From assembly GCF_030553055.1 (NCBI RefSeq), contig NZ_CP130713.1, positions 1,116,001 to 1,180,000 of the forward strand: a DNA stretch of 64,000 nt, read 5' to 3'. Of the stretch, positions 1 to 64,000 are shown in pieces. A program made the position numbers and the translations under genes. The notes under the pieces were generated by a model. That model saw only the letters and a program-made list of their open reading frames with translations, ran no database searches and was not told the origin of the DNA. This DNA is from Streptomyces sp. XD-27. Lineage in GTDB: Bacteria > Actinomycetota > Actinomycetes > Streptomycetales > Streptomycetaceae. The stretch's first letter is position 1, and every line of letters begins with the position of its first letter.

Positions 1-1
1 A

Positions 2-211
2 CAGCTCGTCGGCGACGGCCTCCTGGACGAGCTGTTTTTGACCGTCTCTCCCGTACTGGCAGGCCGGGCGGGCACCATCCGCCACGGGCTGATCGCCGGT
101 CTTGAACTGCTCCCGAACCGGCGCGAGGGAGCCGACCTGATCAGCGCGCGACGGCGGGGGTCCTACCTGTTCCTGCGTTACCGGTTGCGGGCTCTGCTCG
201 GCCGTGATTGA
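2..211 (+). CDS. RibD C-terminal-type reductase, 3' end only
   Basis: Only the last 69 codons are in the window; the 5' part lies to the left. The peptide has a G-D-G-L-L-D-E-L stretch followed by LTVSPVLAG and ends in a Y-L-F-L-R-Y strand. This is the usual C-terminal layout of the RibD_C / dihydrofolate-reductase-like fold, in which a conserved helix and strand close the NADPH-binding domain. Free-standing Streptomyces members are annotated as pyrimidine reductase or dihydrofolate-reductase family proteins; the substrate cannot be told from this fragment. The gene stops 26 bp before a short tandem repeat that marks the end of the converging anti-sigma gene. Confidence 0.7.
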   Translation, partial: QLVGDGLLDELFLTVSPVLAGRAGTIRHGLIAGLELLPNRREGADLISARRRGSYLFLRYRLRALLGRD

Positions 212-236
212 GCGTCGGACCGTTGTGCCGCCCCAC

Positions 237-303
237 CTCTACGGGCGGTGCTGGGGGGCTCTACGGGCGGTGCTGGGGGGGCTCTACGGGCGGTGCTGGG
301 GGG
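237..303. repeat. three tandem copies of a 22-23 bp unit
   Basis: Copies at 237-258, 259-281 and 282-303 share the unit CTCTACGGGCGGTGCTGGGG plus a G run. The copies differ only in the length of that G run, as replication slippage would produce. The third copy contains the stop codon and last codons of the anti-sigma gene on the minus strand, so the array abuts and partly forms its 3' end. Confidence 0.9.
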
Positions 304-973
304 CGAAGTTCGCGGTGGCGAGGACCGAGCCGTCCTCGGCCAGCAGACGGGCGCCGGAGATCGTGGCCGGATCCACCGGGGCCGGTGCTCCCCAGTACCC
401 GTAACCGTCGTCGAGGCGGAACGATCCGATGGACAGCGGTGCCCCGTCGACGTGTTCCAGCTGGCAGGTCACCTTTCCGCTGTGCCGGTCGAGGTCGACG
501 GACATGTAGACCCAGCCTGGTGATCCGGGGTGGGCGAAGATCTGGCCCACCGGGCGGTGTCCGGCGGTCAGGGATGCCTCCAGAAAGGTACGGTTCGGCT
601 CGGCAGGCCGGGACGCGGAGGCGGGCGCGTGGTCGATGGCCGTGCCGATGGCCCAGCCGCCGAAGCCGCAGGCGATCGCGGCGGCGGCCGCGATCGCGGC
701 GATCCGCAACCGTAGGCGTCGACGCCGCAGGCGCTGCGGCCGTGGCACGCTCAGGCGGTCGGCCACCCGTGTCTCGAAGCCGACGGGCGGCTCACTGCCC
801 GGGACAAGGCCCAGCAGGCCGTCACCGACGAGTGTCAGCCGCTCGACGTGCTGTCGGCAACCGGGGCAACGGTCCAGGTGAGCGATGGCCTCGGCACGCT
901 CCTGACCCGGGAGAATGCCCAGCGCCAGCTCGGCGCCGACGGTTCTCAGCTGGTGGCAGGTCATCTCAGTCAT
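284..973 (-). CDS. anti-sigma factor, RskA-like with zinc-finger motif
   Basis: A 229-residue protein that should bind and inhibit the ECF sigma factor encoded just upstream. The N-terminal cytoplasmic domain carries an H-x-x-x-C-x-x-C motif (HLDRCPGC, about residues 33-40), the zinc-binding core of ZAS-type anti-sigma factors. A basic patch near residue 80 precedes one transmembrane helix at about residues 90-110. The rest is a predicted extracytoplasmic domain rich in polar residues, matching the RskA/anti-sigma-K family. Its start overlaps the sigma gene by 8 bp, so the two are translationally coupled. The C terminus runs into a 22-bp tandem repeat, so the last residues may vary between strains. 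Family and pairing are well supported; the signal sensed is unknown. Confidence 0.85.
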   Translation of the reverse strand: MTEMTCHQLRTVGAELALGILPGQERAEAIAHLDRCPGCRQHVERLTLVGDGLLGLVPGSEPPVGFETRVADRLSVPRPQRLRRRRLRLRIAAIAAAAAIACGFGGWAIGTAIDHAPASASRPAEPNRTFLEASLTAGHRPVGQIFAHPGSPGWVYMSVDLDRHSGKVTCQLEHVDGAPLSIGSFRLDDGYGYWGAPAPVDPATISGARLLAEDGSVLATANFAPQHRP

Positions 974-1604
974 GATCGACTCGCTCCGGTCCGAGGACCG
1001 TCCGCAGCTTTCCCATCGCCGTCCTGATCCGTGTCTTGGCGGTGCCCAAGGGGATCTGTTCGAACTCGGCGATCTGCTGCGCGGTCATCCCGTAGATCGC
1101 GGCCATGACCAGCGCGCGGGCCTGCTCCCGTGGCAGCGTCGCCACCGCGGCTCGCATCCGGGACGAGCTTTCGTCGGCGAGAACCCGCTGCTCAGGGGTG
1201 TCGGTGACGACACCGAGGAGTGCGTCGAGGTCTTCGGGGGCGATGGGAGCGGGCTTACGTGCGCGGACCGCGTCGATCGCCAGATTGTGCGCGATGGTCA
1301 TCAGCCAGGTCTGCACCGACCCGCGGCGGGAGTCGTAGACCTGGGCGTGCCGCCACGCGCGCTCGAACGTCTGCTGGGCGATGTCCTCGGCGATCTGAGG
1401 ATCGCCGACCACCGCGATCGCGATGCCGAAGACCATGCGCTGGAAGCGGCGCACGAACGCCACGGCGATCTCGGGATCGCCCGACGCCAGGCCCGCCAGC
1501 AACGCCTCGTCCGGGACGCGCCCGAGCGCGAAGCCCGTTTTCCGCATATCCGTACATACGGATGGCCTCGCGGAAGGGATTGCCCCGCGCCCACGGGAAA
1601 TCAC
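966..1604 (-). CDS. ECF RNA polymerase sigma factor, SigK-like
   Basis: Directs RNA polymerase to the regulon held in check by the adjacent anti-sigma factor. Region 2 is visible at about residues 45-110 (FVRRFQRMVFGIA, then EDIAQQTFERAW and WLMTIAHNLAID). Region 4 is at about residues 150-205 (LPREQARALV, then QIPLGTAKTRIRTAMGKLR). Length and the rskA-like partner fit the SigK group. The GTG at 1604 has a GGAG nine bases upstream. An ATG at 1547 would shorten the protein by 19 residues but has no ribosome binding site and sits directly beside a palindrome. The divergent cupredoxin gene is a plausible target, by inference from position only. Confidence 0.88.
   Translation of the reverse strand: MISRGRGAIPSARPSVCTDMRKTGFALGRVPDEALLAGLASGDPEIAVAFVRRFQRMVFGIAIAVVGDPQIAEDIAQQTFERAWRHAQVYDSRRGSVQTWLMTIAHNLAIDAVRARKPAPIAPEDLDALLGVVTDTPEQRVLADESSSRMRAAVATLPREQARALVMAAIYGMTAQQIAEFEQIPLGTAKTRIRTAMGKLRTVLGPERVDHD
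1548..1563. promoter_or_regulatory. 16-bp perfect palindrome in sigma/cupredoxin interval
   Basis: ATCCGTA-CA-TACGGAT has 7-bp arms around a 2-bp centre and lies in the divergent region between the sigma gene and the cupredoxin gene. It looks like a dimeric-regulator operator. If the sigma gene starts at 1604 the site is inside its coding region; if it starts at 1547 the site is immediately upstream. Confidence 0.45.
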
Positions 1605-1707
1605 CCTCCCATTCTCCGCCGTCCTTCACTTCTCCTCCGCCCCTCAATCCCTCGGCGCGGTCGGCCCGTATGCACAGCAGGAACCAGACCTCGCGGAGGG
1701 CCGAGCC

Positions 1708-2175
1708 ATGGCAACGAGAATCACCCGCAGGAACGCCGGGCTGGGGTTGGCCGCCGGAGTGCTGATCGGCGTGCTCGCAGCCTGCGGAGGCGGAGGCGGG
1801 AACGGCGACGGGAACGGAGCGACCACGCCGTCACCGCCGACACGGGGCGGCAAGCAGGCCACCCAGGTGGACGTGAACATGACCGACTTCAAGCTCGCGC
1901 TGTCCGAGAAGACGTTCAAGGCGGGTGCCTACACGTTCGTCGCGAAGAACAGCGGCCACCATGACCACGCCCTGGAGATCGAGGGCAACGGCGACGAGAG
2001 CCGCACCCGGACCCTGGACCCCGGCCAGTCCGCGAAGCTCGACGTGACCCTCAAGGACGGCACTTACCAGGTGTACTGCCCTGTCGACGGGCACAAGGAC
2101 CTGGGGATGAAGACCGAGATCACCGTGGGCGGTGCCACCATGAACCAGAACCCGTCCAAGGGCGATGGCCACTGA
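1708..2175 (+). CDS. cupredoxin-domain lipoprotein
   Basis: A 155-residue exported copper-type electron-transfer or copper-binding protein. It starts at an ATG preceded by GGAGGG at 1695-1700. A basic N terminus and hydrophobic stretch end in the lipobox LAAC (Cys26), so the protein should be lipid-anchored outside the membrane. A Gly/Asn/Thr-rich linker follows, then the cupredoxin fold. The likely type-1 copper ligands are all visible: His87 (HDHALEI), Cys124, His129 and Met134 within YCPVDGHKDLGM. The following membrane-protein gene overlaps it by 11 bp. Placement divergent from a SigK-like sigma/anti-sigma pair suggests envelope redox or copper homeostasis, which is inference. Confidence 0.88.
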   Translation: MATRITRRNAGLGLAAGVLIGVLAACGGGGGNGDGNGATTPSPPTRGGKQATQVDVNMTDFKLALSEKTFKAGAYTFVAKNSGHHDHALEIEGNGDESRTRTLDPGQSAKLDVTLKDGTYQVYCPVDGHKDLGMKTEITVGGATMNQNPSKGDGH

Positions 2176-2569
2176 CCGGGCGGTCGTGCTCACGGCCCTG
2201 CGTCTGACCGGAGCCGGACTGACCGCGGCGATGGGCGCGATACACCTCCACCTCTGGGACGACGGCTACCGGGACCTGCGCTGGATCGGCGTGCTCTTCC
2301 TGCTCAACGCGATCGGCGCCGGGCTGCTCGCCGTGGCACTGCTGGCCGTACCCACCCGCTACCTTGCCGTCGCCGCCGCCCTCGGAGCGCTCTTCACGGC
2401 CGGAACCCTGGCGGGGCTGTTCATCAGCCTCACGTCCGGCCTCCTGGGCTTCCATGAGTCTCTGGCCGCCCCACTCGTGAAGCCCACCATCGTGGTCGAG
2501 GCCACCGGATGCCTCACGCTGGCGATGCTGGCCCTGCTCGCCCACGGCAGCGAATCGCCTCGCCCATGA
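2165..2569 (+). CDS. small four-helix integral membrane protein
   Basis: A 134-residue very hydrophobic protein with four likely transmembrane helices at about residues 8-27, 38-58, 66-92 and 106-126. Residues M-G-A-I-H-L-H-L-W in the first segment contain two histidines that could face a metal or quinone site, but no named family is certain. It overlaps the cupredoxin gene by 11 bp, so the two are probably translated together and may form an envelope copper/redox unit. Confidence 0.75.
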   Translation: MATDRAVVLTALRLTGAGLTAAMGAIHLHLWDDGYRDLRWIGVLFLLNAIGAGLLAVALLAVPTRYLAVAAALGALFTAGTLAGLFISLTSGLLGFHESLAAPLVKPTIVVEATGCLTLAMLALLAHGSESPRP

Positions 2570-2653
2570 ACCGGATTGTTTACACGCCAGTACGACATTT
2601 ATCCACGACTTCCACATTACCTTCACCACAAGGGCGTAATTCGCAACAATCAC

Positions 2654-2703
2654 CGCTCAATAGCCGCAAGAGTTGCGACGCTGACTGCGCTCCTCATTGA
2701 GCG
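2654..2703. promoter_or_regulatory. nested inverted repeats upstream of the SGNH hydrolase gene
   Basis: CGCTCAAT at 2654-2661 pairs with ATTGAGCG at 2696-2703. Inside lies a second repeat, CGCAA at 2665-2669 with TTGCG at 2673-2677. The structure sits between the membrane-protein gene (end 2569) and the hydrolase start (2762), in a locally AT-richer stretch with a TTGTTT box near 2577. It could be a terminator-like or leader structure; function unproven. Confidence 0.35.
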
Positions 2704-2761
2704 GGAGCCCCCGTGCAATGCCACGGGTGGGGCGTAAGTGAAGAGGGGGGAACGACCTTCC

Positions 2762-4204
2762 ATGAGGGTTCATCGGAGAGTGACCTGGATCGGATCGGTA
2801 CTGCTCGTCTGCACGTTAGGGATCCCCGCCGGGGCGGCGCAGGCGGACAGCTCCGTCCAGAGACAGCAGAGATCGGAGCAGTCGGCGAGAACGGGCGGCG
2901 GCGAGGGACGGACACCGGCCGCCGGGGACGGCATGGCCAGTACGGCCCGCCCCGGTGCCCCGGCGGCCGCCGCGCCCCGCCGGGAGGGGGCGGCGCGGAT
3001 ACAGGCGGATCAGACGATCACCTTCTCGGAGTTCCCGCTGAACACCGCGATCAGCAAGCAGTACCAGTCGCGCGGCATCGTCTTCGCGGGATCCGGCGGC
3101 GGTGGCACCCCGTTCATCAGTCAGGACGGGGCCAACCCGTCTTCCCCCGTGCTCTCCGGCAGCCCCCAGTTCCACGGTGGCATCCAGGGGGCCTTCGTCA
3201 AGAAGAACGGCAAGCCGCGCACCGTCTCCAAGTTCTCGCTGGACGTCGGATACATCGACACCCCGGGCACGGTGGCCGTCACCGCCCTCGACCGCAAGGG
3301 CAAGCAGATCGCCAGGAAGGTCGTCGACCGGACCGGGATCGTCTCCGTCACCCTCCAGGCCAAGGGCATCGCCTCCTTCCAGGTCGACGAGGTGGCCGGG
3401 GAGGCCGCCGGATTCGCCATCGACAACGTCGCCTACGCCCAGCCCGAGGTCCTGGCGGCACTCGGCGACTCGTACTCCTCCGGGGAGGCCAACCCGCCCT
3501 ACGACCCGGGCACCGGATCCCGCACCGGCTGCCACCGCAGCGCCGGCGGCTGGCCCCGACTGCTGGGCCAGAACAACCAGTCCTTCAAGCGGGTCAAGCA
3601 CATCGCCTGCTCGGGCGCCACGACCGCGGCGCTGAACGGCCGCTTCAAGGGCGAGATTCCGCAGCTGGAGTCCTTGGCCAAGCTCAAGGGCACGGACGAA
3701 CCCGCTTACGTCACCATGAGCATGGGCGGCAACGACGTCGGGTTCGCCCCGATCCTCAAGGACTGCTACCTGCACAACTGCGTCAGGGACGGCACGGTGG
3801 CCCAGGCGGCGGCCAGGATCGACGCCCTGCGCACGAGGCTGGTGTCCGACTACAAGCGAATCCAGGACACGGCGCCCAACGCCACCGTGGTCATCGTCGG
3901 CTACCCGCGGCTGTTTCCCAACCGGAGCCAGGACGAGAACTGCCTCTGGCTGGCGGACAACGAGCGGGCCGGCCTGAACCAGCTGAGCATCAGGCTGGAC
4001 CGGATGCTCGCCGGGGCGGCGCGCGGCGCCGGTGTGGAGTACGTGTCCGTGCTGGAGACGATGAACCGGCACGAACTGTGCAGCAGGCGCTCCTGGATCT
4101 ACCCGATCAACATCTACGGCGGGCAGCAGCAGGCCCACCCGATCCTGCCGGGCCAGCAGGCGATCGAAGCGGTGGTGCGCCGGCGCATCGCCGACCTCGG
4201 CTGA
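2762..4204 (+). CDS. secreted SGNH/GDSL-family hydrolase
   Basis: A 480-residue exported esterase/lipase-type hydrolase. Translation most likely starts at ATG 2762 behind an AGGGGGG ribosome site. The first about 30 residues form a Sec signal peptide with an A-Q-A cleavage site. Residues about 90-225 form a beta-rich domain of unknown role. The SGNH domain follows: block I GDSYSSGE with nucleophile Ser237, the block III motif MGGND near residue 322, and a C-terminal H-P-I-L-P-G with catalytic His459. Several cysteines in the catalytic domain suggest disulfides, as in actinomycete SGNH lipases. The substrate (acyl lipid or polysaccharide ester) is not predictable. A strong hairpin terminator follows at 4274-4313. 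Confidence 0.88.
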   Translation: MRVHRRVTWIGSVLLVCTLGIPAGAAQADSSVQRQQRSEQSARTGGGEGRTPAAGDGMASTARPGAPAAAAPRREGAARIQADQTITFSEFPLNTAISKQYQSRGIVFAGSGGGGTPFISQDGANPSSPVLSGSPQFHGGIQGAFVKKNGKPRTVSKFSLDVGYIDTPGTVAVTALDRKGKQIARKVVDRTGIVSVTLQAKGIASFQVDEVAGEAAGFAIDNVAYAQPEVLAALGDSYSSGEANPPYDPGTGSRTGCHRSAGGWPRLLGQNNQSFKRVKHIACSGATTAALNGRFKGEIPQLESLAKLKGTDEPAYVTMSMGGNDVGFAPILKDCYLHNCVRDGTVAQAAARIDALRTRLVSDYKRIQDTAPNATVVIVGYPRLFPNRSQDENCLWLADNERAGLNQLSIRLDRMLAGAARGAGVEYVSVLETMNRHELCSRRSWIYPINIYGGQQQAHPILPGQQAIEAVVRRRIADLG

Positions 4205-4273
4205 CCGGCGCGGTGCCGGCCACCGGCCGCTGAATACCGGGGCCGTTGGCCAACCGCTTCGGCCTCTCAACAC

Positions 4274-4313
4274 CCCCAGGCGCCAGCCGAAAGACGATGG
4301 CTGGCGCCTGGGG
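4274..4313. terminator. intrinsic terminator-type hairpin
   Basis: Perfect 15-bp inverted repeat: 4274-4288 pairs with 4299-4313 around a 10-nt loop, 70 bp after the SGNH hydrolase stop. There is no clear T run, as is common in Streptomyces. The remaining 280 bp up to the next gene show no other convincing feature. Confidence 0.85.
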
Positions 4314-4595
4314 CGCGAGCTGCCGAACTGCGGCCCGCGCCCCTGCGGCATGCTGGTGGGCCCGGCACACCGTTGAGTTGACGTTGAAGATCCACTTCCG
4401 ATGCAGGCCCAGCCGAAGGCCGACCAGGGCCGTCAGTCGCACGCCGCCCGGACAGCCAGGGTGCGCGACCTGGAAGACGCTGGGACATCTTTCGAAGACA
4501 GGAGGATATTCATCGGCTCGTTCGATCTTCCTAAGGTTGGAGACATCAAGAGCCGGCCGAACGAGGATCCGGACGAAACGAAAGGCAGCCCTCCC

Positions 4596-5522
4596 ATGCG
4601 CGCAGTCATCCAGAAGTCCTTCGGCGGCCCCGAGGTCCTCGAAACCGTCGAGACCGAGCGCCCCACCCCGCTCGGCGGCGAAGTCCTCGTCCGCGTCCAC
4701 GCGAGCGCGGTCAACCCGGTCGATGTGGCGGTCCGGTCGGGTGCGTACCCGCTGCTCGGCGAGCCGCCGTTCGGCGTCGGCTGGGACATATCCGGCGTCG
4801 TCGAGGAGGCTGGTCCGGGTGCCCGGTTCAAGCCGGGCGACGAGGTCTACGGCATGCCGTTCTTCCCCCGCGCCGCCACCGGATACGCCGACTACGTTGC
4901 CGTCCCCTCGCGGCAGGTGGCCCGCAAGCCCGCCACGCTCGACCACGTGCATGCCGCCGCCATCCCTCTCGCCGCCCTCACCGCCTGGCAGGGCCTGGTC
5001 GACGCGGCCCAGGTGGCCGAAGGGCAGCGGGTGTTGATTCATCGCGCGGCCGGTGGCGTCGGCCACTTCGCCGTCCAGATCGCGAAGGCCCGCGGCGCCC
5101 ACGTCATCGCCCTGGCGAGTGAGCCCAAGCACGGCTTCGTGCGCGGCCTGGGCGCCGACGAGGTCATCGACTACCGGACCACCGACTACACGGAGGCGGT
5201 GCGCGATGTCGACGTCGTCTTCGACTCCTCGTCCGAGGGCACCCGCGCCCTGAGCGTCCTGCGGCCCGGCGGCACCCTCGTCAGCATCATGGAGCACTGG
5301 AACCAGGAGCTCGCCGCCGAGATCGAGGCCGCCGGTCGGCGCTTCGCAGGCATCTCGGTCGAACCCGACTACGCCTCGCTGGAGGCCATCGCCGCACTCG
5401 TCGACGCGGGTCGCATTCGCCCGCACGTCGCCGAGACGTTCCCGCTCACCGACGCCGCCAAGGCCCATGAGCTGGTCGCGTCCGGCGGAGTCCAGGGCAA
5501 GGTCGTCCTCACCGTCACGTGA
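4596..5522 (+). CDS. NADP-dependent quinone-oxidoreductase-type dehydrogenase
   Basis: A 308-residue cytosolic medium-chain reductase of the zinc-independent quinone oxidoreductase type. The N-terminal GroES-like domain is seen in the GGPEVLE start and in the SAVNPVDVAVRSG and GWDISGVVEEAG segments. The cofactor-binding Rossmann domain has an A-A-G-G-V-G-H-F-A-V-Q motif at about residues 153-163. The zinc-ligand cysteines of alcohol dehydrogenases are absent. The chosen ATG matches the family N terminus. The stop overlaps the leftmost possible GTG start of the AraC gene, so the two are co-transcribed and the regulator probably controls this enzyme. Substrate unknown. Confidence 0.88.
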   Translation: MRAVIQKSFGGPEVLETVETERPTPLGGEVLVRVHASAVNPVDVAVRSGAYPLLGEPPFGVGWDISGVVEEAGPGARFKPGDEVYGMPFFPRAATGYADYVAVPSRQVARKPATLDHVHAAAIPLAALTAWQGLVDAAQVAEGQRVLIHRAAGGVGHFAVQIAKARGAHVIALASEPKHGFVRGLGADEVIDYRTTDYTEAVRDVDVVFDSSSEGTRALSVLRPGGTLVSIMEHWNQELAAEIEAAGRRFAGISVEPDYASLEAIAALVDAGRIRPHVAETFPLTDAAKAHELVASGGVQGKVVLTVT

Positions 5523-5593
5523 GCGACCTCCTAAGGTGGAGGCCGGACAAGGACAGGCGTTGGTCGCGGGGAGCTGGGGAGGAGGGGAAGGCG

Positions 5594-6541
5594 TTGGACA
5601 TCCTGACCGAGGCGCTGAGTTCCATGCGGACCGGGCATCCCACGTCCGTACGCACTGAGGGCCGCGCGCCCTGGGGCCTGCGCCTCCCCCCGGTCGCCGG
5701 CGCCGGCTTCCACGTAGTGCTGTACGGAACGTGCTGGCTGGTCCCGCTCGAGAACGCCTCCGACGCGGAGCCGATCGCCCTGAGCCCCGGCGACGTGATC
5801 TTCCTGCGGGACGGCCGTGGCCACATCCTCGCCGACAGCCCCTCCACGCCGGCCGAGGCGGAGCGGCCCGACCAGTACCGGCCGAGTACACCGATCGGTA
5901 CGGTCACCCTCGGCGGCGACGGTCCCCGTACCAGCCTGCTGTGCGGCAACTACCACTTGGACCAAGGCCGTCCGCACCCGCTCGTTCGCCAGCTTCCCGA
6001 GGTCATCCATCTGCCCACGAGGCACGGCCGGCACCCCGAGCTGTGCGCCGCGGTCCAGCTCCTCGGTACGGAGCTGGAGAACCCCCGACTCGGCTCGACC
6101 GGCATCGTCCCCGCGCTGATCGACTCGCTGCTCCTCTACATCCTGCGCGCCTGGCTCGACGACCAGCCTCCCGCGGCCGCCGCGGGCTGGGCCGCCGCGC
6201 TCGGCGACTCCGCCGTCGCACCGGCCCTGGCCGCCATCCATGAGGCCCCCGCGGCGCAGTGGACCGTCGAGTCGCTGGCCGGCCGGGCGGGGCTGTCTCG
6301 CGCGGCCTTCGCCCGCCGCTTCACCACCCTCGTCGGCGAACCGCCCATGGCCTATCTGACTCGTTGGCGCCTGACGACCGCCGCCAAGCTCCTGCGCGAG
6401 TCCGAGGCCCCGCTGACCACGGTCGCCGCGCGGACCGGATACGGCTCCGAGTACGCCTTCGCGAAGGCGTTCAAGCGTGAGTACGGCCAGGCCCCCGGTG
6501 GCTATCGCCGCGAGGCCCGCGCTGCCTCAGGGGCCGGGTAG
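5594..6541 (+). CDS. AraC-family regulator with cupin_6 domain
   Basis: Transcription factor with an N-terminal cupin-type effector domain (about residues 8-175) and a C-terminal double helix-turn-helix of AraC type (about residues 215-305). Typical residues include ESLAGRAGLSRAAFARRF, then TRWRLTTAAKLL and SEYAFAKAFKREYG. I prefer the TTG at 5594 because AGGAGGGG lies directly before it and the resulting start (D-I-L-T-E-A-L) matches the family. A GTG at 5519 overlapping the upstream gene would add 25 residues. Cupin-AraC regulators next to oxidoreductases usually activate them in response to small organic molecules. Confidence 0.85.
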   Translation: MDILTEALSSMRTGHPTSVRTEGRAPWGLRLPPVAGAGFHVVLYGTCWLVPLENASDAEPIALSPGDVIFLRDGRGHILADSPSTPAEAERPDQYRPSTPIGTVTLGGDGPRTSLLCGNYHLDQGRPHPLVRQLPEVIHLPTRHGRHPELCAAVQLLGTELENPRLGSTGIVPALIDSLLLYILRAWLDDQPPAAAAGWAAALGDSAVAPALAAIHEAPAAQWTVESLAGRAGLSRAAFARRFTTLVGEPPMAYLTRWRLTTAAKLLRESEAPLTTVAARTGYGSEYAFAKAFKREYGQAPGGYRREARAASGAG

Positions 6542-6661
6542 TGCCCCACAGAGGCGGGCGACGATGGGGGCGAACCATGGCGGGTTTTCTCTCACCTAGC
6601 CCCACTTGCACGGCAGCGGGGCCGCTGCACAACTGCGGGCTGTCCCGAGCCTGGCTGACCG

Positions 6662-7753
6662 GTGCGGATGCGGCCCCGGCCACGAAGTGTTCACAATGGT
6701 GACGTGGATCATCACTCACCACAGTCGATACGGGACGGGGCACGCGCATCCCCGGTCCACGCGGCCAACGAGTGGGATCCCCTGCGCGAAGTGGTCGTGG
6801 GCGTCGCACACGGGGCGATGTTCCCGGCCGAGGACACCGCGATGGTGCGCGCCACCATGCCGCGTGAGCACTGGAGCCGCTTCGTCCCCGGAAACCCGTT
6901 TCCTGCCGAGGTGGTGCACGCTGCTGAGCAGGAACTCGACCAACTGGCCACGCTCCTGACGGAGCGCGGCGTGCGCGTGCACCGGCCGCTGAGCCTGGAC
7001 TGGGCAGCACTCGGAGGCTACAGCTCCGCCATGCCCCGGGATGGGCTGTTCGTCACCGGGGAGCGGATCATCGAGGCCCCGATGGCCTGGCGCAGCCGCA
7101 GGCGCGAGCACGATGCCTACCTGCCGCTTGTCCAGCGGCTCGTGAAGGAAGGTGCCCGGTGGCTGCCAGCCGGTGTCGACCGGGAGACGAGCGGTCTGTT
7201 GGACGGCGCCGGATCCCGCGACGGCTGGGTGATCAACAACACCAGGCCCGCCTGGGACGCCGCGGACTTCCTGCGCCTGGGCGAGGTGGTCCTCGGTCAG
7301 CTCAGCCATGTGACCAACCCGTCCGGCGTCGCCCACCTGCAAGAGCGACTCGGCCCCGAACACCGCGTCCACCTCGTCGGACCCGACGATCCGCACGCCA
7401 TGCACATCGACGCCACGCTGTGCCCGCTGCGCGAGGGCCTGGCCCTGTACAACCCCGAACGCATCGCCCCGCACCAGCTGCGCCGCTCGCCCCTGCGGGA
7501 CTGGCACCTGGTGGCCGCCCCGCCCCCCACCCCCCGCTCCTGGCCGCCGCTGTTCATGACCAGCGCCTGGGTCCACATGAACCTGCTCGTCGTGGGCCCG
7601 GACCAGGTGGTGGTCGAAGCTGCGGACGACGCCATGGCGGACCTGCTCGGCGGGTTGGGCTTCACACCCCTGCGCTGCCCCTTCCAACATGTTCAGAGCC
7701 TCGGCGGCTCCTTCCACTGTGCCACCCTCGACCTGCGCCGCCATGACGGCTAG
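6662..7753 (+). CDS. amidinotransferase (glycine amidinotransferase / StrB1-like)
   Basis: A pentein-fold enzyme expected to move the amidino group of arginine to an amine acceptor. The catalytic residues of the family are visible: Asp in PAWDAADF (about residue 200), His in H-I-D-A-T-L-C-P-L-R-E-G (about residue 241) and the nucleophile Cys353 in GGSFHCATLDL near the C terminus. Total length (363, or 349 if the in-frame GTG at 6704 is used) fits animal and actinomycete amidinotransferases. No strong ribosome site marks either start. It is followed after 228 bp by a decarboxylase-like gene, a second pentein and an exporter, which suggests a guanidino- or amidino-containing small molecule. Confidence 0.85.
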   Translation: MRMRPRPRSVHNGDVDHHSPQSIRDGARASPVHAANEWDPLREVVVGVAHGAMFPAEDTAMVRATMPREHWSRFVPGNPFPAEVVHAAEQELDQLATLLTERGVRVHRPLSLDWAALGGYSSAMPRDGLFVTGERIIEAPMAWRSRRREHDAYLPLVQRLVKEGARWLPAGVDRETSGLLDGAGSRDGWVINNTRPAWDAADFLRLGEVVLGQLSHVTNPSGVAHLQERLGPEHRVHLVGPDDPHAMHIDATLCPLREGLALYNPERIAPHQLRRSPLRDWHLVAAPPPTPRSWPPLFMTSAWVHMNLLVVGPDQVVVEAADDAMADLLGGLGFTPLRCPFQHVQSLGGSFHCATLDLRRHDG

Positions 7754-7790
7754 GCAACTGGCCTGAGGCAGGCCGCGCAGCTGCTATTTC

Positions 7791-7848
7791 TTGACAGCCC
7801 AAGGCGGCAGTGAAATAGTTAATATACATAAGCAAATGCTAAATTAGC
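7791..7848 (+). promoter_or_regulatory. candidate promoter with small palindrome
   Basis: A perfect TTGACA box at 7791-7796 is followed 19 bp on by TAGTTA and a run of A/T (TTAATATAC). This local AT-rich patch stands out in otherwise GC-rich DNA. Just downstream GCTAA-A-TTAGC (7838-7848) is a perfect 5-bp-arm palindrome that could be an operator. The position, 135-190 bp before the decarboxylase-like gene, suits transcription of the three-gene unit that follows. The spacer is longer than the 17-18 bp ideal. Confidence 0.45.
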
Positions 7849-7981
7849 CAGCACGGGGCACTGCGAGTGGGGACACCGAGTCGCTCCGTGGGCATATGCG
7901 CCACACAGGCGCATCCATCCGGAACCTTCGGACACGTGATGAACATCCGTGACCGTGCCCACCTCACGGCGGGGAATTATC

Positions 7982-8713
7982 GTGAAAACGCTCGAAGCTT
8001 GGATAGACTCGGACGTGCGCCCGCTGCAGGACAAGCCACTATCCTGGCTGTCCGAGAACCATTTCTTCCGAGACCCGGTCCGCGCGACGTTCATCGACGA
8101 CACCTACTTTTTCTCGCCGGCCGACGGAATCGTGCTGTATCAGAAGGAAGTCAAGGCGGACGCCGACCTGCTGGACATCAAGGGCAGGTCGTACACGTTG
8201 CGCCATGCGCTGCGGGATCCTTTTTACGATAAACACAGCCTGGTCGTCGGCATATTCATGACCTTCTTCGACGTCCACGTGAACCGGATACCGTTCTCCG
8301 GCCGGCTCTCCTACCGCGCCCTGAGCCCCATCCGCACATACAACCTCCCCATGCTGCCGACGGAGCGGACGATCCTGGACGATCTGCGGATCGACACCCG
8401 GAAGGCGAGCTACCTCCACCACAACCAGCGGGTGGTCAATCGGATCGACGCCCCCACTCTGGGAAGGTCTTACTACGTGCTCCAGGTCGCCGAATACGAC
8501 ATCAACGCGATCACGCCGTTCGGACTGGAACAGAACTGCCAGTTCACGCAGGGCCAGCGCTTCTCACAGATTCGTTTCGGATCGCAGGTCGATCTCATCG
8601 TTCCCCTGTCCGGGGAATGGGATTTCACCCCCGTCATACCCACCGGTTGCCACGTGGAGGCAGGTCTCGATCCACTGATCAAGATCCGGCGCACAACCAG
8701 GGCGACCGCATGA
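7982..8713 (+). CDS. phosphatidylserine-decarboxylase-family enzyme
   Basis: A 243-residue pyruvoyl-dependent decarboxylase. Family landmarks are DVHVNRIPFSG (about residues 98-108), the Y-N-L-P-M-L-P-T-E-R segment and the self-cleavage motif R-F-G-S-Q-V-D-L. There Ser201 should become the pyruvoyl group and the chain should split into a large beta and a short alpha subunit. The motif is FGS where bacterial housekeeping enzymes have LGST. The GTG start at 7982 follows GGCGGGGA. No transmembrane segment is evident. With two penteins and an exporter beside it, it may act on a soluble amino acid, as the PSD-like fungal PsiD acts on tryptophan, rather than in phospholipid synthesis; this is inference. 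Confidence 0.82.
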   Translation: MKTLEAWIDSDVRPLQDKPLSWLSENHFFRDPVRATFIDDTYFFSPADGIVLYQKEVKADADLLDIKGRSYTLRHALRDPFYDKHSLVVGIFMTFFDVHVNRIPFSGRLSYRALSPIRTYNLPMLPTERTILDDLRIDTRKASYLHHNQRVVNRIDAPTLGRSYYVLQVAEYDINAITPFGLEQNCQFTQGQRFSQIRFGSQVDLIVPLSGEWDFTPVIPTGCHVEAGLDPLIKIRRTTRATA

Positions 8714-8737
8714 GGCCATAAAGCGGAAGGGTTCATC

Positions 8738-9697
8738 ATGACATCCGATGCATTCGACATCGAGCGGCAGGAAACACCTCCCCGAAATCCCACGCTCCTC
8801 GATCAGCCGGCATTCCTGATGAACGCACCGTTTTCCTATTCCACAGAGGTCGCCAACAACGCATGGATGGAGGAGCTGTCGGAAGCGGAGCGGGTGCCCG
8901 ACAATGTTCGGTCATACGCCCAGTTCTTCACGCTCTACAGGTACCTGGCCGGTGAGGCGCTCGTCTATCTTCTGCCGACGCCGCGCACCGACGGCCTCCA
9001 GGATCTGGTCTTCACCTCCAATCTGGGCATCGTCCTCGAGCACGTACCCGGGGCCGACACTGTGGTGCTGTCGAACTTCACCAGCGAACCCCGGCGCGGC
9101 GAGACCGAAGTGGGAGTCCGGTTCTTCCGGTCGATGGGGTACAGGACCTATGTGCCGGATACCAAGTTCGAGGGTGAGGCCGAACTGAAGCATCTGCACG
9201 ACAACGTGTACGTGGGGGGGTACGGGCTGCGGTCGGAGCGGGAGACGTACAACTGGCTCGAGCGCACCTTTGACATGAAGGTCGTCAAGCTGGCGCTCAC
9301 CGATCCGTACCTGTACCACCTCGACTGCACCGTCTTCCCGCTCACCAGCGAGCAGACTCTGGTCAGCACGGAGTTCTACACCCCGGAAGAGATGCGCGAG
9401 CTCGAGCGACACACGGAGATCATCGACGTACCAGTCGACGCCGCCTATGCGGGGGTCTGCAACTCGATCCGGCTGCACAACGTCATCGTCAACGCCTCAC
9501 ACCTGTACGAACTGGCAGTCGGCGACAAGGACTACGACTCCGAGGTCCTCAAGAACCGGATGCTGGAGGACCTCGCCCGCAAGTTCGCCTTCGAGGTCCA
9601 ACTCATCAATCTCAGCGAGTACCTCAAGGGCGGCGCTCTTCTGTCGTGCATGGTGATGCACCTCAACCGGTTCTCGTACAGGTTCCAGTTGACCTGA
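8738..9697 (+). CDS. DDAH / arginine-deiminase-like pentein enzyme
   Basis: A 319-residue member of the guanidine-modifying (pentein) superfamily, closest in layout to dimethylarginine dimethylaminohydrolase. Visible motifs are P-R-T-D-G-L-Q-D-L-V-F-T-S-N (substrate-binding Asp and Asn), F-E-G-E-A-E-L-K, the catalytic His in Y-L-Y-H-L-D-C-T and the likely nucleophile Cys304 in GGALLSCMVMHL near the C terminus. It lies 24 bp after the decarboxylase gene with its own GGAAGGG site. Known relatives hydrolyse guanidines to ureas plus ammonia or amines, or transfer amidino groups. Which reaction applies here cannot be read from sequence. Confidence 0.8.
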   Translation: MTSDAFDIERQETPPRNPTLLDQPAFLMNAPFSYSTEVANNAWMEELSEAERVPDNVRSYAQFFTLYRYLAGEALVYLLPTPRTDGLQDLVFTSNLGIVLEHVPGADTVVLSNFTSEPRRGETEVGVRFFRSMGYRTYVPDTKFEGEAELKHLHDNVYVGGYGLRSERETYNWLERTFDMKVVKLALTDPYLYHLDCTVFPLTSEQTLVSTEFYTPEEMRELERHTEIIDVPVDAAYAGVCNSIRLHNVIVNASHLYELAVGDKDYDSEVLKNRMLEDLARKFAFEVQLINLSEYLKGGALLSCMVMHLNRFSYRFQLT

Positions 9698-9730
9698 CCG
9701 CCGGTGGCCGGTGTATTCGAGGAGAGGAAA

Positions 9731-11542
9731 TTGACCGCTTCGGGCGTGGCAGACAGGCCGACGGGCGCCGCAGGTGGGAGCGAGAACCCGGTCTTGGCGC
9801 TGTGGGGCCGTACACACGGGTTCCGTGCCGCGCTCGCGGGTCTGGTCATCCTGGAACTGCTGTCCAATGCCGCCGTGCTGGTGGAACCGCTGGTGGTCAT
9901 CTGGGTACTGGACGCGTTGCAGGACGACGGTGACCTCTCCACCCCGGTGCTCACGCTGGGCGGGATCGCCGTCGTCGGCGTGGCGCTGGCCGCTGTCACC
10001 GTGTTCCTGCTGGGACGCCTCGGACAGCGACTGGTACTCAGGATCCGACAGGAGACAGCGGACCGGATCCTGGACGGCCAGGTCACGGAGGTCGAGAGAC
10101 TGCCAACCGGTGATCTGCTGTCCCGGGTCGGCAGCGATACCACCCTCTTGCAGCAGACCCTGACCGAGGCACTGGTGCGCGGCGCCGTCGCGCCCTTGGC
10201 GCTGCTCGCGGCGCTGGCCCTGATGGCGACGATCAACGGCCTCCTCGCTCTGGTGCTGGTCGCCCTGCTGGCGTGCGCCACGGCGGTCGAGTGGTGGGCG
10301 ATCGGACGCCATTTCGAAGCCGCCGAGGACACCCAGAACCGGATCGGCCGCATGCTCACCGCACTGCAACGCGTCCTGATCGCCTTCCGAACGGTGAAAG
10401 CGTCTGCCACCCAGCCGGACGAGCGACGACGGATCAACGGGGAGGCCGCGGCCGCCTACCGCTCCGGGGTGCGCACCGCGAAGTGGGCCGCCGTAGTGGA
10501 CGCGGTCGGCCTCGGGACGATGGAAATGCTCTTCCTGGTGGCCTTGGGCATCGGCTCGTTCCAGGTCTCCTCCGGCCAGCTCACGCTGAGCGGTCTGGTG
10601 GCGTTTCTGCTGTACGCCATGTATCTGCGGGAGCCGGTGGAGAGGTTGACGGAGGCGGCCCCCTCCATCTCGTCGGGCCTCGCCGCCGTCCAACGGCTCG
10701 AGCAGATCAGGAAGCTGCCGGTGGAGTCCGCTCTCGAGGACGGCGAGGGCGCCCGCACCGATGGCACACCGAGCGGACACCGGCGCGACAAGCCCGGCGC
10801 GGGGAGCGTCGTCCTGGAGGACGTGTGGTTCGGCTATGACAGTACGGACGTGATCAAGGGGCTGTCGCTGAACCTGGGCCGCGGTCTGACCGTCCTGGCG
10901 GGCCCGTCGGGTGCGGGCAAGACCACGGTGCTGAGCCTGATCGAGCGGTTCGTCGACGCGGACCGCGGCCGTATCCGGTTCGACGGCGTCGACATACGGC
11001 ACTTCCACCGAGGCGACCTGCGCCGAAGGCTCGCCTATGTGGAGCAGGAGTCGCCCCTCCTGGGCTCGACCCTGCGCCAGGCCGTTCTCTATGGGGCTTC
11101 CGATGCCGGTGACGCCGAGGTCGCGGCCGTGCTGAGCGCGGTCGGGCTCGATGACTGGGTCGGCTCGCTCCCCCAGGGCCTGGACACTCCGCTCGGCGAG
11201 CGCGGCGTGACCATCTCCGGCGGACAACGGCAGCGCCTGGCGGTGGCCCGGGCCCTGCTGCGCCAGGCGGAAGTGCTGCTTCTGGACGAGGCGACCTCAC
11301 AGCTCGACGGCCGGAGCGAACGGGTGCTGTTGCGGACCATCGTCGAGAACGCCAGGGCGCGCACGGTCGTCGCGGTCACCCAGCGGCTCTCCCTCGCCGC
11401 TCACGCCGAACGGGTCGTCGTGCTGGACGACGGCCGTATCCGCGCGGTGGGCACACACCAGGAACTTCTCAGCACCGATCCTCTCTACCGGGCGCTCGCC
11501 GCCTCGGACGACCACGTGCCGCCGTCGACACGTTCGGCCTGA
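9731..11542 (+). CDS. ABC exporter, fused membrane and ATPase domains
   Basis: A half-size exporter of about 603 residues. A six-helix ABC transmembrane domain covers about residues 25-300. The ATPase domain has Walker A GPSGAGKTT, signature ISGGQRQR, Walker B VLLLDEATSQLD and a following switch region ending in T-Q-R-L-S. TTG 9731 is the preferred start because GAGGAGAGG lies directly before it; the in-frame GTG at 9704 has none. It ends the decarboxylase-DDAH-exporter unit and probably exports the product or supplies self-protection. As a half-transporter it should act as a homodimer. Confidence 0.88.
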   Translation: MTASGVADRPTGAAGGSENPVLALWGRTHGFRAALAGLVILELLSNAAVLVEPLVVIWVLDALQDDGDLSTPVLTLGGIAVVGVALAAVTVFLLGRLGQRLVLRIRQETADRILDGQVTEVERLPTGDLLSRVGSDTTLLQQTLTEALVRGAVAPLALLAALALMATINGLLALVLVALLACATAVEWWAIGRHFEAAEDTQNRIGRMLTALQRVLIAFRTVKASATQPDERRRINGEAAAAYRSGVRTAKWAAVVDAVGLGTMEMLFLVALGIGSFQVSSGQLTLSGLVAFLLYAMYLREPVERLTEAAPSISSGLAAVQRLEQIRKLPVESALEDGEGARTDGTPSGHRRDKPGAGSVVLEDVWFGYDSTDVIKGLSLNLGRGLTVLAGPSGAGKTTVLSLIERFVDADRGRIRFDGVDIRHFHRGDLRRRLAYVEQESPLLGSTLRQAVLYGASDAGDAEVAAVLSAVGLDDWVGSLPQGLDTPLGERGVTISGGQRQRLAVARALLRQAEVLLLDEATSQLDGRSERVLLRTIVENARARTVVAVTQRLSLAAHAERVVVLDDGRIRAVGTHQELLSTDPLYRALAASDDHVPPSTRSA

Positions 11543-11787
11543 GGCCGACCCGCCGAAGACCGCCGCGGTCACCCTCGTCTGGCGGCAAAGCGGTTCGGTG
11601 TGGAGGTGCCGCGGGGTGTCGGTTCATGTGGTGGAGGCAGCGGCGGGCGAGGTCGCGTTCAGACCGCTCGATCAGTCCTCCGGCCGAAGCCGCTGACGAG
11701 CGGCCGCGGTGCTCGGCTCAGCGTCCGTAGAAGTCGGCCCTGATCGCGACGACGACGCGCAGGCAGTTGTCGGCACCGCGTCCGTCA

Positions 11788-11821
11788 TCTCTGCCCGTGG
11801 CGAATCTGCGGCGGGCAGAGA
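11788..11821. promoter_or_regulatory. 10-bp-arm inverted repeat upstream of clpP3
   Basis: TCTCTGCCCG (11788-11797) pairs perfectly with CGGGCAGAGA (11812-11821) around a 14-nt centre, about 80 bp before the clpP3 start. The rest of the 357-bp gap after the ABC gene shows no gene. The site could be part of the control region recognised by PopR, or a leader hairpin; sequence alone cannot decide. Confidence 0.4.
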
Positions 11822-11899
11822 AACCGCATCCGGGGATCTCCCGAGGTCAAGAGTGGAGTCGACGGCGTCCCTGCCTCGACGGAGACCAAAGGAGACCAG

Positions 11900-12538
11900 A
11901 TGACTTCACTCACCACGCTCCAGCCGCGCGCGGAGGAGGGCGACACACCGCCCAGCCGCTTCGACGACCATCTCGCGGCACAGCTGCTCGCCCAGCGGAT
12001 CGTCCTCCTCGGCACACAGGTCGACGACGTGTCGGCCAACCGTGTGTGCGCGCAGTTGCTGCTGCTGTCGGCGGAGGACCCGCGCACCGACATCAGCCTG
12101 TTCATCAACAGCCCCGGCGGGTCGGTCACCGCCGGTCTCGCCATCTACGACACCCTGCGGCTCATCCCGAACGAGGTCTCGACGCTGGCGATGGGGTTCG
12201 CCGCCAGCATGGGCCAGTTCCTGCTCACCGTGGGGGCGCCCGGCAAGCGGTTCGCGCTGCCGAACGCGCGGATCATGATGCACCAGCCCTCGGCGGGCAT
12301 CGGTGGCACCGCCGCGGACATCGAGATCCAGGCGGAGAACCTCCAGTTCACGAAGAAGGCCATCGAGCGGATCACCGCCGAGCACACCGGGCAGAGCGAG
12401 GAGACGATTCGGCGGGACGGCGACCGGGACCGCTGGTTCACGGCCGAGCAGGCCAGGGAGTACGGGATGGTGGACCGGGTGGTGGAGTCGCTCGCCGACA
12501 TCCGCCCGGCCGCGTCGCGCCGACGGATGGGGTTGTGA
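11900..12538 (+). CDS. clpP3: ClpP protease subunit, ClpP3 type
   Basis: A 212-residue serine protease subunit that assembles into a barrel and degrades proteins delivered by Clp ATPases. The whole catalytic triad is present: Ser103 in GFAASMGQF, His128 in MMHQP and Asp177 in [16 protein letters not shown] and the C-terminal EYGMVDRVV are standard. A GGAGACC site precedes the ATG. Its stop is one base before the start of a second clpP gene, the arrangement of the Streptomyces clpP3-clpP4 operon. That operon is known to be silent until ClpP1P2 function is lost and the activator PopR accumulates. Confidence 0.9.
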
Positions 12539-12539
12539 C

Positions 12540-13142
12540 ATGGGGTCGTACACGGTTCCCTACGTCATCGAGCGGACCGCGCAGGGCGAGCGGTCCTACG
12601 ACGTCTTCAGCCGGCTGCTGAACGAGCGGATCATCTTCCTCGGCACCGAGATCGACGACGGGGTCGCCAACGTGGTCATCGCGCAACTCCTGCATCTGGA
12701 GTCGGCGAACCCCGAGCGCGAGATCTCGATCTATCTCAACTCGCCCGGTGGATCGTTCACTTCGCTGATGGCGATCTACGACACGATGACGTTCGTGCAG
12801 GCGCCGATCTCCACGTTCTGCGTCGGTCAGGCGGCGTCGACGGCGGCGGTGCTGCTGGCCGGCGGAGATCCCGGGCGACGGTTCGTGCTCCAGCACGCGC
12901 GGGTGCTGCTCGGCCAGCCGGCCAGCGGCGGCCGGCAGGGGACGGTCTCCGATCTCAGCCTCGCGGCCAAGGAGATGGTCCGCATCCGCTCGCAGGTGGA
13001 GGAGGTCCTGTCCCGGCACACGCATCACGACGTGGCGACGCTGCGCGCGGACATGGACCGGGACAAGGTGCTCACCGCCGAGGAGGCCGTCGCCTACGGG
13101 CTCGCCGACGAGGTGCTGAGCCGACGGCTCGCGTTCGTCTGA
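12540..13142 (+). CDS. clpP4: ClpP-like subunit, ClpP4 type, catalytic His replaced
   Basis: A 200-residue ClpP paralogue starting one base after clpP3 stops. The fold-defining [10 protein letters not shown], the nucleophile region VGQAASTAA (Ser100) and the M-D-R-D-K-V-L segment are kept. Where ClpP3 has M-M-H-Q-P this protein has L-L-G-Q-P, so the catalytic histidine position is glycine (residue 125). As written it should not be proteolytically active alone and may serve as a structural or regulatory partner ring for ClpP3, comparable to other mixed ClpP barrels. Partner identity is from the conserved operon; loss of activity is inference from the missing residue. Confidence 0.88.
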
Positions 13143-13175
13143 CCCCGCGCGGCCGTGGCCGAAGGCCGGCGAGCC

Positions 13176-13222
13176 GGCCGGTACGGCGGTGGTGCGCCCC
13201 GTGCGCCCCGTCCGTACCGGCC
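13176..13222. terminator. bidirectional terminator between clpP4 and popR
   Basis: GGCCGGTACGG (13176-13186) pairs perfectly with CCGTACCGGCC (13212-13222) in the 90-bp gap between the convergent clpP4 and popR genes. Confidence 0.75.
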
Positions 13223-13232
13223 GCCGGTTCGG

Positions 13233-13664
13233 TCAGGCGGCGAGACAGAGGCCGTCGTACTGCGCCGTGGGCGCCGTGCGGCCCCGGCCCACCCGGCTCC
13301 GGGCGTACCGGGCCAGCTCGTCCTGGGCGAGCGAGAGCAGGTCGGCGAGGCCGAGCCCGAGGGCCTGGGCGGCGGCCGCGAGCACCTCGGAGGAGCCCTC
13401 CTTGCGTCCGCGCTCGAGCTCCGACAGGTACGGCATCGAGATCCGAGCCGCCTCCGCGACGTCCTTCAGCGTGCGCTCCTGGGCGAGCCGCTCGCGCCGC
13501 AGCACATCGCCGACGAGGTCGCGCCACAGGGGTTCCCTCGGCGCGGGTGTCTGTGGGGCTCCCGCCGGTCGCTGCGGGGCGCGGGTCGCCCCACCGGAAC
13601 CGGGCGGCGAGGTCTGCGGGCGCAGGGGGATGACGCGGGCGTCGTTCGGCGCATGAGTACTCAC
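13233..13664 (-). CDS. popR: PopR-type HTH activator of clpP3-clpP4
   Basis: A 143-residue XRE-family DNA-binding protein. The helix-turn-helix lies at about residues 62-105 (T-L-K-D-V-A-E-A-A-R-I-S-M-P-Y-L-S-E-L-E-R-G). The N-terminal 45 residues are disordered and Pro/Ala-rich. Two things point to PopR rather than ClgR: its position next to clpP3-clpP4 and the C-terminal Leu-Ala-Ala. In Streptomyces PopR activates clpP3-clpP4, and a terminal Ala-Ala tag makes it a substrate of ClpP1P2. That degradation explains how the second operon is switched on only when ClpP1 is absent. The GTG start at 13664 lies within the family length range. Confidence 0.82.
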   Translation of the reverse strand: MSTHAPNDARVIPLRPQTSPPGSGGATRAPQRPAGAPQTPAPREPLWRDLVGDVLRRERLAQERTLKDVAEAARISMPYLSELERGRKEGSSEVLAAAAQALGLGLADLLSLAQDELARYARSRVGRGRTAPTAQYDGLCLAA

Positions 13665-13761
13665 CCCTTCAGCCTAGAGATCCGGGGCGCCGGGGGAAGG
13701 GCGCGGCGTTCTGCCCTGGGTGAAGCCGTGCGGGTGGCCAGTGCCGGCCTCCAGGCGTCCG

Positions 13762-14559
13762 TCAGCGAAGGGAGGAGCTGTACATCCCGCCAAGCTGGCG
13801 GATTTCCTGCAGCGGGTACGGGGTCTGCCTGCTCTGGCGCTGGAGCTTGCGGTTGAAGTCGGACATCGCTGCGGCGATCGGGGCGTGCCGGGTGAGGATC
13901 GCCGCGGCCTCCTCCGGGATTCCGGTGGGGCGCTTGCCCTCCGCGTAGGCGCGCACCAGCGCGTAGCGACCCTCCTGGTCCTCCCTCTGATATCCGTACA
14001 GAGCGGTGACCAGCCAGTTCACCAGATACGTGGCGGTGTAACAGCGGTCGTAGGTCTGATGCCGCTGGATCCGGCGGCGCACCTGCGATCTGCCGCCCCA
14101 GTAGGCGACGGCCCGTTCGATGTCGGCCAGTTCTTCGGGCAGGGGCGTTGAGTCCGGCAGCACCCGCCAGTGGTACATCAGGGGGAAGCCCTCGTATTCC
14201 GCCGCGAGCACCCAGTTCGTCGTCATGATGTGCACGGCGAGCTCTCGCCAGGCCCCGAAGCCCGGCCCGCCGATGCCGTACTGGCAGAAGACGGGCAGCT
14301 CGAACAGGTTCGCCGTGGACCGGAGGTGCTCAGGTTGCCTCTCCGGATCGGTCAGGGGCACCCGCTTCACGAAGACCGGGGTTCCGGCGACCTCCAGCAG
14401 AGCCGACGTCCCGCCGATGCCGGTTCCGATCGGCACGGCCGTGTCCACGAGCTTGCTCAGGGCGCGATCACCGCACAAGGCCAGGGATGTGGAGACGGCA
14501 CTATGGGCGGTCAGACGCGCACCGCGCGACATGTCAGGGAACGTCACTGCCGCCTCCAC
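13762..14559 (-). CDS. protein-kinase-like protein lacking its catalytic core
   Basis: A 265-residue protein whose N-terminal half reads like a Streptomyces kinase-fold protein: glycine loop GTGIGGTSALLEV, then a lysine in F-V-K-R-V (about residue 70) and a helical segment. The usual H/R-D catalytic loop and D-F/Y-G metal motif are absent. The chain passes from R-R-R-I directly to H-Q-T-Y-D-R-C-Y-T-A-T-Y-L-V-N-W-L, a C-lobe segment that I expect about 80 residues later in complete relatives (from memory of the family). It looks like an in-frame deletion that leaves a pseudokinase or dead gene. The reading frame is open throughout and codon use is normal. Confidence 0.6.
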   Translation of the reverse strand: MEAAVTFPDMSRGARLTAHSAVSTSLALCGDRALSKLVDTAVPIGTGIGGTSALLEVAGTPVFVKRVPLTDPERQPEHLRSTANLFELPVFCQYGIGGPGFGAWRELAVHIMTTNWVLAAEYEGFPLMYHWRVLPDSTPLPEELADIERAVAYWGGRSQVRRRIQRHQTYDRCYTATYLVNWLVTALYGYQREDQEGRYALVRAYAEGKRPTGIPEEAAAILTRHAPIAAAMSDFNRKLQRQSRQTPYPLQEIRQLGGMYSSSLR

Positions 14560-14597
14560 CTGGCCACCAGCTCAGGCAACGATTTCTGACTGGAGTA

Positions 14598-15220
14598 CTA
14601 GCCGCGGACAGCGGCAAGTTGTCCGACGAGCGTGGCGAACGGCATGTCCAGATCCGCGTACAGCTCCGGCGCGATCGGATGGGCGTTGTCGGCGAGGATC
14701 TCCACGGCGAGACTGGCGTAGTCGCTCACGATCACCCCCGCCTGCCGCAGCCGCAGAAGTCCGGTCTCCCGCTTGGTCGCGGAGAAGGTGCCGGAGGCGT
14801 CGACGGCGACGTAGGCGGTGTGGCCCGCGGCGGTAGCGGCGATCGCGGGGAAGGCGGCGCAGACCTCGAGGGAGACCCCGGCGATGAGGATCTTGTCGCG
14901 TCCGGTCGCCTCGATCGCGCTCCGGACGCGGTCGTCGTGCCAGGCGTTCACCGTGCTCCGGTCGATCACCTCGAGGTTTTCCGGCAGTACGGCCCGCAGC
15001 TCGGGATGAGGGGTCCCCACATGCCGTCCGCCGCGGTGGTGGTGACGACGACGGGGAGGTTCAGGCGCAGCGCGGCCTTGGCCAGGCAGGTGACATTGTG
15101 CTTGAGCTCGTCCACGCCGATGTCGCGTACGCCGGTGAACAGCCCGATCTGGTGATCCACCAGCAGCAGAGCGGCGTTGTCCGCGGTGAGGGACTCGTGG
15201 AATGGGTTCGACATCGTCAT
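14598..15220 (-). pseudogene. isochorismatase-family hydrolase, frameshifted
   Basis: Two overlapping frames together make a normal cysteine hydrolase of the isochorismatase/nicotinamidase type. The N-terminal part (15220 to about 15005) has the catalytic Asp in L-L-L-V-D-H-Q and the T-T-T-A-A-D-G-M-W-G segment. The C-terminal part (about 15008 to 14598) has the nucleophile Cys in AGVSLEVCAAFPA. The frame changes near 15003-15008, where ATCCCGAGC would need one more G to read I-P-E-L. The cause is a single-base loss or a sequencing error. It is divergent from an ArsR-type regulator that may have controlled it. Confidence 0.75.
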
Positions 15221-15319
15221 TTCCCCTGGTCTTACGGGTGGTTGATGGGTGGTCGGCCGTTCGGCGGCCGTGACGACGATGTTTGACCAGCACGCCCCCG
15301 CCCCGTAAATGTTTCATCT

Positions 15320-16297
15320 GTGCCTAAATCCTCGTACGCCGAGTTCGACTTCACCTCCGCCGACCTCGCGCGTCTGAGGTTCGCCTTCTCACCGCTGTCG
15401 GAGGCGGTCGCGAGTCTGCGCACGCTGCGGGATCCCGGCCGCCACGCACTGCACCTGCCGTGGATCCGCGCCGTGCGCCCCCGGCTCGCCGGTCTGGACC
15501 TGCGACTGCTGTGCGCGCTGGTGCCGCTCGGCCCGTACATCGCCGACTTCCTGACCCCGCCCCCGGCCGGGCCACTGCCGGACGTCACCGCCGAGTTGGA
15601 GCTGGTCGCCGCGGCGGACCCGGACGAGGCCGCCCGCGAGGCGGCCCGGGTTCCGGGCGCCGACGCCCCGCCGGTGCGGGAGTTCCTCGCCGATCCGGCC
15701 GCGGGGGTGGCCCGCGCGGCCGCCGAGCTGCGGCTGTACTGGGACACGGCGCTGGACCCGTTCTGGCCGCAGATCCGCGGCCTGTTCGAGTCCGAGGTGC
15801 TGCGCCGCGCCCGGCAACTGACCCGCGACGGCGCCGGTGCGATGTTCAACGACCTGCACCCGAACATCACCTGGCACGACGGCCGCCTGCGCGTGCGGAC
15901 CCGCGCCTGGCGGCGCAGCGGACCCCTCGACGGTGACGGCATGATCCTCGTACCGAGCGTCTTCCACTGGCCGGACACGACGGTGATGGCCGAGCCGTAC
16001 CAGCCGATGCTGGTGTATCCCGCCCCGGGCGTCGCCACGGTCTGGTCGCACGAGACCGTGCCCACAACCGACGCGCTCAGCGCTCTCATCGGCCGCACCC
16101 GCGCCCGGATCCTGGTCGCCCTCACCGAGGCGGCCACCACGAGCATCCTGGCGCGCCGGCTGTCCATGGCGCCGGGCGCCATCAGCCAGCACCTCAAGGT
16201 GCTGCACGAGAGCGGTCTGGTCATCCGCAACCGCAGCGGACGCGAGGTCTTCTACGAGCGCTCCCCGGTGGGGCACACGCTGTGCGGGGTGCCCTGA
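15320..16297 (+). CDS. ArsR/SmtB-type winged-helix regulator with large N-terminal domain
   Basis: A 325-residue protein. The last about 75 residues are a winged helix of ArsR type (R-A-R-I-L-V-A-L-T, then ILARRLSMAPGAISQHLKVL and a wing N-R-S-G-R-E-V-F-Y). The first 240 residues match the DUF5937-like domain often fused to such helices in actinomycetes. No metal-binding CxC is seen, so the signal is probably organic. It starts at a GTG and diverges from the isochorismatase pseudogene across a 99-bp gap, so repression of that gene and itself is likely. Confidence 0.8.
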   Translation: MPKSSYAEFDFTSADLARLRFAFSPLSEAVASLRTLRDPGRHALHLPWIRAVRPRLAGLDLRLLCALVPLGPYIADFLTPPPAGPLPDVTAELELVAAADPDEAAREAARVPGADAPPVREFLADPAAGVARAAAELRLYWDTALDPFWPQIRGLFESEVLRRARQLTRDGAGAMFNDLHPNITWHDGRLRVRTRAWRRSGPLDGDGMILVPSVFHWPDTTVMAEPYQPMLVYPAPGVATVWSHETVPTTDALSALIGRTRARILVALTEAATTSILARRLSMAPGAISQHLKVLHESGLVIRNRSGREVFYERSPVGHTLCGVP

Positions 16298-16506
16298 GGG
16301 CGTGGGCGGTCCGCGGACAGCGGTGTCCGGCGTTGCCGTGGCGCGCAAGACCTGCTGGACGATCGCCGAAGGCCACCGGCGGCTCAGGCAGGACGCGAGG
16401 CTGGCGCCGACGGGACGTGGTGGGGACCGGTTCCAGGCGGGGCCGGGCCCCCGGCGGCGGCGGAGCGGCGGTGCCCCTGCCGCACCCGCGCCCCGCCGCC
16501 CCGCGG

Positions 16507-17070
16507 TCAGCGGGAGACGGCCGCCACGCCCGCCTCGGCGTACTTCTCGTCCAGGTCACCACTCGGCGCCCCGGCGACGCCGATGCCCGCGATGGGGGCG
16601 CCGGCCGCCTTGACCGGTGCGCCGCCTGCCAGGAAGAGGGTGCCGGGGATGTCCTTGAGGTTCGGCGCCTGCTCCAGGCGCTTGGCCAGCTCGGAGGTCG
16701 GGGCGTTCCAGGAGACGGCGGTGAACGCCTTCCGCTCGGCCGAGGCGTACGACTGCGGTCCTGCGCCGTCGCCACGCAACGTGACCACCGTGTTGCCGTT
16801 GCGGTCGACCACGGCGACGGACACCTTCTGGCCGTCCTTCTCCGCCGCGTGCAGGGCTGCCTGCGCGGCGCGGGTGGCGGCGTCGGCCGACAGGTGCGTG
16901 GACCGGGTCAGATCCGCGCCGCCCGCCTCGGTCCGCGCCGGGGCGGCCTGGGGTGCGGCCGGGGCGGCTGGGGCGGCGGTGGCGGAGACGGCGCCGAAAG
17001 CGACCGCGCCGACCAGCGCGGTGGCGGCGGCTCCGGTCAGCATGCGGGCACGCGGGGACAGCTTCTTCAT
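16507..17070 (-). CDS. hbpS: extracellular heme-binding protein HbpS
   Basis: A 187-residue exported protein of the HbpS/GlcG (DUF336) family. It starts at ATG 17070 behind AGGAGCC; the first about 32 residues are a signal peptide. The mature part begins with an Ala/Pro stretch and then T-R-S-T-H-L-S-A-D-A, whose histidine matches the known heme-ligand region of Streptomyces reticuli HbpS. VSVAVVDRNGN and G-G-A-P-V-K follow, as in the family. HbpS forms an octamer that binds heme, responds to iron/peroxide stress and stimulates the sensor kinase SenS. The divergent senS-senR genes confirm the assignment. The 209 bp downstream of the stop (16298-16506) hold nothing recognisable. Confidence 0.88.
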   Translation of the reverse strand: MKKLSPRARMLTGAAATALVGAVAFGAVSATAAPAAPAAPQAAPARTEAGGADLTRSTHLSADAATRAAQAALHAAEKDGQKVSVAVVDRNGNTVVTLRGDGAGPQSYASAERKAFTAVSWNAPTSELAKRLEQAPNLKDIPGTLFLAGGAPVKAAGAPIAGIGVAGAPSGDLDEKYAEAGVAAVSR

Positions 17071-17223
17071 CGGGGGCTCCTGGGGCTCGGTGCTGGGCGA
17101 CGGGCTCGGCACGAAGGGCCGGCACGGGCGGAACCGGTCCGCCGTGGCTCCATCCTCGAAGCGGGGCGGGGTCCGGGGCATCGGCGTACCGGCTGCCCCG
17201 GCCGTGCATGATGGGGGATACCG

Positions 17224-17245
17224 GCATCAGCCGATCGGTTGATGC
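17224..17245. promoter_or_regulatory. 22-bp near-perfect palindrome between hbpS and senS
   Basis: GCATCA-G-CCGATCGG-T-TGATGC reads the same on both strands except for one mismatched pair. It sits in the divergent control region, 57 bp before the preferred senS start and 154 bp before hbpS. Symmetry and location make it the best candidate for the SenR operator. Confidence 0.6.
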
Positions 17246-17301
17246 GGGACGCTCCCGGCCCGGGTTACGACTGCTGGGAGAGCCCCGGCAAGGAGACGTA
17301 C

Positions 17302-18717
17302 GTGCGCAGCAAGAGACCCCCGGCAGCGGATCCGGACGCCCGCTGGCTGGGCCCGGTGATGCATACGGCGTTCTTCCTGCTGCTGGGGGCCTCGCTGGCG
17401 CGCTTCCTGCTCCGGCACCCCGGGGAGCCCCGTACACCCTGGGTCATCGCGCTCGGCGCCGCGCTGCTGACGCTGTACGCGCTGGGGCCGGTCCTGGGCC
17501 CGCAGTCCACCGACTGCGGGCCGCAGTCCACGGACCGCGGGCCGCACGGCGGGTCTTGGTCGCCCCCTCCCCCGTCGCCCCCTTCCCCATCGCCCCCCTC
17601 CCCGTCGCGCGCCGGGCGGCCCCCGCTTCCGGGCCGGTTCGGCGCGGTCGTCGTGATCTGGGTGGTGCTCGTGCTGCTCGCGCCGAGCTTCGCCTGGTGC
17701 GCCGTGCCGCTGTTCTACACGGGGCTGCGCACGCTGCCCGTGCGGGCGGCCTTGCTGCTGGTCGCGCTCCTCACCGCGTTCGTCGTCGGCGCCCAGCTGC
17801 GGCTCGCGGGCGGCTTCGACCCGTATCTGCTGCTGGCCCCACCCGCCGTGGCCGCCATCGCCACGGCGGTCTTCCTGCACATGGAGCGGCAGGCCGCCCG
17901 GCAGCGTGCGCTGATCGACGACCTGATCCGTACCCGGGAGGAGCTGGCCGCCACCGAGCGGCGCGAGGGGACGCTCGCCGAGAGGCAGCGGCTGTCCATG
18001 GAGATCCACGACACGCTGGCGCAGGGGCTGTCCAGCCAGCAGATGCTGCTCCAGGCCGCCGACCGCACCTGGGCCGACGCCCCGGAGACCGCGCGCCGCC
18101 ACGTCCGTACGGCCACCGAGATCGCCGCCCGTAACCTGGCCGAGGCGCGCCGTTTCGTGCACGACCTGGCCCCGGCGGAGCTGGCGGGCGGTGTGCCGCT
18201 GCACGAGGCGCTACGGCTGCTCGCCGCGCGCGAGCGGGGCCCCGGACTGGAGGTCCGGTTCCACCTCGACGGCGCCCCGGCCCCGCTGCCGGACCGGGTG
18301 CAGTCCGCGCTGCTGCGCATCGCCCAGGGTGCGCTGGCCAACGTCCGCGAGCACTCCGGCGCGACGACCGCCGCCGTGACGCTGAGCTTCCTGGGCGACC
18401 AGGTGGTGCTCGACGTCGCCGACGACGGGCGGGGCTTCGACACGGCCGCCGGCGGGCCCCGGCCGGTCGCGGAGGCCCGCCCGGCCGGGGAGACCCGCCC
18501 GGCCGGGGCAGCGCGCCCCGTCGCGGGCCGGGGGCACGGACTGCCCGCGATGCGCGCCCGTGCGGCACAGCTCGGCGGCGCCCTCACCATCGAATCCGCG
18601 CCGGGCGAGGGCACCGTCCTGTCCGCCGCCCTCCCCTGGAGCCCGCCCTATGACCGCCTCCCCCTCCGACGGCGGCTCGACGGCCCCGCCCGCCCCCGTG
18701 CGGATCCTGCTCTGTGA
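17302..18717 (+). CDS. senS: sensor histidine kinase SenS
   Basis: A 471-residue membrane kinase of the NarL-partner type. Hydrophobic helices cover about residues 15-65 and 110-195. A HisKA_3 dimerisation domain follows with phospho-accepting His236 in L-S-M-E-I-H-D-T-L-A-Q-G. The ATPase domain has D-D-G-R-G-F and a final G-H-G-L-P-A-M-R. GTG 17302 is chosen because AAGGAG lies just before it; an earlier TTG at 17239 would overlap the palindrome. Unusual features are a doubled 21-bp segment encoding Q-S-T-D-x-G-P, a Pro/Ser linker between membrane helices, and an Arg/Pro repeat inside the ATPase domain. The end overlaps senR by 68 bp. Confidence 0.85.
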   Translation: MRSKRPPAADPDARWLGPVMHTAFFLLLGASLARFLLRHPGEPRTPWVIALGAALLTLYALGPVLGPQSTDCGPQSTDRGPHGGSWSPPPPSPPSPSPPSPSRAGRPPLPGRFGAVVVIWVVLVLLAPSFAWCAVPLFYTGLRTLPVRAALLLVALLTAFVVGAQLRLAGGFDPYLLLAPPAVAAIATAVFLHMERQAARQRALIDDLIRTREELAATERREGTLAERQRLSMEIHDTLAQGLSSQQMLLQAADRTWADAPETARRHVRTATEIAARNLAEARRFVHDLAPAELAGGVPLHEALRLLAARERGPGLEVRFHLDGAPAPLPDRVQSALLRIAQGALANVREHSGATTAAVTLSFLGDQVVLDVADDGRGFDTAAGGPRPVAEARPAGETRPAGAARPVAGRGHGLPAMRARAAQLGGALTIESAPGEGTVLSAALPWSPPYDRLPLRRRLDGPARPRADPAL

Positions 18718-19318
18718 CGACCACGCCGTGGTACGGGCGGGACTGCGGGCGCTGCTCGGCAGCGCGCCCGGCATCGAGGTCGTCGGCGAGGCCGGTCACG
18801 GCGAGGAGGCGGTCACCATGGCCGCCGTGCTGCGGCCCGACGTGGTCCTGATGGATCTTCAACTCGGTGCCGGGATCAACGGGATCGAAGCCACCCGCCG
18901 GATCGCCGCGGCCGGGCCCGGCGCCCCGCACGTCCTGGTGCTCACCACGTACGACACGGACGCCGACATCACCCGTGCCATCGAGGCCGGAGCCACCGGC
19001 TATCTGCTCAAGGCCGAACGCCCCGAGGAGCTGTTCGCCGCGATCCGGGCCGCCGCCGCAGGCCGTACGGCGCTGTCCCCGCCCGTCGCCCAGCGGGTCA
19101 TGGCGCAGATGCGGCGGCCGCGCTCCGCCCTCACCGACCGGGAGCTCGACATCCTCGGCCAGCTCGCCCGCGGGCTGGGCAACCGGGAGATCGCCCGCGC
19201 CCTGTTCATCAGCGAGGCCACGGTCAAGACCCATCTGGGCCGGATCTACGGCAAGTTGGGAGTGGACACCCGGGCGGGCGCGGTCGCGGTCGCCAAGGAG
19301 CAGCGACTGCTGCCGTGA
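18650..19318 (+). CDS. senR: response regulator SenR (NarL/LuxR family)
   Basis: A 222-residue regulator: receiver domain with phospho-acceptor Asp69 in V-V-L-M-D-L-Q and a LuxR-type helix-turn-helix at about residues 160-215 (LTDRELDILGQLARGLGNREIA, interrupted only by normal variation). The ATG at 18650 lies inside the end of senS, so the pair is translationally coupled. In Streptomyces reticuli SenR regulates hbpS and a furS-cpeB catalase-peroxidase operon; no catalase gene is seen in this window. Confidence 0.88.
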   Translation: MTASPSDGGSTAPPAPVRILLCDDHAVVRAGLRALLGSAPGIEVVGEAGHGEEAVTMAAVLRPDVVLMDLQLGAGINGIEATRRIAAAGPGAPHVLVLTTYDTDADITRAIEAGATGYLLKAERPEELFAAIRAAAAGRTALSPPVAQRVMAQMRRPRSALTDRELDILGQLARGLGNREIARALFISEATVKTHLGRIYGKLGVDTRAGAVAVAKEQRLLP

Positions 19319-19420
19319 CCCCGGCGGCCGACGGTGACCGCGTGGTGGGCGCCGTCGGGCCGGCGGACCGCGACGGCGTCGGTCGGTACCCCATCCGGCA
19401 GCGGCCGATGCAGATCCTTG

Positions 19421-19500
19421 ACTGACCACGGCTGGGATCACGACTGCTACCGCCGTCAGGTGTGGGCCCGAGGCATCAAGCCGGTGATCGCTCTCGCGGC
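19421..19500 (+). pseudogene. IS5-family transposase scrap
   Basis: About 26 codons read D-H-G-W-D-H-D-C-Y-R-R-Q-V-W-A-R-G-I-K-P-V-I-A. This is the conserved block around the second catalytic Asp of IS5-type DDE transposases (normally G-Y-D-x-D-x-Y-R). No start, stop or flanking transposase sequence remains. It marks the break between senR and the chimeric gene that follows. Confidence 0.6.
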
Positions 19501-19607
19501 GCGGAGCCGCCTGAAACCCGCATTGCGTGAGGAGTTCTCAGCCGCTGACGGACACGGCGAAGCCGACGGCTTCGGTACGGCCTCGCGTGCCGCGCAAGTC
19601 TTGCCTG

Positions 19608-20351
19608 GTGCCCAAGCTGTACGTCTCACGGGCCATCAGCGCCCTGCGCAAGGCAGCGGCCCTGCCCGAGGACCGCCTGACCGCTCTGAAGCACGCCGGC
19701 GAACTGTTCGCCACCGGAACCGTGGCCGGCCCGACCGCCACCGAGTACGCGACCGCTGTCTGCCGCATGTCCGGCACCCCGCTGACCAACGTCCGCACGG
19801 CGATCCACAGCATCCGCGCCTGCGCCGCCGAGGCGTACCGCAGCGCGCAGGCCGCTCGCCCGGTCGGCGCGGTGAACGACTGGCGCGACCCGCCGGCCCG
19901 CACCGGCCGGGCGGTGTGGACCCGCCGCGGGGACGTGCTCGCCCTGCACGCCCCCGGAAACCACCCCGCCGTCCACACGACGTGGCTGGAGGCCCTGGCC
20001 CTGGGCGAACGTCCCGGGCTCGCCGACGGCGAACCGTGCACCTTCGACCCGCCCTCCCCCTGGACCACCTTCTGGGTCATCGATCCGGACACCCGCGAGC
20101 GCGTCGCATACGGCCGGCGCGGTCAAGTCGTCATGAACCACGTCAGCAAGGGCTTCCTGTTGCCCAACAACCTGGAACGCGACACGGCCATCCGCTCCCA
20201 GCCCCCCCCCGACGGCACGACCGCGACCGACTCGGTGAGCACGGTCAAACCACTCGAGACCGTTGGGGACAAGCGCGTCATCGAGGGCGTGTACCAGCTA
20301 CTTCTTCAGGGGCACGTAGCCAGGCGACTCCCACCAAGTCCTCGATGGTGA
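19608..20351 (+). pseudogene. chimera of LuxC-like reductase start and EhpF-like ligase end
   Basis: The first about 130 residues (VSRAISALRKAAALP, then G-R-A-V-W-T-R-R-G-D-V-L-A-L-H-A-P-G-N-H-P) look like the N terminus of an acyl-CoA-reductase/aldehyde-dehydrogenase-type protein (LuxC, EhpG). From about residue 145 the sequence (PWTTFWVIDPDTRERV, then V-V-M-N-H-V-S-K-G-F-L-L-P-N-N-L-E-R-D) matches the C terminus of AMP-forming phenazine-pathway ligases such as EhpF. The middle of both enzymes, including the catalytic cysteine, is missing. This is best explained by a deletion between two neighbouring genes of a lost phenazine-type cluster. The frame is open, but no function is expected. Confidence 0.55.
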
Positions 20352-22668
20352 TCGGCATCTTGCGGAACCGGCGTCCCGTCGCATGGTGCACCGCGTTCGC
20401 GATGGCCGCCGCCACCCCCGCCTGGCCGATCTCGCCGACGCCCTTGACTCCGAGCGGATTGACGACGGCGTCCTCCACCTCGATGAGGTCGACGTCGATG
20501 TCGGGTACATCGGCGTTGACCGGTACGAGGTACTCCGCGAGGCTGGTGTTGGCCCAGCGGCCGGTGGCCGTGTCCATGTGGGTCGCCTCCAGGAGTGCCT
20601 GGCTCTGGCCCCAGATCATGCCGCCCATGAGCTGGCTGCGGGCCATTTCGGCGTTGAGGATCCGGCCCGGCGCGAAGGCGCCGGCCATCCGGCGGACCCG
20701 GATCAGGCCGAGCTCCGGGTCGACGCCGACCTCGGCGAACTGGGCGCCGAAGGTGACCATCGCCCAGGGCGCGTCCCGCGGTGGCGGGCCCCACGCTCCC
20801 GTGACCTCGACGTCCGGCAGGAGATTCCGTTGCAGCAGCGCGGCGTAGCTCTCGCCGGTCTCCGGGGCGGAGCGCAGCCGCATCCTTCCGTCCCGCACCA
20901 CGACGTCCTTCACATGCGCCCCGTACAGTGGCGATCCGGGATCGGCCACGGCTTGGGCGATCAGCTGGTCGCGCAGCGCCGTACCGGCCGTGTGTACGGC
21001 CGCGCTCACCATCCCCGCCCCTGCCGATCCCACGGCCGACGCCACGTGCGGCAGATCGGTGTCCCCACCCGTGAACCGGCACAGATCGACCGGCAGGCCC
21101 AGAGCCTCGGCGGTGACCTGGGTCATGGAGGTCAGGGCCCCGGTGCCGATGTCGGTGACGGCGGCCTGGACGACGGCCGTACCGTCGGCGTGGATGCGGG
21201 CCCGGGCCCGCACCGGGTTGTACGGCTCGAAAACCGGATAGGCCGCGGTCGCCATGCCCAGCCCGATCAGCCATGGCCCGTCCCGCTGCGGCGGGTCGGC
21301 CCGCCGGTGCCAGCCGATCCGCTCGGCGCCGCGCTGGTAGCACTCGCGAAGCCCCTTGCTGCTCCAGGGGCGTCCGGTCTCGGGGTCGGTCTCCGCGTAG
21401 TTGCGCAGCCGCAGCTGAAGCGGGTCGATCCCCGCCCGCTCGGCGAGCTCGTCCATGGCGCACTCCAGCGACAGCAGGCCGGTGGCCACGCCCGCGCAGC
21501 GGGTGAACGTCGGGGTCATGGTGTTCGCGTGGATGAGCCGGTAGACGCGCTCGAATGCGGGACAGGCGTACAGCTTGCCGGACAGTTCCAGCGAGGGCTC
21601 GGCGAAGTCGTCGAACGGGGAGGTGAGGGAGAGCTTGTGGTGGCGTACGGCGGTGAGCCGCCCCTGGTCGTCGGCGCCGAGGGTGACACGGTGCTCCTGC
21701 TCCTCGCGGTGGCCGCAGGAGGAGAACATCTGCTCACGGGTGACGGCGAGCCGTACGGGGCGTCCCACGGCGCGGGCCGCCAGCGCGGCCAGGGTGGCGT
21801 GGTGCCAGACCTGGCCTTTGCACCCGAAGCTGCCACCGGTGTAGTGGCTGATGACCCGGACCCGGCTGTGCGGGATGCCGAGCAGCGCGGCGACGGTGTG
21901 CTGAGGGGCCGTCACGCCGTGCGTGGTGTCGTACAGGGTGAGCCGGTCGTCCTCCCAGGAGGCGGTGGCGGCGTGGGTCTCGATGGGGTTGTGGTGGTTC
22001 GCCGCGAACGAGTAGGTGCTCTCCACGATGGCGGCGGCCCGGGCCAGCCCGGCGGAGACGTCGCCCCGCTCGGAGCGCCCGGGGACGAACCCGGCGGAGA
22101 CGTCCCCGCGCTCGGAGCGGCCGGGGACGAACCCGACGAAGACCGTCTCGAGCTCGTAGGCGGCGTCCCTCCCCTGGTCGATGACGGTGACCGCGGGCTC
22201 CTCGGCGTACTCCACGCGGACGAGCCGGGAGGCGTGCAGCGCGCGGACGTAGGTGTCGGCGACCGCCATCGCCACGTGCTGCCCCGCGTAGTGGACCCGG
22301 TCGCCCTGCATCGGGAAGAACGTCTCGCCCGGTGCGGCGGTTCCCTCCAGGGACGGGACCAGAGGAGGCTGCCCAACGATCTTGCCGATGGTGTCGTGGG
22401 TCAGGACGGCGATGACGCCGATGGCCCGCTCCGCCTCCGAGATGTCGATGGCGGTGATGCGGCCGTGGGCGATGCGCGCGCCGACCAGGACCGCGTGGGC
22501 GAGGCCGGGCAGCGGGATCTCCGCCGCGTAATGCGCTGCACCGATGACCTTGACCGGGCCGTCCACCCGGTCCAGGGGGCGGCCGATGGGACCGGCGGAG
22601 ACAGCGGGCGTGGTGCTGTCGGAAGCGGTGGGCATGGTGCTGTCGGAGGCGGCGGGCATAGTGCTCAT
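20278..22668 (-). CDS. molybdopterin-binding large subunit of a PaoC/YagR-type dehydrogenase
   Basis: A 796-residue xanthine-oxidase-family subunit that would hold the molybdenum cofactor and oxidise an aldehyde or heteroaromatic. Landmarks are G-R-P-L-D-R-V-D-G-x-x-K-V near residue 30, the cofactor loop TGGSFGCKGQVW and the catalytic glutamate in K-G-V-G-E-I-G-Q-A-G near the C terminus. Two repeats are odd: the N-terminal 24 residues repeat an A-S-D-S-T motif, and a 42-bp duplication doubles G-F-V-P-G-R-S-E-R-G-D-V-S-A at about residue 185. The two partner subunits upstream are broken, so this protein is probably an orphan. Its 3' end overlaps the convergent chimera by 74 bp. Confidence 0.82.
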   Translation of the reverse strand: MSTMPAASDSTMPTASDSTTPAVSAGPIGRPLDRVDGPVKVIGAAHYAAEIPLPGLAHAVLVGARIAHGRITAIDISEAERAIGVIAVLTHDTIGKIVGQPPLVPSLEGTAAPGETFFPMQGDRVHYAGQHVAMAVADTYVRALHASRLVRVEYAEEPAVTVIDQGRDAAYELETVFVGFVPGRSERGDVSAGFVPGRSERGDVSAGLARAAAIVESTYSFAANHHNPIETHAATASWEDDRLTLYDTTHGVTAPQHTVAALLGIPHSRVRVISHYTGGSFGCKGQVWHHATLAALAARAVGRPVRLAVTREQMFSSCGHREEQEHRVTLGADDQGRLTAVRHHKLSLTSPFDDFAEPSLELSGKLYACPAFERVYRLIHANTMTPTFTRCAGVATGLLSLECAMDELAERAGIDPLQLRLRNYAETDPETGRPWSSKGLRECYQRGAERIGWHRRADPPQRDGPWLIGLGMATAAYPVFEPYNPVRARARIHADGTAVVQAAVTDIGTGALTSMTQVTAEALGLPVDLCRFTGGDTDLPHVASAVGSAGAGMVSAAVHTAGTALRDQLIAQAVADPGSPLYGAHVKDVVVRDGRMRLRSAPETGESYAALLQRNLLPDVEVTGAWGPPPRDAPWAMVTFGAQFAEVGVDPELGLIRVRRMAGAFAPGRILNAEMARSQLMGGMIWGQSQALLEATHMDTATGRWANTSLAEYLVPVNADVPDIDVDLIEVEDAVVNPLGVKGVGEIGQAGVAAAIANAVHHATGRRFRKMPITIEDLVGVAWLRAPEEVAGTRPR
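22051..22134. repeat. 42-bp in-frame tandem duplication
   Basis: Copies at 22051-22092 and 22093-22134 differ at three positions and encode the same 14 residues twice. It lies in a surface region between cofactor domains of the molybdoenzyme gene and keeps the frame. Confidence 0.9.
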
Positions 22669-23662
22669 GACGCGCTCCCGGTGAGGGTCCGGAGTGCCCG
22701 GACGATGGTGCGCCGTGCCAGTTCGGGCTTGAAGGCGTTCATGGGGGTGGTCAGAGCGGGGGCCAGCTCCTCCTCGGCCGCCCGCGTGAAACTCTCGTCC
22801 GTGGCGGGGGCGCCCCGCAGGACGGCCTCGGCGCGGTGGGCCCGCCAGGGCCTGGTGGCCACGCCGCCCAGGGCGATCCGTACGTCGCTGATCGCCCCGT
22901 CCATCACGCTGAGCGTGGCGGCGACGGAGACCAGTGCGAACGCGTCCCGCGGTGGCGCACCTTGAGATACAGCGAGCGGCGCGCCATCGGGAGGGCGGGC
23001 ACCTCGATGGCGGTGATCAGCTCGCCGTGCTCCAGCGGATGTTCGCGGTCCGGCGTGGACCCCGGCTCAAGGAAGAACTCCCCGAAGGCGTACCGCCGTT
23101 CGCCGACCAGAGTACGGGTGTGGATGACGGCGTCGAGGGCGGCGAGCGGGACGGCCACATCGGAGGGGTGTGTGGCAATGCAGTGTTCGCTGGTGCCCAG
23201 GACGGCGTGGCCGCGGCTGACGCCGAGCAGCGCGGAACAGCCGGTGCCCGGCTCGCGCTTGTTGCACGCGGCCTGGTGGTCCCGGTAGTAGCCGCAGCGC
23301 ACGGCCTGCATCATGTTGCCGCCCATGGAGGTCATATGGCGTAGCTGCGCGGAGGCGCCCAGCTCCAGCGCCTGCGCGACCATGGGAAATCGCTCCCGTA
23401 CGGTCGGCGACTCGGCGGTGTCGCTCATCCGGGCGAGCGCGCCGATGCGCAACCCTCCGTCCGGCAGCTCCTCGATGCCGGTGAGCGGCAGTCGGTTGAC
23501 GTCGACCAGGCGGCGCGGCGTGCGGACGTGCTGGCGCAGCAGATCGACCTCGGTGGTGCCGCCCGCGAGGAAGGCGCTGCCGGGGTCGCCCCGGACGGCA
23601 CGGACGGCCGCCTCCACGCTGTCGGCCCGCAGATAGCTGATGGGATGCATGACGATCTTCAA
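22665..23662 (-). pseudogene. FAD-binding subunit (PaoB/YagS-type), frameshifted
   Basis: Medium subunit of the molybdoenzyme. The first frame (23662 to about 22950) has the FAD-binding F-L-A-G-G-T-T-E-V-D-L and S-M-G-G-N-M-M-Q motifs. It also has the cysteine cluster C-G-Y-Y-R-x(5)-C-x(7)-C that in PaoB-type subunits binds an extra 4Fe-4S centre. The second frame (about 22957 to 22665) continues with the C-terminal G-G-V-A-T-R-P-W-R domain. The frame breaks near 22950-22957, inside a GCGGGACGCG run where one base is missing or two are extra. The stop overlaps the large-subunit start by 4 bp. Confidence 0.78.
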
Positions 23663-23668
23663 GCCCCC

Positions 23669-23872
23669 TCAGACCCGCTCGCGCGCGGCGCGAATGGCCG
23701 CTCTGATGTTGAGGTACGCGGCGCATCGGCAGATGTTGCCGCTCATCCACTCCTTGATCTCCGCGTCGCTGGAGGCGTGTCCCTCCTGGACGCAGGCGAC
23801 CGCCGACACGATCTGCCCCGGGGTGCAGTAGCCGCACCGGAAGGCGTCGTGCGCGATGAACTCCTCCTGCAT
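23669..23872 (-). pseudogene. 2Fe-2S subunit (PaoA/YagT-type), N-terminal half lost
   Basis: Only the C-terminal helical domain of the iron-sulfur subunit is left, with the second cluster ligands C-G-Y-C-T-P-G-Q and C-R-C-A-A-Y. The plant-type ferredoxin domain that should precede it is absent, and the preceding sequence is unrelated. It is 6 bp from the FAD subunit, so the original order was small-medium-large. Confidence 0.75.
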
Positions 23873-23940
23873 GGGGTTCGCACACCGGTGATCACCGGTG
23901 GCTTCACTCCCCCGCACCAGCCTCCAGCGGAAAGATCGCG

Positions 23941-24873
23941 CTAAGCGCGCTCCGTGAGCAACTCCGCCAGGCGGTCCGCGAATTGGGTGATCCAGTCCAA
24001 TCGTGGTCCGCTGCGGGCGATACGGAATCCGTGGCGGCGACCCCAGAACGCAGCCTGGACAGCATGGAACAGGGCCCAACGCTGGACGCGTTCGCGATCG
24101 AGTTCCGCGGCCTCGGCGAAGATATCCAGGATGCGGTGGACGGCCTTACGTAGATCGTCCGCTTCGAGGAGCGTCAGCGCGCGCGACTTGAGGAGTGTGC
24201 CGCCGTCGTAGGCGGGGTCTCCTGCGTACCCCTTGGGGTCGACGGCCAGCCATGGCTCTCGGTCGGCGGGGAGGATGTTTCCGGCGTGGAGGTCGCCATG
24301 GATCAGGCGGTCCGGCTGGACACGGCCCAGCTCGCGGACGGTCGCCACGGCGGCGTCCACTACGTAACGCGGCAGTGTGTGGGTCAGCTCCCGGTCGTCC
24401 TTGCGGAGTTGCTCCTCCCAGGCATCGGCCTGCTGCCTCAGCCGGGGCAGGCCAGGCGGCGCGGGGACGGCCAGCCGACGATTGATCCGCCCCGCGACCA
24501 GCACCACCTCATCGCCGTCCTCGACCTCCGCCAGCGTCGACGTCCGGACCCGTTCCAGCAGCATCGCGAAACGCTCGTCGTCGCGCTCGTACAGCAGGAC
24601 AGCTCCGCGCCCGCCCCATGCCTCGAACGCGTCCGGCTCGTGAACGTTACCGGGGTGCGGAAACGACACCTTCAACACAGCCGCCCCTTCGGCCCGCCGC
24701 CTCACCGGCACGACGAGCCCGACACCCCCATGCATGGCCTCGCCATCCAGCACGCACCCCCAACACCCCAGCAATTCCTCCACAATCCGCGGAAGCGCGG
24801 CCAGCCAATCCGCTCCCGGCTCCCCTTCACGCTCGATAGTGCTCCGCGTGAACGCCTCTGGTATCCCGACCAT
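23941..24873 (-). CDS. aminoglycoside phosphotransferase, APH(6)-like
   Basis: A 310-residue small-molecule kinase of the streptomycin 6-phosphotransferase type. It has the catalytic loop H-G-D-L-H-A-G-N at about residue 212 and the metal-binding V-D-P-K-G at about residue 231. The N-lobe V-L-K-V-S contains the ATP-binding lysine. Family members phosphorylate streptomycin-like aminoglycosides or other hydroxy compounds; many Streptomyces copies have no known substrate. It stands alone on the minus strand next to the decayed pao-type operon. All motifs needed for activity are present. The 169 bp upstream hold nothing recognisable. Confidence 0.85.
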   Translation of the reverse strand: MVGIPEAFTRSTIEREGEPGADWLAALPRIVEELLGCWGCVLDGEAMHGGVGLVVPVRRRAEGAAVLKVSFPHPGNVHEPDAFEAWGGRGAVLLYERDDERFAMLLERVRTSTLAEVEDGDEVVLVAGRINRRLAVPAPPGLPRLRQQADAWEEQLRKDDRELTHTLPRYVVDAAVATVRELGRVQPDRLIHGDLHAGNILPADREPWLAVDPKGYAGDPAYDGGTLLKSRALTLLEADDLRKAVHRILDIFAEAAELDRERVQRWALFHAVQAAFWGRRHGFRIARSGPRLDWITQFADRLAELLTERA

Positions 24874-25042
24874 CCGGGCACCTTACGCGCCGCCCCCACA
24901 CCCTCACCCAGCCGAGCCCAAGCCGACCACTACCGCCACCAGACAGACCACCGACCATGAAGATCACGACCTACAACTGGAGTAAGACGTCGTTGCATTT
25001 GGCGACGGGTGTGCAGCCTGCCGGTGATGGGAGACCTGTGCG

Positions 25043-25420
25043 TCACTCCGGCGTGCAGGAGCGAAATCGGCGAAGTAGCTCACGAGCGGTAGGGCTCTCG
25101 GCGTTGAAGGTCTGGCCCTGTTGTTCGGTTGGAACGTCTGGGCCCCAGATGCGCGCTCCGTGACAGCGGAAGCAGAAGGCGACCTCGAAGAGCAGCTCGG
25201 TGGAGCTGTGTGCGCGGATTCCCCAGCCAGGGAGGAAGCAGCGGTACATCTCGCTGCCTGGTAGATCGGCGATCAGCGTCAGGGCCTGCTGGGCTTGGTC
25301 GCTCTCCCAGATCGCGACAGCGTCGCCGACCAGGTCCTCCGAGGTGAGGTGCCTGGCGGGATCGGTGATGCGGACGACCTCGAGAAGATCGGTCTTCAGA
25401 TGGGTGAGGGGCAGCAGCAT
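25043..25420 (-). CDS. hypothetical protein
   Basis: A 125-residue acidic protein with no domain that I can name. It contains C-F-R-C-H-G and a single cysteine near the C terminus, but not a full zinc ribbon. Codon use fits the genome. The start is an ATG 38 bp downstream (minus strand) of a strong intergenic hairpin. The conserved-looking pattern L-P-G-W-G-I-R-A-H-S suggests a real small cytosolic protein. Confidence 0.6.
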   Translation of the reverse strand: MLLPLTHLKTDLLEVVRITDPARHLTSEDLVGDAVAIWESDQAQQALTLIADLPGSEMYRCFLPGWGIRAHSSTELLFEVAFCFRCHGARIWGPDVPTEQQGQTFNAESPTARELLRRFRSCTPE

Positions 25421-25457
25421 GCTCCTCAGGCTCTCTGATCACGACGCCGCTGGCCAA

Positions 25458-25480
25458 GCCGGGAGGCAATGCCTCCCGGC
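25458..25480. terminator. tight intergenic hairpin
   Basis: GCCGGGAGGCA and TGCCTCCCGGC are perfect 11-bp complements separated by one base. The hairpin lies between two divergent genes (starts at 25420 and 25675) and so does not sit behind either. It may be a transcription barrier, a regulatory hairpin or a relic of a lost gene. Confidence 0.5.
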
Positions 25481-25674
25481 GTCATGAGGCAGGGCCTGCG
25501 AGGTGCTTCATGTGGGGAGTCGGCGGTAGCAGATGAGGGTTGCTGCGATGCCGGCGCCCCCGGTACCACCCGCTGGAACAACTCCCCTGATCCGTCCGGG
25601 ACAAGACGCTCCACCGTCGCCACGCCAGAACACCAGCGATCACGCCAAATGCGACGACGTCTTAGGGTGCCCCC

Positions 25675-26277
25675 ATGGATGTTGGAGTGGTGCTGCTTGC
25701 GATGACGGGTGTGGCGGGCACGCTCGGAGGCGCGCTCCTTACCCAATGGGGTGCCGAGAGGGCCAAGAGGCGTGAGCTGGAGATGACCCAGGCCATCCAG
25801 GAATCCCGCGAGAACCGCGAACTGAGGCGGCGCTGCTACTCGGAACTGCACCGTGATGCACGGCAGTTCGCAACGGCGCTGAGTCGTCACCTGTACGTGC
25901 TGCGGGACGGCTCCCCTGGGGAGGAGGACATACGGGTCCTGGAAGAGGCCAAAGCCACCTACCGCGACCGTTGGTCCGAGGCCCTGATGATCGCCCCCGA
26001 CGCCGTGATTGCCCCGGCTTGCGAGCTGAACGGGAGACTGACCCGGGTTCACGGGCAGGTGAAGCGCCTGGAACAGGGGAATGCCCGTCCGGGTGAGACT
26101 CTGCGGTCAGCTGCTGAATCCCAGCATGGGCTCTGGTCCCTGGTCGGCGCCATGAGAGAAGCGATGCGCCGTGACCTGGGGGTCTCCGGGGGATCTGAAG
26201 ACGGGGCCGCCTTGCCCAGCGACGGCTCGGCCTTCATCAGGGATTTCGTGGAACCAGGCGATCATCTCGCCTCCTAA
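25675..26277 (+). CDS. hypothetical membrane-anchored helical protein
   Basis: A 200-residue protein. The first about 25 residues form one transmembrane helix (VVLLAMTGVAGTLGGALLTQ), followed by a charged, mostly helical cytoplasmic part with many Glu and Arg residues. The layout is typical of small actinomycete proteins annotated as hypothetical. No catalytic motif is seen. ATG 25675 lacks a strong ribosome site. Confidence 0.6.
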   Translation: MDVGVVLLAMTGVAGTLGGALLTQWGAERAKRRELEMTQAIQESRENRELRRRCYSELHRDARQFATALSRHLYVLRDGSPGEEDIRVLEEAKATYRDRWSEALMIAPDAVIAPACELNGRLTRVHGQVKRLEQGNARPGETLRSAAESQHGLWSLVGAMREAMRRDLGVSGGSEDGAALPSDGSAFIRDFVEPGDHLAS

Positions 26278-26311
26278 GGGTTGCCCCGTAATGATCCTGA
26301 AGCCACCATTC

Positions 26312-26500
26312 GAGCAGGGTGCCGACGGTGCCGCGGCCGCGGCCGCTGTAGGTCTGGCCGTGCTGGGCGTGGTCGACGGCGGCATGGAGATGGCCGCTCC
26401 AGAAGGCGATCTTGGCGCGGGTGGACAGCGCCCACGCGCGCAGGTCATCGGAGTCGGCCTTCTGAGCGCAGATCCAGGCGGACGGAGCGGCTTTCTGTGC
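26312..26500 (-). pseudogene. remnant of an XRE/TPR-type regulator
   Basis: About 60 codons (S-A-W-I-C-A-Q-K-A-D-S-D-D-L-R-A-W-A, then T-R-A-K-I-A-F-W-S-G-H-L-H-A-A-V) match the helical repeat region common in the C-terminal half of Streptomyces helix-turn-helix regulators. The DNA-binding part and the proper ends are absent. The surrounding 26278-27045 stretch has no intact gene. Confidence 0.45.
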
Positions 26501-27045
26501 CCGGTCCGCCGCCTGCTCCCCGACGTCCCGCCCGGCCTCGGGCCCGTCTTCTCCTTCGACGAACGCGCCTTGGGCGGCGTCCCCGTGAAGACCTTCCGCA
26601 CCGCCCTCGCAGTGGAACCCTCCCCCCCGTCGAACTCCGCTGCCGGCCGATGGGTGACTCACCTTTTCCGTCCCTGACCACGTGCAAACGCTGGCTTTCG
26701 TTCGCGTACTGGAGCGTCATCGACCCCGGGCGCTCCGATCTGGCCAACCGCGCCGCGCTGTAACGCACATCGGGGTCATTCCGGCACGCGACGGCTCTGC
26801 GGCCCGGCGCGGGGGCTCACCTCCCACGGGCACTGGAGGAGACCGCTCAAGGTGCAGACCGGCTATGGCAGTGCGCTGTGCTCCCGGGTCACCGCCTTGG
26901 CAATTGTGATCGAACAGTCCTCGCCGTAATCGGCTTGGCCGCATCTGATCCTGTGTGGTGACCGATTCGGCCGCGATCGTGGAGACATGTGCTGGCAGCG
27001 CCCGGTCATCCATCGGCGCGCTCCGTGAGAGAGGAAGTCCCGTAC

Positions 27046-27507
27046 ATGGCTCCGATCCCGGTCAAGCCCGGCAAGTACAAGATCCACGCCCACATCATCG
27101 GCCCCACCAGCCTGCTGACGGCCACCGAGTACGCCGTCAAGCACGGTGCCCCCGTCATCACCGACCGCTTCAACCCGCTTCCGATCGAGCAGGAGTGGGT
27201 CATCGACCTCGCCGATCCCGAACAGGAGCCCGCGCCCGAATCGCCGTACGTGATCCACCTCGCCTACCACCCCGCCGCAGGCCTCGTCGTCCCCGAGGAC
27301 AAGCTCTACGTCAACAGCGTGCCGCGCGCCGAGTGGGCGAAGTTCACCTTCGAGCGGGTCATCGGCGGAATCAAGATCCTGTCGGACAAGGGGCTCGCCC
27401 TGCGGGCCGGGCACCGCGGCGCCCAGCTCCAACTCGTAGCGCCCAAGCCCGAGTTCCAGGAGACCTGGACCCTGGAGTACCTGGGCCCGATCCCCACCAC
27501 GGAGTAA
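27046..27507 (+). CDS. small beta-rich protein, possible mycocypin-like (I66) inhibitor
   Basis: A 153-residue cytosolic-looking protein (no signal peptide) starting at ATG behind GAGAGGA. Alternating hydrophobic strands and recurring W-V-I / Y-V-I / F-E-R-V-I-G-G segments suggest a beta-trefoil. Streptomyces proteins of this shape are sometimes annotated as I66-family serine proteinase inhibitors, after the fungal cnispins. I make that assignment from memory of the family pattern and hold it weakly; no reactive loop can be identified. A strong terminator follows. Confidence 0.5.
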   Translation: MAPIPVKPGKYKIHAHIIGPTSLLTATEYAVKHGAPVITDRFNPLPIEQEWVIDLADPEQEPAPESPYVIHLAYHPAAGLVVPEDKLYVNSVPRAEWAKFTFERVIGGIKILSDKGLALRAGHRGAQLQLVAPKPEFQETWTLEYLGPIPTTE

Positions 27508-27520
27508 CGCGGGACCATGC

Positions 27521-27555
27521 GGGGGTGGCCGACGGTCGTGCCGTCGGCCACCCCC
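27521..27555 (+). terminator. intrinsic terminator after the trefoil-like gene
   Basis: Perfect 15-bp stem: 27521-27535 pairs with 27541-27555 around TCGTG, 14 bp after the stop codon and followed by TTCCTGT. It lies in the convergent gap to the LLM oxidoreductase and may serve both genes. Confidence 0.9.
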
Positions 27556-27586
27556 TTCCTGTCAGGGGGTGTCCGGTGGGTCACCG

Positions 27587-28510
27587 TCAGCCGCGCGGAA
27601 CCAGCGCCGGGGCCAGCTCCCGCCACTGCGGCATCGGCAGCGCCGCCGGGTCGGCGGTCAGCACCTGCAGGCAGACGTGGTCGGCGCCGGCGTCGAGATG
27701 GTGCCGGACGCGTTCACGCACCGCGTCGATGTCTCCGTAGGCGGTGATGGCGTCGACCAGCCGTCTGCTCGGGCCGCCGATGATGTCGTCGTCGCCGAAG
27801 CCGAGGCGACGCACGTTCGCCTCCTGGTGGGGTGCCGAGGAGACGTACCCGGCGACGTGCTCGGTGGCCAGTTCGCGGGCCCGCGCGCGGTCGGTGTCCA
27901 GGACCACGGCCTGCTCGACGCCGAGGAAGGCGTCCGGGCCCATGATCTCGCGGGCCCGGGCGGTGTGTTCGACCGACACGAAGTACGGGTGGGCGCCCCA
28001 GGCGCGTTCGCCGGCGAGCCGCAGCATCTTGGGGCCCAGTGCGGCCAGTACCCGGCGCGGCGTCGGGTCGGGGACGGGGCCGTGGGCCGGGACCGCGTCC
28101 ATCGCGTCCAGATATCCGCGCATGGTGGTCACCGCCCTGCCCCGGGCCGGCATCGGGTAGCCGTCGTGGTGGTGGACCGTGTCGTCGACCCGGTGTCCGC
28201 CCAGTCCCAGCAGATAGCGGCCGGGGAACGCCTCGCCGAGGGTGCGCTCCGCGGTCGCCATGGCGATCGGGTCCCGGAAGGCGATGTTGGCGATCCCCGA
28301 GGCGATCACGATGCGCCGGGTCGCCGACAGCAGCAGCCAGCCCTGCCCCACGGTGTCGCGTCCGAACGCCTCCCCGTACCAGATGGCTCCGTAGCCCAAC
28401 TCCTCGATCTCCGCGGCGGCTTCGCGGACCCGCCCGGCGGGCTGCCCTTCGAAGGCGAAGGTCCAGATCCCGACCCGGCCCAGCGCACCCCGTGTGTCGC
28501 GCGTCATCAC
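27587..28510 (-). CDS. LLM-class F420-dependent oxidoreductase
   Basis: A 307-residue TIM-barrel enzyme of the luciferase-like monooxygenase superfamily, subgroup using reduced F420 or flavin. Signature segments are G-R-V-G-I-W-T-F near the start, E-L-G-Y-G-A-I-W-Y-G-E, G-R-Y-L-L-G-L-G-G and the barrel strand with A-A-L-G-P-K-M-L. Substrate unknown. The gene is divergent from a TetR regulator, and two identical half-site pairs lie between the starts, so it is very likely repressed by that TetR protein. Confidence 0.85.
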   Translation of the reverse strand: MMTRDTRGALGRVGIWTFAFEGQPAGRVREAAAEIEELGYGAIWYGEAFGRDTVGQGWLLLSATRRIVIASGIANIAFRDPIAMATAERTLGEAFPGRYLLGLGGHRVDDTVHHHDGYPMPARGRAVTTMRGYLDAMDAVPAHGPVPDPTPRRVLAALGPKMLRLAGERAWGAHPYFVSVEHTARAREIMGPDAFLGVEQAVVLDTDRARARELATEHVAGYVSSAPHQEANVRRLGFGDDDIIGGPSRRLVDAITAYGDIDAVRERVRHHLDAGADHVCLQVLTADPAALPMPQWRELAPALVPRG

Positions 28511-28532
28511 ATGCTCCCTGGACGAACGTACC

Positions 28533-28579
28533 GGAGAACCTCTCCGTTTCCACTTCGGTACGATACGGAGAAGCTCTCC
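28533..28579. promoter_or_regulatory. twin TetR operators
   Basis: Two 13-bp palindromes of form GGAGA-ANC-TCTCC lie at 28533-28545 and 28567-28579, with centres 34 bp apart. Both fall in the 120-bp divergent gap between the LLM oxidoreductase and the tetR gene. Two matching palindromes in such a gap are the typical mark of an autoregulating TetR repressor. Confidence 0.8.
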
Positions 28580-28630
28580 GCTTGGCTACCCCGGCCCGCC
28601 GCGATGCGAGCGGTGAGGGAGGAGGATGCG

Positions 28631-29227
28631 ATGACGCCCGCGCACAGTCGGCCCGGGCCCGAGGTGCCGCGCCGCTCGGACGCGCGCCGCAACCGCGAGC
28701 GCCTGGTCGACGCCGCCCGTGCGGTCTTCGCCGAGTCCGGCCCCGAGGCGTCGCTCAATGAGATCGCCCAGCGCGCGGGCGTCGGGCCCGGCACGCTCTA
28801 CCGGCACTTCCCCAACCGCCGGACCCTGCTGGCGGCGGTGCTCAGGGACCGGATCGATACGCTGTGCGGGCATGCCGAGCGGCTGCTGACCGCCGACTCC
28901 GCTGACCGGGCGCTCGCCGAGTGGCTGCACGCCTTCCTGGAGCACGCCCGGGTCAACCAAGGGCTGGGCGGTTCCCTGCTGCTCCATGAACCGGAGATGC
29001 TGGGCGTGGACTGCCATCGGCGGATCGAGGACGCGGCCACCGCACTGCTCGTCCGGGCTCAGCGCTCGGGGACCGCCCGAGGCGACCTGGCCCCCGGTGA
29101 CCTCATCCAGCTGGTGGTGGGGGTCGCGCTGGCCACGGTCCGCGGCGAGGACGCCGCCCAGCCCGGCCGACTGCTCGGGCTGGTCCTCGACGCGGTGCAC
29201 GCGGGGCCCTGTCCCGCGGGCGGCTGA
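28631..29227 (+). CDS. TetR-family repressor
   Basis: A 198-residue regulator. The N-terminal helix-turn-helix spans about residues 20-65 (R-E-R-L-V-D-A-A-R-A-V-F, then S-L-N-E-I-A-Q-R-A-G-V-G-P-G-T-L-Y-R-H-F-P). The C-terminal part is the variable ligand-binding helical domain. ATG 28631 follows GGGAGGAGG. It most likely binds the twin palindromes upstream and controls itself and the divergent LLM oxidoreductase. Confidence 0.88.
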   Translation: MTPAHSRPGPEVPRRSDARRNRERLVDAARAVFAESGPEASLNEIAQRAGVGPGTLYRHFPNRRTLLAAVLRDRIDTLCGHAERLLTADSADRALAEWLHAFLEHARVNQGLGGSLLLHEPEMLGVDCHRRIEDAATALLVRAQRSGTARGDLAPGDLIQLVVGVALATVRGEDAAQPGRLLGLVLDAVHAGPCPAGG

Positions 29228-29614
29228 GCAGCCGACGGAGCGTCACCGGCCTGGCCGGTCGGGGCGGGCCGTGCGCTTCGGAACCTCGGGCGTCCTGCGG
29301 GTACCAGCGCAGTTCCCACGGCGACCCACCGGACACCACCCAGTGGACGCGCACGGTCGCTTTGCCACCAACAAGTTTCCGCCACCCACTCGTGATCCGA
29401 CGCTCGTCCGGCCCGCCTTGCCGACTTCCAGGGAACAGGTTCTGTGGCATGGGCTCCGACCTGGGCGAGGTGACATGGTGAGACTCCGACCAGAACCGGC
29501 GCGCGCACTGAGGCCGATGCCCGTGGACGTGACGGGCTCAGGCGTGCCGAAGGGGTGCCCCGCAGATGTGCGTTCGCACGAGCGCGGGGCGCCGCTGTCG
29601 GCCCGGTGGAAGAG
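29228..29614. other. non-coding gap, nothing recognised
   Basis: 387 bp between the convergent tetR and xdhC genes. No reading frame with normal codon bias, no strong hairpin and no repeat is apparent. Confidence 0.5.
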
Positions 29615-30425
29615 TCAGTTCCCTTCGGTTTCGAAGCTGCGCAGCAGATCGGCGGCGACACTCACGGCAATGGTCGCGGGTTCCTTGCCGGTGATGTCGG
29701 CCAGCCCGATCGGGGTCTTGATCCGATCGATGGTGGCCTCGTCGTGGCCGCCCTCGGTGGTGAGGCGTTTGCGGAACCGTGCCCACTTGGCCGCCGATCC
29801 GATCAGCCCGATGGAGCCGAGGTGGGTGGTGCGCAAGGCTGCGTCGCACAGAGCGGCGTCCTCGGCGTGATCATGCGTCATGATCAGGATGTGGGTGCCG
29901 CGCGGCAACTCCGCCAGCACCTCCTCGGGCAGCAGGGGCGTGTGATGCACGTGCACCTGCGCCACCGCGTCTGCCAGCACGTCGAGCCGTTTCTCGGTGA
30001 GGATGTCGGAGCGGCTGTCGATCAGGTGGAGGTCGAGGTCCTGACGGGCCAGGATGCGCGCCAGTTCCAACCCGACGTGCCCGACGCCGAAGATCGCCAC
30101 CGCCCGTACCACCGGCAGCGGTTCGAGCAGCACCGAGACCGTGCCGCCGCAGCACTGCACGCCATGCTGGTTGGTCACCTTGTCGTTCAGGGCGAAATCG
30201 ATCAGCTCCGGCTCCGGCTTGGACGCGGTGATCATCTCCCGGGCCCGATCGATCGCGACGGCCTCGACATTGCCGCCACCGATGGAGCCCCACGTCTCGG
30301 TCTGCCCCACCACGAGTTTCGCGCCGGCGTCGCGCGGGGCATGGCCGCGCACGGTCGCGACGGTCACCAGCACGCCGGACTCCCGGCGTGCTCGCAACCG
30401 TGCGACCGCGGCGACCCACGTCATG

Positions 30426-30433
<8 letters not shown>
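29615..30433 (-). CDS. xdhC: XdhC-family molybdenum-cofactor insertion protein
   Basis: A 272-residue accessory factor that binds sulfurated molybdenum cofactor and loads it into xanthine dehydrogenase. The N-terminal XdhC domain has V-R-G-H-A-P-R-D-A-G-A-K and W-G-S-I-G-G-G-N-V-E, with the paired cysteines Q-C-C-G-G near residue 94. The C-terminal Rossmann domain has I-F-G-V-G-H-V-G (about residue 115). Its start overlaps the end of xdhB by 8 bp, so the operon is translationally coupled. Confidence 0.9.
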
Positions 30434-34321
<3,888 letters not shown>

Positions 34322-34689
34322 GACAGGCCTTCGTTTCGGTGCGCGATCGGTCGATTCATTGTGTTCGCCAATGTCAGGCAGCTTTCTGTGTTCAGACACG
34401 CCCTGTGAGAGGAGCGGGCGCACAACAGCGCGCGACAGCGACGTGCCGAGAGGTGGTGACGGGAAACCCGGAATGTGCCACGGACGGGCACATCAGAACG
34501 GCGTGCTCAGCAGCCGTGCGCGATCCGACCCGGAACCCAGACCGTGCACTGGGCGAGGCGACCGAGATCAGAGCTGGTGTACATCCGCTGGTCGCCTCCT
34601 CTCGGTAGCTATGGGTCGACGTTCACCGCAACGTAGTGGCTGGCGTCACCGGGGTCAAGAGATCATCTCGGTCTCTTGAGAGCCGATCG

Positions 34690-35160
34690 GACTCGAGGCT
34701 GGGAGCCACCGCCGGGTGGTCGCGCGCACGGTGTCCTGGCCGGCCGGCACCAGGTGCATCTCCGGCCGCTAGGGGAATTGGGTCCGCAGAGCCTGCAGAT
34801 CCGCTCCGGGATCCGCCGTATGTCGAGGTAGTCCTGGATGAAGTCCCTCAGAGCGGGGTTCTGTCCGATATTCCCAAACTGGGACGGGGCCGGCGGGCGT
34901 CGGCGCGGGCCTGGGCCGCATACGTCCGGTACTGGCCATGGACCGGGTACCGGTGGCGGCGGATCTCGCGGCAGACGGTGGAGGGGCTGCGGCCCAGCTC
35001 GGCGACGATCGCACGGACGGTGGCGCCCTCGCGCAGCCGGTCGGCGATGTGGATCCGGTCGGACTCGCGCAGATGGCTCGAAGGGCCGGGCGGGGCGCCA
35101 CCGCTGTGTTGGGTGGCGCCCCGACGTTCCGGCCGGACGAGACGTGGCCGTTACGCCACC
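34690..35160 (-). pseudogene. IS30-family transposase remnant, multiple frameshifts
   Basis: Three frames of the minus strand together spell the N-terminal half of an IS30 transposase. In order they are D-R-I-H-I-A-D-R-L-R-E-G-A-T-V-R and helix-turn-helix S-P-S-T-V-C-R-E-I-R-R, then G-Q-Y-R-T-Y-A-A-Q-A-R-A, then N-P-A-L-R-D-F-I-Q-D-Y-L, A-L-R-T-Q-F-P and R-P-E-M-H-L-V-P. The DDE catalytic domain is gone and no terminal repeats are seen. It separates xdhA from the deaminase gene. Confidence 0.75.
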
Positions 35161-35365
35161 GCTTCCCCGTCGCCGCGGCGTCCGGCGGTTGATGCTGGCG
35201 ATCCGGCACCTCGAGATCCGGGACCGCTCGGTCAATCGGGGACGCCGTCCCCTGACCGAGGAACGGCCCGTCCTGTGTCCGGGTCGGCTTCGATGACCGT
35301 GGAGTGGTACAGCGTGTGTTGACCCTGGATCGGCACGGGTTCCCGCTCTTGTCAGTAGTCGACTG

Positions 35366-35863
35366 TCAGTAGTCGACGCGGTCGGACTTCGCGAGCCACG
35401 CGTCGAACGGCGCGGTGCGGGTGGGCAAGTCCAGGTGGACGACCTGCATGGGCCACGCTTCTTGGGGCCTCTTCTCGAACAGGTCGTAGAACTTGCGGTC
35501 GTCGAAGCCAGCCGCCGCGGCGTCGTTGCGGTCGGCGGAGAACACGAGCCGGTCGACGCGCGCCCACAGGGCGGTGGACAGGCACATCGGGCACGGCTCG
35601 CACGAGGTGATCAGGGTGCAGCCTTCGAGGACGAAGGTGCCCAGTGCCGTACAGGCGGCGCGTATCGCGTTGACTTCGGCGTGCGCGGACGGGTCGTTCG
35701 TCGCGGTGACCTGGTTGTGTGCGGTCGCGATGACTGTGCCGTCCTTGACGATCAGGGCGCCGAAGGGACCGCCTCCGCTGTTCGCGCTGTCGGTGGCGAC
35801 GGCGATGGCCTGCTGCATCCATGCCTGCTCGTCCTGGACGATGGTCGCGGTGCTCACGGTCAC
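35366..35863 (-). CDS. purine/nucleoside deaminase (guanine-deaminase-like)
   Basis: A 165-residue zinc hydrolase of the cytidine/deoxycytidylate deaminase superfamily. The zinc site is complete: H-A-E (His ligand and proton-shuttling Glu) at about residue 63 and P-C-P-M-C at about residue 91. Length and the C-terminal F-Y-D-L-F-E tail match bacterial GuaD-type guanine deaminases. Guanine deaminase makes xanthine, the substrate of the nearby XdhABC, which supports that role; tRNA-adenosine or other purine deamination is the alternative. GTG 35863 follows AAGGAG. Confidence 0.82.
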   Translation of the reverse strand: MTVSTATIVQDEQAWMQQAIAVATDSANSGGGPFGALIVKDGTVIATAHNQVTATNDPSAHAEVNAIRAACTALGTFVLEGCTLITSCEPCPMCLSTALWARVDRLVFSADRNDAAAAGFDDRKFYDLFEKRPQEAWPMQVVHLDLPTRTAPFDAWLAKSDRVDY

Positions 35864-35950
35864 GGTTGCTCCTTGTCGAATACGGTGGGGTGGAGTGGGG
35901 TGCGGGTGCCGTCGAGGAGACGGTGGCACCCGCACGAACAGGGGGTCCGG

Positions 35951-36336
35951 TCAGACGCGGTAGATGTGTTCCGGGGAGACCGGGGTGTGGGTGAGGTTCA
36001 GGCCGGTGGCGTTGCAGGTGGCGTTGACGACGGTGGGGGTGGCGGAGATGGTGGGCGGCTCGCCGACGCCGCGTTGGACGGCATCCCAGATGGCACGCCA
36101 GGCCTCCAGCGGGCCCGCATGTCTTCCTCGCAGATCTGCCCGACGAGGGTGACGGGCATGGGTTCGGTCAGGGCGCCGGGGGGCTCCCACAGCGCGTCCG
36201 CCAGGTTTCGGCCATCGAGTTCCGCAGCGACGGTGATGCCGAGGTCGGGCCAGGCGATCTCAATGTGTTCATCGGGCAGCGTCTTTAGCAAGGCGTTCCC
36301 AGTTCTTCGTCGTTCGGGATTGCCCGAGCAGTACAC
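35951..36336 (-). pseudogene. broken cyclophilin-like / cucumopine-synthase-related gene
   Basis: One frame (36336 to about 36115) reads I-E-I-A-W-P-D-L-G-I-T-V-A-A-E-L and A-L-W-E. Another (about 36120 to 35951) continues P-L-E-A-W-R-A-I-W-D-A-V and ends T-P-V-S-P-E-H-I-Y-R-V. Together they resemble a small cyclophilin-like protein with a helical tail, as in cucumopine-synthase-related proteins. The break near 36115 is a single-base change. It follows the deaminase in the same direction and may once have been in its operon. Family call is tentative. Confidence 0.45.
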
Positions 36337-36444
36337 AGCCGTCCGAAGGGAATCAGCCAGGCGCCGAAGACATGAAATGTGGGTGGCGCAAGACCGATGC
36401 TTCGTAGGTTCCTACAACAACCGATCTGGCCCTGGTGTAGTCAA

Positions 36445-37029
36445 TGAGCCTTTTCAGCACGGCCGCCAATCGGGTGACGCCGACGGGATACGCAACGCAC
36501 GAGGCTCCCGTGCCGTTGGGGGAGGTGTTCGAAATCTCAACCCACAGGCACAGGAGCCGCGTTGGTTCCCTATTCTGCCGCACTCGACCTGCCCATGCCC
36601 TGGTCGAGTGGGTCACCATGCTCATCGTCACCCGCGAGGGTGACCGACGATGCAAACTCCCGCCGCACCAGCGTGCGCTCGTCGGCCTGATGTACCTGCG
36701 CAAGCACGACACGCTCGCCCAGATCGCCGTCGGCTTCGGTATCTCGGTGGGCACCGCTCACGCCTACACCAACGCGGTGATCAGCCTACTTGCTGACCGT
36801 GCACCGGGCCTGGGTGACGACACCCCTCAGACGCCCGCCGGGCCGCGACCTCACGCCAACCCAGCAAACCGTCAACCGCGCGCTGTCCGCGGCACGGGCA
36901 CCGGTCGAGCGCGGCGTCGCACGGCTCAAGTCGTGGCGAATCTTCCGCAGGGCACGATGCAGCCCGAATCGAATGTCGTCAGTCTCCGCCGCCGTCCCCA
37001 CCCTGGAGCGGCAGCGCTGAAAAGGCTCA
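36445..37029 (+). mobile_element. deletion derivative of an IS5-type element with intact 14-bp terminal repeats
   Basis: The ends are perfect inverted repeats: TGAGCCTTTTCAGC at 36445-36458 and its complement at 37016-37029. Inside, the transposase N terminus (L-V-G-L-M-Y-L-R-K-H-D-T-L-A-Q-I-A, then helix-turn-helix S-V-G-T-A-H-A-Y-T) is joined out of frame to the C terminus (A-R-A-P-V-E-R-G-V-A-R-L-K-S-W-R-I-F). The middle, with the first two catalytic acidic residues, is deleted. The transposase stop codon lies inside the right repeat. No matching target duplication is evident. A full-length copy elsewhere in the genome could mobilise it. Confidence 0.82.
36600..37020 (+). pseudogene. internally deleted IS5-family transposase
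   Basis: The reading frame runs from the start of the element through R-A-P-G-L near 36812. The C-terminal portion continues in another frame (36850-37020) to end L-E-R-Q-R at the TGA inside the right terminal repeat. The catalytic D-D part is absent, so the protein cannot transpose. Confidence 0.75.
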
Positions 37030-37191
37030 CTGCCTCGGCGTCGTTCGGCGGCGCGTCGACAGTCTGAGCAGCGGCCGCCTCGGGCGGCGTATTCGGGGCA
37101 TCCGGGCGTGGAGCAGATGCGCCAACCTGCGCGTCTGGGCATGTGGTGCCACCTCCCCGTACGGTGTGTCCCTCATCGGAGGGGGTGCCGC

Positions 37192-37617
37192 ATGGCAGAG
37201 CGGATCAGACGTGGCATGCGTGTCGGGGGCCTGGGCCTGTTAGCGGTGGCCGGAGCCGTCATGGTCGTCGGGTGCAGTAGTGGTGAGAGCAAGGACGATT
37301 CGTCGACTGCTCCGCCTCCGTCACCGTCGGCCAGTGCACAGGCGGGGGTGCCTCCCGAGGGGGCCATCAAGGACAGGGTCTGGCTGACGGCAGGGGATGT
37401 GAAGGTATGGCCATTCACCGTGGATCAGGGTGGTTTGAGGTGTCGTGAAGGTGCCGTGACGTTCATGGTGGACGGCACGGAGTACGCCCTGAACGGTACG
37501 GCTAAGAAGGTTGGATTCCCGTCGGTGGAACCGGTCTGGGCGGAGGACCCGGAGTTGGGCAGTGGGCTGCGGGTGAGCCTCTCGGAGGTGCTGGAGATCG
37601 GCCAACGGTTGTGTTGA
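37192..37617 (+). CDS. small secreted lipoprotein, DUF2511-like
   Basis: A 141-residue lipoprotein. ATG 37192 follows GGAGGGGG. A twin-basic N terminus and hydrophobic stretch end in lipobox V-V-G-C (about Cys25). A low-complexity Ser/Pro linker precedes a folded part with V-W-P-F-T-V-D-x-G-x-L-R-C and T-F-M-V-D-G-T-E-Y-A-L-N-G-T-A, the pattern of the DUF2511 family. Two cysteines could form a disulfide. Function unknown. A hairpin follows the stop. Confidence 0.75.
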   Translation: MAERIRRGMRVGGLGLLAVAGAVMVVGCSSGESKDDSSTAPPPSPSASAQAGVPPEGAIKDRVWLTAGDVKVWPFTVDQGGLRCREGAVTFMVDGTEYALNGTAKKVGFPSVEPVWAEDPELGSGLRVSLSEVLEIGQRLC

Positions 37618-37624
37618 GGCATGC

Positions 37625-37654
37625 GAAAAGCCCCGGCCAGGTGGTGGCGGGGCC
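37625..37654 (+). terminator. terminator hairpin after the DUF2511-like gene
   Basis: GCCCCGGCC and GGCGGGGC, separated by about seven bases, form a GC stem with one bulge right behind the stop codon, preceded by AAAA and followed by CTT. Confidence 0.6.
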
Positions 37655-37795
37655 TTGGGCATCTGTTTCCGGGCACGCCGGATCTGCGACTTATGATGGG
37701 GCATGATCGGCGGCTTTGCAACTACGCCGGGCTACTGGCCTGGCGGTGACTACGTCGCTTCCTCATCAGGACATGACGCAACGGCACTCTCGACG

Positions 37796-38377
37796 TCACG
37801 GAACACTCCACTGGCCAGTGTTATTGGAGAATCCACTGTTCATTGCGAATTGAATCTTGGCGACCTTTGAAGCGGCCGGAACCTCGAAGACGATGAACCC
37901 CAGTGCAGTGTCACCCAGGGCGATAGTAGTGCTTCCAGCGAAGTTCGGGCCGGCGGTTGTTTCAGTCAACGTCGAGTCGAACTGCTGGCCCTGGACATCC
38001 ACCACCTTTGCTCCATTTTCCGGTGTGTTGCTGTACACCTTAGATCCAGTGTTCTTCAGCCGGAACTGAACTGCCACGAACCGCATCCCCGCTTCAGGGC
38101 TGGAGAATTGATCCTTGGCGCCGGCTGGATCGACTACCTTGACCACGGTAACGGCAAGCTTTTCTCCTTCTTCGATGCCGGTCAGGTTGAGAGTGTCACC
38201 CACTGTGGCAGCGGATGGGCGAGACGGCGAAGGAGTCGGCGTTGGACTCTTCCGCGCCGTACCACTCGTCTTGTGTTCGGACGGACTACTCGCTGGCGTT
38301 TCGGTGACCTTCTCATCCTCAGAGCAGGCGGCCACCGCAGCGGCAAGCAATACAGCAAGCGCAAGCACACGACGCAT
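37796..38377 (-). CDS. DUF4352-domain lipoprotein
   Basis: A 193-residue exported lipoprotein. The signal peptide ends in V-A-A-C (Cys18), followed by a Ser/Thr/Pro linker to about residue 60. The rest is an immunoglobulin-like beta sandwich of the DUF4352 (telomeric repeat-binding factor 2-like) type, with V-A-V-Q-F-R-L-K-N-T-G-S-K-V-Y and A-L-G-F-I-V-F-E-V-P-A. Such proteins sit on the outer face of the membrane and have no settled function. Base composition here is slightly less GC-rich than in neighbouring genes. Confidence 0.8.
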   Translation of the reverse strand: MRRVLALAVLLAAAVAACSEDEKVTETPASSPSEHKTSGTARKSPTPTPSPSRPSAATVGDTLNLTGIEEGEKLAVTVVKVVDPAGAKDQFSSPEAGMRFVAVQFRLKNTGSKVYSNTPENGAKVVDVQGQQFDSTLTETTAGPNFAGSTTIALGDTALGFIVFEVPAASKVAKIQFAMNSGFSNNTGQWSVP

Positions 38378-38609
38378 CGACTGTCTCCTGGACTACAGCG
38401 CCCGGCGGAGCGCGGAAGCAGAGGTAGGAACCACGATCCCCCGGCCGCTGATCCACGCACTCGGAGCAGTGCATAAGAGCGCCACGAGATTGAAGGTTCA
38501 ATGTCAAGCAGCACCGTTAAGCCGGCTGGGTGGCACTGTGGAGGTATGGATGCGCGGGGAGGTGATTCTGCGGCTATGGGCGACAATGGGTGGTTGAAGC
38601 GCGAAGAAC

Positions 38610-38942
38610 ATGAACCTGCCGTGGCAACGGTGGGGGCAGCCCCTCTCGCCGCTTCCCCCAAACGCCAAACCTGCGGATGCTGCCGAGCGGACGTCCGCTC
38701 TCGATAACGCGGTCGCGGAGTACGTGCTGTATGGCTGGCGGGTCGAGGAGCGGACGGCGACGCAAGCGGCATTGGTGTTCGGACACCGGCCGAACCATGT
38801 ACTCCACCTGCTGCCGACAGTGTTCACATTCGGCCTGTGGGGGCACCGTCTGGTTGATCATTGGGACCACTGCGCGAGAGAAACACGCTCTTCTTCACCG
38901 TCGATGCGTGGGGGTGCGTCCACAGGACACAGCGCACCTGAC
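38610..38942 (+). pseudogene. small membrane protein with two frameshifts
   Basis: Three frames in turn spell a small protein common in actinomycetes. The soluble helix is A-V-A-E-Y-V-L-Y-G-W-R-V-E, then G-H-R-P-N-H-V-L-H-L-L, a hydrophobic T-V-F-T-F-G-L-W / V-W-L-I-I-G segment, and a C-terminal F-F-T-V-D-A-W-G. The frame changes near 38840 and again near 38880. The last part ends at a TGA near 38942. Confidence 0.55.
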
Positions 38943-39103
38943 TTCGGCAGCCGAGTTACACGCCGGAGCCACCCGACGCGCACCGGCCATTACCCCGGAT
39001 AGCCGGACCTCGCTCGGCATGCGGGCGGCATTTTGGTGACTTAGCATGAAAAATAGCGCTTGGCCAGTCGATTACTGCTCGAGCAGGAAAGCAGGATCAC
39101 GTC

Positions 39104-39406
39104 ATGTACATGATGCGCGAGGTCTACCAAGCTGAACGCGGGAAGGCGCCGGAGATCGTGGCGGCGTTCAAGACCCTCACCAAGGTGTTTGAAGAGGCCG
39201 GGTACGCGAACCGGCGAATCTACGTCGATTATGCCGGTCCCATGGATACGGTCGTCTGCCAATGGGAATTCGACAGCCTCGACCAGTACTTCACCATGGA
39301 GCGAGCGTTCTTCGTGAATCCAGATGAGAACGCCCAATCACTGATCGATACGTTGAACAGCAACGCGGTATCCGGCTACAAGGAGATCTACGAGGTCATC
39401 CAGTAG
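39104..39406 (+). CDS. small dimeric alpha/beta-barrel protein
   Basis: A 100-residue protein with the beta-alpha-beta layout of dimeric ferredoxin-like barrels (NIPSNAP / antibiotic-monooxygenase-like). It has M-M-R-E-V-Y-Q-A, a helix A-P-E-I-V-A-A-F-K-T-L, then Y-V-D-Y-A-G-P-M-D-T and V-V-C-Q-W-E-F. Such proteins are often small oxygenases, stress proteins or assembly scaffolds. The strand pattern is clear but the function is open. Base composition is lower in GC than average, which may indicate a different origin. Confidence 0.65.
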   Translation: MYMMREVYQAERGKAPEIVAAFKTLTKVFEEAGYANRRIYVDYAGPMDTVVCQWEFDSLDQYFTMERAFFVNPDENAQSLIDTLNSNAVSGYKEIYEVIQ

Positions 39407-39679
39407 CGGATCACCTGGGCGACGGAGGCCATCGTCACCCGCGTGTTCCCGGACCACGACCGGCTACACCACTCAGCGGGACGCCTTCTTCCCCCGCCGC
39501 GATGGTGGAAGCGAACGCGGCGGGGGCAGGAGAGAGGCGCCAACTACTGGTACGGGTGGTGGTCGAAGGTCAGCCTCGCGTCCTTCAAGCTGCTTCGGCC
39601 TCTCGCCACGTTCGGCCGCAGCCCTGGCAGCGCACAGTTGGCGGGTGGCCGTCGCCCTCTTCGAGTCCCGCAGCCCGCC

Positions 39680-40303
39680 GACGCGGGCGCGGTCGTGGCG
39701 GCGCTCGCCGGAGTGTCCACGGGCACGGTGTCCAACGTCCTGAACCGGCCCGGGTGCGTGGCCGACGCGACGCGGGAGCGAGTGGAGAAGGCGATCGCCG
39801 AGCTGGGCTTCGTACGCCGCACGGGGACGACCGGAGAGGGAGCGCATTGGCGGCGGTCCGGATTCGCCACGTGGATCTTCGAACCCGCCGCGACGGGCTG
39901 GTACCCACCCAAGTCGCCATACCCGCGACGGCCCGTGCCGGTCTCCGCCGGTCCGTGGCCCGGCATGCCGGTGCGCGGCCGGAACGCCGAAGGCCGCGCG
40001 GAGGCGTGCTGGGTACCGATCCGGCACGGGCTGACCCGGCACGGCCTACGGCACACCCACAAGGCGCTCATGGAGGAACTGGGCACGGAGAAGGTGCTCA
40101 TGGACGAGCGCATGGGACACACCGACGGCTCGGTCTCGGCGCGCTACTCCCACATCACGCCGGCGATGCGGCGCCGTCTCATCGAGGGGCTCACCCGGAT
40201 GTGGGAGGAGGCGCTGGACGCGCGGCTGGCGATGTACCGGACCTCGGCAGTGCCGGTGCTGGAGCGGCTTCTGCGGGAGCGCGAGCGATACGCCGGAACG
40301 TAG
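39680..40303 (+). pseudogene. LacI N-terminus fused in frame to integrase C-terminus
   Basis: The open frame starts with a LacI-type helix-turn-helix (A-A-L-A-G-V-S-T-G-T-V-S-N-V-L-N-R, then A-D-A-T-R-E-R-V). After about 50 residues it switches to the C-terminal catalytic half of a pSAM2-type tyrosine recombinase: H-G-L-R-H-T-H-K, E-R-M-G-H-T-D-G-S and the nucleophile Tyr in S-A-R-Y-S-H-I-T. The recombinase N-terminal half and its first catalytic Arg are missing. A deletion fused the two genes. The integrase end keeps its usual neighbours, a strong terminator and a tRNA-derived attachment site. Confidence 0.7.
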
Positions 40304-40350
40304 TTCCAAGATCTTCTCCCAGAACTCTCCCAAGGAGCCCTGAACACGAG

Positions 40351-40387
40351 CCAGGGGCCTGACTCCTTCTCGGAGTCAGGCCCCTGG
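40351..40387. terminator. strong terminator between integrase remnant and att site
   Basis: Perfect 16-bp stem: 40351-40366 pairs with 40372-40387 around TTCTC. It is placed directly between the integrase stop and the tRNA-derived attachment site, as in integrated actinomycete elements. Confidence 0.92.
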
Positions 40388-40398
40388 CCTGCGTTAAC

Positions 40399-40437
40399 AC
40401 CGTCGGGACGACAGGATTTGAACCTGCGACCCCTTGA
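40399..40437 (-). other. attachment-site scar: 3' end of tRNA-Pro (copy 1)
   Basis: Read on the minus strand, this 39-bp segment contains the T-arm GGTTCAAATCC and acceptor end of a tRNA-Pro, without the 5' half of the tRNA. An identical 39-bp segment lies at 45533-45571 in the opposite orientation. Tyrosine integrases use tRNA 3' ends as attachment sites, and the integrase remnant stops 96 bp away. It is not a functional tRNA gene. Confidence 0.82.
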
Positions 40438-40716
40438 CTCCCGGCCGCGCGCCGATTCTCCTCTTTTGCGCCACTTTAAGAGTCCCGCAGACCCGCGCCT
40501 CCCTCCGTCAAGCTCTATACGGCGCTGCAGAGCGCAGTCGTCAAGTGCCAACCACGGGTGTCGGCGTACCGGAGATTCTGCTCATTCGCGCGCGAGCGAG
40601 CGTGCCCAGTTCCCGGGCGTTTCGGATGGCATGCCGAAGCTGTCGCCGACGGATGGGCGCCGGGTTGGCTTCAGGAAGGTGTCAAGATTCGGGCATCACT
40701 TGACGGCAGACCCTGG

Positions 40717-40873
40717 TAGTGCTTTGTCGGGTCCGGGCCGTTGACCGTGAACCCGGCGATCGACGGCCTCGGGGCACGCCTGCGACCTGCGGCGAACGGC
40801 GCGGTCGCCGAGCAGACCCCACTACCTGACCCCGCCGTATCGTCGCAGGTCAGCGACACCCGACAAAGCACTA
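40717..40873. mobile_element. 157-bp MITE-like element
   Basis: TAGTGCTTTGTCGGGT at 40717-40732 and its exact complement at 40858-40873 form 16-bp terminal inverted repeats around about 125 bp without a gene. The size and ends look like a non-autonomous derivative of an insertion sequence. The remaining bases up to the DGPF gene (40874-41133) show no feature except its ribosome site. Confidence 0.65.
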
Positions 40874-41133
40874 TTAGTGCTGCGCCGCAGAAGTTCGTGG
40901 AGGGGTGATTGTGGTTGAGCGTCTCAACCGGCGTTGTGCTGCGTGCTGTGCGACATCCCGATGCTGCCGCCAAGTGACAAGTGGCTTTCTGGAAGCAACG
41001 AGGGACATGGCTGCCGAGCTCGGCCCGGAGAAATTGTTCGGGGAGGTGTCGATCCGACCGCGTCCCGTTCGTCGTCATGATGTACGGCGACCCGCCGCGC
41101 GAGGAATCAACAGAGCCTGACAGGAGTCGGACC

Positions 41134-41484
41134 ATGAAGTACATGCTGCTGATCAACGCTGGTGCGATCGACGAGAATGGCGCGGCCGCCGAGTGCAGCG
41201 TCGAGGACTGGATGATCTATGACAAGGAAGTGAAGGACGCGGGGATCTGGGTTTCCGGGGAGTCGCTGGCCGACCTGGTCACCGCCACGACGGTTCGGGT
41301 CGGCCAGGACGGCAAGCGGACCGTCATGGACGGGCCGTTCGCCGAGACGCGCGAGGTTCTCGGCGGCTTCTATGTGATCGACGTGCCGGACCTGGATGTC
41401 GCGCTCGACTGGGCTGCCCGCTGTCCCGGCGCGCGCGGCAGCGGGACGGTCGTAGTGCGTCCGATCGCCGAGTTCGGGGCCTGA
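41134..41484 (+). CDS. YCII-related (DGPF) protein
   Basis: A 116-residue dimeric ferredoxin-like protein. It starts M-K-Y-M-L-L-I and has the family hallmark V-M-D-G-P-F-A-E-T-R-E near residue 71. ATG 41134 follows AGGAG. It sits 2 bp before an ECF42 sigma factor. In actinomycetes DGPF-domain proteins are the conserved partners and usual targets of ECF42 sigma factors, so the two form one unit. Biochemical role unresolved. Confidence 0.88.
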   Translation: MKYMLLINAGAIDENGAAAECSVEDWMIYDKEVKDAGIWVSGESLADLVTATTVRVGQDGKRTVMDGPFAETREVLGGFYVIDVPDLDVALDWAARCPGARGSGTVVVRPIAEFGA

Positions 41485-41486
41485 CA

Positions 41487-42815
41487 GTGGAGGGCGAGGG
41501 AGATACCGGAACCGACATGCCCATCGAGTCATCCCACCAGTTGTCTGTCCAGGCGTCCGTGGAGTGGGTGTTCCGTGAGGAGCGTGGTCGGCTGCTGGCC
41601 TCCCTCGTCCGCCGCTTCGGCGATCTCGACCTGGCCGAGGAGGCCGCCTCCGAGGCCGTCGAGGCGTCACTGGTGCACTGGCCGGCCGAGGGTGTTCCGG
41701 CCAGGCCCGGGGCCTGGCTGCTGACCACTGCGCGACGCAAGGCCGTCGACCGCCTGCGGCGGGACCAGGCATACGCGGCCCGCCTCGCCGTCCTGCAGGT
41801 GGAGGCGGACCGGGCCAACCCCGTCCCGACCGTGAACGCCGACGGCGGCTTGCCCGACGAGCGGTTGCAGATGTTCTTCACCTGCGCCCACCCCGCCCTC
41901 GCGGCCGAGGACCGCACGGCGCTGACCCTGCGCTGCCTGGCCGGGCTGACGACGCCCGAGGTGGCGCGGGCTTTTCTCGTCCCTGCCGCGACGATGGCGC
42001 AGCGGATCGTGCGGGCGAAGAAGAAGATTCGCGAGGCTCGTATCCCGTTTCGCGTGCCCGGCGCCGATGAGCTGCCGGAGCGCCTGCCCGGGGTGCTCCA
42101 GGTCATCTATGCGATCTTCACCGAGGGGTACGCGGCCAGCTCGGGCCCGCAGTTGCAGCGGCTCGATCTCGCGGAGGAGGCCGTCCGGCTGGCGCGGATA
42201 CTGCGCCGGTTGATGCCCGCCGAGCGGGAGGTCACCGGCCTGCTCGGGCTCATGCTGCTGATCCACGCGCGACGCGAGGCCCGGACCGGTCCGGACAGCG
42301 AGCTCGTGTTGCTCGAGGACCAGGATCGCGGCCGCTGGGACCGCACGATGATCGAGGAGGGGCGCGGCTTGGTGGTCTCCGCGCTGACTGGCGGACCGCC
42401 CGGCCCGTACGGTGTGCAGGCCGCCATCGCCGCCCTCCATGACGAGGCCGTCGACCTTGCGTCCACCGACTGGCCACAGATCGTAGCCCTCTACGACGTG
42501 TTGCTCGTGCTCACTCCGTCCCCCGTCGTCGCGCTGAACCGGGCGGTGGCGGTGGCGATGCGCGACGGCCCGCAGGCGGGCCTGGCGCTGCTCGACGAGC
42601 TGGCCGACGAGCCGCCACTGCGCCGCTACCACCCCTACCCGGCCGCCCGGGCGGACCTGCTGCACCGGCTCGGCCGACTGCCCGAGGCAGCCGCGGCCTA
42701 CCGGGAAGCGCTCGACCTGGCCGGCACCGAACCCGAACGGACCCACCTGAGGCGCAGGCTGAACACGGTCAGCCGCACCGGTGAGACGAGTAGCGGCATG
42801 GAACCCTCCAGGTGA
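41487..42815 (+). CDS. ECF42-group sigma factor with C-terminal TPR-like extension
   Basis: Long ECF sigma factor (442 residues). Region 2 is seen in R-R-F-G-D-L-D-L-A-E-E-A and G-A-W-L-L-T-T-A-R-R-K-A-V-D-R-L-R-R. Region 4 is seen in A-L-T-L-R-C-L-A-G-L-T-T-P-E-V-A and A-Q-R-I-V-R-A-K-K-K-I. After residue 200 comes a helical C-terminal domain typical of ECF42 that is needed for activity instead of a separate anti-sigma factor. Translation may start at GTG 41487 or at ATG 41517. The preceding DGPF gene is the expected partner. Confidence 0.88.
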   Translation: MEGEGDTGTDMPIESSHQLSVQASVEWVFREERGRLLASLVRRFGDLDLAEEAASEAVEASLVHWPAEGVPARPGAWLLTTARRKAVDRLRRDQAYAARLAVLQVEADRANPVPTVNADGGLPDERLQMFFTCAHPALAAEDRTALTLRCLAGLTTPEVARAFLVPAATMAQRIVRAKKKIREARIPFRVPGADELPERLPGVLQVIYAIFTEGYAASSGPQLQRLDLAEEAVRLARILRRLMPAEREVTGLLGLMLLIHARREARTGPDSELVLLEDQDRGRWDRTMIEEGRGLVVSALTGGPPGPYGVQAAIAALHDEAVDLASTDWPQIVALYDVLLVLTPSPVVALNRAVAVAMRDGPQAGLALLDELADEPPLRRYHPYPAARADLLHRLGRLPEAAAAYREALDLAGTEPERTHLRRRLNTVSRTGETSSGMEPSR

Positions 42816-42935
42816 GCAGCGACGGGGTGTTGGCCTCACCCTGCCCGGGCATGGTGAGGCCGCTCATGCGGCGGCGGGTGCGGCTCGCCAACTGAAGCAT
42901 TGAAGACTGTCGCCCTCAGTGGGCAGTCCCAGTGA

Positions 42936-43316
42936 TCAGGTGGTGGGGTTGGCGAGGTAGAGGTCGCAAGCGCAGTCCAGGGCCTCTTCGGGAGAGCCTG
43001 TCGGCAGGCCGGTGGGCAGGACATTGCCCTCGTAGCCGCCACGGCTGGCAAGGTAGAAGGCGAAGCCCCAGGTATGCAGGGCGCCGGTGAAGCGAAGGCG
43101 GCACAAGGGAAGCGCCTCCCCGTCCTTCAACTCGCCGACCACGTAGGCGAATCCGGTCCGGTAGCGGACCGTCACCCCGGCCAGCTGAGGCCAGTGAGTG
43201 CGGGCGTGACACACGGCGTTCGGGCAGGCCCCGCACCTACCGGGCCCGCGGTGCGAGTGGCGGTGGTGGCCACGGCAACCATCACCGCGCCCCACCCGGA
43301 GGCGACCTGGTCGCAC
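42936..43316 (-). CDS. conserved hypothetical, probably altered at the 5' end
   Basis: The last about 80 residues (V-T-V-R-Y-R-T-G-F-A-Y-V, then L-C-R-L-R-F-T-G-A and D-C-A-C-D-L-Y-L-A-N-P-T-T) match a small conserved actinomycete protein of unknown function often found next to transposases. The first about 40 residues, opposite the IS630 scrap, look like out-of-frame DNA. The true start is probably near 43175-43205. Function unknown. Confidence 0.55.
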   Translation of the reverse strand: MRPGRLRVGRGDGCRGHHRHSHRGPGRCGACPNAVCHARTHWPQLAGVTVRYRTGFAYVVGELKDGEALPLCRLRFTGALHTWGFAFYLASRGGYEGNVLPTGLPTGSPEEALDCACDLYLANPTT

Positions 43317-43690
43317 AGGACCGTCGCCGCCCAGATCGCCAACACTGTCTTCGCGCCGATCTCCGCTTCCCAGGTCGGACGGATCCTTGCCGGGCTGGAT
43401 CTCAACCGCACAAGGTCCGCGGCTGGCTCACCTGCCGCGACACCCCGGACCTCTGGGACCGGATCAAGGACATCTGCGATCTGTACCGCGACCCGCCCAA
43501 CGGCAGTGTCGTGCTGTCCATCGACGAAAAGACCGCGATCCAGGCCCGCTCCCGGCGCTATCCGGGGCGGCCCGCCCACCCTGGGCAGGCTGTGCGGCAG
43601 GAGTTCGGATACGGCCGCCACGGCACCGCTTCCCTGATGACCGCCCTGGACGTGGCCAGCGGCGAGGTCCGGCGTTGGGGACCAGCGGAA
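43260..43690 (+). pseudogene. IS630-family transposase fragment
   Basis: Frame one (43262-43404) reads H-P-E-A-T-W-S-H-R-T-V-A and S-A-S-Q-V-G-R-I-L-A. Frame two (43405-43690) continues V-R-G-W-L-T-C-R-D-T-P and the DDE strand S-V-V-L-S-I-D-E-K-T-A-I-Q-A-R-S. One missing C near 43403 causes the break. The N terminus and last catalytic part are absent. Confidence 0.75.
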
Positions 43691-43695
43691 CAGCC

Positions 43696-43858
43696 AGTAT
43701 CTAGCGCTGCGGCGTACGCAGCATCACCAGCTCGGGTTCGCGCTCCAGATGTGCACGGTGCGGTACGTGGGCCTGTTTCTGGGCGAGGACCCGCTGAATG
43801 TGCCGTGGCCGGTGGTGGAGCACCTGGCCGAGCAGATGGGGATCGAGGACCCATCATC
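43696..43858 (+). pseudogene. Tn3-family transposase N-terminal fragment
   Basis: About 54 codons read Y-L-A-L-R-R-T-Q-H-H-Q-L-G-F-A-L-Q-M-C and V-R-Y-V-G-L-F-L-G, the DUF4158 start domain of Tn3-type transposases. It is cut on both sides: by the IS630 scrap on the left and the dciA fragment on the right. Confidence 0.72.
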
Positions 43859-43861
43859 ATG

Positions 43862-44028
43862 CTGATCGCGCTGCCGAGCCCGAGCGGTTCGCGGCCGTCG
43901 CGGCGTACGACCGTGCCGCCGCGCCGCTTCGGCTTCTCCTTGCGGGTGGCGCCGTTCTTCTTGGCCGCCTCCCGGGCGGCGAGCAGGGCCTGGCGCGCGA
44001 GGTCGACGCCGCTCAGCTCGGTGGTCAT
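43862..44028 (-). pseudogene. dciA (DUF721) N-terminal fragment
   Basis: About 56 codons starting M-T-T-E-L-S-G-V-D-L-A-R-Q-A-L and a lysine-rich stretch, ending P-L-G-L-G-S-A-I. This matches the N terminus of the actinomycete DciA protein, which helps load the replicative helicase. The gene breaks off at the Tn3 junction. A scrap of a replication gene here suggests it came with a mobile element or duplication; the chromosomal dciA should lie near gyrB, outside this window. Confidence 0.6.
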
Positions 44029-44184
44029 GCGATCACCGCGACAGCGGCGGCAGGACCTGCAAGGCGTCTGATCACCTCAGCTGTTCCTCGGCATGTGCAC
44101 ACTGATACCGGTAGCGGGTTGCCGTTCTGCCGTCACATGAGGAGGGGCCATAAGGGACAGGAGCTGCGAAAGATGTAAGAAAAG

Positions 44185-45141
44185 TTACAAGTCTGCTCCC
44201 ATGGGCGCCTCGGGACGCCAGGCGACAATGGTTGCTTGACCGGGCGTCACAGCAGACCATTCCCTAACAGGAACAGGGTCCCCTTCCTCGTAATGCCATT
44301 CCTGCTCCCCCGACTCACTCACGGGGTGAAATACAGAAATCTCAAGATCAGGCAGGGCCTCACCGGCCAACTCAAGCCTGAAGAGAATCGCGAAGTCTGA
44401 GTGCATAAGGGGAATGAATCCAGCAGCATTAAGAAATGTTTGGAAGCTGCGACCGTGCTCAAACGACTCACCAAAAGGAATTTTTGCACCGAGAGGGATG
44501 TGCGCCGTAAGCAGATCCTGCTGATTGAGACCCAGCCTGTGAAGCGAAGTCGAGGTGAAAGGAAGAAGATCGGCGCCAGACTCTTCAACATCGATGCCTG
44601 CGGCAGGGCATTGAAGGGAATAATGCAGGTAACTCGTGTGATACCCGTTAACGGAAGATAATGCCCAAAGAGTTCTCCTCGGAAGGTACCCAGTACCGTC
44701 AAGGCACGTCCCCGTAACTCTGGCAGAGATATCGAGGCGAACTACTTTTCCCCTGTCAGCCCAGGAGAAATTAAGGCGCAGGCGCGTGCGGTTAATGTAG
44801 ACACTTTGATCGGCGAAACCGTAAACAGCTTTACGTAGTTCGACTGGCTGCTCTCCTCGAAGGAAGCCAAGCGTCTCATTCATGACGCCTTGAACAGCGC
44901 GTCGCATCACATCTTCACCGAATTTGTCTCGCAGGTAAAAGTCCCCAGCAATACCGAGGATGAAGGCAACAAAAAGGGCTTCCCCTACCGCATGCGACAA
45001 GTCATGAGAAAGCCCTTCACTTTTGAATGCCACGCGTTCCAGGATGAAGCAGACGACGGCACCCGCAATGAGCCCAAAAAAGATCCAGCGCCGCGTGAAC
45101 AATTTACGCATCCTGGACTCCGATCGATTAATCTCCCACAA
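44185..45141 (-). CDS. membrane protein of unknown function in lower-GC DNA
   Basis: A 318-residue protein with two N-terminal transmembrane helices (about residues 17-36 and 50-68) and a 240-residue soluble domain of mixed strands. I recognise no family. The DNA (about 44180-45300) is clearly less GC-rich than the neighbourhood, and codons ending in A or T are common. This points to recent transfer from a non-actinomycete or phage/plasmid source. It is the only intact gene between the two inverted attachment-site copies apart from the DGPF/ECF42 pair and the small conserved gene. Position inside a mobile scar makes a cargo or defence role possible but unproven. Confidence 0.7.
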   Translation of the reverse strand: MWEINRSESRMRKLFTRRWIFFGLIAGAVVCFILERVAFKSEGLSHDLSHAVGEALFVAFILGIAGDFYLRDKFGEDVMRRAVQGVMNETLGFLRGEQPVELRKAVYGFADQSVYINRTRLRLNFSWADRGKVVRLDISARVTGTCLDGTGYLPRRTLWALSSVNGYHTSYLHYSLQCPAAGIDVEESGADLLPFTSTSLHRLGLNQQDLLTAHIPLGAKIPFGESFEHGRSFQTFLNAAGFIPLMHSDFAILFRLELAGEALPDLEISVFHPVSESGEQEWHYEEGDPVPVREWSAVTPGQATIVAWRPEAPMGADL

Positions 45142-45532
45142 TCCGTCTTACCCCCTTCTCGGGGCAATTTTCGGATGCCGATTCCAACAATGCCACTCTT
45201 GCGACCCAGTGTTGACGTTGAATGCGAGAAGCGCATTTTTTAGGCGGCCAGAAGGGTCTCACAAGAATCCAAAGTACGACGCCGTGCCGACCTCGACGGA
45301 ACTCCATAACGCCGTCACAGTAGGCACGCGCTTCGCGCCTCAACGACCAGGTCGCCCATCTGGCCGCAGCCGACCTTCCCGGGCTCTCTGGTGACCTCAC
45401 AGACCAGGCCCGACGTGTCACCCATTTGTCACCCACCCGGCGTACCGCAGCCGCAGGCAAGCCTCTGACCTGGATGTTTTCCGGACCCTGTGGACTGACC
45501 GCGCGAAGTGGACTGGGTTTCAGTCTCTGGGG

Positions 45533-45571
45533 CAAGGGGTCGCAGGTTCAAATCCTGTCGTCCCGACGGTG
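45533..45571 (+). other. attachment-site scar: 3' end of tRNA-Pro (copy 2)
   Basis: Same 39-bp sequence as 40399-40437 but on the plus strand; only the T-arm and acceptor stem of tRNA-Pro remain. The sequence upstream (45430-45530) does not fold into the 5' half of a tRNA. Together with copy 1 it brackets 5.1 kb in inverted orientation. The 45142-45532 stretch has no gene. Confidence 0.82.
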
Positions 45572-45692
45572 CTGAACCCGCTACCTGACCCGCTTCACAG
45601 GAGCCGTCTGAATGAGTGGGCTCTCTCCCTGTATGTGAGCATTGGTCACAAGTGATCTGTGGGGCGCCCACTCCTTCGATGGGAGAAGCTGC

Positions 45693-47240
45693 ATGTCGGT
45701 GATCGAGAGGACCGGCGGCGCCGCCGCGCCGGAGCCGGCCGCGTTCGGGCCGGTGACGATCCGGCCGGGTGATGTTCGGTATGACAGCTTGCAGCGCGGC
45801 AACAACTTTCGGTTCGTGGGCCGGCCGGAGGAGATTCGCGTGGTCGGATCGACCGGGCAGGTGGTGCGGGCGGTGGCGGATGCGGTGCGGTCAAGGTGGC
45901 GGGTCGCGCCGCGCAGCGGCGGGCATTGTTTTGAGAACTTCACCACCGACCCCGCGGGTGGAATGCTCTTGGACCTGTCACCGATGGACGCGGTCGGCTA
46001 CGACGCCGAGCGGCGCGCGTTCGCGGTGCAGCCGGGAGCCACGCTCGGGCACGTGGGCCGGACCTTGTTCACGGGGTGGGGGGTGACGATCCCGGCAGGC
46101 GCTTGCCCGGAGGTGGGCGCCGGCGGGCATCTGGCCGGTGGCGGGTACGGACCGCTCTCGCGCCTGTACGGCTCGGTAGTGGATTACCTGTATGGCGTGG
46201 AAGTGGTGGTGGCCGACGCCGACGGCACCGCCCGCGCGGTGGTGGCCACCCGCGAGCCCGATGACCCGCATCACGACCTGTGGTGGGCGCACACCGGCGG
46301 TGGGGGCGGGAACTTCGGCGTGGTCACCCGATACTGGCTGCGCACGCCGGATGCCACCGGCAGCGACCCCTCCCACCTGCTGCCGCCCGCCCCACGCCGG
46401 CGACTGGACTGCCAGCTCGTCTGGGCCTGGGACCAGCAGATGACCGAGCAGGCGTTCACCACGCTGCTACGCAACTTCGGCACCTGGCACGAGCGCAACA
46501 GCCAGCCCGGCTCGCCGTACGCGCCCCTGTGCGCGGTCCTCCAGCTCATGAACCGCGGCGCGGGCAGCTTCATGATGAATGTGTGGGTCGATGCCGACAT
46601 TCCAAACGCCGACGGCCTGGTGAACGACCTGGTGACCGCGGTGACCGCGGGCACCGGCACCATGCCGACCGACACCCGGCGCACGATGCCGTGGCTGCAC
46701 CCGACGACCTGGCCGGGCACCGGTCAGACCGGCGACGCGATCACCCGTCGGTTCAAGAACAAGGCCGGCTACCTGCGCCGCTCCTACACCGACACCCAAC
46801 TCACCACGATCTACCGGCACCTGACCGACCCCACCGCCAGCCCGACCGGCCTCATGATGCTCGCCGGGTACGGCGGCCAGGTCAACGCGGTACCGCCACA
46901 GGCCACTGCCATCGCCCAACGCGACGCGGTCATGAAGGTCATCTTCCTGACGACCTGGACCGAGGAATCCGACGACGCAGCCCATCTGGCCTGGATCCGC
47001 GACTTCTACCGCGACGTGTACGCCGACACCGGCGGCGTTCCGGTGCCCGGCGAAGTCAGCGACGGCTCCTACATCAACTACCCCGACACCGACCTGGCCG
47101 ACCCCAAATGGAACACCTCCGGCGTGCCCTGGCACACCCTCTACTACAAGGACAACTACCCACGCCTCCAACAGATCAAGGCCCACTGGGACCCGGGCAA
47201 CGTGTTCCACCACTCCCTGTCGATCCAACCACCCACCTGA
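45693..47240 (+). CDS. BBE-type FAD-linked oxidase, bicovalent flavin
   Basis: A 515-residue oxidase with the vanillyl-alcohol-oxidase/BBE fold. Both covalent flavin anchors are visible: His in R-S-G-G-H-C-F-E (about residue 77) and Cys in A-G-A-C-P-E-V-G-A-G-G-H (about residue 142). The C-terminal BBE motif is Y-I-N-Y-P-D-T-D followed by D-P-G-N-V-F-H-H. Actinomycete relatives oxidise sugars or natural-product intermediates (for example aclacinomycin oxidoreductase). No signal peptide. ATG 45693 follows GGGAGAA. No biosynthetic partner is adjacent. Confidence 0.88.
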   Translation: MSVIERTGGAAAPEPAAFGPVTIRPGDVRYDSLQRGNNFRFVGRPEEIRVVGSTGQVVRAVADAVRSRWRVAPRSGGHCFENFTTDPAGGMLLDLSPMDAVGYDAERRAFAVQPGATLGHVGRTLFTGWGVTIPAGACPEVGAGGHLAGGGYGPLSRLYGSVVDYLYGVEVVVADADGTARAVVATREPDDPHHDLWWAHTGGGGGNFGVVTRYWLRTPDATGSDPSHLLPPAPRRRLDCQLVWAWDQQMTEQAFTTLLRNFGTWHERNSQPGSPYAPLCAVLQLMNRGAGSFMMNVWVDADIPNADGLVNDLVTAVTAGTGTMPTDTRRTMPWLHPTTWPGTGQTGDAITRRFKNKAGYLRRSYTDTQLTTIYRHLTDPTASPTGLMMLAGYGGQVNAVPPQATAIAQRDAVMKVIFLTTWTEESDDAAHLAWIRDFYRDVYADTGGVPVPGEVSDGSYINYPDTDLADPKWNTSGVPWHTLYYKDNYPRLQQIKAHWDPGNVFHHSLSIQPPT

Positions 47241-47325
47241 CCGGCGGCCACACCAGCAAACGCCACGGCGAACGCCACTCGGGCCGGGCCACTGATCTCG
47301 GTGCCCTTGCGCGCATACTCGCGGC

Positions 47326-47577
47326 TCAGCGGGTTTCGACCTTCAGGCCGCCGAACATGGCGCTGCGGTTGCGGGCCAGGAACTCGTGGGGGAAGCCGAG
47401 GTCGATGGCGCTGGCCTCGTCCAGGCGGGCCAGGTGAGCGGCATCGAATGCGACGTCCAGGGCACCGAGGTTGTCCTCCAGCTGCGCCGAGGTCCGGGCG
47501 CCGACGATCGGTGCCGTCACGTCGGGGTTCTGCAGGGTCCAGGCGAGGGCGACCGCCACCCCCTCCCTCCTGACCGA
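47326..47577 (-). pseudogene. aldo/keto reductase C-terminal fragment
   Basis: About 83 codons: V-A-L-A-W-T-L-Q-N-P-D-V-T-A-P-I-V-G-A-R-T and the C-terminal helix L-E-D-N-L-G-A-L-D-V. These are the cofactor-binding end of aldo/keto reductases. The barrel with the catalytic Tyr/Lys is missing; the DNA upstream is unrelated. Confidence 0.75.
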
Positions 47578-47659
47578 GATCGCGGGCGGGATGAGGGATA
47601 CGGCGTACAGCCTCGCGGCCGACCCGACGTACGGACTCGTCCTGCTGCTGCCCCCGGCC

Positions 47660-47786
47660 GTCCGACGTCACCGGCGGGATGAAGCTGGTCTGGCTCGCGT
47701 TCGCCGTGATGGCCCCCTTCTTCGGGAGCCTGCTCTGGTTCCTCGTCGGTCGCCGCGACGCCCAGCGCCGGGCAGGCATCGCCTGA
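47660..47786 (+). pseudogene. PLDc_N-type membrane protein C-terminal fragment
   Basis: About 40 codons ending V-M-A-P-F-F-G-S-L-L-W-F-L-V-G-R-R-D-A. This is the second transmembrane helix of small phospholipase-D-N-terminal-like (PLDc_N) proteins. The first helix is lost at the junction with the aldo/keto reductase fragment. Confidence 0.5.
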
Positions 47787-47822
47787 TTCCAAAAGTGCCA
47801 TCGACGGTGCCTGGGCCGTAGG

Positions 47823-48335
47823 TCAGGGGCGCGGGCACACTTCCGTGGTGGGTTCCCCGCCTTCTGGGCGGTGCAGTCTGACTCGTGTGTCCTGCGGCTT
47901 GGTGCCGTGTGTGGTGGCGGCGGCGTCGGCGGCGGTGCAGACGAGCTGGTGGAGGGCGGTGCGGTTGGCTGTCCAGCCGGGCGGTAGGTGCACGTCGGCC
48001 GTGCTCGGTTGCGGTGTGACGGCGGCCGGTGCGGGGGTGCCTGGTGGGATGAGGCTGACCAGGCCGCGGGTGCGCTCGGCCCGGTCGGGGCCGGCCACGA
48101 GCCGGTCCATGGCCGCCTGGAGGGTGCTGGGGCGTTTGTCGAGGCGGGAGACGCGTTCGAGGCCGAGGGGCGAGGAGAAGTAGACGTGCACGGTGGCGGC
48201 CGGGCGGCCTTGCGTCCGGCGCAGTCCGGAGGCGGGAGCTCCTGCACGGGCGGGGCCCGTGTCGTCGATGCCGCAGGCGGTCAGGGACGCCAGGCACAGG
48301 GCGAGTAGCGGCGCGCACGCCGCGCGGGGCCTCAC
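47823..48335 (-). CDS. GerMN-domain lipoprotein
   Basis: A 170-residue lipoprotein with lipobox L-T-A-C (Cys21). The GerMN-like domain is seen as V-H-V-Y-F-S-S-P, then A-A-M-D-R-L-V-A-G-P, R-G-L-V-S-L-I-P-P-G-T and V-C-T-A-A-D. Its start overlaps the sensor kinase stop by 4 bp, so it is the third gene of a regulator-kinase-lipoprotein operon. In the related Streptomyces CseABC system a lipoprotein modulates the cell-envelope signal. A similar role is inferred. Confidence 0.8.
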   Translation of the reverse strand: MRPRAACAPLLALCLASLTACGIDDTGPARAGAPASGLRRTQGRPAATVHVYFSSPLGLERVSRLDKRPSTLQAAMDRLVAGPDRAERTRGLVSLIPPGTPAPAAVTPQPSTADVHLPPGWTANRTALHQLVCTAADAAATTHGTKPQDTRVRLHRPEGGEPTTEVCPRP

Positions 48336-49783
48336 GCCGGCTCCTGAGGCAGCGTGAGGGTGAAGACCGCTCCTCCGCCTGGCGCGTTGGCGGCGGTGAG
48401 GGTGCCGCCGTGCAGGCGCGCGTTCTCGGCGGCGATGGCGAGGCCCAGGCCGCTGCCCTCGCTGCGGGTGCGGGCCGCGTCACCCTTGGTGAAGCGGTCG
48501 AAGACGTGGGGCAGGGTGTCCTCCGGGATGCCGGGGCCGCCGTCGGTGACGGTGAGGATGAGGCGGTCATCCTGGGTCCGGGCCCGGACGTCCACCGGTA
48601 CGGACGGGCCGCCGTGGCGCAGGGCGTTGCCGATGAGGTTGGCGAGGACGACATCGATGCGCCGGGGGTCGAGACGGGCGCGCAGCCCCTGCGGCACGTC
48701 GACGCCGACCCGGTCCTGCCAGTGCCGCAGGCCGAGCGTCTTGCGGACGAGTTCGCCGATGTCGATCTCGTCGAGGTCCAGGGCGGCGGCACCCGCGTCG
48801 AACCGGGAGATCTCCATGAGGTCCTCGACCATGCGGCCGAGCTTGTTCGTCTCGTCGGCGACCAGTTCCAGCGCCTCGGCGGTCTCCGGGGCCAGCCGCC
48901 CCGAGCCGGCGTCCTCGTTCAGGACGCCGGTGACGGCGGTCATCGCGGCGAGGGGTGTGCGCAGTTCGTGGGAGACGTCCGCGGCGAAACGGCGCGCTCT
49001 GCTCTCCATGGCACGCAGCGTGGCCGCGTCGGCCTGGAGTGTGGCGGCCATGGTGTTGAACGTACGGCCGAGGTCGGCGAGTTCGTCGTCGCCGGTGACG
49101 CGGATCCGGGTGTCGAGGGCGCCGGCGGTCATGTTCTCGGCGGCCGAGCGCAGCTGCCGTACCGGGCGCAGGACGCGGCGGGCCGCGAGCAGCGCCGGGA
49201 CGAGGGCCAGCAGTACGACGGGCAGTGCGCCGGCACGTGCGGCGGAGAGGAGGGTGGCGACGTCCCGTTCCTCTTCGGTGAGCGAGAAGGACGCGTAGAC
49301 GACCAGCCCAGACGGCTCGGAGGGGCGGTCCTCGCGGGTGACCGGCAGAGCGAGTGCCAGCCAGGGTTCCCCGGCATGGTGGAAACGCTGGACGACGGCG
49401 GTGTGCGCCGAGGAGGCGGCGTGCCGCAAGGGCGCGGGAAGGACGGGGGCGGGAAGGACGGGGGCGGGCCCCGCGGCGGAGACGAGGGCGCCGCCGCGGT
49501 AGGCGGCCGCGGTGCGCCAGTCCTCCCGGAAGCCGCCGCCCCGGTCGAGCTGGAGCGCAAGGGTGCGCAGGTCCGTCTCGGCGGGCGCGAACGGCAGATC
49601 GGGGGCCAGGGAGCCGATCTGGGCGCGTAGTTCGTGCATGGCGCTGTCCCGGGTGCGGTCCAGGATGGCCGCCCGTGCCTGGCGGAAGGTGAGGGCGGCG
49701 GCCGTGAGCGCGCTGAGGGCTGACACCAGGAGGAAGACGACGACGAGGCGGGTGCGCAGGCCCCGCGGGAGGAGGCGTCTCAC
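48332..49783 (-). CDS. sensor histidine kinase, CseC/AfsQ2-like
   Basis: A 483-residue membrane kinase. Helices at about residues 9-30 and 165-185 flank an extracytoplasmic sensor domain. HAMP follows at about 185-240, then the HisKA domain with the phospho-accepting His in D-V-S-H-E-L-R-T-P, and the ATPase domain with N-L-I-G-N-A-L-R-H, D-G-G-P-G-I-P and G-S-G-L-G-L-A-I. The GTG start at 49783 overlaps the regulator stop (GTGA), which marks tight coupling. The sensor domain carries a doubled P-A-P-V-L motif from a 14-bp repeat. Likely monitors cell-envelope stress, judging by relatives. Confidence 0.85.
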   Translation of the reverse strand: MRRLLPRGLRTRLVVVFLLVSALSALTAAALTFRQARAAILDRTRDSAMHELRAQIGSLAPDLPFAPAETDLRTLALQLDRGGGFREDWRTAAAYRGGALVSAAGPAPVLPAPVLPAPLRHAASSAHTAVVQRFHHAGEPWLALALPVTREDRPSEPSGLVVYASFSLTEEERDVATLLSAARAGALPVVLLALVPALLAARRVLRPVRQLRSAAENMTAGALDTRIRVTGDDELADLGRTFNTMAATLQADAATLRAMESRARRFAADVSHELRTPLAAMTAVTGVLNEDAGSGRLAPETAEALELVADETNKLGRMVEDLMEISRFDAGAAALDLDEIDIGELVRKTLGLRHWQDRVGVDVPQGLRARLDPRRIDVVLANLIGNALRHGGPSVPVDVRARTQDDRLILTVTDGGPGIPEDTLPHVFDRFTKGDAARTRSEGSGLGLAIAAENARLHGGTLTAANAPGGGAVFTLTLPQEPA

Positions 49784-50472
49784 AGCGGCCCGAAGCGGTA
49801 GCCGAAGCCGCGCACGGTCTGGATGTAGCGTGGCTTGCGCTGGTCGTCCTCGATCTTGGCGCGCAGCCGTTTCACGCACGCGTCGACGAGTCGCGCGTCG
49901 CCGTAGTAGCTGTGTTCCCAGACCTGTTCGAGGAGTTGCTGACGGCTGTAGGTCTGCCCTGGGGAGGCCGACAGGAAGAGCAGGAGCTTCAGCTCGGAGG
50001 GGGCGAGGGTGAGTTGCCTGCCGTGCTTGCACACGCGCACCGCGATCCCGTCGATCTCCAGATCACCGTAGACCAGGGGCTGGTCGCGGTGGCCGGGGCG
50101 GGGCTGCGAGGGTGCCAGGCGGCGCATCACCGCGCGCATGCGCGCTTCGATGACCTCGCTGCTCGCGGGTTTGACGATGTAGTCGTCGGCGCCCGCCTCC
50201 AGGCCCACCACGACGTCGATGTCGTCACCGCGGGCCGAGAGGATCACGATGGGCACCTGGCTGGTCTCACGGATGCGCCGGCACACCTCCAGGCCGCTCA
50301 TGCCGGGCAGCATCAGATCGAGCAGCACGATGTCCGGCGCGAACGGTGCGAGCGATGCCAGACCGTCCTCGCCCGTGGCGACTCCCTCCGTCTCGTGACC
50401 GTAGCGGTGCAATCCCAGCGTGACGCCACGGCGCACGCCGGGATCGTCCTCGATCAACAGGACGCGCGTCAT
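49780..50472 (-). CDS. response regulator, OmpR family (CseB/AfsQ1-like)
   Basis: A 230-residue regulator: receiver domain (phospho-Asp52 in I-V-L-L-D-L-M-L-P-G, conserved Lys in Y-I-V-K-P) and C-terminal winged helix (S-E-L-K-L-L-L-F-L, then R-L-V-D-A-C-V-K-R-L-R-A-K-I). ATG 50472 begins the typical M-T-R-V-L-L-I-E-D-D. It precedes the kinase with a 4-bp overlap. The conserved D-D-I-D-V-V-V-G-L-E-A-G-A-D-D is close to CseB and AfsQ1; no sigE or sigQ gene is next to it here. Confidence 0.88.
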   Translation of the reverse strand: MTRVLLIEDDPGVRRGVTLGLHRYGHETEGVATGEDGLASLAPFAPDIVLLDLMLPGMSGLEVCRRIRETSQVPIVILSARGDDIDVVVGLEAGADDYIVKPASSEVIEARMRAVMRRLAPSQPRPGHRDQPLVYGDLEIDGIAVRVCKHGRQLTLAPSELKLLLFLSASPGQTYSRQQLLEQVWEHSYYGDARLVDACVKRLRAKIEDDQRKPRYIQTVRGFGYRFGPL

Positions 50473-50566
50473 GGGCCGGCCTCTCCTCTCACTCGTCGAT
50501 AAATCCACCCCCTATAGCACCTCAAAATGGCGAATACCAGCTGAACGTGCACACGCAGACGGCGCG

Positions 50567-51169
50567 TCAGCCGGTCGTCGGCGGCGCCTCCACTGGGATA
50601 GCCGTGCCGGTCTCGTCGCACCTGACCCTCCATGGCTCTCCGGGCTCTCCCGACTCGTAGACGCGCACGACAACATCGGCAGGCCGTCTTCCGCCCGGGA
50701 TCCCCGGTGCCGCGGCGCCCGTGCACACCAGCTGGTTCACCGCCACGCCGTCCAGCTCCACCACGAGCCACGGCAGGTACAGGTCCACCGCTCCGGGGCC
50801 CGCTGCTGTGGCCCGGACCTTATGCCTCCCGGCCGGCAGCGCGGTGACGAGCCCGCGGTTCCGCTCGTTGCGGGTCGGCCCGGCCAGCAGCTCGTCCAGC
50901 GCTGCCTGCGGCCCCGCTCCGGCGGACGCGGCGCGGGCGACGGGCCAGGCCCCGTTCGGGGCGACGAAGTACACCCGCACCCAGCGGGCGGCGCCGACCG
51001 TACGCCCTCCGCCGGCCGGCGCGCCCGACGACTCCGGCCGGGTGTCGGGGACACCGCAGCAGGCGAGCGCCCAGGAGGCGAGCAGCACCGCCACGGGCCG
51101 CGCCTTCCGCACCACGCCCCTCCGCGCCCTTCCCGGCCCGCTCGGCCCGTGTGCACCCTTCATCGGCAT
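50567..51169 (-). CDS. second GerMN-domain lipoprotein
   Basis: A 200-residue lipoprotein with a lipobox in the W-A-L-A-C-C-G segment (about Cys37). It has the same domain pattern as the other lipoprotein: V-R-V-Y-F-V-A-P, A-A-L-D-E-L-L-A-G-P-T, R-G-L-V-T-A-L-P-A-G and N-Q-L-V-C-T. Two start codons, 51169 and 51163, are adjacent. It lies 95 bp upstream of the regulator gene on the same strand, so the two-component system is bracketed by paralogous lipoproteins. Confidence 0.8.
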   Translation of the reverse strand: MPMKGAHGPSGPGRARRGVVRKARPVAVLLASWALACCGVPDTRPESSGAPAGGGRTVGAARWVRVYFVAPNGAWPVARAASAGAGPQAALDELLAGPTRNERNRGLVTALPAGRHKVRATAAGPGAVDLYLPWLVVELDGVAVNQLVCTGAAAPGIPGGRRPADVVVRVYESGEPGEPWRVRCDETGTAIPVEAPPTTG

Positions 51170-51216
51170 GCGCCCAGTCTCCCCGCACGCCGCCCGGGCT
51201 CCGCACACCCCGGGTC

Positions 51217-51900
51217 TTACGGCGCCGTCAGCCGCTCGATGTCCACCGTCCCCGCACCGGGCTGCGGTCGCGGTACGGCCACCCACACGCCCGCCGCCAC
51301 GGCGAGGGCGGCGGCGAGCGCCAGCAGGCCCCGGCGCCCGGTCGCCCACCTCGCCCGGAACCGAACCAGGTCCTCCACCCCGGCCTTCGTCAGCCGGGCG
51401 GCCAGCAGCGACACCCCGATGGCCACGGCGGTGCGCCACCACCCGCCGATCCCGAACACCGTCTGCGGCAGCAACAGGTACACCGGCCAGCGCCACAGGT
51501 ACAGGCTGTAGGACAGCTCCCCGAGCCGGCGAGGGACGGCGCTGCCGGCGAGCCGGCCGGCGTGTCCGTCCGGCGCATGGGCGAGAAGGGCGATCAGTAC
51601 GGCGGCGGCCAAGGAGTGCGCGAACAGCCCGCCCCGGAAAAGGCCGGGCGCGTTCTGACCATCCGCCAGAACGCATGCGGCGCCGATGCCGCACGCCAGC
51701 ACAGCGCACACTCCGTCCGCAGTGCGCCCCGATACGCGGGCGACCATACGCCGGACCGACGCCGTAGCCGCCAGCGCACCGAGCAGTAGGGCGAACGCCC
51801 GGGTATCGGTGCCCTCGTAAGCGCGCGCCTGCGCCGCGACCCACGGCGCGTCTTCAAGCGCGAAGAGCAGCACGGACGCCGCCCCGAACAGCCGGGGGGG
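51217..51900 (-). pseudogene. acyltransferase-3 family protein, C-terminal half
   Basis: About 225 codons with five or six hydrophobic helices. They include the D-T-R-A-F-A-L-L-L-G-A-L-A, G-E-L-S-Y-S-L-Y-L-W-R-W-P-V-Y and C-terminal basic-tail segments of OafA/YrhL-type membrane O-acyltransferases. The N-terminal half with the catalytic His is gone and is replaced by an SGNH fragment in another frame. The junction lies at a run of seven G (51894-51900). Confidence 0.7.
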
Positions 51901-52346
51901 AAGCCGTAGGTTTTGCCGAGCTGTTCCGTGAACCACTTGGCGAAGGCGGCCGAACCCTGCTGGCAGGAGTGGATGCCGTCGGAGGCGCGCTGGGCCTTCC
52001 CGGCCTTGGGGTCGGTGCCCCACAGCGCGGAGGCGTCGACGAACCGGACCTTGCCGCCACTGCGGTCGGCAACCTGCTTGGCTGCCTTCGGCGCGCTCGC
52101 AATCGCGCTCTCGTACTTCTTGTAAAAATCGTCGATCTTGAACGGCGGGGCCGAAACGATCACCAGCTCGGCGCCCGCCCGCTGCGCGGTCCTCACAAGC
52201 TTCTCGTACGAGGCCCGCTGCTGGTCAGCGCTGCCCCAGTCGTAGGTGGTGACCTGGTAAGCGATCACGTCCGGGCGGAAGGACTTGATGTTCTTCGCGA
52301 GGTCCTCAGGCAAACAGCGCACAGAGACGATCGACCGGGCGGTCAT
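51890..52346 (-). pseudogene. SGNH domain fragment of an acyltransferase
   Basis: About 150 codons: R-P-D-V-I-A-Y-Q-V-T-T-Y-D-W-G-S, L-V-I-V-S-A-P-P-F-K and D-G-I-H-S-C-Q-Q-G-S-A-A-F-A-K-W-F. This is the later two-thirds of the SGNH hydrolase domain that is normally fused after OafA-type membrane domains. The GDS block is missing. It lies before the membrane fragment, opposite to the natural order. The 52347-52599 gap has no gene. Confidence 0.65.
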
Positions 52347-52599
52347 CTACCGGTCACACAATGAGCCACGAGCAGTCACACAGCGACGGCCCCCCAGCCG
52401 CTAGTTTTCCACCACGGCCGCACCCACTGCTGAGGCGTTCCACACAGCCGGCACACATCCGGGGGAACGAAGCGAGGCGCGATTCCGCCTCCCTTCTTCG
52501 GCTACCCGCATCTGCAGCGGTCGAGCTCCTGCGCGTCTGAAAGGCGGACGGGCGCGGCCTCCCCCACACAACTCCTGCTCAAAGAAAGCGAAGACGGAC

Positions 52600-53541
52600 A
52601 TGACCATACCCGTCACCACCACCCCTGCACACAAGGCGCCGCGCCGAACGGGAAGGCTCGCCGCCGTACTTGTGGCATCCACCCTCATCGCCGCGCCGCT
52701 GCTGGCCGGCACGGCGGCGCCTGCCATGGCCGAGGACGGCAACACCTACCTCAAGACCGAACAGGAAGTCTTCGACTTCATCAGCAGGAGTGCGCCCCTG
52801 AACCAGAAGGAAGCCATCAAGGGCTACCCGGCCAGCGGCCAGGACTCGCAGAAGATCAAGCTCGCCGACGTCGAGAAGGTCTACCCGCACGACCAGGCGC
52901 TCAAGGACGTGCCGACCGTGCTGGGCACCGGGTTCGACCTCCCGGGGAGCATCCCCACCGAGGGGCCCGACATCCGCAACAGCAGCAGCGACGACAAGGA
53001 ACCCTGGCTGAGCAACCAGGACGCCAAGGCGATGTGCGGCCAGCCCAGCGAGAAGCCCGACGGCGAGCCGATGCCCTGCGGCTTCGTCGGCGTACTCGAC
53101 ACGGCGTACCCGAAGATGCTGGGCGGGTCGGCGGTCATGGGTAAGGCGCAGTTCGACTACACGACCCAGGCCACGGTCGGCCAGGACACCAGCCAGACCA
53201 GCGGCTGGTCCGTCGGCGGAAAGGTCAGCTCAGAACTGACGGAGGGCGCCGACAAGGCCGGCACGGAGCTCAACTTCACCTACAGCGAGTCGACCACCAC
53301 CACCAACAAGTGGACGACCATGACCCAGCAGACCAACAAGTACGACGTCCCGGACGGCGTATCAGGGTGGGTCGAGGGACGCGCCAACGGCGGCTGGTAC
53401 ATCGGGTACACCGTCTACAAGCTCGACTTCGTCGACGGCAACGGCAACGAGAAGCAGAAGATGGTCCTCATACCGGCACGCGTCCTGATCCAGGCACCCG
53501 GCAACTCGGTTCCGATGACGTTCGTCAAACGCCAGGGATAA
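52600..53541 (+). CDS. secreted protein resembling aerolysin/ETX-MTX2 pore formers
   Basis: A 313-residue exported protein. A long signal peptide ends A-M-A about residue 44. Residues 45-150 are unremarkable and contain two cysteines (C-G-Q-P, M-P-C-G-F) that may form a disulfide. From about residue 185 a strand-rich region of alternating Ser/Thr and hydrophobic residues appears: T-T-Q-A-T-V-G-Q-D-T-S-Q-T-S-G-W-S-V-G, then S-E-S-T-T-T-T-N-K-W-T-T-M-T-Q-Q-T. This is the look of the transmembrane-hairpin and oligomerisation domain in aerolysin-type toxins. The call is structural inference from pattern; the receptor-binding part is not recognisable. GC-rich repeats follow the gene. Confidence 0.55.
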   Translation: MTIPVTTTPAHKAPRRTGRLAAVLVASTLIAAPLLAGTAAPAMAEDGNTYLKTEQEVFDFISRSAPLNQKEAIKGYPASGQDSQKIKLADVEKVYPHDQALKDVPTVLGTGFDLPGSIPTEGPDIRNSSSDDKEPWLSNQDAKAMCGQPSEKPDGEPMPCGFVGVLDTAYPKMLGGSAVMGKAQFDYTTQATVGQDTSQTSGWSVGGKVSSELTEGADKAGTELNFTYSESTTTTNKWTTMTQQTNKYDVPDGVSGWVEGRANGGWYIGYTVYKLDFVDGNGNEKQKMVLIPARVLIQAPGNSVPMTFVKRQG

Positions 53542-53581
53542 ACAGGGATAGAGCAGCGCACAATCCCCTGCCACCACCTGG

Positions 53582-53634
53582 GGCCCCGGCGGCGCGCAGC
53601 GCGCACGCGGCCGGGGCCGGGGCCGGGGCCGGCC
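53582..53634. terminator. GC-rich hairpin with GGGGCC repeats
   Basis: GGCCCCGGC at 53582-53590 pairs with GCCGGGGCC at 53610-53618, and the right arm runs into three tandem GGGGCC units. It is placed 40 bp after the secreted-protein stop and probably terminates it. Confidence 0.6.
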
Positions 53635-53691
53635 GACAAGTCCCGCACGTCTCGGCCACGCGGCCCGGCCAGGACAGCGCAGCTCACCGCG

Positions 53692-55735
53692 TTGGCGGCG
53701 CCGAACGCGTCCTCGTCCGTGCGGCGCGAACCGAAACGCTTCCGTGGGTGGCGGCACCACCCATGGCACGCGCTCGACGCCCGAACGGAGGTCCTCACCG
53801 CTCTCGGTGTCTCCGGCGATCCCGACGTACCGCGTCTGATGGCACGGCTGCGGGAGCTCCGGGACCGTCACACTGACGACGACACCGATACCGACACCGA
53901 CGTGCCGGACAGCCTGAGGGCGGAGGCGCTACTGGTCTACCAGTCCCTGGCGCGGCGTCTGACGCACCGTTCGGCAGACGCAACCCAGACGGCGGTGGAG
54001 AAGCAGATCCGCAACGAGTTCCGGTACGAGGACCTCGTCCTGACCGACCAGGGCTGGAAGGAGTCCGGCAAGTGCTTTCAGGGACCTGCGATCCTGCGCG
54101 GGTTCCGTCCCTTCACCCTGACCGGCGCGGACGTCGACCCTCTGTGGCAGGTGCTGGGTATCTCCGAACCCGGGCTCGACGACCTCATCGACGTACTGAA
54201 GGAGATCTCCGCGACCGGTGCGGCACCTGACGCCGAGCACGAAAGAGTCATGCTCGACGCTCTACGCCGCCTGCGGGACGTGATCTCCTCCGACGACAAG
54301 CCAATGTCGCCGGGGCTGCGGAGCAGGCTGCGGAGTCTGCCGTTGTGGACCACGACCGGCTGGGTCAAAGGCAAGGGCCGATCGGTGTTCGCCGTGGCCG
54401 ACTCCGGGGTCGCGCGGGTCTTGGCGGGCCGTCTGCCCCTGTGGAAGCCAGGAGGGAACGTGCAGCAGTTCACGGCACTGTTCGCACGGATGCACGTCAC
54501 GCCCCTGGACGTTGCGGGCGCCCAGGTCACGTACGGGACCGGAGGCGTAGACGGGGCCGGGGACGCAGCCCTGGACCAGCCGGCCGACGCGAGCCTCACG
54601 GAGGACTTCCGGCGGGGAGTCGCCGCTCTCCAGGACCTCCTGGTACGCGACGAGCCCGGGACGGCGGAGGCTTTCACCGGCTGGACCTGGCTGGCGGGAC
54701 TGGAGGTCCGGCTGCTCCCCGGCCTGCGGATCCGCCTCGATCCGGGAGACACGTTACGAGCTCATCGAGCTCCCCGTCGACGCGCAGATCGACCGCGGCC
54801 GCAACACGCTGTTCCTGCACTCGCACACGGCGCTGACCACCAAGGCGGGTGCGGGCGCGGCCATCGCCGCCCACTTCGCGGAAGAACGGTCTCGCGCAGG
54901 CCACAGCTGGCGGGACGTTTGGGAGGAACACCTGGTGGAGACAGGGGCCGGAACCGCGCTCACATCGGCAGGGCAGCGGGACCGCGAGGAACGGCAGCGG
55001 CTCGCCGAAGAACTGCGCCGACGTGCTCAGCGGGCTCCCGCCCCGCCGATGCCGAACGGGAAGCCGGCCCCTCAGCGGGGGCACGGGCTCCCGCCCGGCT
55101 ATCCCCGTTGACTCGACCGGCATCATCCCGCCGCCCCGCACTGGTTCAGCTCCCGCTGCCGCGCCCTCGCCCGGAAGCCCCGGACCTGGCACCCAGTCCG
55201 GCCCGCAGCACGCGCCGGTCGTGCGCCCCTGGTAGACGCGGTCGACTTCGACGTGCTGCCCGGCAAGGTCACCCGCACTGGAACGCCGTCCACACCGGGC
55301 AGCGCCCCTGCCCGTACGCCGGGGACGGCGGGGCCTTCGCCCCGCCGACACGGGATCTCACTCCCCCAACCCAGGCCCGGAGGGGCCCCGCCCCGCAGCC
55401 ATGCCTCACCGCTCGGCTACGCAGACCACCACAAGGAGGAGCTCGTCATCCAGGCGCTCCGCCGGATCCTGCAAAAGCAGGGTGTCGAGCTGTACGACCA
55501 GCGGGGTGCGTCGGGGGTGGGCGCCGACGCATACGACTCGACCGGGCGCTATTACGAGATCAAGGCCCACGGGCGTACTGTTCCGGGCGAGCTGACCCTG
55601 ACGCGTTCGGAGTTTGTAAGGGCCTGATCTGAGGGCGACAACTACACGCTCGTGATCGCCTCACACCTGGAGAAGGGCGCCGGCAAGCCGACCCTCCGCA
55701 TCCGCTTCGAGATGGGTCAGCGCCGACGCCCTATT
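53692..55735 (+). pseudogene. large DUF3883/sacsin-type protein, several lesions
   Basis: The first frame (to about 54750) gives a helical middle region. A second (about 54748-55110) continues Y-E-L-I-E-L-P-V-D-A, T-L-F-L-H-S-H-T-A-L and a Gln/Arg-rich tail. A third (55420-55626) holds a DUF3883 nuclease-like domain: E-L-V-I-Q-A-L-R-R-I-L, Y-Y-E-I-K-A-H-G-R-T-V-P-G, L-T-R-S-E-F. A TGA at 55625-55627 is followed in the same frame by S-E-G-D-N-Y-T-L-V-I, the expected continuation. Intact relatives have an N-terminal HSP90-like ATPase; it is absent here. At least two frameshifts and one nonsense change. Confidence 0.55.
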
Positions 55736-55739
55736 CCTG

Positions 55740-56369
55740 GAGCGACCTGGTGGCCAGCAGGGCGCCGGCGATGACCTGTGCACTGATGGGTAAGGGCGCA
55801 GGCGAGAACTGCACAGCCCGCGGTGCGGAACACGGTCCGGGGACCCCCTCGCCGAAGGCACTCCCGGAGCTACCCAACAGGCTGCACCCGCTGCGGGGCC
55901 GGTCCGGATGGCGCTTCAGTCGATGACCTTGAGCTCCTCCATGGCGGGATGGAACATCACGCGGCGGAGAAGCGGAGCAAGAATTTGCCCCATCGTCCGC
56001 AGCGATGGAACAGGTCCCTCGCCATGTGGCAGAAGCCGTTGCTACACGGAGGCGTACACCGCATCGCTGGTCCGAGCCGGTGACGCCCCGTCGTGAACGC
56101 TCTACGCATAGCCACGCCAAGCCAGCCCGATCAAGCGGCCCCCGGTGGTCGGCATGCCGTCGAGGTACACGGTCAGCTCCGATAGGTCCTGTGACCGATC
56201 CGGCAGCGACCCATCGGACAGGCCCTGATCCCCAGCGCGGAAACCTCCCCGGACCTCGCCCGAGTAGCCATGAACAGTCGGCCGCGCCGGGCAGCGGGTG
56301 ACGGGCCGCCGGCACCGTGCCTCAAGCCCCTCATCACGTCCATGTCCGGCACCTGCCCACTCCGATCCC
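55740..56369. other. gap without recognisable gene
   Basis: 630 bp between the DUF3883 remnant and the Gfo/Idh/MocA gene. Several short frames exist, but none shows family motifs or consistent codon bias. It is probably debris of the rearrangement. Confidence 0.45.
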
Positions 56370-57560
56370 TCATTCCCGCTTCTGCCCTCCCGCGAAGTAT
56401 GCGGCCAGCCCGGCATCCGGTGGTGCGACCTCGCGCGGAGTACCGCCGTCTCTCAGCGAGTCGGTGGCCGCGATGCCGGCGGCCACCGCCATCCGGGCCG
56501 CGATCGGCGACGTGTGGGTGAGGCCGCCGTCCCGGGCGAATCGCACGAATTCCGTCATGATGAGGGGATCGGCGCCGCCGTGGCCGCCCAGGTCCTGGGT
56601 GTCCGGGATCTTGTGGACGGCATCGGCGTCCGTACGGTGTTCCGAGCGGCGGGAGTTCCAGACCTTGACGACGCCGCCCGGCCCGTCGCCGAAGTTCTCC
56701 AACCGGCCGCCGTCTCCGATGACGGTGTAGTTGCGCCAGTAGTCGGGGGTGAAGTGGCACTGCTGGTAGGCGGCCAGCACACCGTTGTCGAGGCGCATGT
56801 TGACCAGCGACACGTCCTCCACATCGATGACGGGGTTGAGGCCGGTCTGCCCGCGCGGCGGCCAGTTGGCGTCGTAGGCCAGCCAGCCGGTTCCCTTGGG
56901 GGCTCCTGGTGCGCGCCGGGCGTCGGGCAGCGAGCCGTAGACCATCAGGTCGCCGAGGGCCTGGACCTGCCGGGTCCAGCCGCCCGCCAGCCAGTGCAGC
57001 ACGTCGAGGTCGTGAGCGGCCTTCTGGAGCAGCAGTCCGGTGGTGTACTTCCGCTCCGCGTGCCAGTCCTTGAAGTAGAAGTCGCCGCCGTGCCCGACGA
57101 AGTGCCGTATCCATACGGTCTTGACCTCGCCGATGTCGCCGCGCGCGATGATCTCGCGCATCAGGGTCACGACCGGCATGTGCCGCATGTTGTGGCCGAC
57201 GTACAGCCGGGTGCCGGTTTCCCGTGCCGTACGGAGGATCCGGTCGCACCCATCGAGGGTCACCTCCAGGGGCTTCTCCACGAACACCGGTTTACCGGCA
57301 CGCAGCGCCTCGCACGAGAGGTCTGCGTGGGTGTGGTCGGGAGTGAGCACGAGTACGGCGTCGACGTCATCGGCCTCGATGACCTTGCGGTGGTCGGTGA
57401 CCTGGGGCACGCCGGGGAGCAACTGGGCGGCACGATCCCGGGCGGCCGGGTCCGGATCGGCGACGACGGTGACCCGATGCCCCTCTCCTGGCCGGTGGGC
57501 CGTGACGGCGAGACCGGCTCGCAAGCCGAAGCCGAGGACACCGATACGCAGGTCGGTCAC
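56370..57560 (-). CDS. Gfo/Idh/MocA-family sugar oxidoreductase
   Basis: A 396-residue NAD(P)-dependent dehydrogenase. The N-terminal Rossmann domain starts R-I-G-V-L-G-F-G-L-R-A and contains the E-K-P-L signature (F-V-E-K-P-L-E-V-T near residue 95). The middle domain has G-H-N-M-R-H and the helix Q-K-A-A-H-D-L-D-V-L-H-W, with the His/Asp typical of the catalytic region. GTG start at 57560. Members oxidise or reduce sugar or cyclitol hydroxyls. Its place 96 bp from the heptose genes on the same strand suggests that it acts on a heptose-derived sugar. Confidence 0.85.
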   Translation of the reverse strand: MTDLRIGVLGFGLRAGLAVTAHRPGEGHRVTVVADPDPAARDRAAQLLPGVPQVTDHRKVIEADDVDAVLVLTPDHTHADLSCEALRAGKPVFVEKPLEVTLDGCDRILRTARETGTRLYVGHNMRHMPVVTLMREIIARGDIGEVKTVWIRHFVGHGGDFYFKDWHAERKYTTGLLLQKAAHDLDVLHWLAGGWTRQVQALGDLMVYGSLPDARRAPGAPKGTGWLAYDANWPPRGQTGLNPVIDVEDVSLVNMRLDNGVLAAYQQCHFTPDYWRNYTVIGDGGRLENFGDGPGGVVKVWNSRRSEHRTDADAVHKIPDTQDLGGHGGADPLIMTEFVRFARDGGLTHTSPIAARMAVAAGIAATDSLRDGGTPREVAPPDAGLAAYFAGGQKRE

Positions 57561-57656
57561 AGGCGGACCCGTCCTTCCAGTTCACTGAAGAGTCGCAGTC
57601 GTACACGCACGCCCCGCGGGACAGGCTCCGCCACACCTCCCGGGGCCGGGCGTCGG

Positions 57657-58652
57657 TCAGCTGGTCGACGCGGGCATCGTCCCCGGCTCCGTTCGCCGGA
57701 GCACCTCGAACAGTTCGGTCGCCCTTGCCTCGACATCCGGCGGGGCGACCGTGGGGCGGTCGGGCAGGGCCTTGTCGAAGGCTGTCATGTCAGCGCAGGT
57801 GTAGTACTGGTAGGCCGCGGTCACCGGGTTGGGCACCAGCCGCACCTGAAGCGGCCCGCCGCCCGCCTCGCGGTACAACCGCGCGCACCACTGCACCACC
57901 TCGGCGAAGGACACCGCGTGTCCGGCCCCGAGGTTGTAGACCGCGGCGGGCACCCCCCGGCGGGCGAGCAGTACGAGCGTGGCGGCGACGGTCTCCACCG
58001 GGATGTAGTCCCGGGCGGCCGTCAGCGAATCGTCGAACACCCGCACCCGGCCCCGGTCGGCAGCTTGGCGCAGCAGCTGGGACAGGATCGACGCCATCGG
58101 GCCCTTGTCGTCCTCGTCCGGGCCGAACACGTTGGTGTAGCGCAGGCCCACCCAGTCCAGCCCGTCCCCGAACCGCTCCCGCATCTGCCGGTCAAGCGCC
58201 AGCTTGGACCACGCGTACGGGTTCAACGGGCCCGAGCAGCGGTCGCGGTCCTCGTCAGCCTCCTCGGCCACCGGAGCGCGGTGGCGCAGTGTCCCGTAGA
58301 CAGAGTGCGAGGAGGCGTACACCAGCCGTGTCCCGCCGCTGCGGCATGCCTCCGCGAGTCGCAGCGGGCCCAGTGTGTTGGTCTCCTCCAGTTCCGGGCC
58401 CGCCACCGCGCGGGTATCACTGATACCGCCCTGGTGCAGCACCGCCTCGTACCGGCCCGCCGCGACCTCGGAGAGCAGCGCGGGATCGGCGAAGTCGCCG
58501 CGCCGCCACCGCGCGGAGCGGACCAGATGGCCAGGGGCCGGGCGCAGGTCGACGGCGGTGACGCCGTATCCGGCCCGGTGGAGCGCGGCCACCGTGTGCC
58601 GGCCGATGAAACCCGCCGCGCCGGTCACCAGCACCTCCCCTGCCGCCGTCAC
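57657..58652 (-). CDS. NAD-dependent sugar epimerase, HldD-like
   Basis: A 331-residue extended short-chain dehydrogenase: N-terminal G-A-A-G-F-I-G, catalytic S-S-H-S-V-Y-G and Y-A-W-S-K (YxxxK) at about residue 150. The nucleotide-sugar pocket includes R-Y-T-N-V-F-G-P and A-R-D-Y-I-P-V-E. Similar to GalE and to ADP-heptose 6-epimerase. The GTG start at 58652 overlaps the gmhA-hldE stop by 4 bp with GGAGGGAG upstream, so it is translated right after the enzyme that makes the activated heptose. Confidence 0.83.
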   Translation of the reverse strand: MTAAGEVLVTGAAGFIGRHTVAALHRAGYGVTAVDLRPAPGHLVRSARWRRGDFADPALLSEVAAGRYEAVLHQGGISDTRAVAGPELEETNTLGPLRLAEACRSGGTRLVYASSHSVYGTLRHRAPVAEEADEDRDRCSGPLNPYAWSKLALDRQMRERFGDGLDWVGLRYTNVFGPDEDDKGPMASILSQLLRQAADRGRVRVFDDSLTAARDYIPVETVAATLVLLARRGVPAAVYNLGAGHAVSFAEVVQWCARLYREAGGGPLQVRLVPNPVTAAYQYYTCADMTAFDKALPDRPTVAPPDVEARATELFEVLRRTEPGTMPASTS

Positions 58653-60736
58653 CGGGCTCCCTCCTTCTGCGCCGCTCGTGCGATCAGCGAGGTGGTGGAG
58701 CGGCCCTCCAGGTAGGGCACCACGACGACCTGCCCGCCCCAGCTCTCCACCAGATCGCTCTCGGGAATGCGCTGGCCGGCGTAGTCGCCGCCCTTGACCC
58801 ACACGTCCGGCCGCAGCTCGGCGAGGACGCTCTCGGGGGTGTCCTCGCCGAAGATCAGCACCCCGTCCACGCAGGCCAAAGCCTCCAGGAGCGCGGCCCG
58901 TTCCCGTTCGCCGACCACCGGCCGGGACGGCCCCTTGAGACGGGCGACGGAGGCGTCGCTGTTGACGCACACCACCAGGACGTCGCCGAGCTGCCGGGCC
59001 TGCTGGAGCAGCGACACGTGCCCGCCGTGCAGCAGATCGAAGCAGCCGCCCGCCGCTACGACCTTCCCGCCCCTTTCCCGGATCCGTCGCGCCATCGCCA
59101 GAGCGCCCTTCTCGGTCATCGGGGCGGTGAACGTCGGGGCGGTGGGGCGGGTCAGGCTGTCCGGGCCGCCGCCGGCGACGTACGCGGTCGCGGCCTCCAC
59201 GCCCGCTGCCACGGCGTGGGACGGCAGCCTGCCCGCGCCGAGCATCATCGCCGCGGTGACGGCCAGCAGGTCGCCCGCACCGCACGTATCGCCGACCGCC
59301 GGCCGGCCCGGGATCGCCAGCGGATGGCCCGTGGCGCTCGCCACCAGGACAGCCCCGCCCCCGCCCCGGGTCACTGCCACCTGCTTGACCGGCCACGTCT
59401 CCAGCAGTGCCCGGGCCCGCTGGACGTCCTCGACGAGGCTCCGGCCACCGGCGACCGCGCTCAGGGCGCGGGCCTCGTCCCCGTTCGGCACGGCCAGCGC
59501 CACCCCGTCCACCGGCGCAGGTCCCTTCGGGTGTGGATCCCACACCACGGGGCAGAGCCCGGCCGCCGCCTCGAGCGCCTGGCGGACTTCGGCGTGGGCC
59601 GCGACCCCGCGCCCGTAGTCGCACACCAGCACCGCCGCGGCCGCGCCGAGCCGCCTCCGTGCCGCGTCCGGCAACCGGCCGAGCCGCACCGGCTCGTGTT
59701 CGTCGTCGATCCGGACGATGGTGCGACCCCGCGCCCGTATCCGGGTCTTGATCGGGGTGGCGCCGTCCGCCGCCATATCCAGGATCTCGACCCCGGCCTC
59801 CGCGAGCAGCGCACGCACCCGGGCCCCGGACTCGTCCCGGCCGATCCCGCACACCAGCGACACCCGCCACCCGGGCTCCCGCGCCGCCATGAGCGCGGCC
59901 AGCCCCGCCCCGCCCGGACGCTCGATGGTCTGTGCACCGCTGACCACCGGCACCGGCGCTTCCGGCGACAACCTTTCCGCAACCCCGGCTACGTCCCGGT
60001 CCAGCAGCACATCACCCACCACAACCAGCCGCCGCACAGGGCCCTCCCCGCCGCGGCCCATGGCCACAGCCGTCGCGGCTTCCTCAACGGCGCCGCCGCG
60101 GTCGGGCCGTCGGTCCGGCCCGGGGTCGACCTGATCCGGCCCGGGGTCAGCCTGGCCCGGCCCGGGGCCGGCGGCAAGAGCCGCCAGCTCGGCGTCGACC
60201 GCCGCACACAGCACATGGACGGCCACCAGGTGGCACTCCTGGACGGTCGCGACCGCCTCCGCGTCCACACAGAGCGCGGCGTCGCACACCTCGGCCAACG
60301 GATTCGGCCCCCGGCCCGTCAGGGCCCATGTCTCCAATCCCAGCTCGCGCCCGGCCTCGGCCGCCTTCAGCAGGTTCGGGCTCCGGCCCGATGCCGAGAC
60401 CAGCAGCAGAGCATCGCCGCGCCTGCCGTGCGCACGGACCTGGCGGGCGAAGACCTCCTCGATGCCGTAGTCGTTCGCGATGGCCGTCACCGACGAGGAG
60501 TCCGCACTCAGCGCGAGCGCGGACAGCGGCGCGCGCTCCTCCCGGAAGCGGCCCACCAGCTCCGCGGTCAAGTGCTGCACCTCGGCCGCCGAGCCGCCGT
60601 TGCCCGCGGCCAGCAAGCGCGCGCCCTGCGACAACCGACGCGCCAGCCCTTGCCCCCACTCCCCCAGCCGGCCGGTGTCGAGGCGAGGCAACGCCTCAGC
60701 GAGCGCCTGAGTGTGCGAACGACCGAGATCGACCAC
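58649..60736 (-). CDS. three-domain fusion GmhA-HldE: heptose isomerase, kinase and nucleotidyltransferase
   Basis: A 695-residue fusion. Residues 1-185 are a SIS sugar isomerase of GmhA type (A-G-N-G-G-S-A-A-E-V-Q-H, S-A-S-G-R-S-P-N). A Gly/Pro/Asp-rich repeated linker follows. Residues about 235-545 are a PfkB-type heptose kinase with G-D-V-L-L-D near the start and C-G-A-G-D near residue 465. Residues about 555-690 are a nucleotidyltransferase with C-F-D-L-L-H-G-G-H and S-T-T-S-L-I. GTG 60736 with AGGGAG is preferred over TTG 60751. Together it can convert sedoheptulose 7-phosphate to a nucleotide-heptose when the phosphatase GmhB is present. Confidence 0.85.
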   Translation of the reverse strand: MVDLGRSHTQALAEALPRLDTGRLGEWGQGLARRLSQGARLLAAGNGGSAAEVQHLTAELVGRFREERAPLSALALSADSSSVTAIANDYGIEEVFARQVRAHGRRGDALLLVSASGRSPNLLKAAEAGRELGLETWALTGRGPNPLAEVCDAALCVDAEAVATVQECHLVAVHVLCAAVDAELAALAAGPGPGQADPGPDQVDPGPDRRPDRGGAVEEAATAVAMGRGGEGPVRRLVVVGDVLLDRDVAGVAERLSPEAPVPVVSGAQTIERPGGAGLAALMAAREPGWRVSLVCGIGRDESGARVRALLAEAGVEILDMAADGATPIKTRIRARGRTIVRIDDEHEPVRLGRLPDAARRRLGAAAAVLVCDYGRGVAAHAEVRQALEAAAGLCPVVWDPHPKGPAPVDGVALAVPNGDEARALSAVAGGRSLVEDVQRARALLETWPVKQVAVTRGGGGAVLVASATGHPLAIPGRPAVGDTCGAGDLLAVTAAMMLGAGRLPSHAVAAGVEAATAYVAGGGPDSLTRPTAPTFTAPMTEKGALAMARRIRERGGKVVAAGGCFDLLHGGHVSLLQQARQLGDVLVVCVNSDASVARLKGPSRPVVGERERAALLEALACVDGVLIFGEDTPESVLAELRPDVWVKGGDYAGQRIPESDLVESWGGQVVVVPYLEGRSTTSLIARAAQKEGAR

Positions 60737-60815
60737 GTACAGCTCCCTCAAGAACAGACGAGAACGACTACGATCAGCAACCTAGCCTTCACGCAGGGCT
60801 CTTGGAGGGGACTTC

Positions 60816-61451
60816 GTGGATCTGACAGGCACCCTCACACCCCTGACCGGCGACCGGGCCGGACACACCCGACGGGCGGTCTTCCTCGACCGCGACGGCA
60901 CCCTCACCGAGCCGCGCCACTATCCCCGCCGCCCCGAAGACCTCGTCCTCCAGCCCGGCATCGGACCACCGCTGCACGCCCTGCAAGACCAAGGACTGGC
61001 TCTGGTCGTCGTCACCAACCAAAGCGGCCTCGCGCGAGGACTCTTCGACGAGCCCACCCTGGCCGCGATGCACCACCGTCTCCGCGACCTCCTCGCCGGA
61101 CTCGGTGTTCACCTCGCCGGGATCTATGCCTGCCCCCACCATCCCGAAGGCACGGTTCGGCACCTGCGAACCGTCTGCCGCTGCCGCAAGCCCCAGCCCG
61201 GGATGCTCCAGCGAGCCGCCGCCGACCTCCACCTCGACCTCACCGGATCCTGGATGATCGGCGACTCCACCTGCGACATCCAAGCCGGCCGCCGGGCCGG
61301 CACCCGTACCGCGCTCGCAGCACCCGACCCGCTCCCTGGCTGCCTTCCGGACGTATGCGGCACTACGACAGCCGGCGCGCTCACCCACGTTCACCACGCG
61401 CTGCGTGCCCAGGGCACTGGCGAGCCAAGGCCCTCCATTCCCAAGCCTTGA
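60816..61451 (+). CDS. gmhB: heptose-bisphosphate phosphatase GmhB
   Basis: A 211-residue HAD phosphatase. Motif I is F-L-D-R-D-G-T-L (nucleophile Asp), and the zinc-binding set C-P-H-H-P-E-G plus C-R-C-R-K-P identifies GmhB. Motif IV is I-G-D-S-T-C-D-I. It removes the 7-phosphate of heptose 1,7-bisphosphate between the kinase and nucleotidyltransferase steps of HldE. GTG start behind GGAGGGG. It is divergent from gmhA-hldE across 79 bp that must hold both promoters. Confidence 0.87.
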   Translation: MDLTGTLTPLTGDRAGHTRRAVFLDRDGTLTEPRHYPRRPEDLVLQPGIGPPLHALQDQGLALVVVTNQSGLARGLFDEPTLAAMHHRLRDLLAGLGVHLAGIYACPHHPEGTVRHLRTVCRCRKPQPGMLQRAAADLHLDLTGSWMIGDSTCDIQAGRRAGTRTALAAPDPLPGCLPDVCGTTTAGALTHVHHALRAQGTGEPRPSIPKP

Positions 61452-61584
61452 CCCAGATCGCCTACCTCACCCCGCACGGCCGCTGACGCCCTCTCCCCGT
61501 TGTGGGCGTCAGCCGGTCCTGGCATCCTCGTGCACCGGCGGCAAAGTCGCTTACCACAACTCCGCACACCATGGCGGGATCTGT

Positions 61585-62574
61585 ATGCCTACTGGTTTGG
61601 CCAACGCAGGACTGACCGAGTTCCCGGCCGACGACCCATCCTGGCCACCGCCTCGTCCGCAGGCGGATGTCAGCGCTCCTGACGTCGCAGCCAAGCTGAT
61701 CGCGCAATGGCTGCAAGCGCGGGTCGACGACGCGGTGTCCAGGGCGACTGGCCGCCCTGTGGTGCTGCTCTCCGGCGGAGCTGATTCCTCCGCGGTGCTC
61801 GCCGCTGCCGCAGAACGCAACCCGGTGGCTGTGACGGTGCTGATCGGCGACACACCGGCGGACTCCGCTGCCGCGAACGTGGCCAGACATTTCAACGTAG
61901 CCCACGAGGCGGTCCAGCTCTCCGTCAAGGACGCCGGCAGGCACGCCGCAACTGCTGCCAGAGTGCTGGGCGTAGCAGACCCCTGGTCTGTCGGAATGGC
62001 AGTGGCGATGATGGCGCTCGGCCCCTTCCTGCGGGGGCGTGGGACTGTGCTCACCGGTGAAGGGGCGGATACGGCAACCATGGGCGGTCACCCGCCGGCA
62101 CGCTCCCAGGAGGAATTCGACAACGGCATCCTCGCGGAAGCGGGCAAATACTGGACCGACCGCCGGCCGGCCGTCAACATCGGCGAAGTCGTGGACTCTG
62201 GAGCACCGGCCCGTTGGTGCCGCACCATGCAGCATTCGGGCCTGCTCGCCATCACCCGCCGGATCGACTACCGCGCGATGTGGCGCACGGACAGTGCGGG
62301 CCGCACGTGGGACAAAGTGCCCTTGCGGATGGCCGCGGCAGCACTCGGCGTTCCAGAGGATGTGGCATGGCGACCCAAGTCCCCTATCCAGAGGTCCGCC
62401 GGAATCCTCGACGCCATGCTCGCCGCCGCCTGCGAGCAGGCGCGTGGACTTCCCGGTACGGAGTGGGGTCCGCGTCCCAGTGCGGGTTGGGCCCCGCGTA
62501 CGAGCCAGGAGGCATCGGAAGTAGCTGCCATCCAGTTCTGGCTGGCTGCTCACCTCACGTCCGCTGCCCAGTGA
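61585..62574 (+). CDS. asparagine-synthetase-type ligase without glutaminase domain
   Basis: A 329-residue AMP-forming amide ligase core. The PP-loop L-L-S-G-G-A-D-S-S lies at about residue 64 and the second signature T-G-E-G-A-D-T at about residue 160. The Ntn glutamine-amidotransferase domain of AsnB, with its N-terminal Cys, is absent. The closest functional analogues are standalone synthetase domains and beta-lactam-synthetase-like enzymes that join a carboxylate to an amine. ATG 61585 lacks a strong ribosome site but matches the domain start. The 3' end overlaps the convergent nicotianamine-synthase-like gene by 20 bp. The 133 bp upstream contain no gene. Confidence 0.78.
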   Translation: MPTGLANAGLTEFPADDPSWPPPRPQADVSAPDVAAKLIAQWLQARVDDAVSRATGRPVVLLSGGADSSAVLAAAAERNPVAVTVLIGDTPADSAAANVARHFNVAHEAVQLSVKDAGRHAATAARVLGVADPWSVGMAVAMMALGPFLRGRGTVLTGEGADTATMGGHPPARSQEEFDNGILAEAGKYWTDRRPAVNIGEVVDSGAPARWCRTMQHSGLLAITRRIDYRAMWRTDSAGRTWDKVPLRMAAAALGVPEDVAWRPKSPIQRSAGILDAMLAAACEQARGLPGTEWGPRPSAGWAPRTSQEASEVAAIQFWLAAHLTSAAQ

Positions 62575-63466
62575 TACGGGAGGGTTGGGCCAGCAGGACG
62601 GAGTTGACTCCTCCCGTCTCTGCGCGCATTTCCCGCAGCACCCTGAAGCCCTCAAGGTCGGCCGATTCGACGGGAAGACGCAGAGCTGTCTGCAAACCAC
62701 GCGCACCCCGCGCCGAAAGGACTGCGTCCGGACGCAGGACAGGGGCGAGAGCGCGGGCGATGGCGCGCTTTTCTTCCACCTCGACACCGGCCAGTGAAAC
62801 GAGGACAACGAGGTCGGTGTCGTTCGTACCGGCCAGGCGGTCAATGGCGACTGCGTCCGCCTGCGTGGTGCTCACCATGGAATCGTGACCGAGTGCTTTG
62901 ACGACTTCGGTGCCGAGCGCGCATGCCTCGGCATTCCGGTCCACTTGGAGGACACGCAGACCGTAGCGGGCAAGGAGAATGCCGGTCAGCGGCAAGGGTC
63001 CGGAGCCAAGGACAATGGCGACCTTGGGACGTATGGCACCGACTGTGACGGCTCCGGCCAGCTCAGCTCGGGCGAGCTTGCGGTAGTACGTCAGGTAGGG
63101 GAATCCGCCCAGTTCATCCCAGGGGTCGCGGGCGGCGATGATGCGATGTGCCCAGAGCCGTTCCAGCTCGGCCTCACTTCTCGCGTACAAGGAGCGCATC
63201 CAGCGGAAAAGCCGGTCGGCGTGAGGGCTCTTCAGATCTGCCGCGGAAATCTTGCCCTCCATTGAGCTGCAGTATCGGACTAACGCGCCAAATGCCGACT
63301 CCATATCAGGCGAGGGCCGCATCCCGGTGGCAGCAAGGCGCTCGCCCACAGCCCGGAGTGCGACGAAAACGCCGGCTGCATCACTCGTTCGCCGGACCGG
63401 CTCGTGACCGTCAGGGGAGATACCCACACCAGCATGGTCACCCGACAGGAGCGCGGCGGCAAGCAC
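62555..63466 (-). CDS. nicotianamine-synthase-like protein
   Basis: A 303-residue enzyme with the NAS fold: F-P-Y-L-T-Y-Y-R-K-L near residue 123, then the SAM-binding signature G-S-G-P-L-P-L-T at about residue 154 and V-D-R-N-A-E-A near 176. Nicotianamine synthases use S-adenosylmethionine as aminobutyrate donor, plants for nicotianamine and Staphylococcus CntL for staphylopine. The acceptor here is unknown. The GTG start at 63466 is tentative (GGAAGG about eight bases upstream); the first 20 residues may be extra. No opine dehydrogenase or metal ABC transporter lies in the window. Confidence 0.8.
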   Translation of the reverse strand: MLAAALLSGDHAGVGISPDGHEPVRRTSDAAGVFVALRAVGERLAATGMRPSPDMESAFGALVRYCSSMEGKISAADLKSPHADRLFRWMRSLYARSEAELERLWAHRIIAARDPWDELGGFPYLTYYRKLARAELAGAVTVGAIRPKVAIVLGSGPLPLTGILLARYGLRVLQVDRNAEACALGTEVVKALGHDSMVSTTQADAVAIDRLAGTNDTDLVVLVSLAGVEVEEKRAIARALAPVLRPDAVLSARGARGLQTALRLPVESADLEGFRVLREMRAETGGVNSVLLAQPSRITGQRT

Positions 63467-63559
63467 GCACCGCCTTCCACTCCCGCGGAACGATGCGAGC
63501 GCTGTCCGCGGCCACGCGACCCATCGGGCACTCCCTGATGTCCTGAGTCCTTGATCCGT

Positions 63560-64000
63560 CGTCGGTTGGGCATGGGGCGTCCGGGGCCGAAGCTGGCCGA
63601 GTTGGTGTGCGGGGCCGCGAGCTGGGGATCACAACGGAGACGGCCTCGAAGTGGCGGGCCCGGTTCGTCTGTCGTGCTGCACCGCTGCCGGGACTCACCC
63701 CCGCACCGCAACGGCAAGGTGGAGCGGCCGAACCTGGCTATCGAGCAGATGCTCCTCTCCCAGTTCCCCGGCTTCACCGGCCGGCGCACGCGATGCCGGC
63801 GACAGGCCGTACAGGCCGGTGCAGGACCACGCCCTCGCTGTGCCGGCTCGCCGGCGATGGTTCCCGGCTATGCACCCGCGGGTGCACGTCGGCCACTTCC
63901 GCGTAGACGCCGAGTTCTGTGGCGAGCTGGTCGGTCTCCGGGCGGCCTCACCCTGGCCGGGCGCGCGCGGACAGATGAGAGGAAGCCCTTGGCCGGATTC
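63560..64000 (+). pseudogene. mixed transposase debris
   Basis: Part one (63572-63680) reads M-G-R-P-G-P-K-L-A-E-L and, in another frame, R-E-L-G-I-T-T-E-T-A-S-K-W-R-A-R-F: the IS630-type N-terminal helix-turn-helix. Part two (63694-63790) reads D-S-P-P-H-R-N-G-K-V-E-R and L-S-Q-F-P-G-F-T-G-R, the C-terminal strand of an rve/Mu-type transposase. Two different elements are therefore fused, and both are dead. The rest up to the window edge shows no intact gene. Confidence 0.6.

Follow-up and report, generated by a model that had tools for sequence, protein, structure and literature searches.

A gene pair encoding a phosphatidylserine decarboxylase-like protein and a pentein points to an amine-making module of bacteria and phages

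The pairing of a phosphatidylserine decarboxylase (PSD)-like gene with a pentein gene, usually with an exporter nearby, suggests an amine-making module for which the literature searched gave no earlier description. In the window, i.e., the whole 64-kb stretch of Streptomyces sp. XD-27 DNA analyzed here, the pentein (P0003), the PSD-like protein (P0002) and an ABC exporter (P0004) would convert arginine to ornithine, and ornithine to putrescine or a close amine, which would then be exported; judging from sequences and structure models, we give this reading an even chance of being correct.

Results

The locus carries the following features, all of them on the forward strand:

5519..6541, +, P0005, AraC-type regulator (Cupin_6 170 bits, HTH_18 75 bits), upstream neighbor
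6662..7753, +, P0001, AGAT/HsvA-type amidinotransferase (HsvA as top PDB match), a neighbor outside the conserved cassette
7791..7819, +, promoter-like site TTGACA-17-AATAGT, a consensus match only, ahead of the three-gene unit
7949..8713, +, P0002, putative PSD-fold (PF02666) pyruvoyl-type decarboxylase, likely start GTG 7982
8738..9697, +, P0003, pentein, arginine-dihydrolase-like (ArgZ/AgrE N-domain fold)
9704..11542, +, P0004, ABC exporter with fused membrane and ATPase domains (ABC_membrane and ABC_tran in Pfam)

The preliminary description had reported four genes, from the amidinotransferase to the exporter, and all four were recovered at the same positions. Since the intergenic gaps measure 24 bases (P0002-P0003) and 6 bases (P0003-P0004), the last three genes form a tight unit; the true unit is the PSD-like gene, the pentein, and the exporter (7949-11542), behind a promoter-like site of its own that sits between the amidinotransferase and the decarboxylase, and the earlier view of these three genes as one unit is borne out. 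One sigma-70-like site was observed against 0.4 (sd 0.7) expected by shuffling, and no riboswitch or other known RNA was found within 6500-12000 at E 1. Regarding P0002, comparison with relatives makes GTG 7982 the more likely start, rather than 7949.

The amidinotransferase had been proposed as a member of the pathway, which did not hold. P0001 had no Pfam family at E 0.001, and its top PDB matches were HsvA (224 bits), SxtG, and human AGAT, HsvA being named a polyamine amidinotransferase in the title of PDB 5wpi. Cys353 and the HxD and DAADF motifs were conserved in the HsvA/SxtG/AGAT alignments, so that the description of Cys353, His, and Asp as intact stands. P0001 was rejected as a pathway member because relatives were absent from the cassette loci examined (0/81 bacterial and 0/80 viral); moreover, in two genomes with 63%-identical relatives (G012 and G278) the PSD-like protein matched nothing, and all pentein matches were distant.

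Conservation of the pair was observed in two public collections. When viral contigs were scanned with the pentein, 114 relatives were returned and 80 loci retained; alignment A1, run against genome contigs, returned 90, and again 80 loci were retained. In the viral loci the PSD-like gene adjoined the pentein in 79/80, on the same strand and with a gap <300 bases (pentein first in 77, PSD first in 2), the exception (L050) being a contig that stops 85 bases behind the pentein. Among bacterial loci the PSD-like gene was present in 66/80 (59 PSD first, 7 pentein first); the 14 loci without it include two cut at a contig end (L107 and L134) and four from cyanobacteria. By record title, the cassette occurs in actinobacteria, Acidobacteria, Verrucomicrobia, Gemmatimonadetes, Latescibacterota, Planctomycetota, Proteobacteria (including Xenorhabdus and Photorhabdus), Bacteroides, Prevotella, cyanobacteria, and others. 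Since the pair recurs in both collections, its clustering is not due to chance, and the neighborhood co-occurrence suggested earlier as a check was found far beyond actinomycetes. The Mantel test was run with no control gene, and part of its result could come from shared descent.

An exporter lay near the pentein in 65/80 bacterial loci (MATE cluster in 42, ABC cluster in 23), and these clusters appeared in 9/114 flanking 5-kb segments, the near zone being ~8 kb and the sizes therefore not matched. Relatives of P0004 (44-56% identity) followed the pentein at ≤150 bases in L084, L086, L088, L090, and L135, and at 450 bases in L108. Among the loci examined, every other recurrent gene was confined to one lineage. 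Within the genus, a close pentein was found in only 2/295 genomes, the window's own and G051, and at least a distant match in 288/295.

Phage carriage was also observed. The major-head-protein cluster was represented by an ORF in 73/80 virus loci and the PhoH-like cluster in 71/80 (one member of each cluster was named by PHROGs), which makes these contigs very likely phages. At E 1e-5, cultured phages yielded 47 records for the pentein (40 Campylobacter, 6 Bacteroides, and 1 distant Xanthomonas phage) and 45 for the PSD-like gene (39 Campylobacter and 6 Bacteroides). The two genes adjoin in phage DAC20 and lie ~42 kb apart in phage NCTC12673, annotated there as aminidotransferase and phosphatidylserine decarboxylase. 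The PHROGs entry for both cassette genes reads unknown function, and public records call them, e.g., phosphatidylserine decarboxylase, DDAH, or amidinotransferase. A search of the 80 viral loci with P0004 gave no relative.

Two further ideas on phages were abandoned. Spermidine synthesis was dropped because AdoMetDC and spermidine synthase were each found in 0/13 phage records (11 virus records and two named phages, some of which may be fragments). Monophyly of the phage pentein was likewise given up: in the midpoint-rooted tree of 160 penteins, the smallest clade holding 70 or more viral sequences had 77 leaves (support 0.78) and included one bacterial MAG contig (L145), and 4/80 viral sequences fell outside it. 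In the literature, Campylobacter phages CP220 and CPt10 are noted to carry a putative glycine amidinotransferase (PMC2853527), and virus-enriched genes of phosphatidylethanolamine and creatine pathways are discussed in a paper on metabolic genes of ocean phages (PMC11360552).

P0002 was placed in the PSD superfamily with PF02666 (90.5 bits, Pfam cut-off 22). Its FGS motif occupies residues 210-212, and D59, H110, G211, and S212 were kept in 51/51 aligned sequences, D59 and H110 being presumably the catalytic Asp and His; the cleavage motif pointed out in the preliminary description is thus invariant in its Gly and Ser. P0002 scored below all 12 NCBIfam decarboxylase models listed (best 77.8 vs 183 bits). 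With the PSD-like model, Foldseek gave no match in the PDB at E ≤0.001 and no PSD among the best 50 matches listed, and a structure comparison in VIA placed the unrelated EIIA-Glc (12.2) above PSD (10.4). PsiD (tryptophan) and the arginine decarboxylase of Aspergillus oryzae (PDB 9jer and 9jf5, one of which contains arginine according to its title) are free-amino-acid decarboxylases of the PSD fold; P0002 is 14-15% identical to them in structure alignment, has 254 aa, belongs to a bacterial and phage-borne group, and usually adjoins a pentein.

P0003 carries the fold and active-site residues of ArgZ; of the penteins listed, ArgZ was the closest to it in fold and the agmatine deiminases were the most distant. 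It passed the DDAH family PF19420 (24.5 bits, Pfam cut-off 23) with Cys304 present; the earlier label DDAH-like is loose, arginine dihydrolase being closer. P0003 scored 93.5 bits against the NCBIfam arginine dihydrolase ArgZ model (NF052232), below its cut-off of 450, and its activity could therefore differ from that of an arginine dihydrolase. Identity to ArgZ/AgrE, of the cyanobacterial ornithine-ammonia cycle, was 24-29%; unlike these enzymes, P0003 has Ser instead of Lys before the Cys and Cys instead of Thr after HLD, lacks the fused second domain, and usually sits with a decarboxylase. Separately, in S. hindustanus (L136) the PSD-like gene is kept beside a pentein without C304 and N95.

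Neighboring genes gave clues to a di- or polyamine. In cyanobacterial loci L155 and L156, an Orn_Arg_deC PLP decarboxylase (by Pfam) stands beside the pentein in place of the PSD-like gene, and L151 and L157 look alike by eye; the best NCBIfam model of the L155 decarboxylase was LysA, below cut-off. An agmatine-deiminase-type gene comes next in L155, as it does by eye in L151 and L157, hinting at agmatine there.

Behind the cassette of 10 Verrucomicrobia loci lie a MATE gene on the opposite strand and a PotD-like ORF, and a sensor ORF comes next in 8/10, the other two loci ending inside the PotD-like ORF; no permease was called between the PotD-like and sensor ORFs. The sensors of L112 and L109 contain dCache (below cut-off), HAMP, HisKA, HATPase, and receiver domains, with a PAS domain in L109 and in the truncated L116. 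Regarding the residues that we take to be PotD ligand residues, the eight full-length PotD-like proteins kept W34, E36, Y37, D168, W255, D257, and Y293 in 8/8 and E171 in 7/8; W229 was replaced by Tyr and S83 by Asp in 8/8, T35 by Ser or Asp, and Y85 and Q327 were kept in 0/8.

Fold-III decarboxylase genes were found in 14/14 cassette genomes, all of unstated completeness, and the proposal that these genomes lack ODC/ADC was discarded. A single copy was present in G316-G320, G322, and G323, where it is probably LysA. Fold-I decarboxylases above cut-off were found in 0/14 (weak matches in 6), and PvlArgDC and AdoMetDC each in 2/14, in both cases G322 and G323. Consequently, the Verrucomicrobia genomes G316-G320, of unstated completeness, showed one fold-III gene and no fold-I decarboxylase above cut-off, PvlArgDC, or AdoMetDC.

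Genome G051 carries a bleomycin cluster, as its sequence indicates: its bleomycin acetyltransferase matched a solved structure over all 301 residues (661 bits), the bleomycin binding protein matched another (272 bits), and beta-hydroxylase, ankyrin, carbamoyltransferase, GT9, and NRPS genes were also present. The pentein is flanked there by the bleomycin acetyltransferase and an ABC exporter, and the PSD-like gene (54% identical, with no interruption from residue 11 to 247) lies ~60 kb away. The cluster thus shares a PSD-like gene, a pentein, and an ABC exporter with the window, but the first two stand apart, within an NRPS cluster. We found no assigned role for either gene in this cluster, and the words "decarboxylase" and "amidino" are absent from the available text of PMC3777966 on bleomycin-type clusters.

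Discussion

In the preferred reading, whose chemical steps we infer, the pentein would hydrolyze L-arginine twice, as ArgZ does, to L-ornithine, CO2, and two ammonia, a step suggested by fold and residues in sequence and model. The PSD-fold proenzyme would then cut itself at Gly211-Ser212, forming a pyruvoyl cofactor, and the cleaved enzyme may decarboxylate ornithine to putrescine or a close amine, as its family, its neighborhood, and the cyanobacterial replacement suggest. Finally, the ABC exporter (MATE elsewhere) would pump the amine out; both exporter types suit a small cation. Dihydrolases take off the guanidine carbon entirely, releasing CO2 with two ammonia, and ornithine remains. In this context, the earlier suggestion of an arginine-derived amine that is made and exported remains the best inference, but retention of a guanidino or urea group is doubtful, since the pentein resembles dihydrolases. 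Points that count against the preferred reading are the ArgZ model score below cut-off, an Asn motif shared with generic DDAH-like proteins, the lack of a Foldseek match for P0002, the residue losses in the L136 pentein, the phage records without AdoMetDC or spermidine synthase, and the replaced PotD ligand residues in Verrucomicrobia.

The main rival reverses the order: the PSD-like enzyme would turn arginine into agmatine, and the pentein would act on it to give putrescine or N-carbamoylputrescine, or serve a parallel branch. Given that an arginine decarboxylase of the PSD fold has been solved, arginine is an equally natural substrate for the decarboxylation; this structure and the agmatine-deiminase-type neighbor in cyanobacteria speak for such an order. 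Bleomycin B2 carries agmatine, and both genes occur in a bleomycin cluster. However, agmatine has no carboxylate, and P0003 retains both Arg positions that presumably bind the substrate carboxylate in ArgZ/DDAH; its distance in fold from agmatine deiminases also argues against this order, which we consider possible but not probable.

Alternatively, the pair may supply lineage-specific building blocks of specialized metabolites, such as a bleomycin-type terminal amine or amines that are later acylated, the Streptomyces product being left undefined. Bleomycins end in amines, e.g., agmatine or spermidine, and this proposal agrees with the placement of both genes in the G051 cluster, with the condensation-domain proteins encoded next to the pentein in Prevotella (L158-L160) and Cylindrospermum (L156), and with a penicillin-amidase-type gene in L152 (Pfam assignments for L159, L156, and L152; remaining neighbors by eye or cluster). 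Nevertheless, the confinement of other recurrent genes to single lineages and the lack of any ORF of NRPS size in the 64-kb window, where the longest called ORF has 805 aa, make it unlikely.

Less likely still, the pentein would halt at citrulline and the PSD-like enzyme would yield N-carbamoylputrescine, a ureido amine that would be exported; this is the version nearest to the urea amine of the preliminary description. Pentein enzymes more commonly hydrolyze in one step (DDAH, ADI), and a single residue may matter, since PDB 6juz is, by its title, an ArgZ N71S variant with a covalent intermediate. However, Asn95 of P0003, equivalent to N71 in the alignment, was kept in 48/49 sequences. Asn95 was dropped as a unique dihydrolase mark, being present in 5/5 generic DDAH-like proteins compared.

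That P0002 is a genuine phospholipid decarboxylase, as its Pfam name and public annotations say, with the pentein as an unrelated neighbor, is highly improbable, being countered by the pairing in 145/160 loci and by the wide miss of the 12 listed NCBIfam models, and a lipid identity was rejected by score and gene context.

Taken further, the ArgZ-like dihydrolase and PSD-fold ornithine decarboxylase may constitute a new route from arginine to putrescine built on two recruited folds, encoded with an exporter in bacteria and apparently with none in phages, and in Verrucomicrobia the secreted diamine would be read back as an extracellular signal by the PotD-like protein and the hybrid sensor kinase. 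We put forward this extended proposal tentatively and regard it as rather doubtful in its entirety. Vibrio NspS-MbaA is a system of polyamine sensing and, like the Verrucomicrobia loci, combines a PotD-like periplasmic protein with a membrane sensor and no adjoining permease called; the Verrucomicrobial sensor differs in being a hybrid histidine kinase of dCache-HAMP type, encoded next to a putative amine-synthesis cassette and a MATE exporter.

Among the titles and opening abstract lines listed from open-licence literature, none describes the pairing. The earlier statement that no pathway with this set had been described holds for the literature searched, but both genes already occur in a bleomycin cluster, and a PSD-fold arginine decarboxylase has been solved. 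Since the reaction types are known and no description of the pairing was found, the module would be a variation on known chemistry. A close functional parallel is with the AdoMetDC-derived pyruvoyl ornithine/arginine decarboxylases (PMC9992855; PMC10407285), included among the phage polyamine enzymes in PMC9992855, which have in common with the cassette phage carriage, a proposed supply of putrescine and, as inferred for P0002, pyruvoyl chemistry, but differ in protein fold. The words "phosphatidylserine" and "dihydrolase" are absent from the main texts of both papers.

Conclusion

If the assignment is right, amine synthesis would be the function of a common gene pair of phages and bacteria, two bleomycin-cluster genes would acquire a testable role, and a candidate secreted polyamine signal and its sensor would be named. 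AdoMetDC-derived pyruvoyl enzymes are presented in PMC9992855 as a third fold able to decarboxylate ornithine; if true, a PSD-fold ornithine decarboxylase would add a further fold for this reaction.

Surroundings of the cassette in the window

Directly 3' of the cassette (PSD-like decarboxylase, pentein and exporter genes), a tandem pair of ClpP-like genes and an opposite-strand HTH regulator were recognized by eye (window 11900-13664). Two molybdenum-hydroxylase (xanthine-dehydrogenase-like) gene sets (20278-23662 and 29615-35935), the second adjoined by a deaminase-like gene, and divergent GmhA-like and GmhB-like heptose genes (58649-61451) were likewise noted by eye. The G+C content falls locally to 0.547 at 44001-45000, against a background of about 0.70.

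Neighbors of pentein relatives in other genomes

L207 (G051:C1:60001-79999): bleomycin resistance region of a Streptomyces genome

Here a pentein and an ABC exporter are encoded next to the genes for the acetyltransferase, an ankyrin protein, the binding protein and a beta-hydroxylase, and the open-licence literature searched gave no assigned role for either of the two. Condensation-domain proteins adjoin the pentein in Prevotella (L158, L159 and L160) and Cylindrospermum (L156:11450-12715), as identified by Pfam on L159 and L156, and the Prevotella loci also carry a MATE protein fused to a HATPase-type domain (Pfam on L159). Upstream of the pentein in six Bacteroides-group loci (L148-L150, L152-L154) lies a penicillin-amidase-type gene, a call made by Pfam on L152 and extended through an ORF cluster common to all six.

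In the Streptoalloteichus paralogue L136:9207-10900, where residues were checked, both Cys304 and Asn95 of the pentein are lost, and the adjoining PSD-like protein retains its cleavage site. L137 was grouped with this locus as a paralogue; L106, under the same species name, is a further cassette copy.

Verrucomicrobia cassette loci with a PotD-like gene: L109, L110, L112, L114, L115, L116, L118, L120, L121, L124

In these 10 loci the PotD-like binding protein adjoins the cassette and a MATE exporter, with no permease gene called beside it, and a sensor kinase lies nearby wherever the contig extends far enough (8/10). Together, the PotD-like protein, sensor kinase and MATE exporter possibly constitute an amine export-and-sense circuit.
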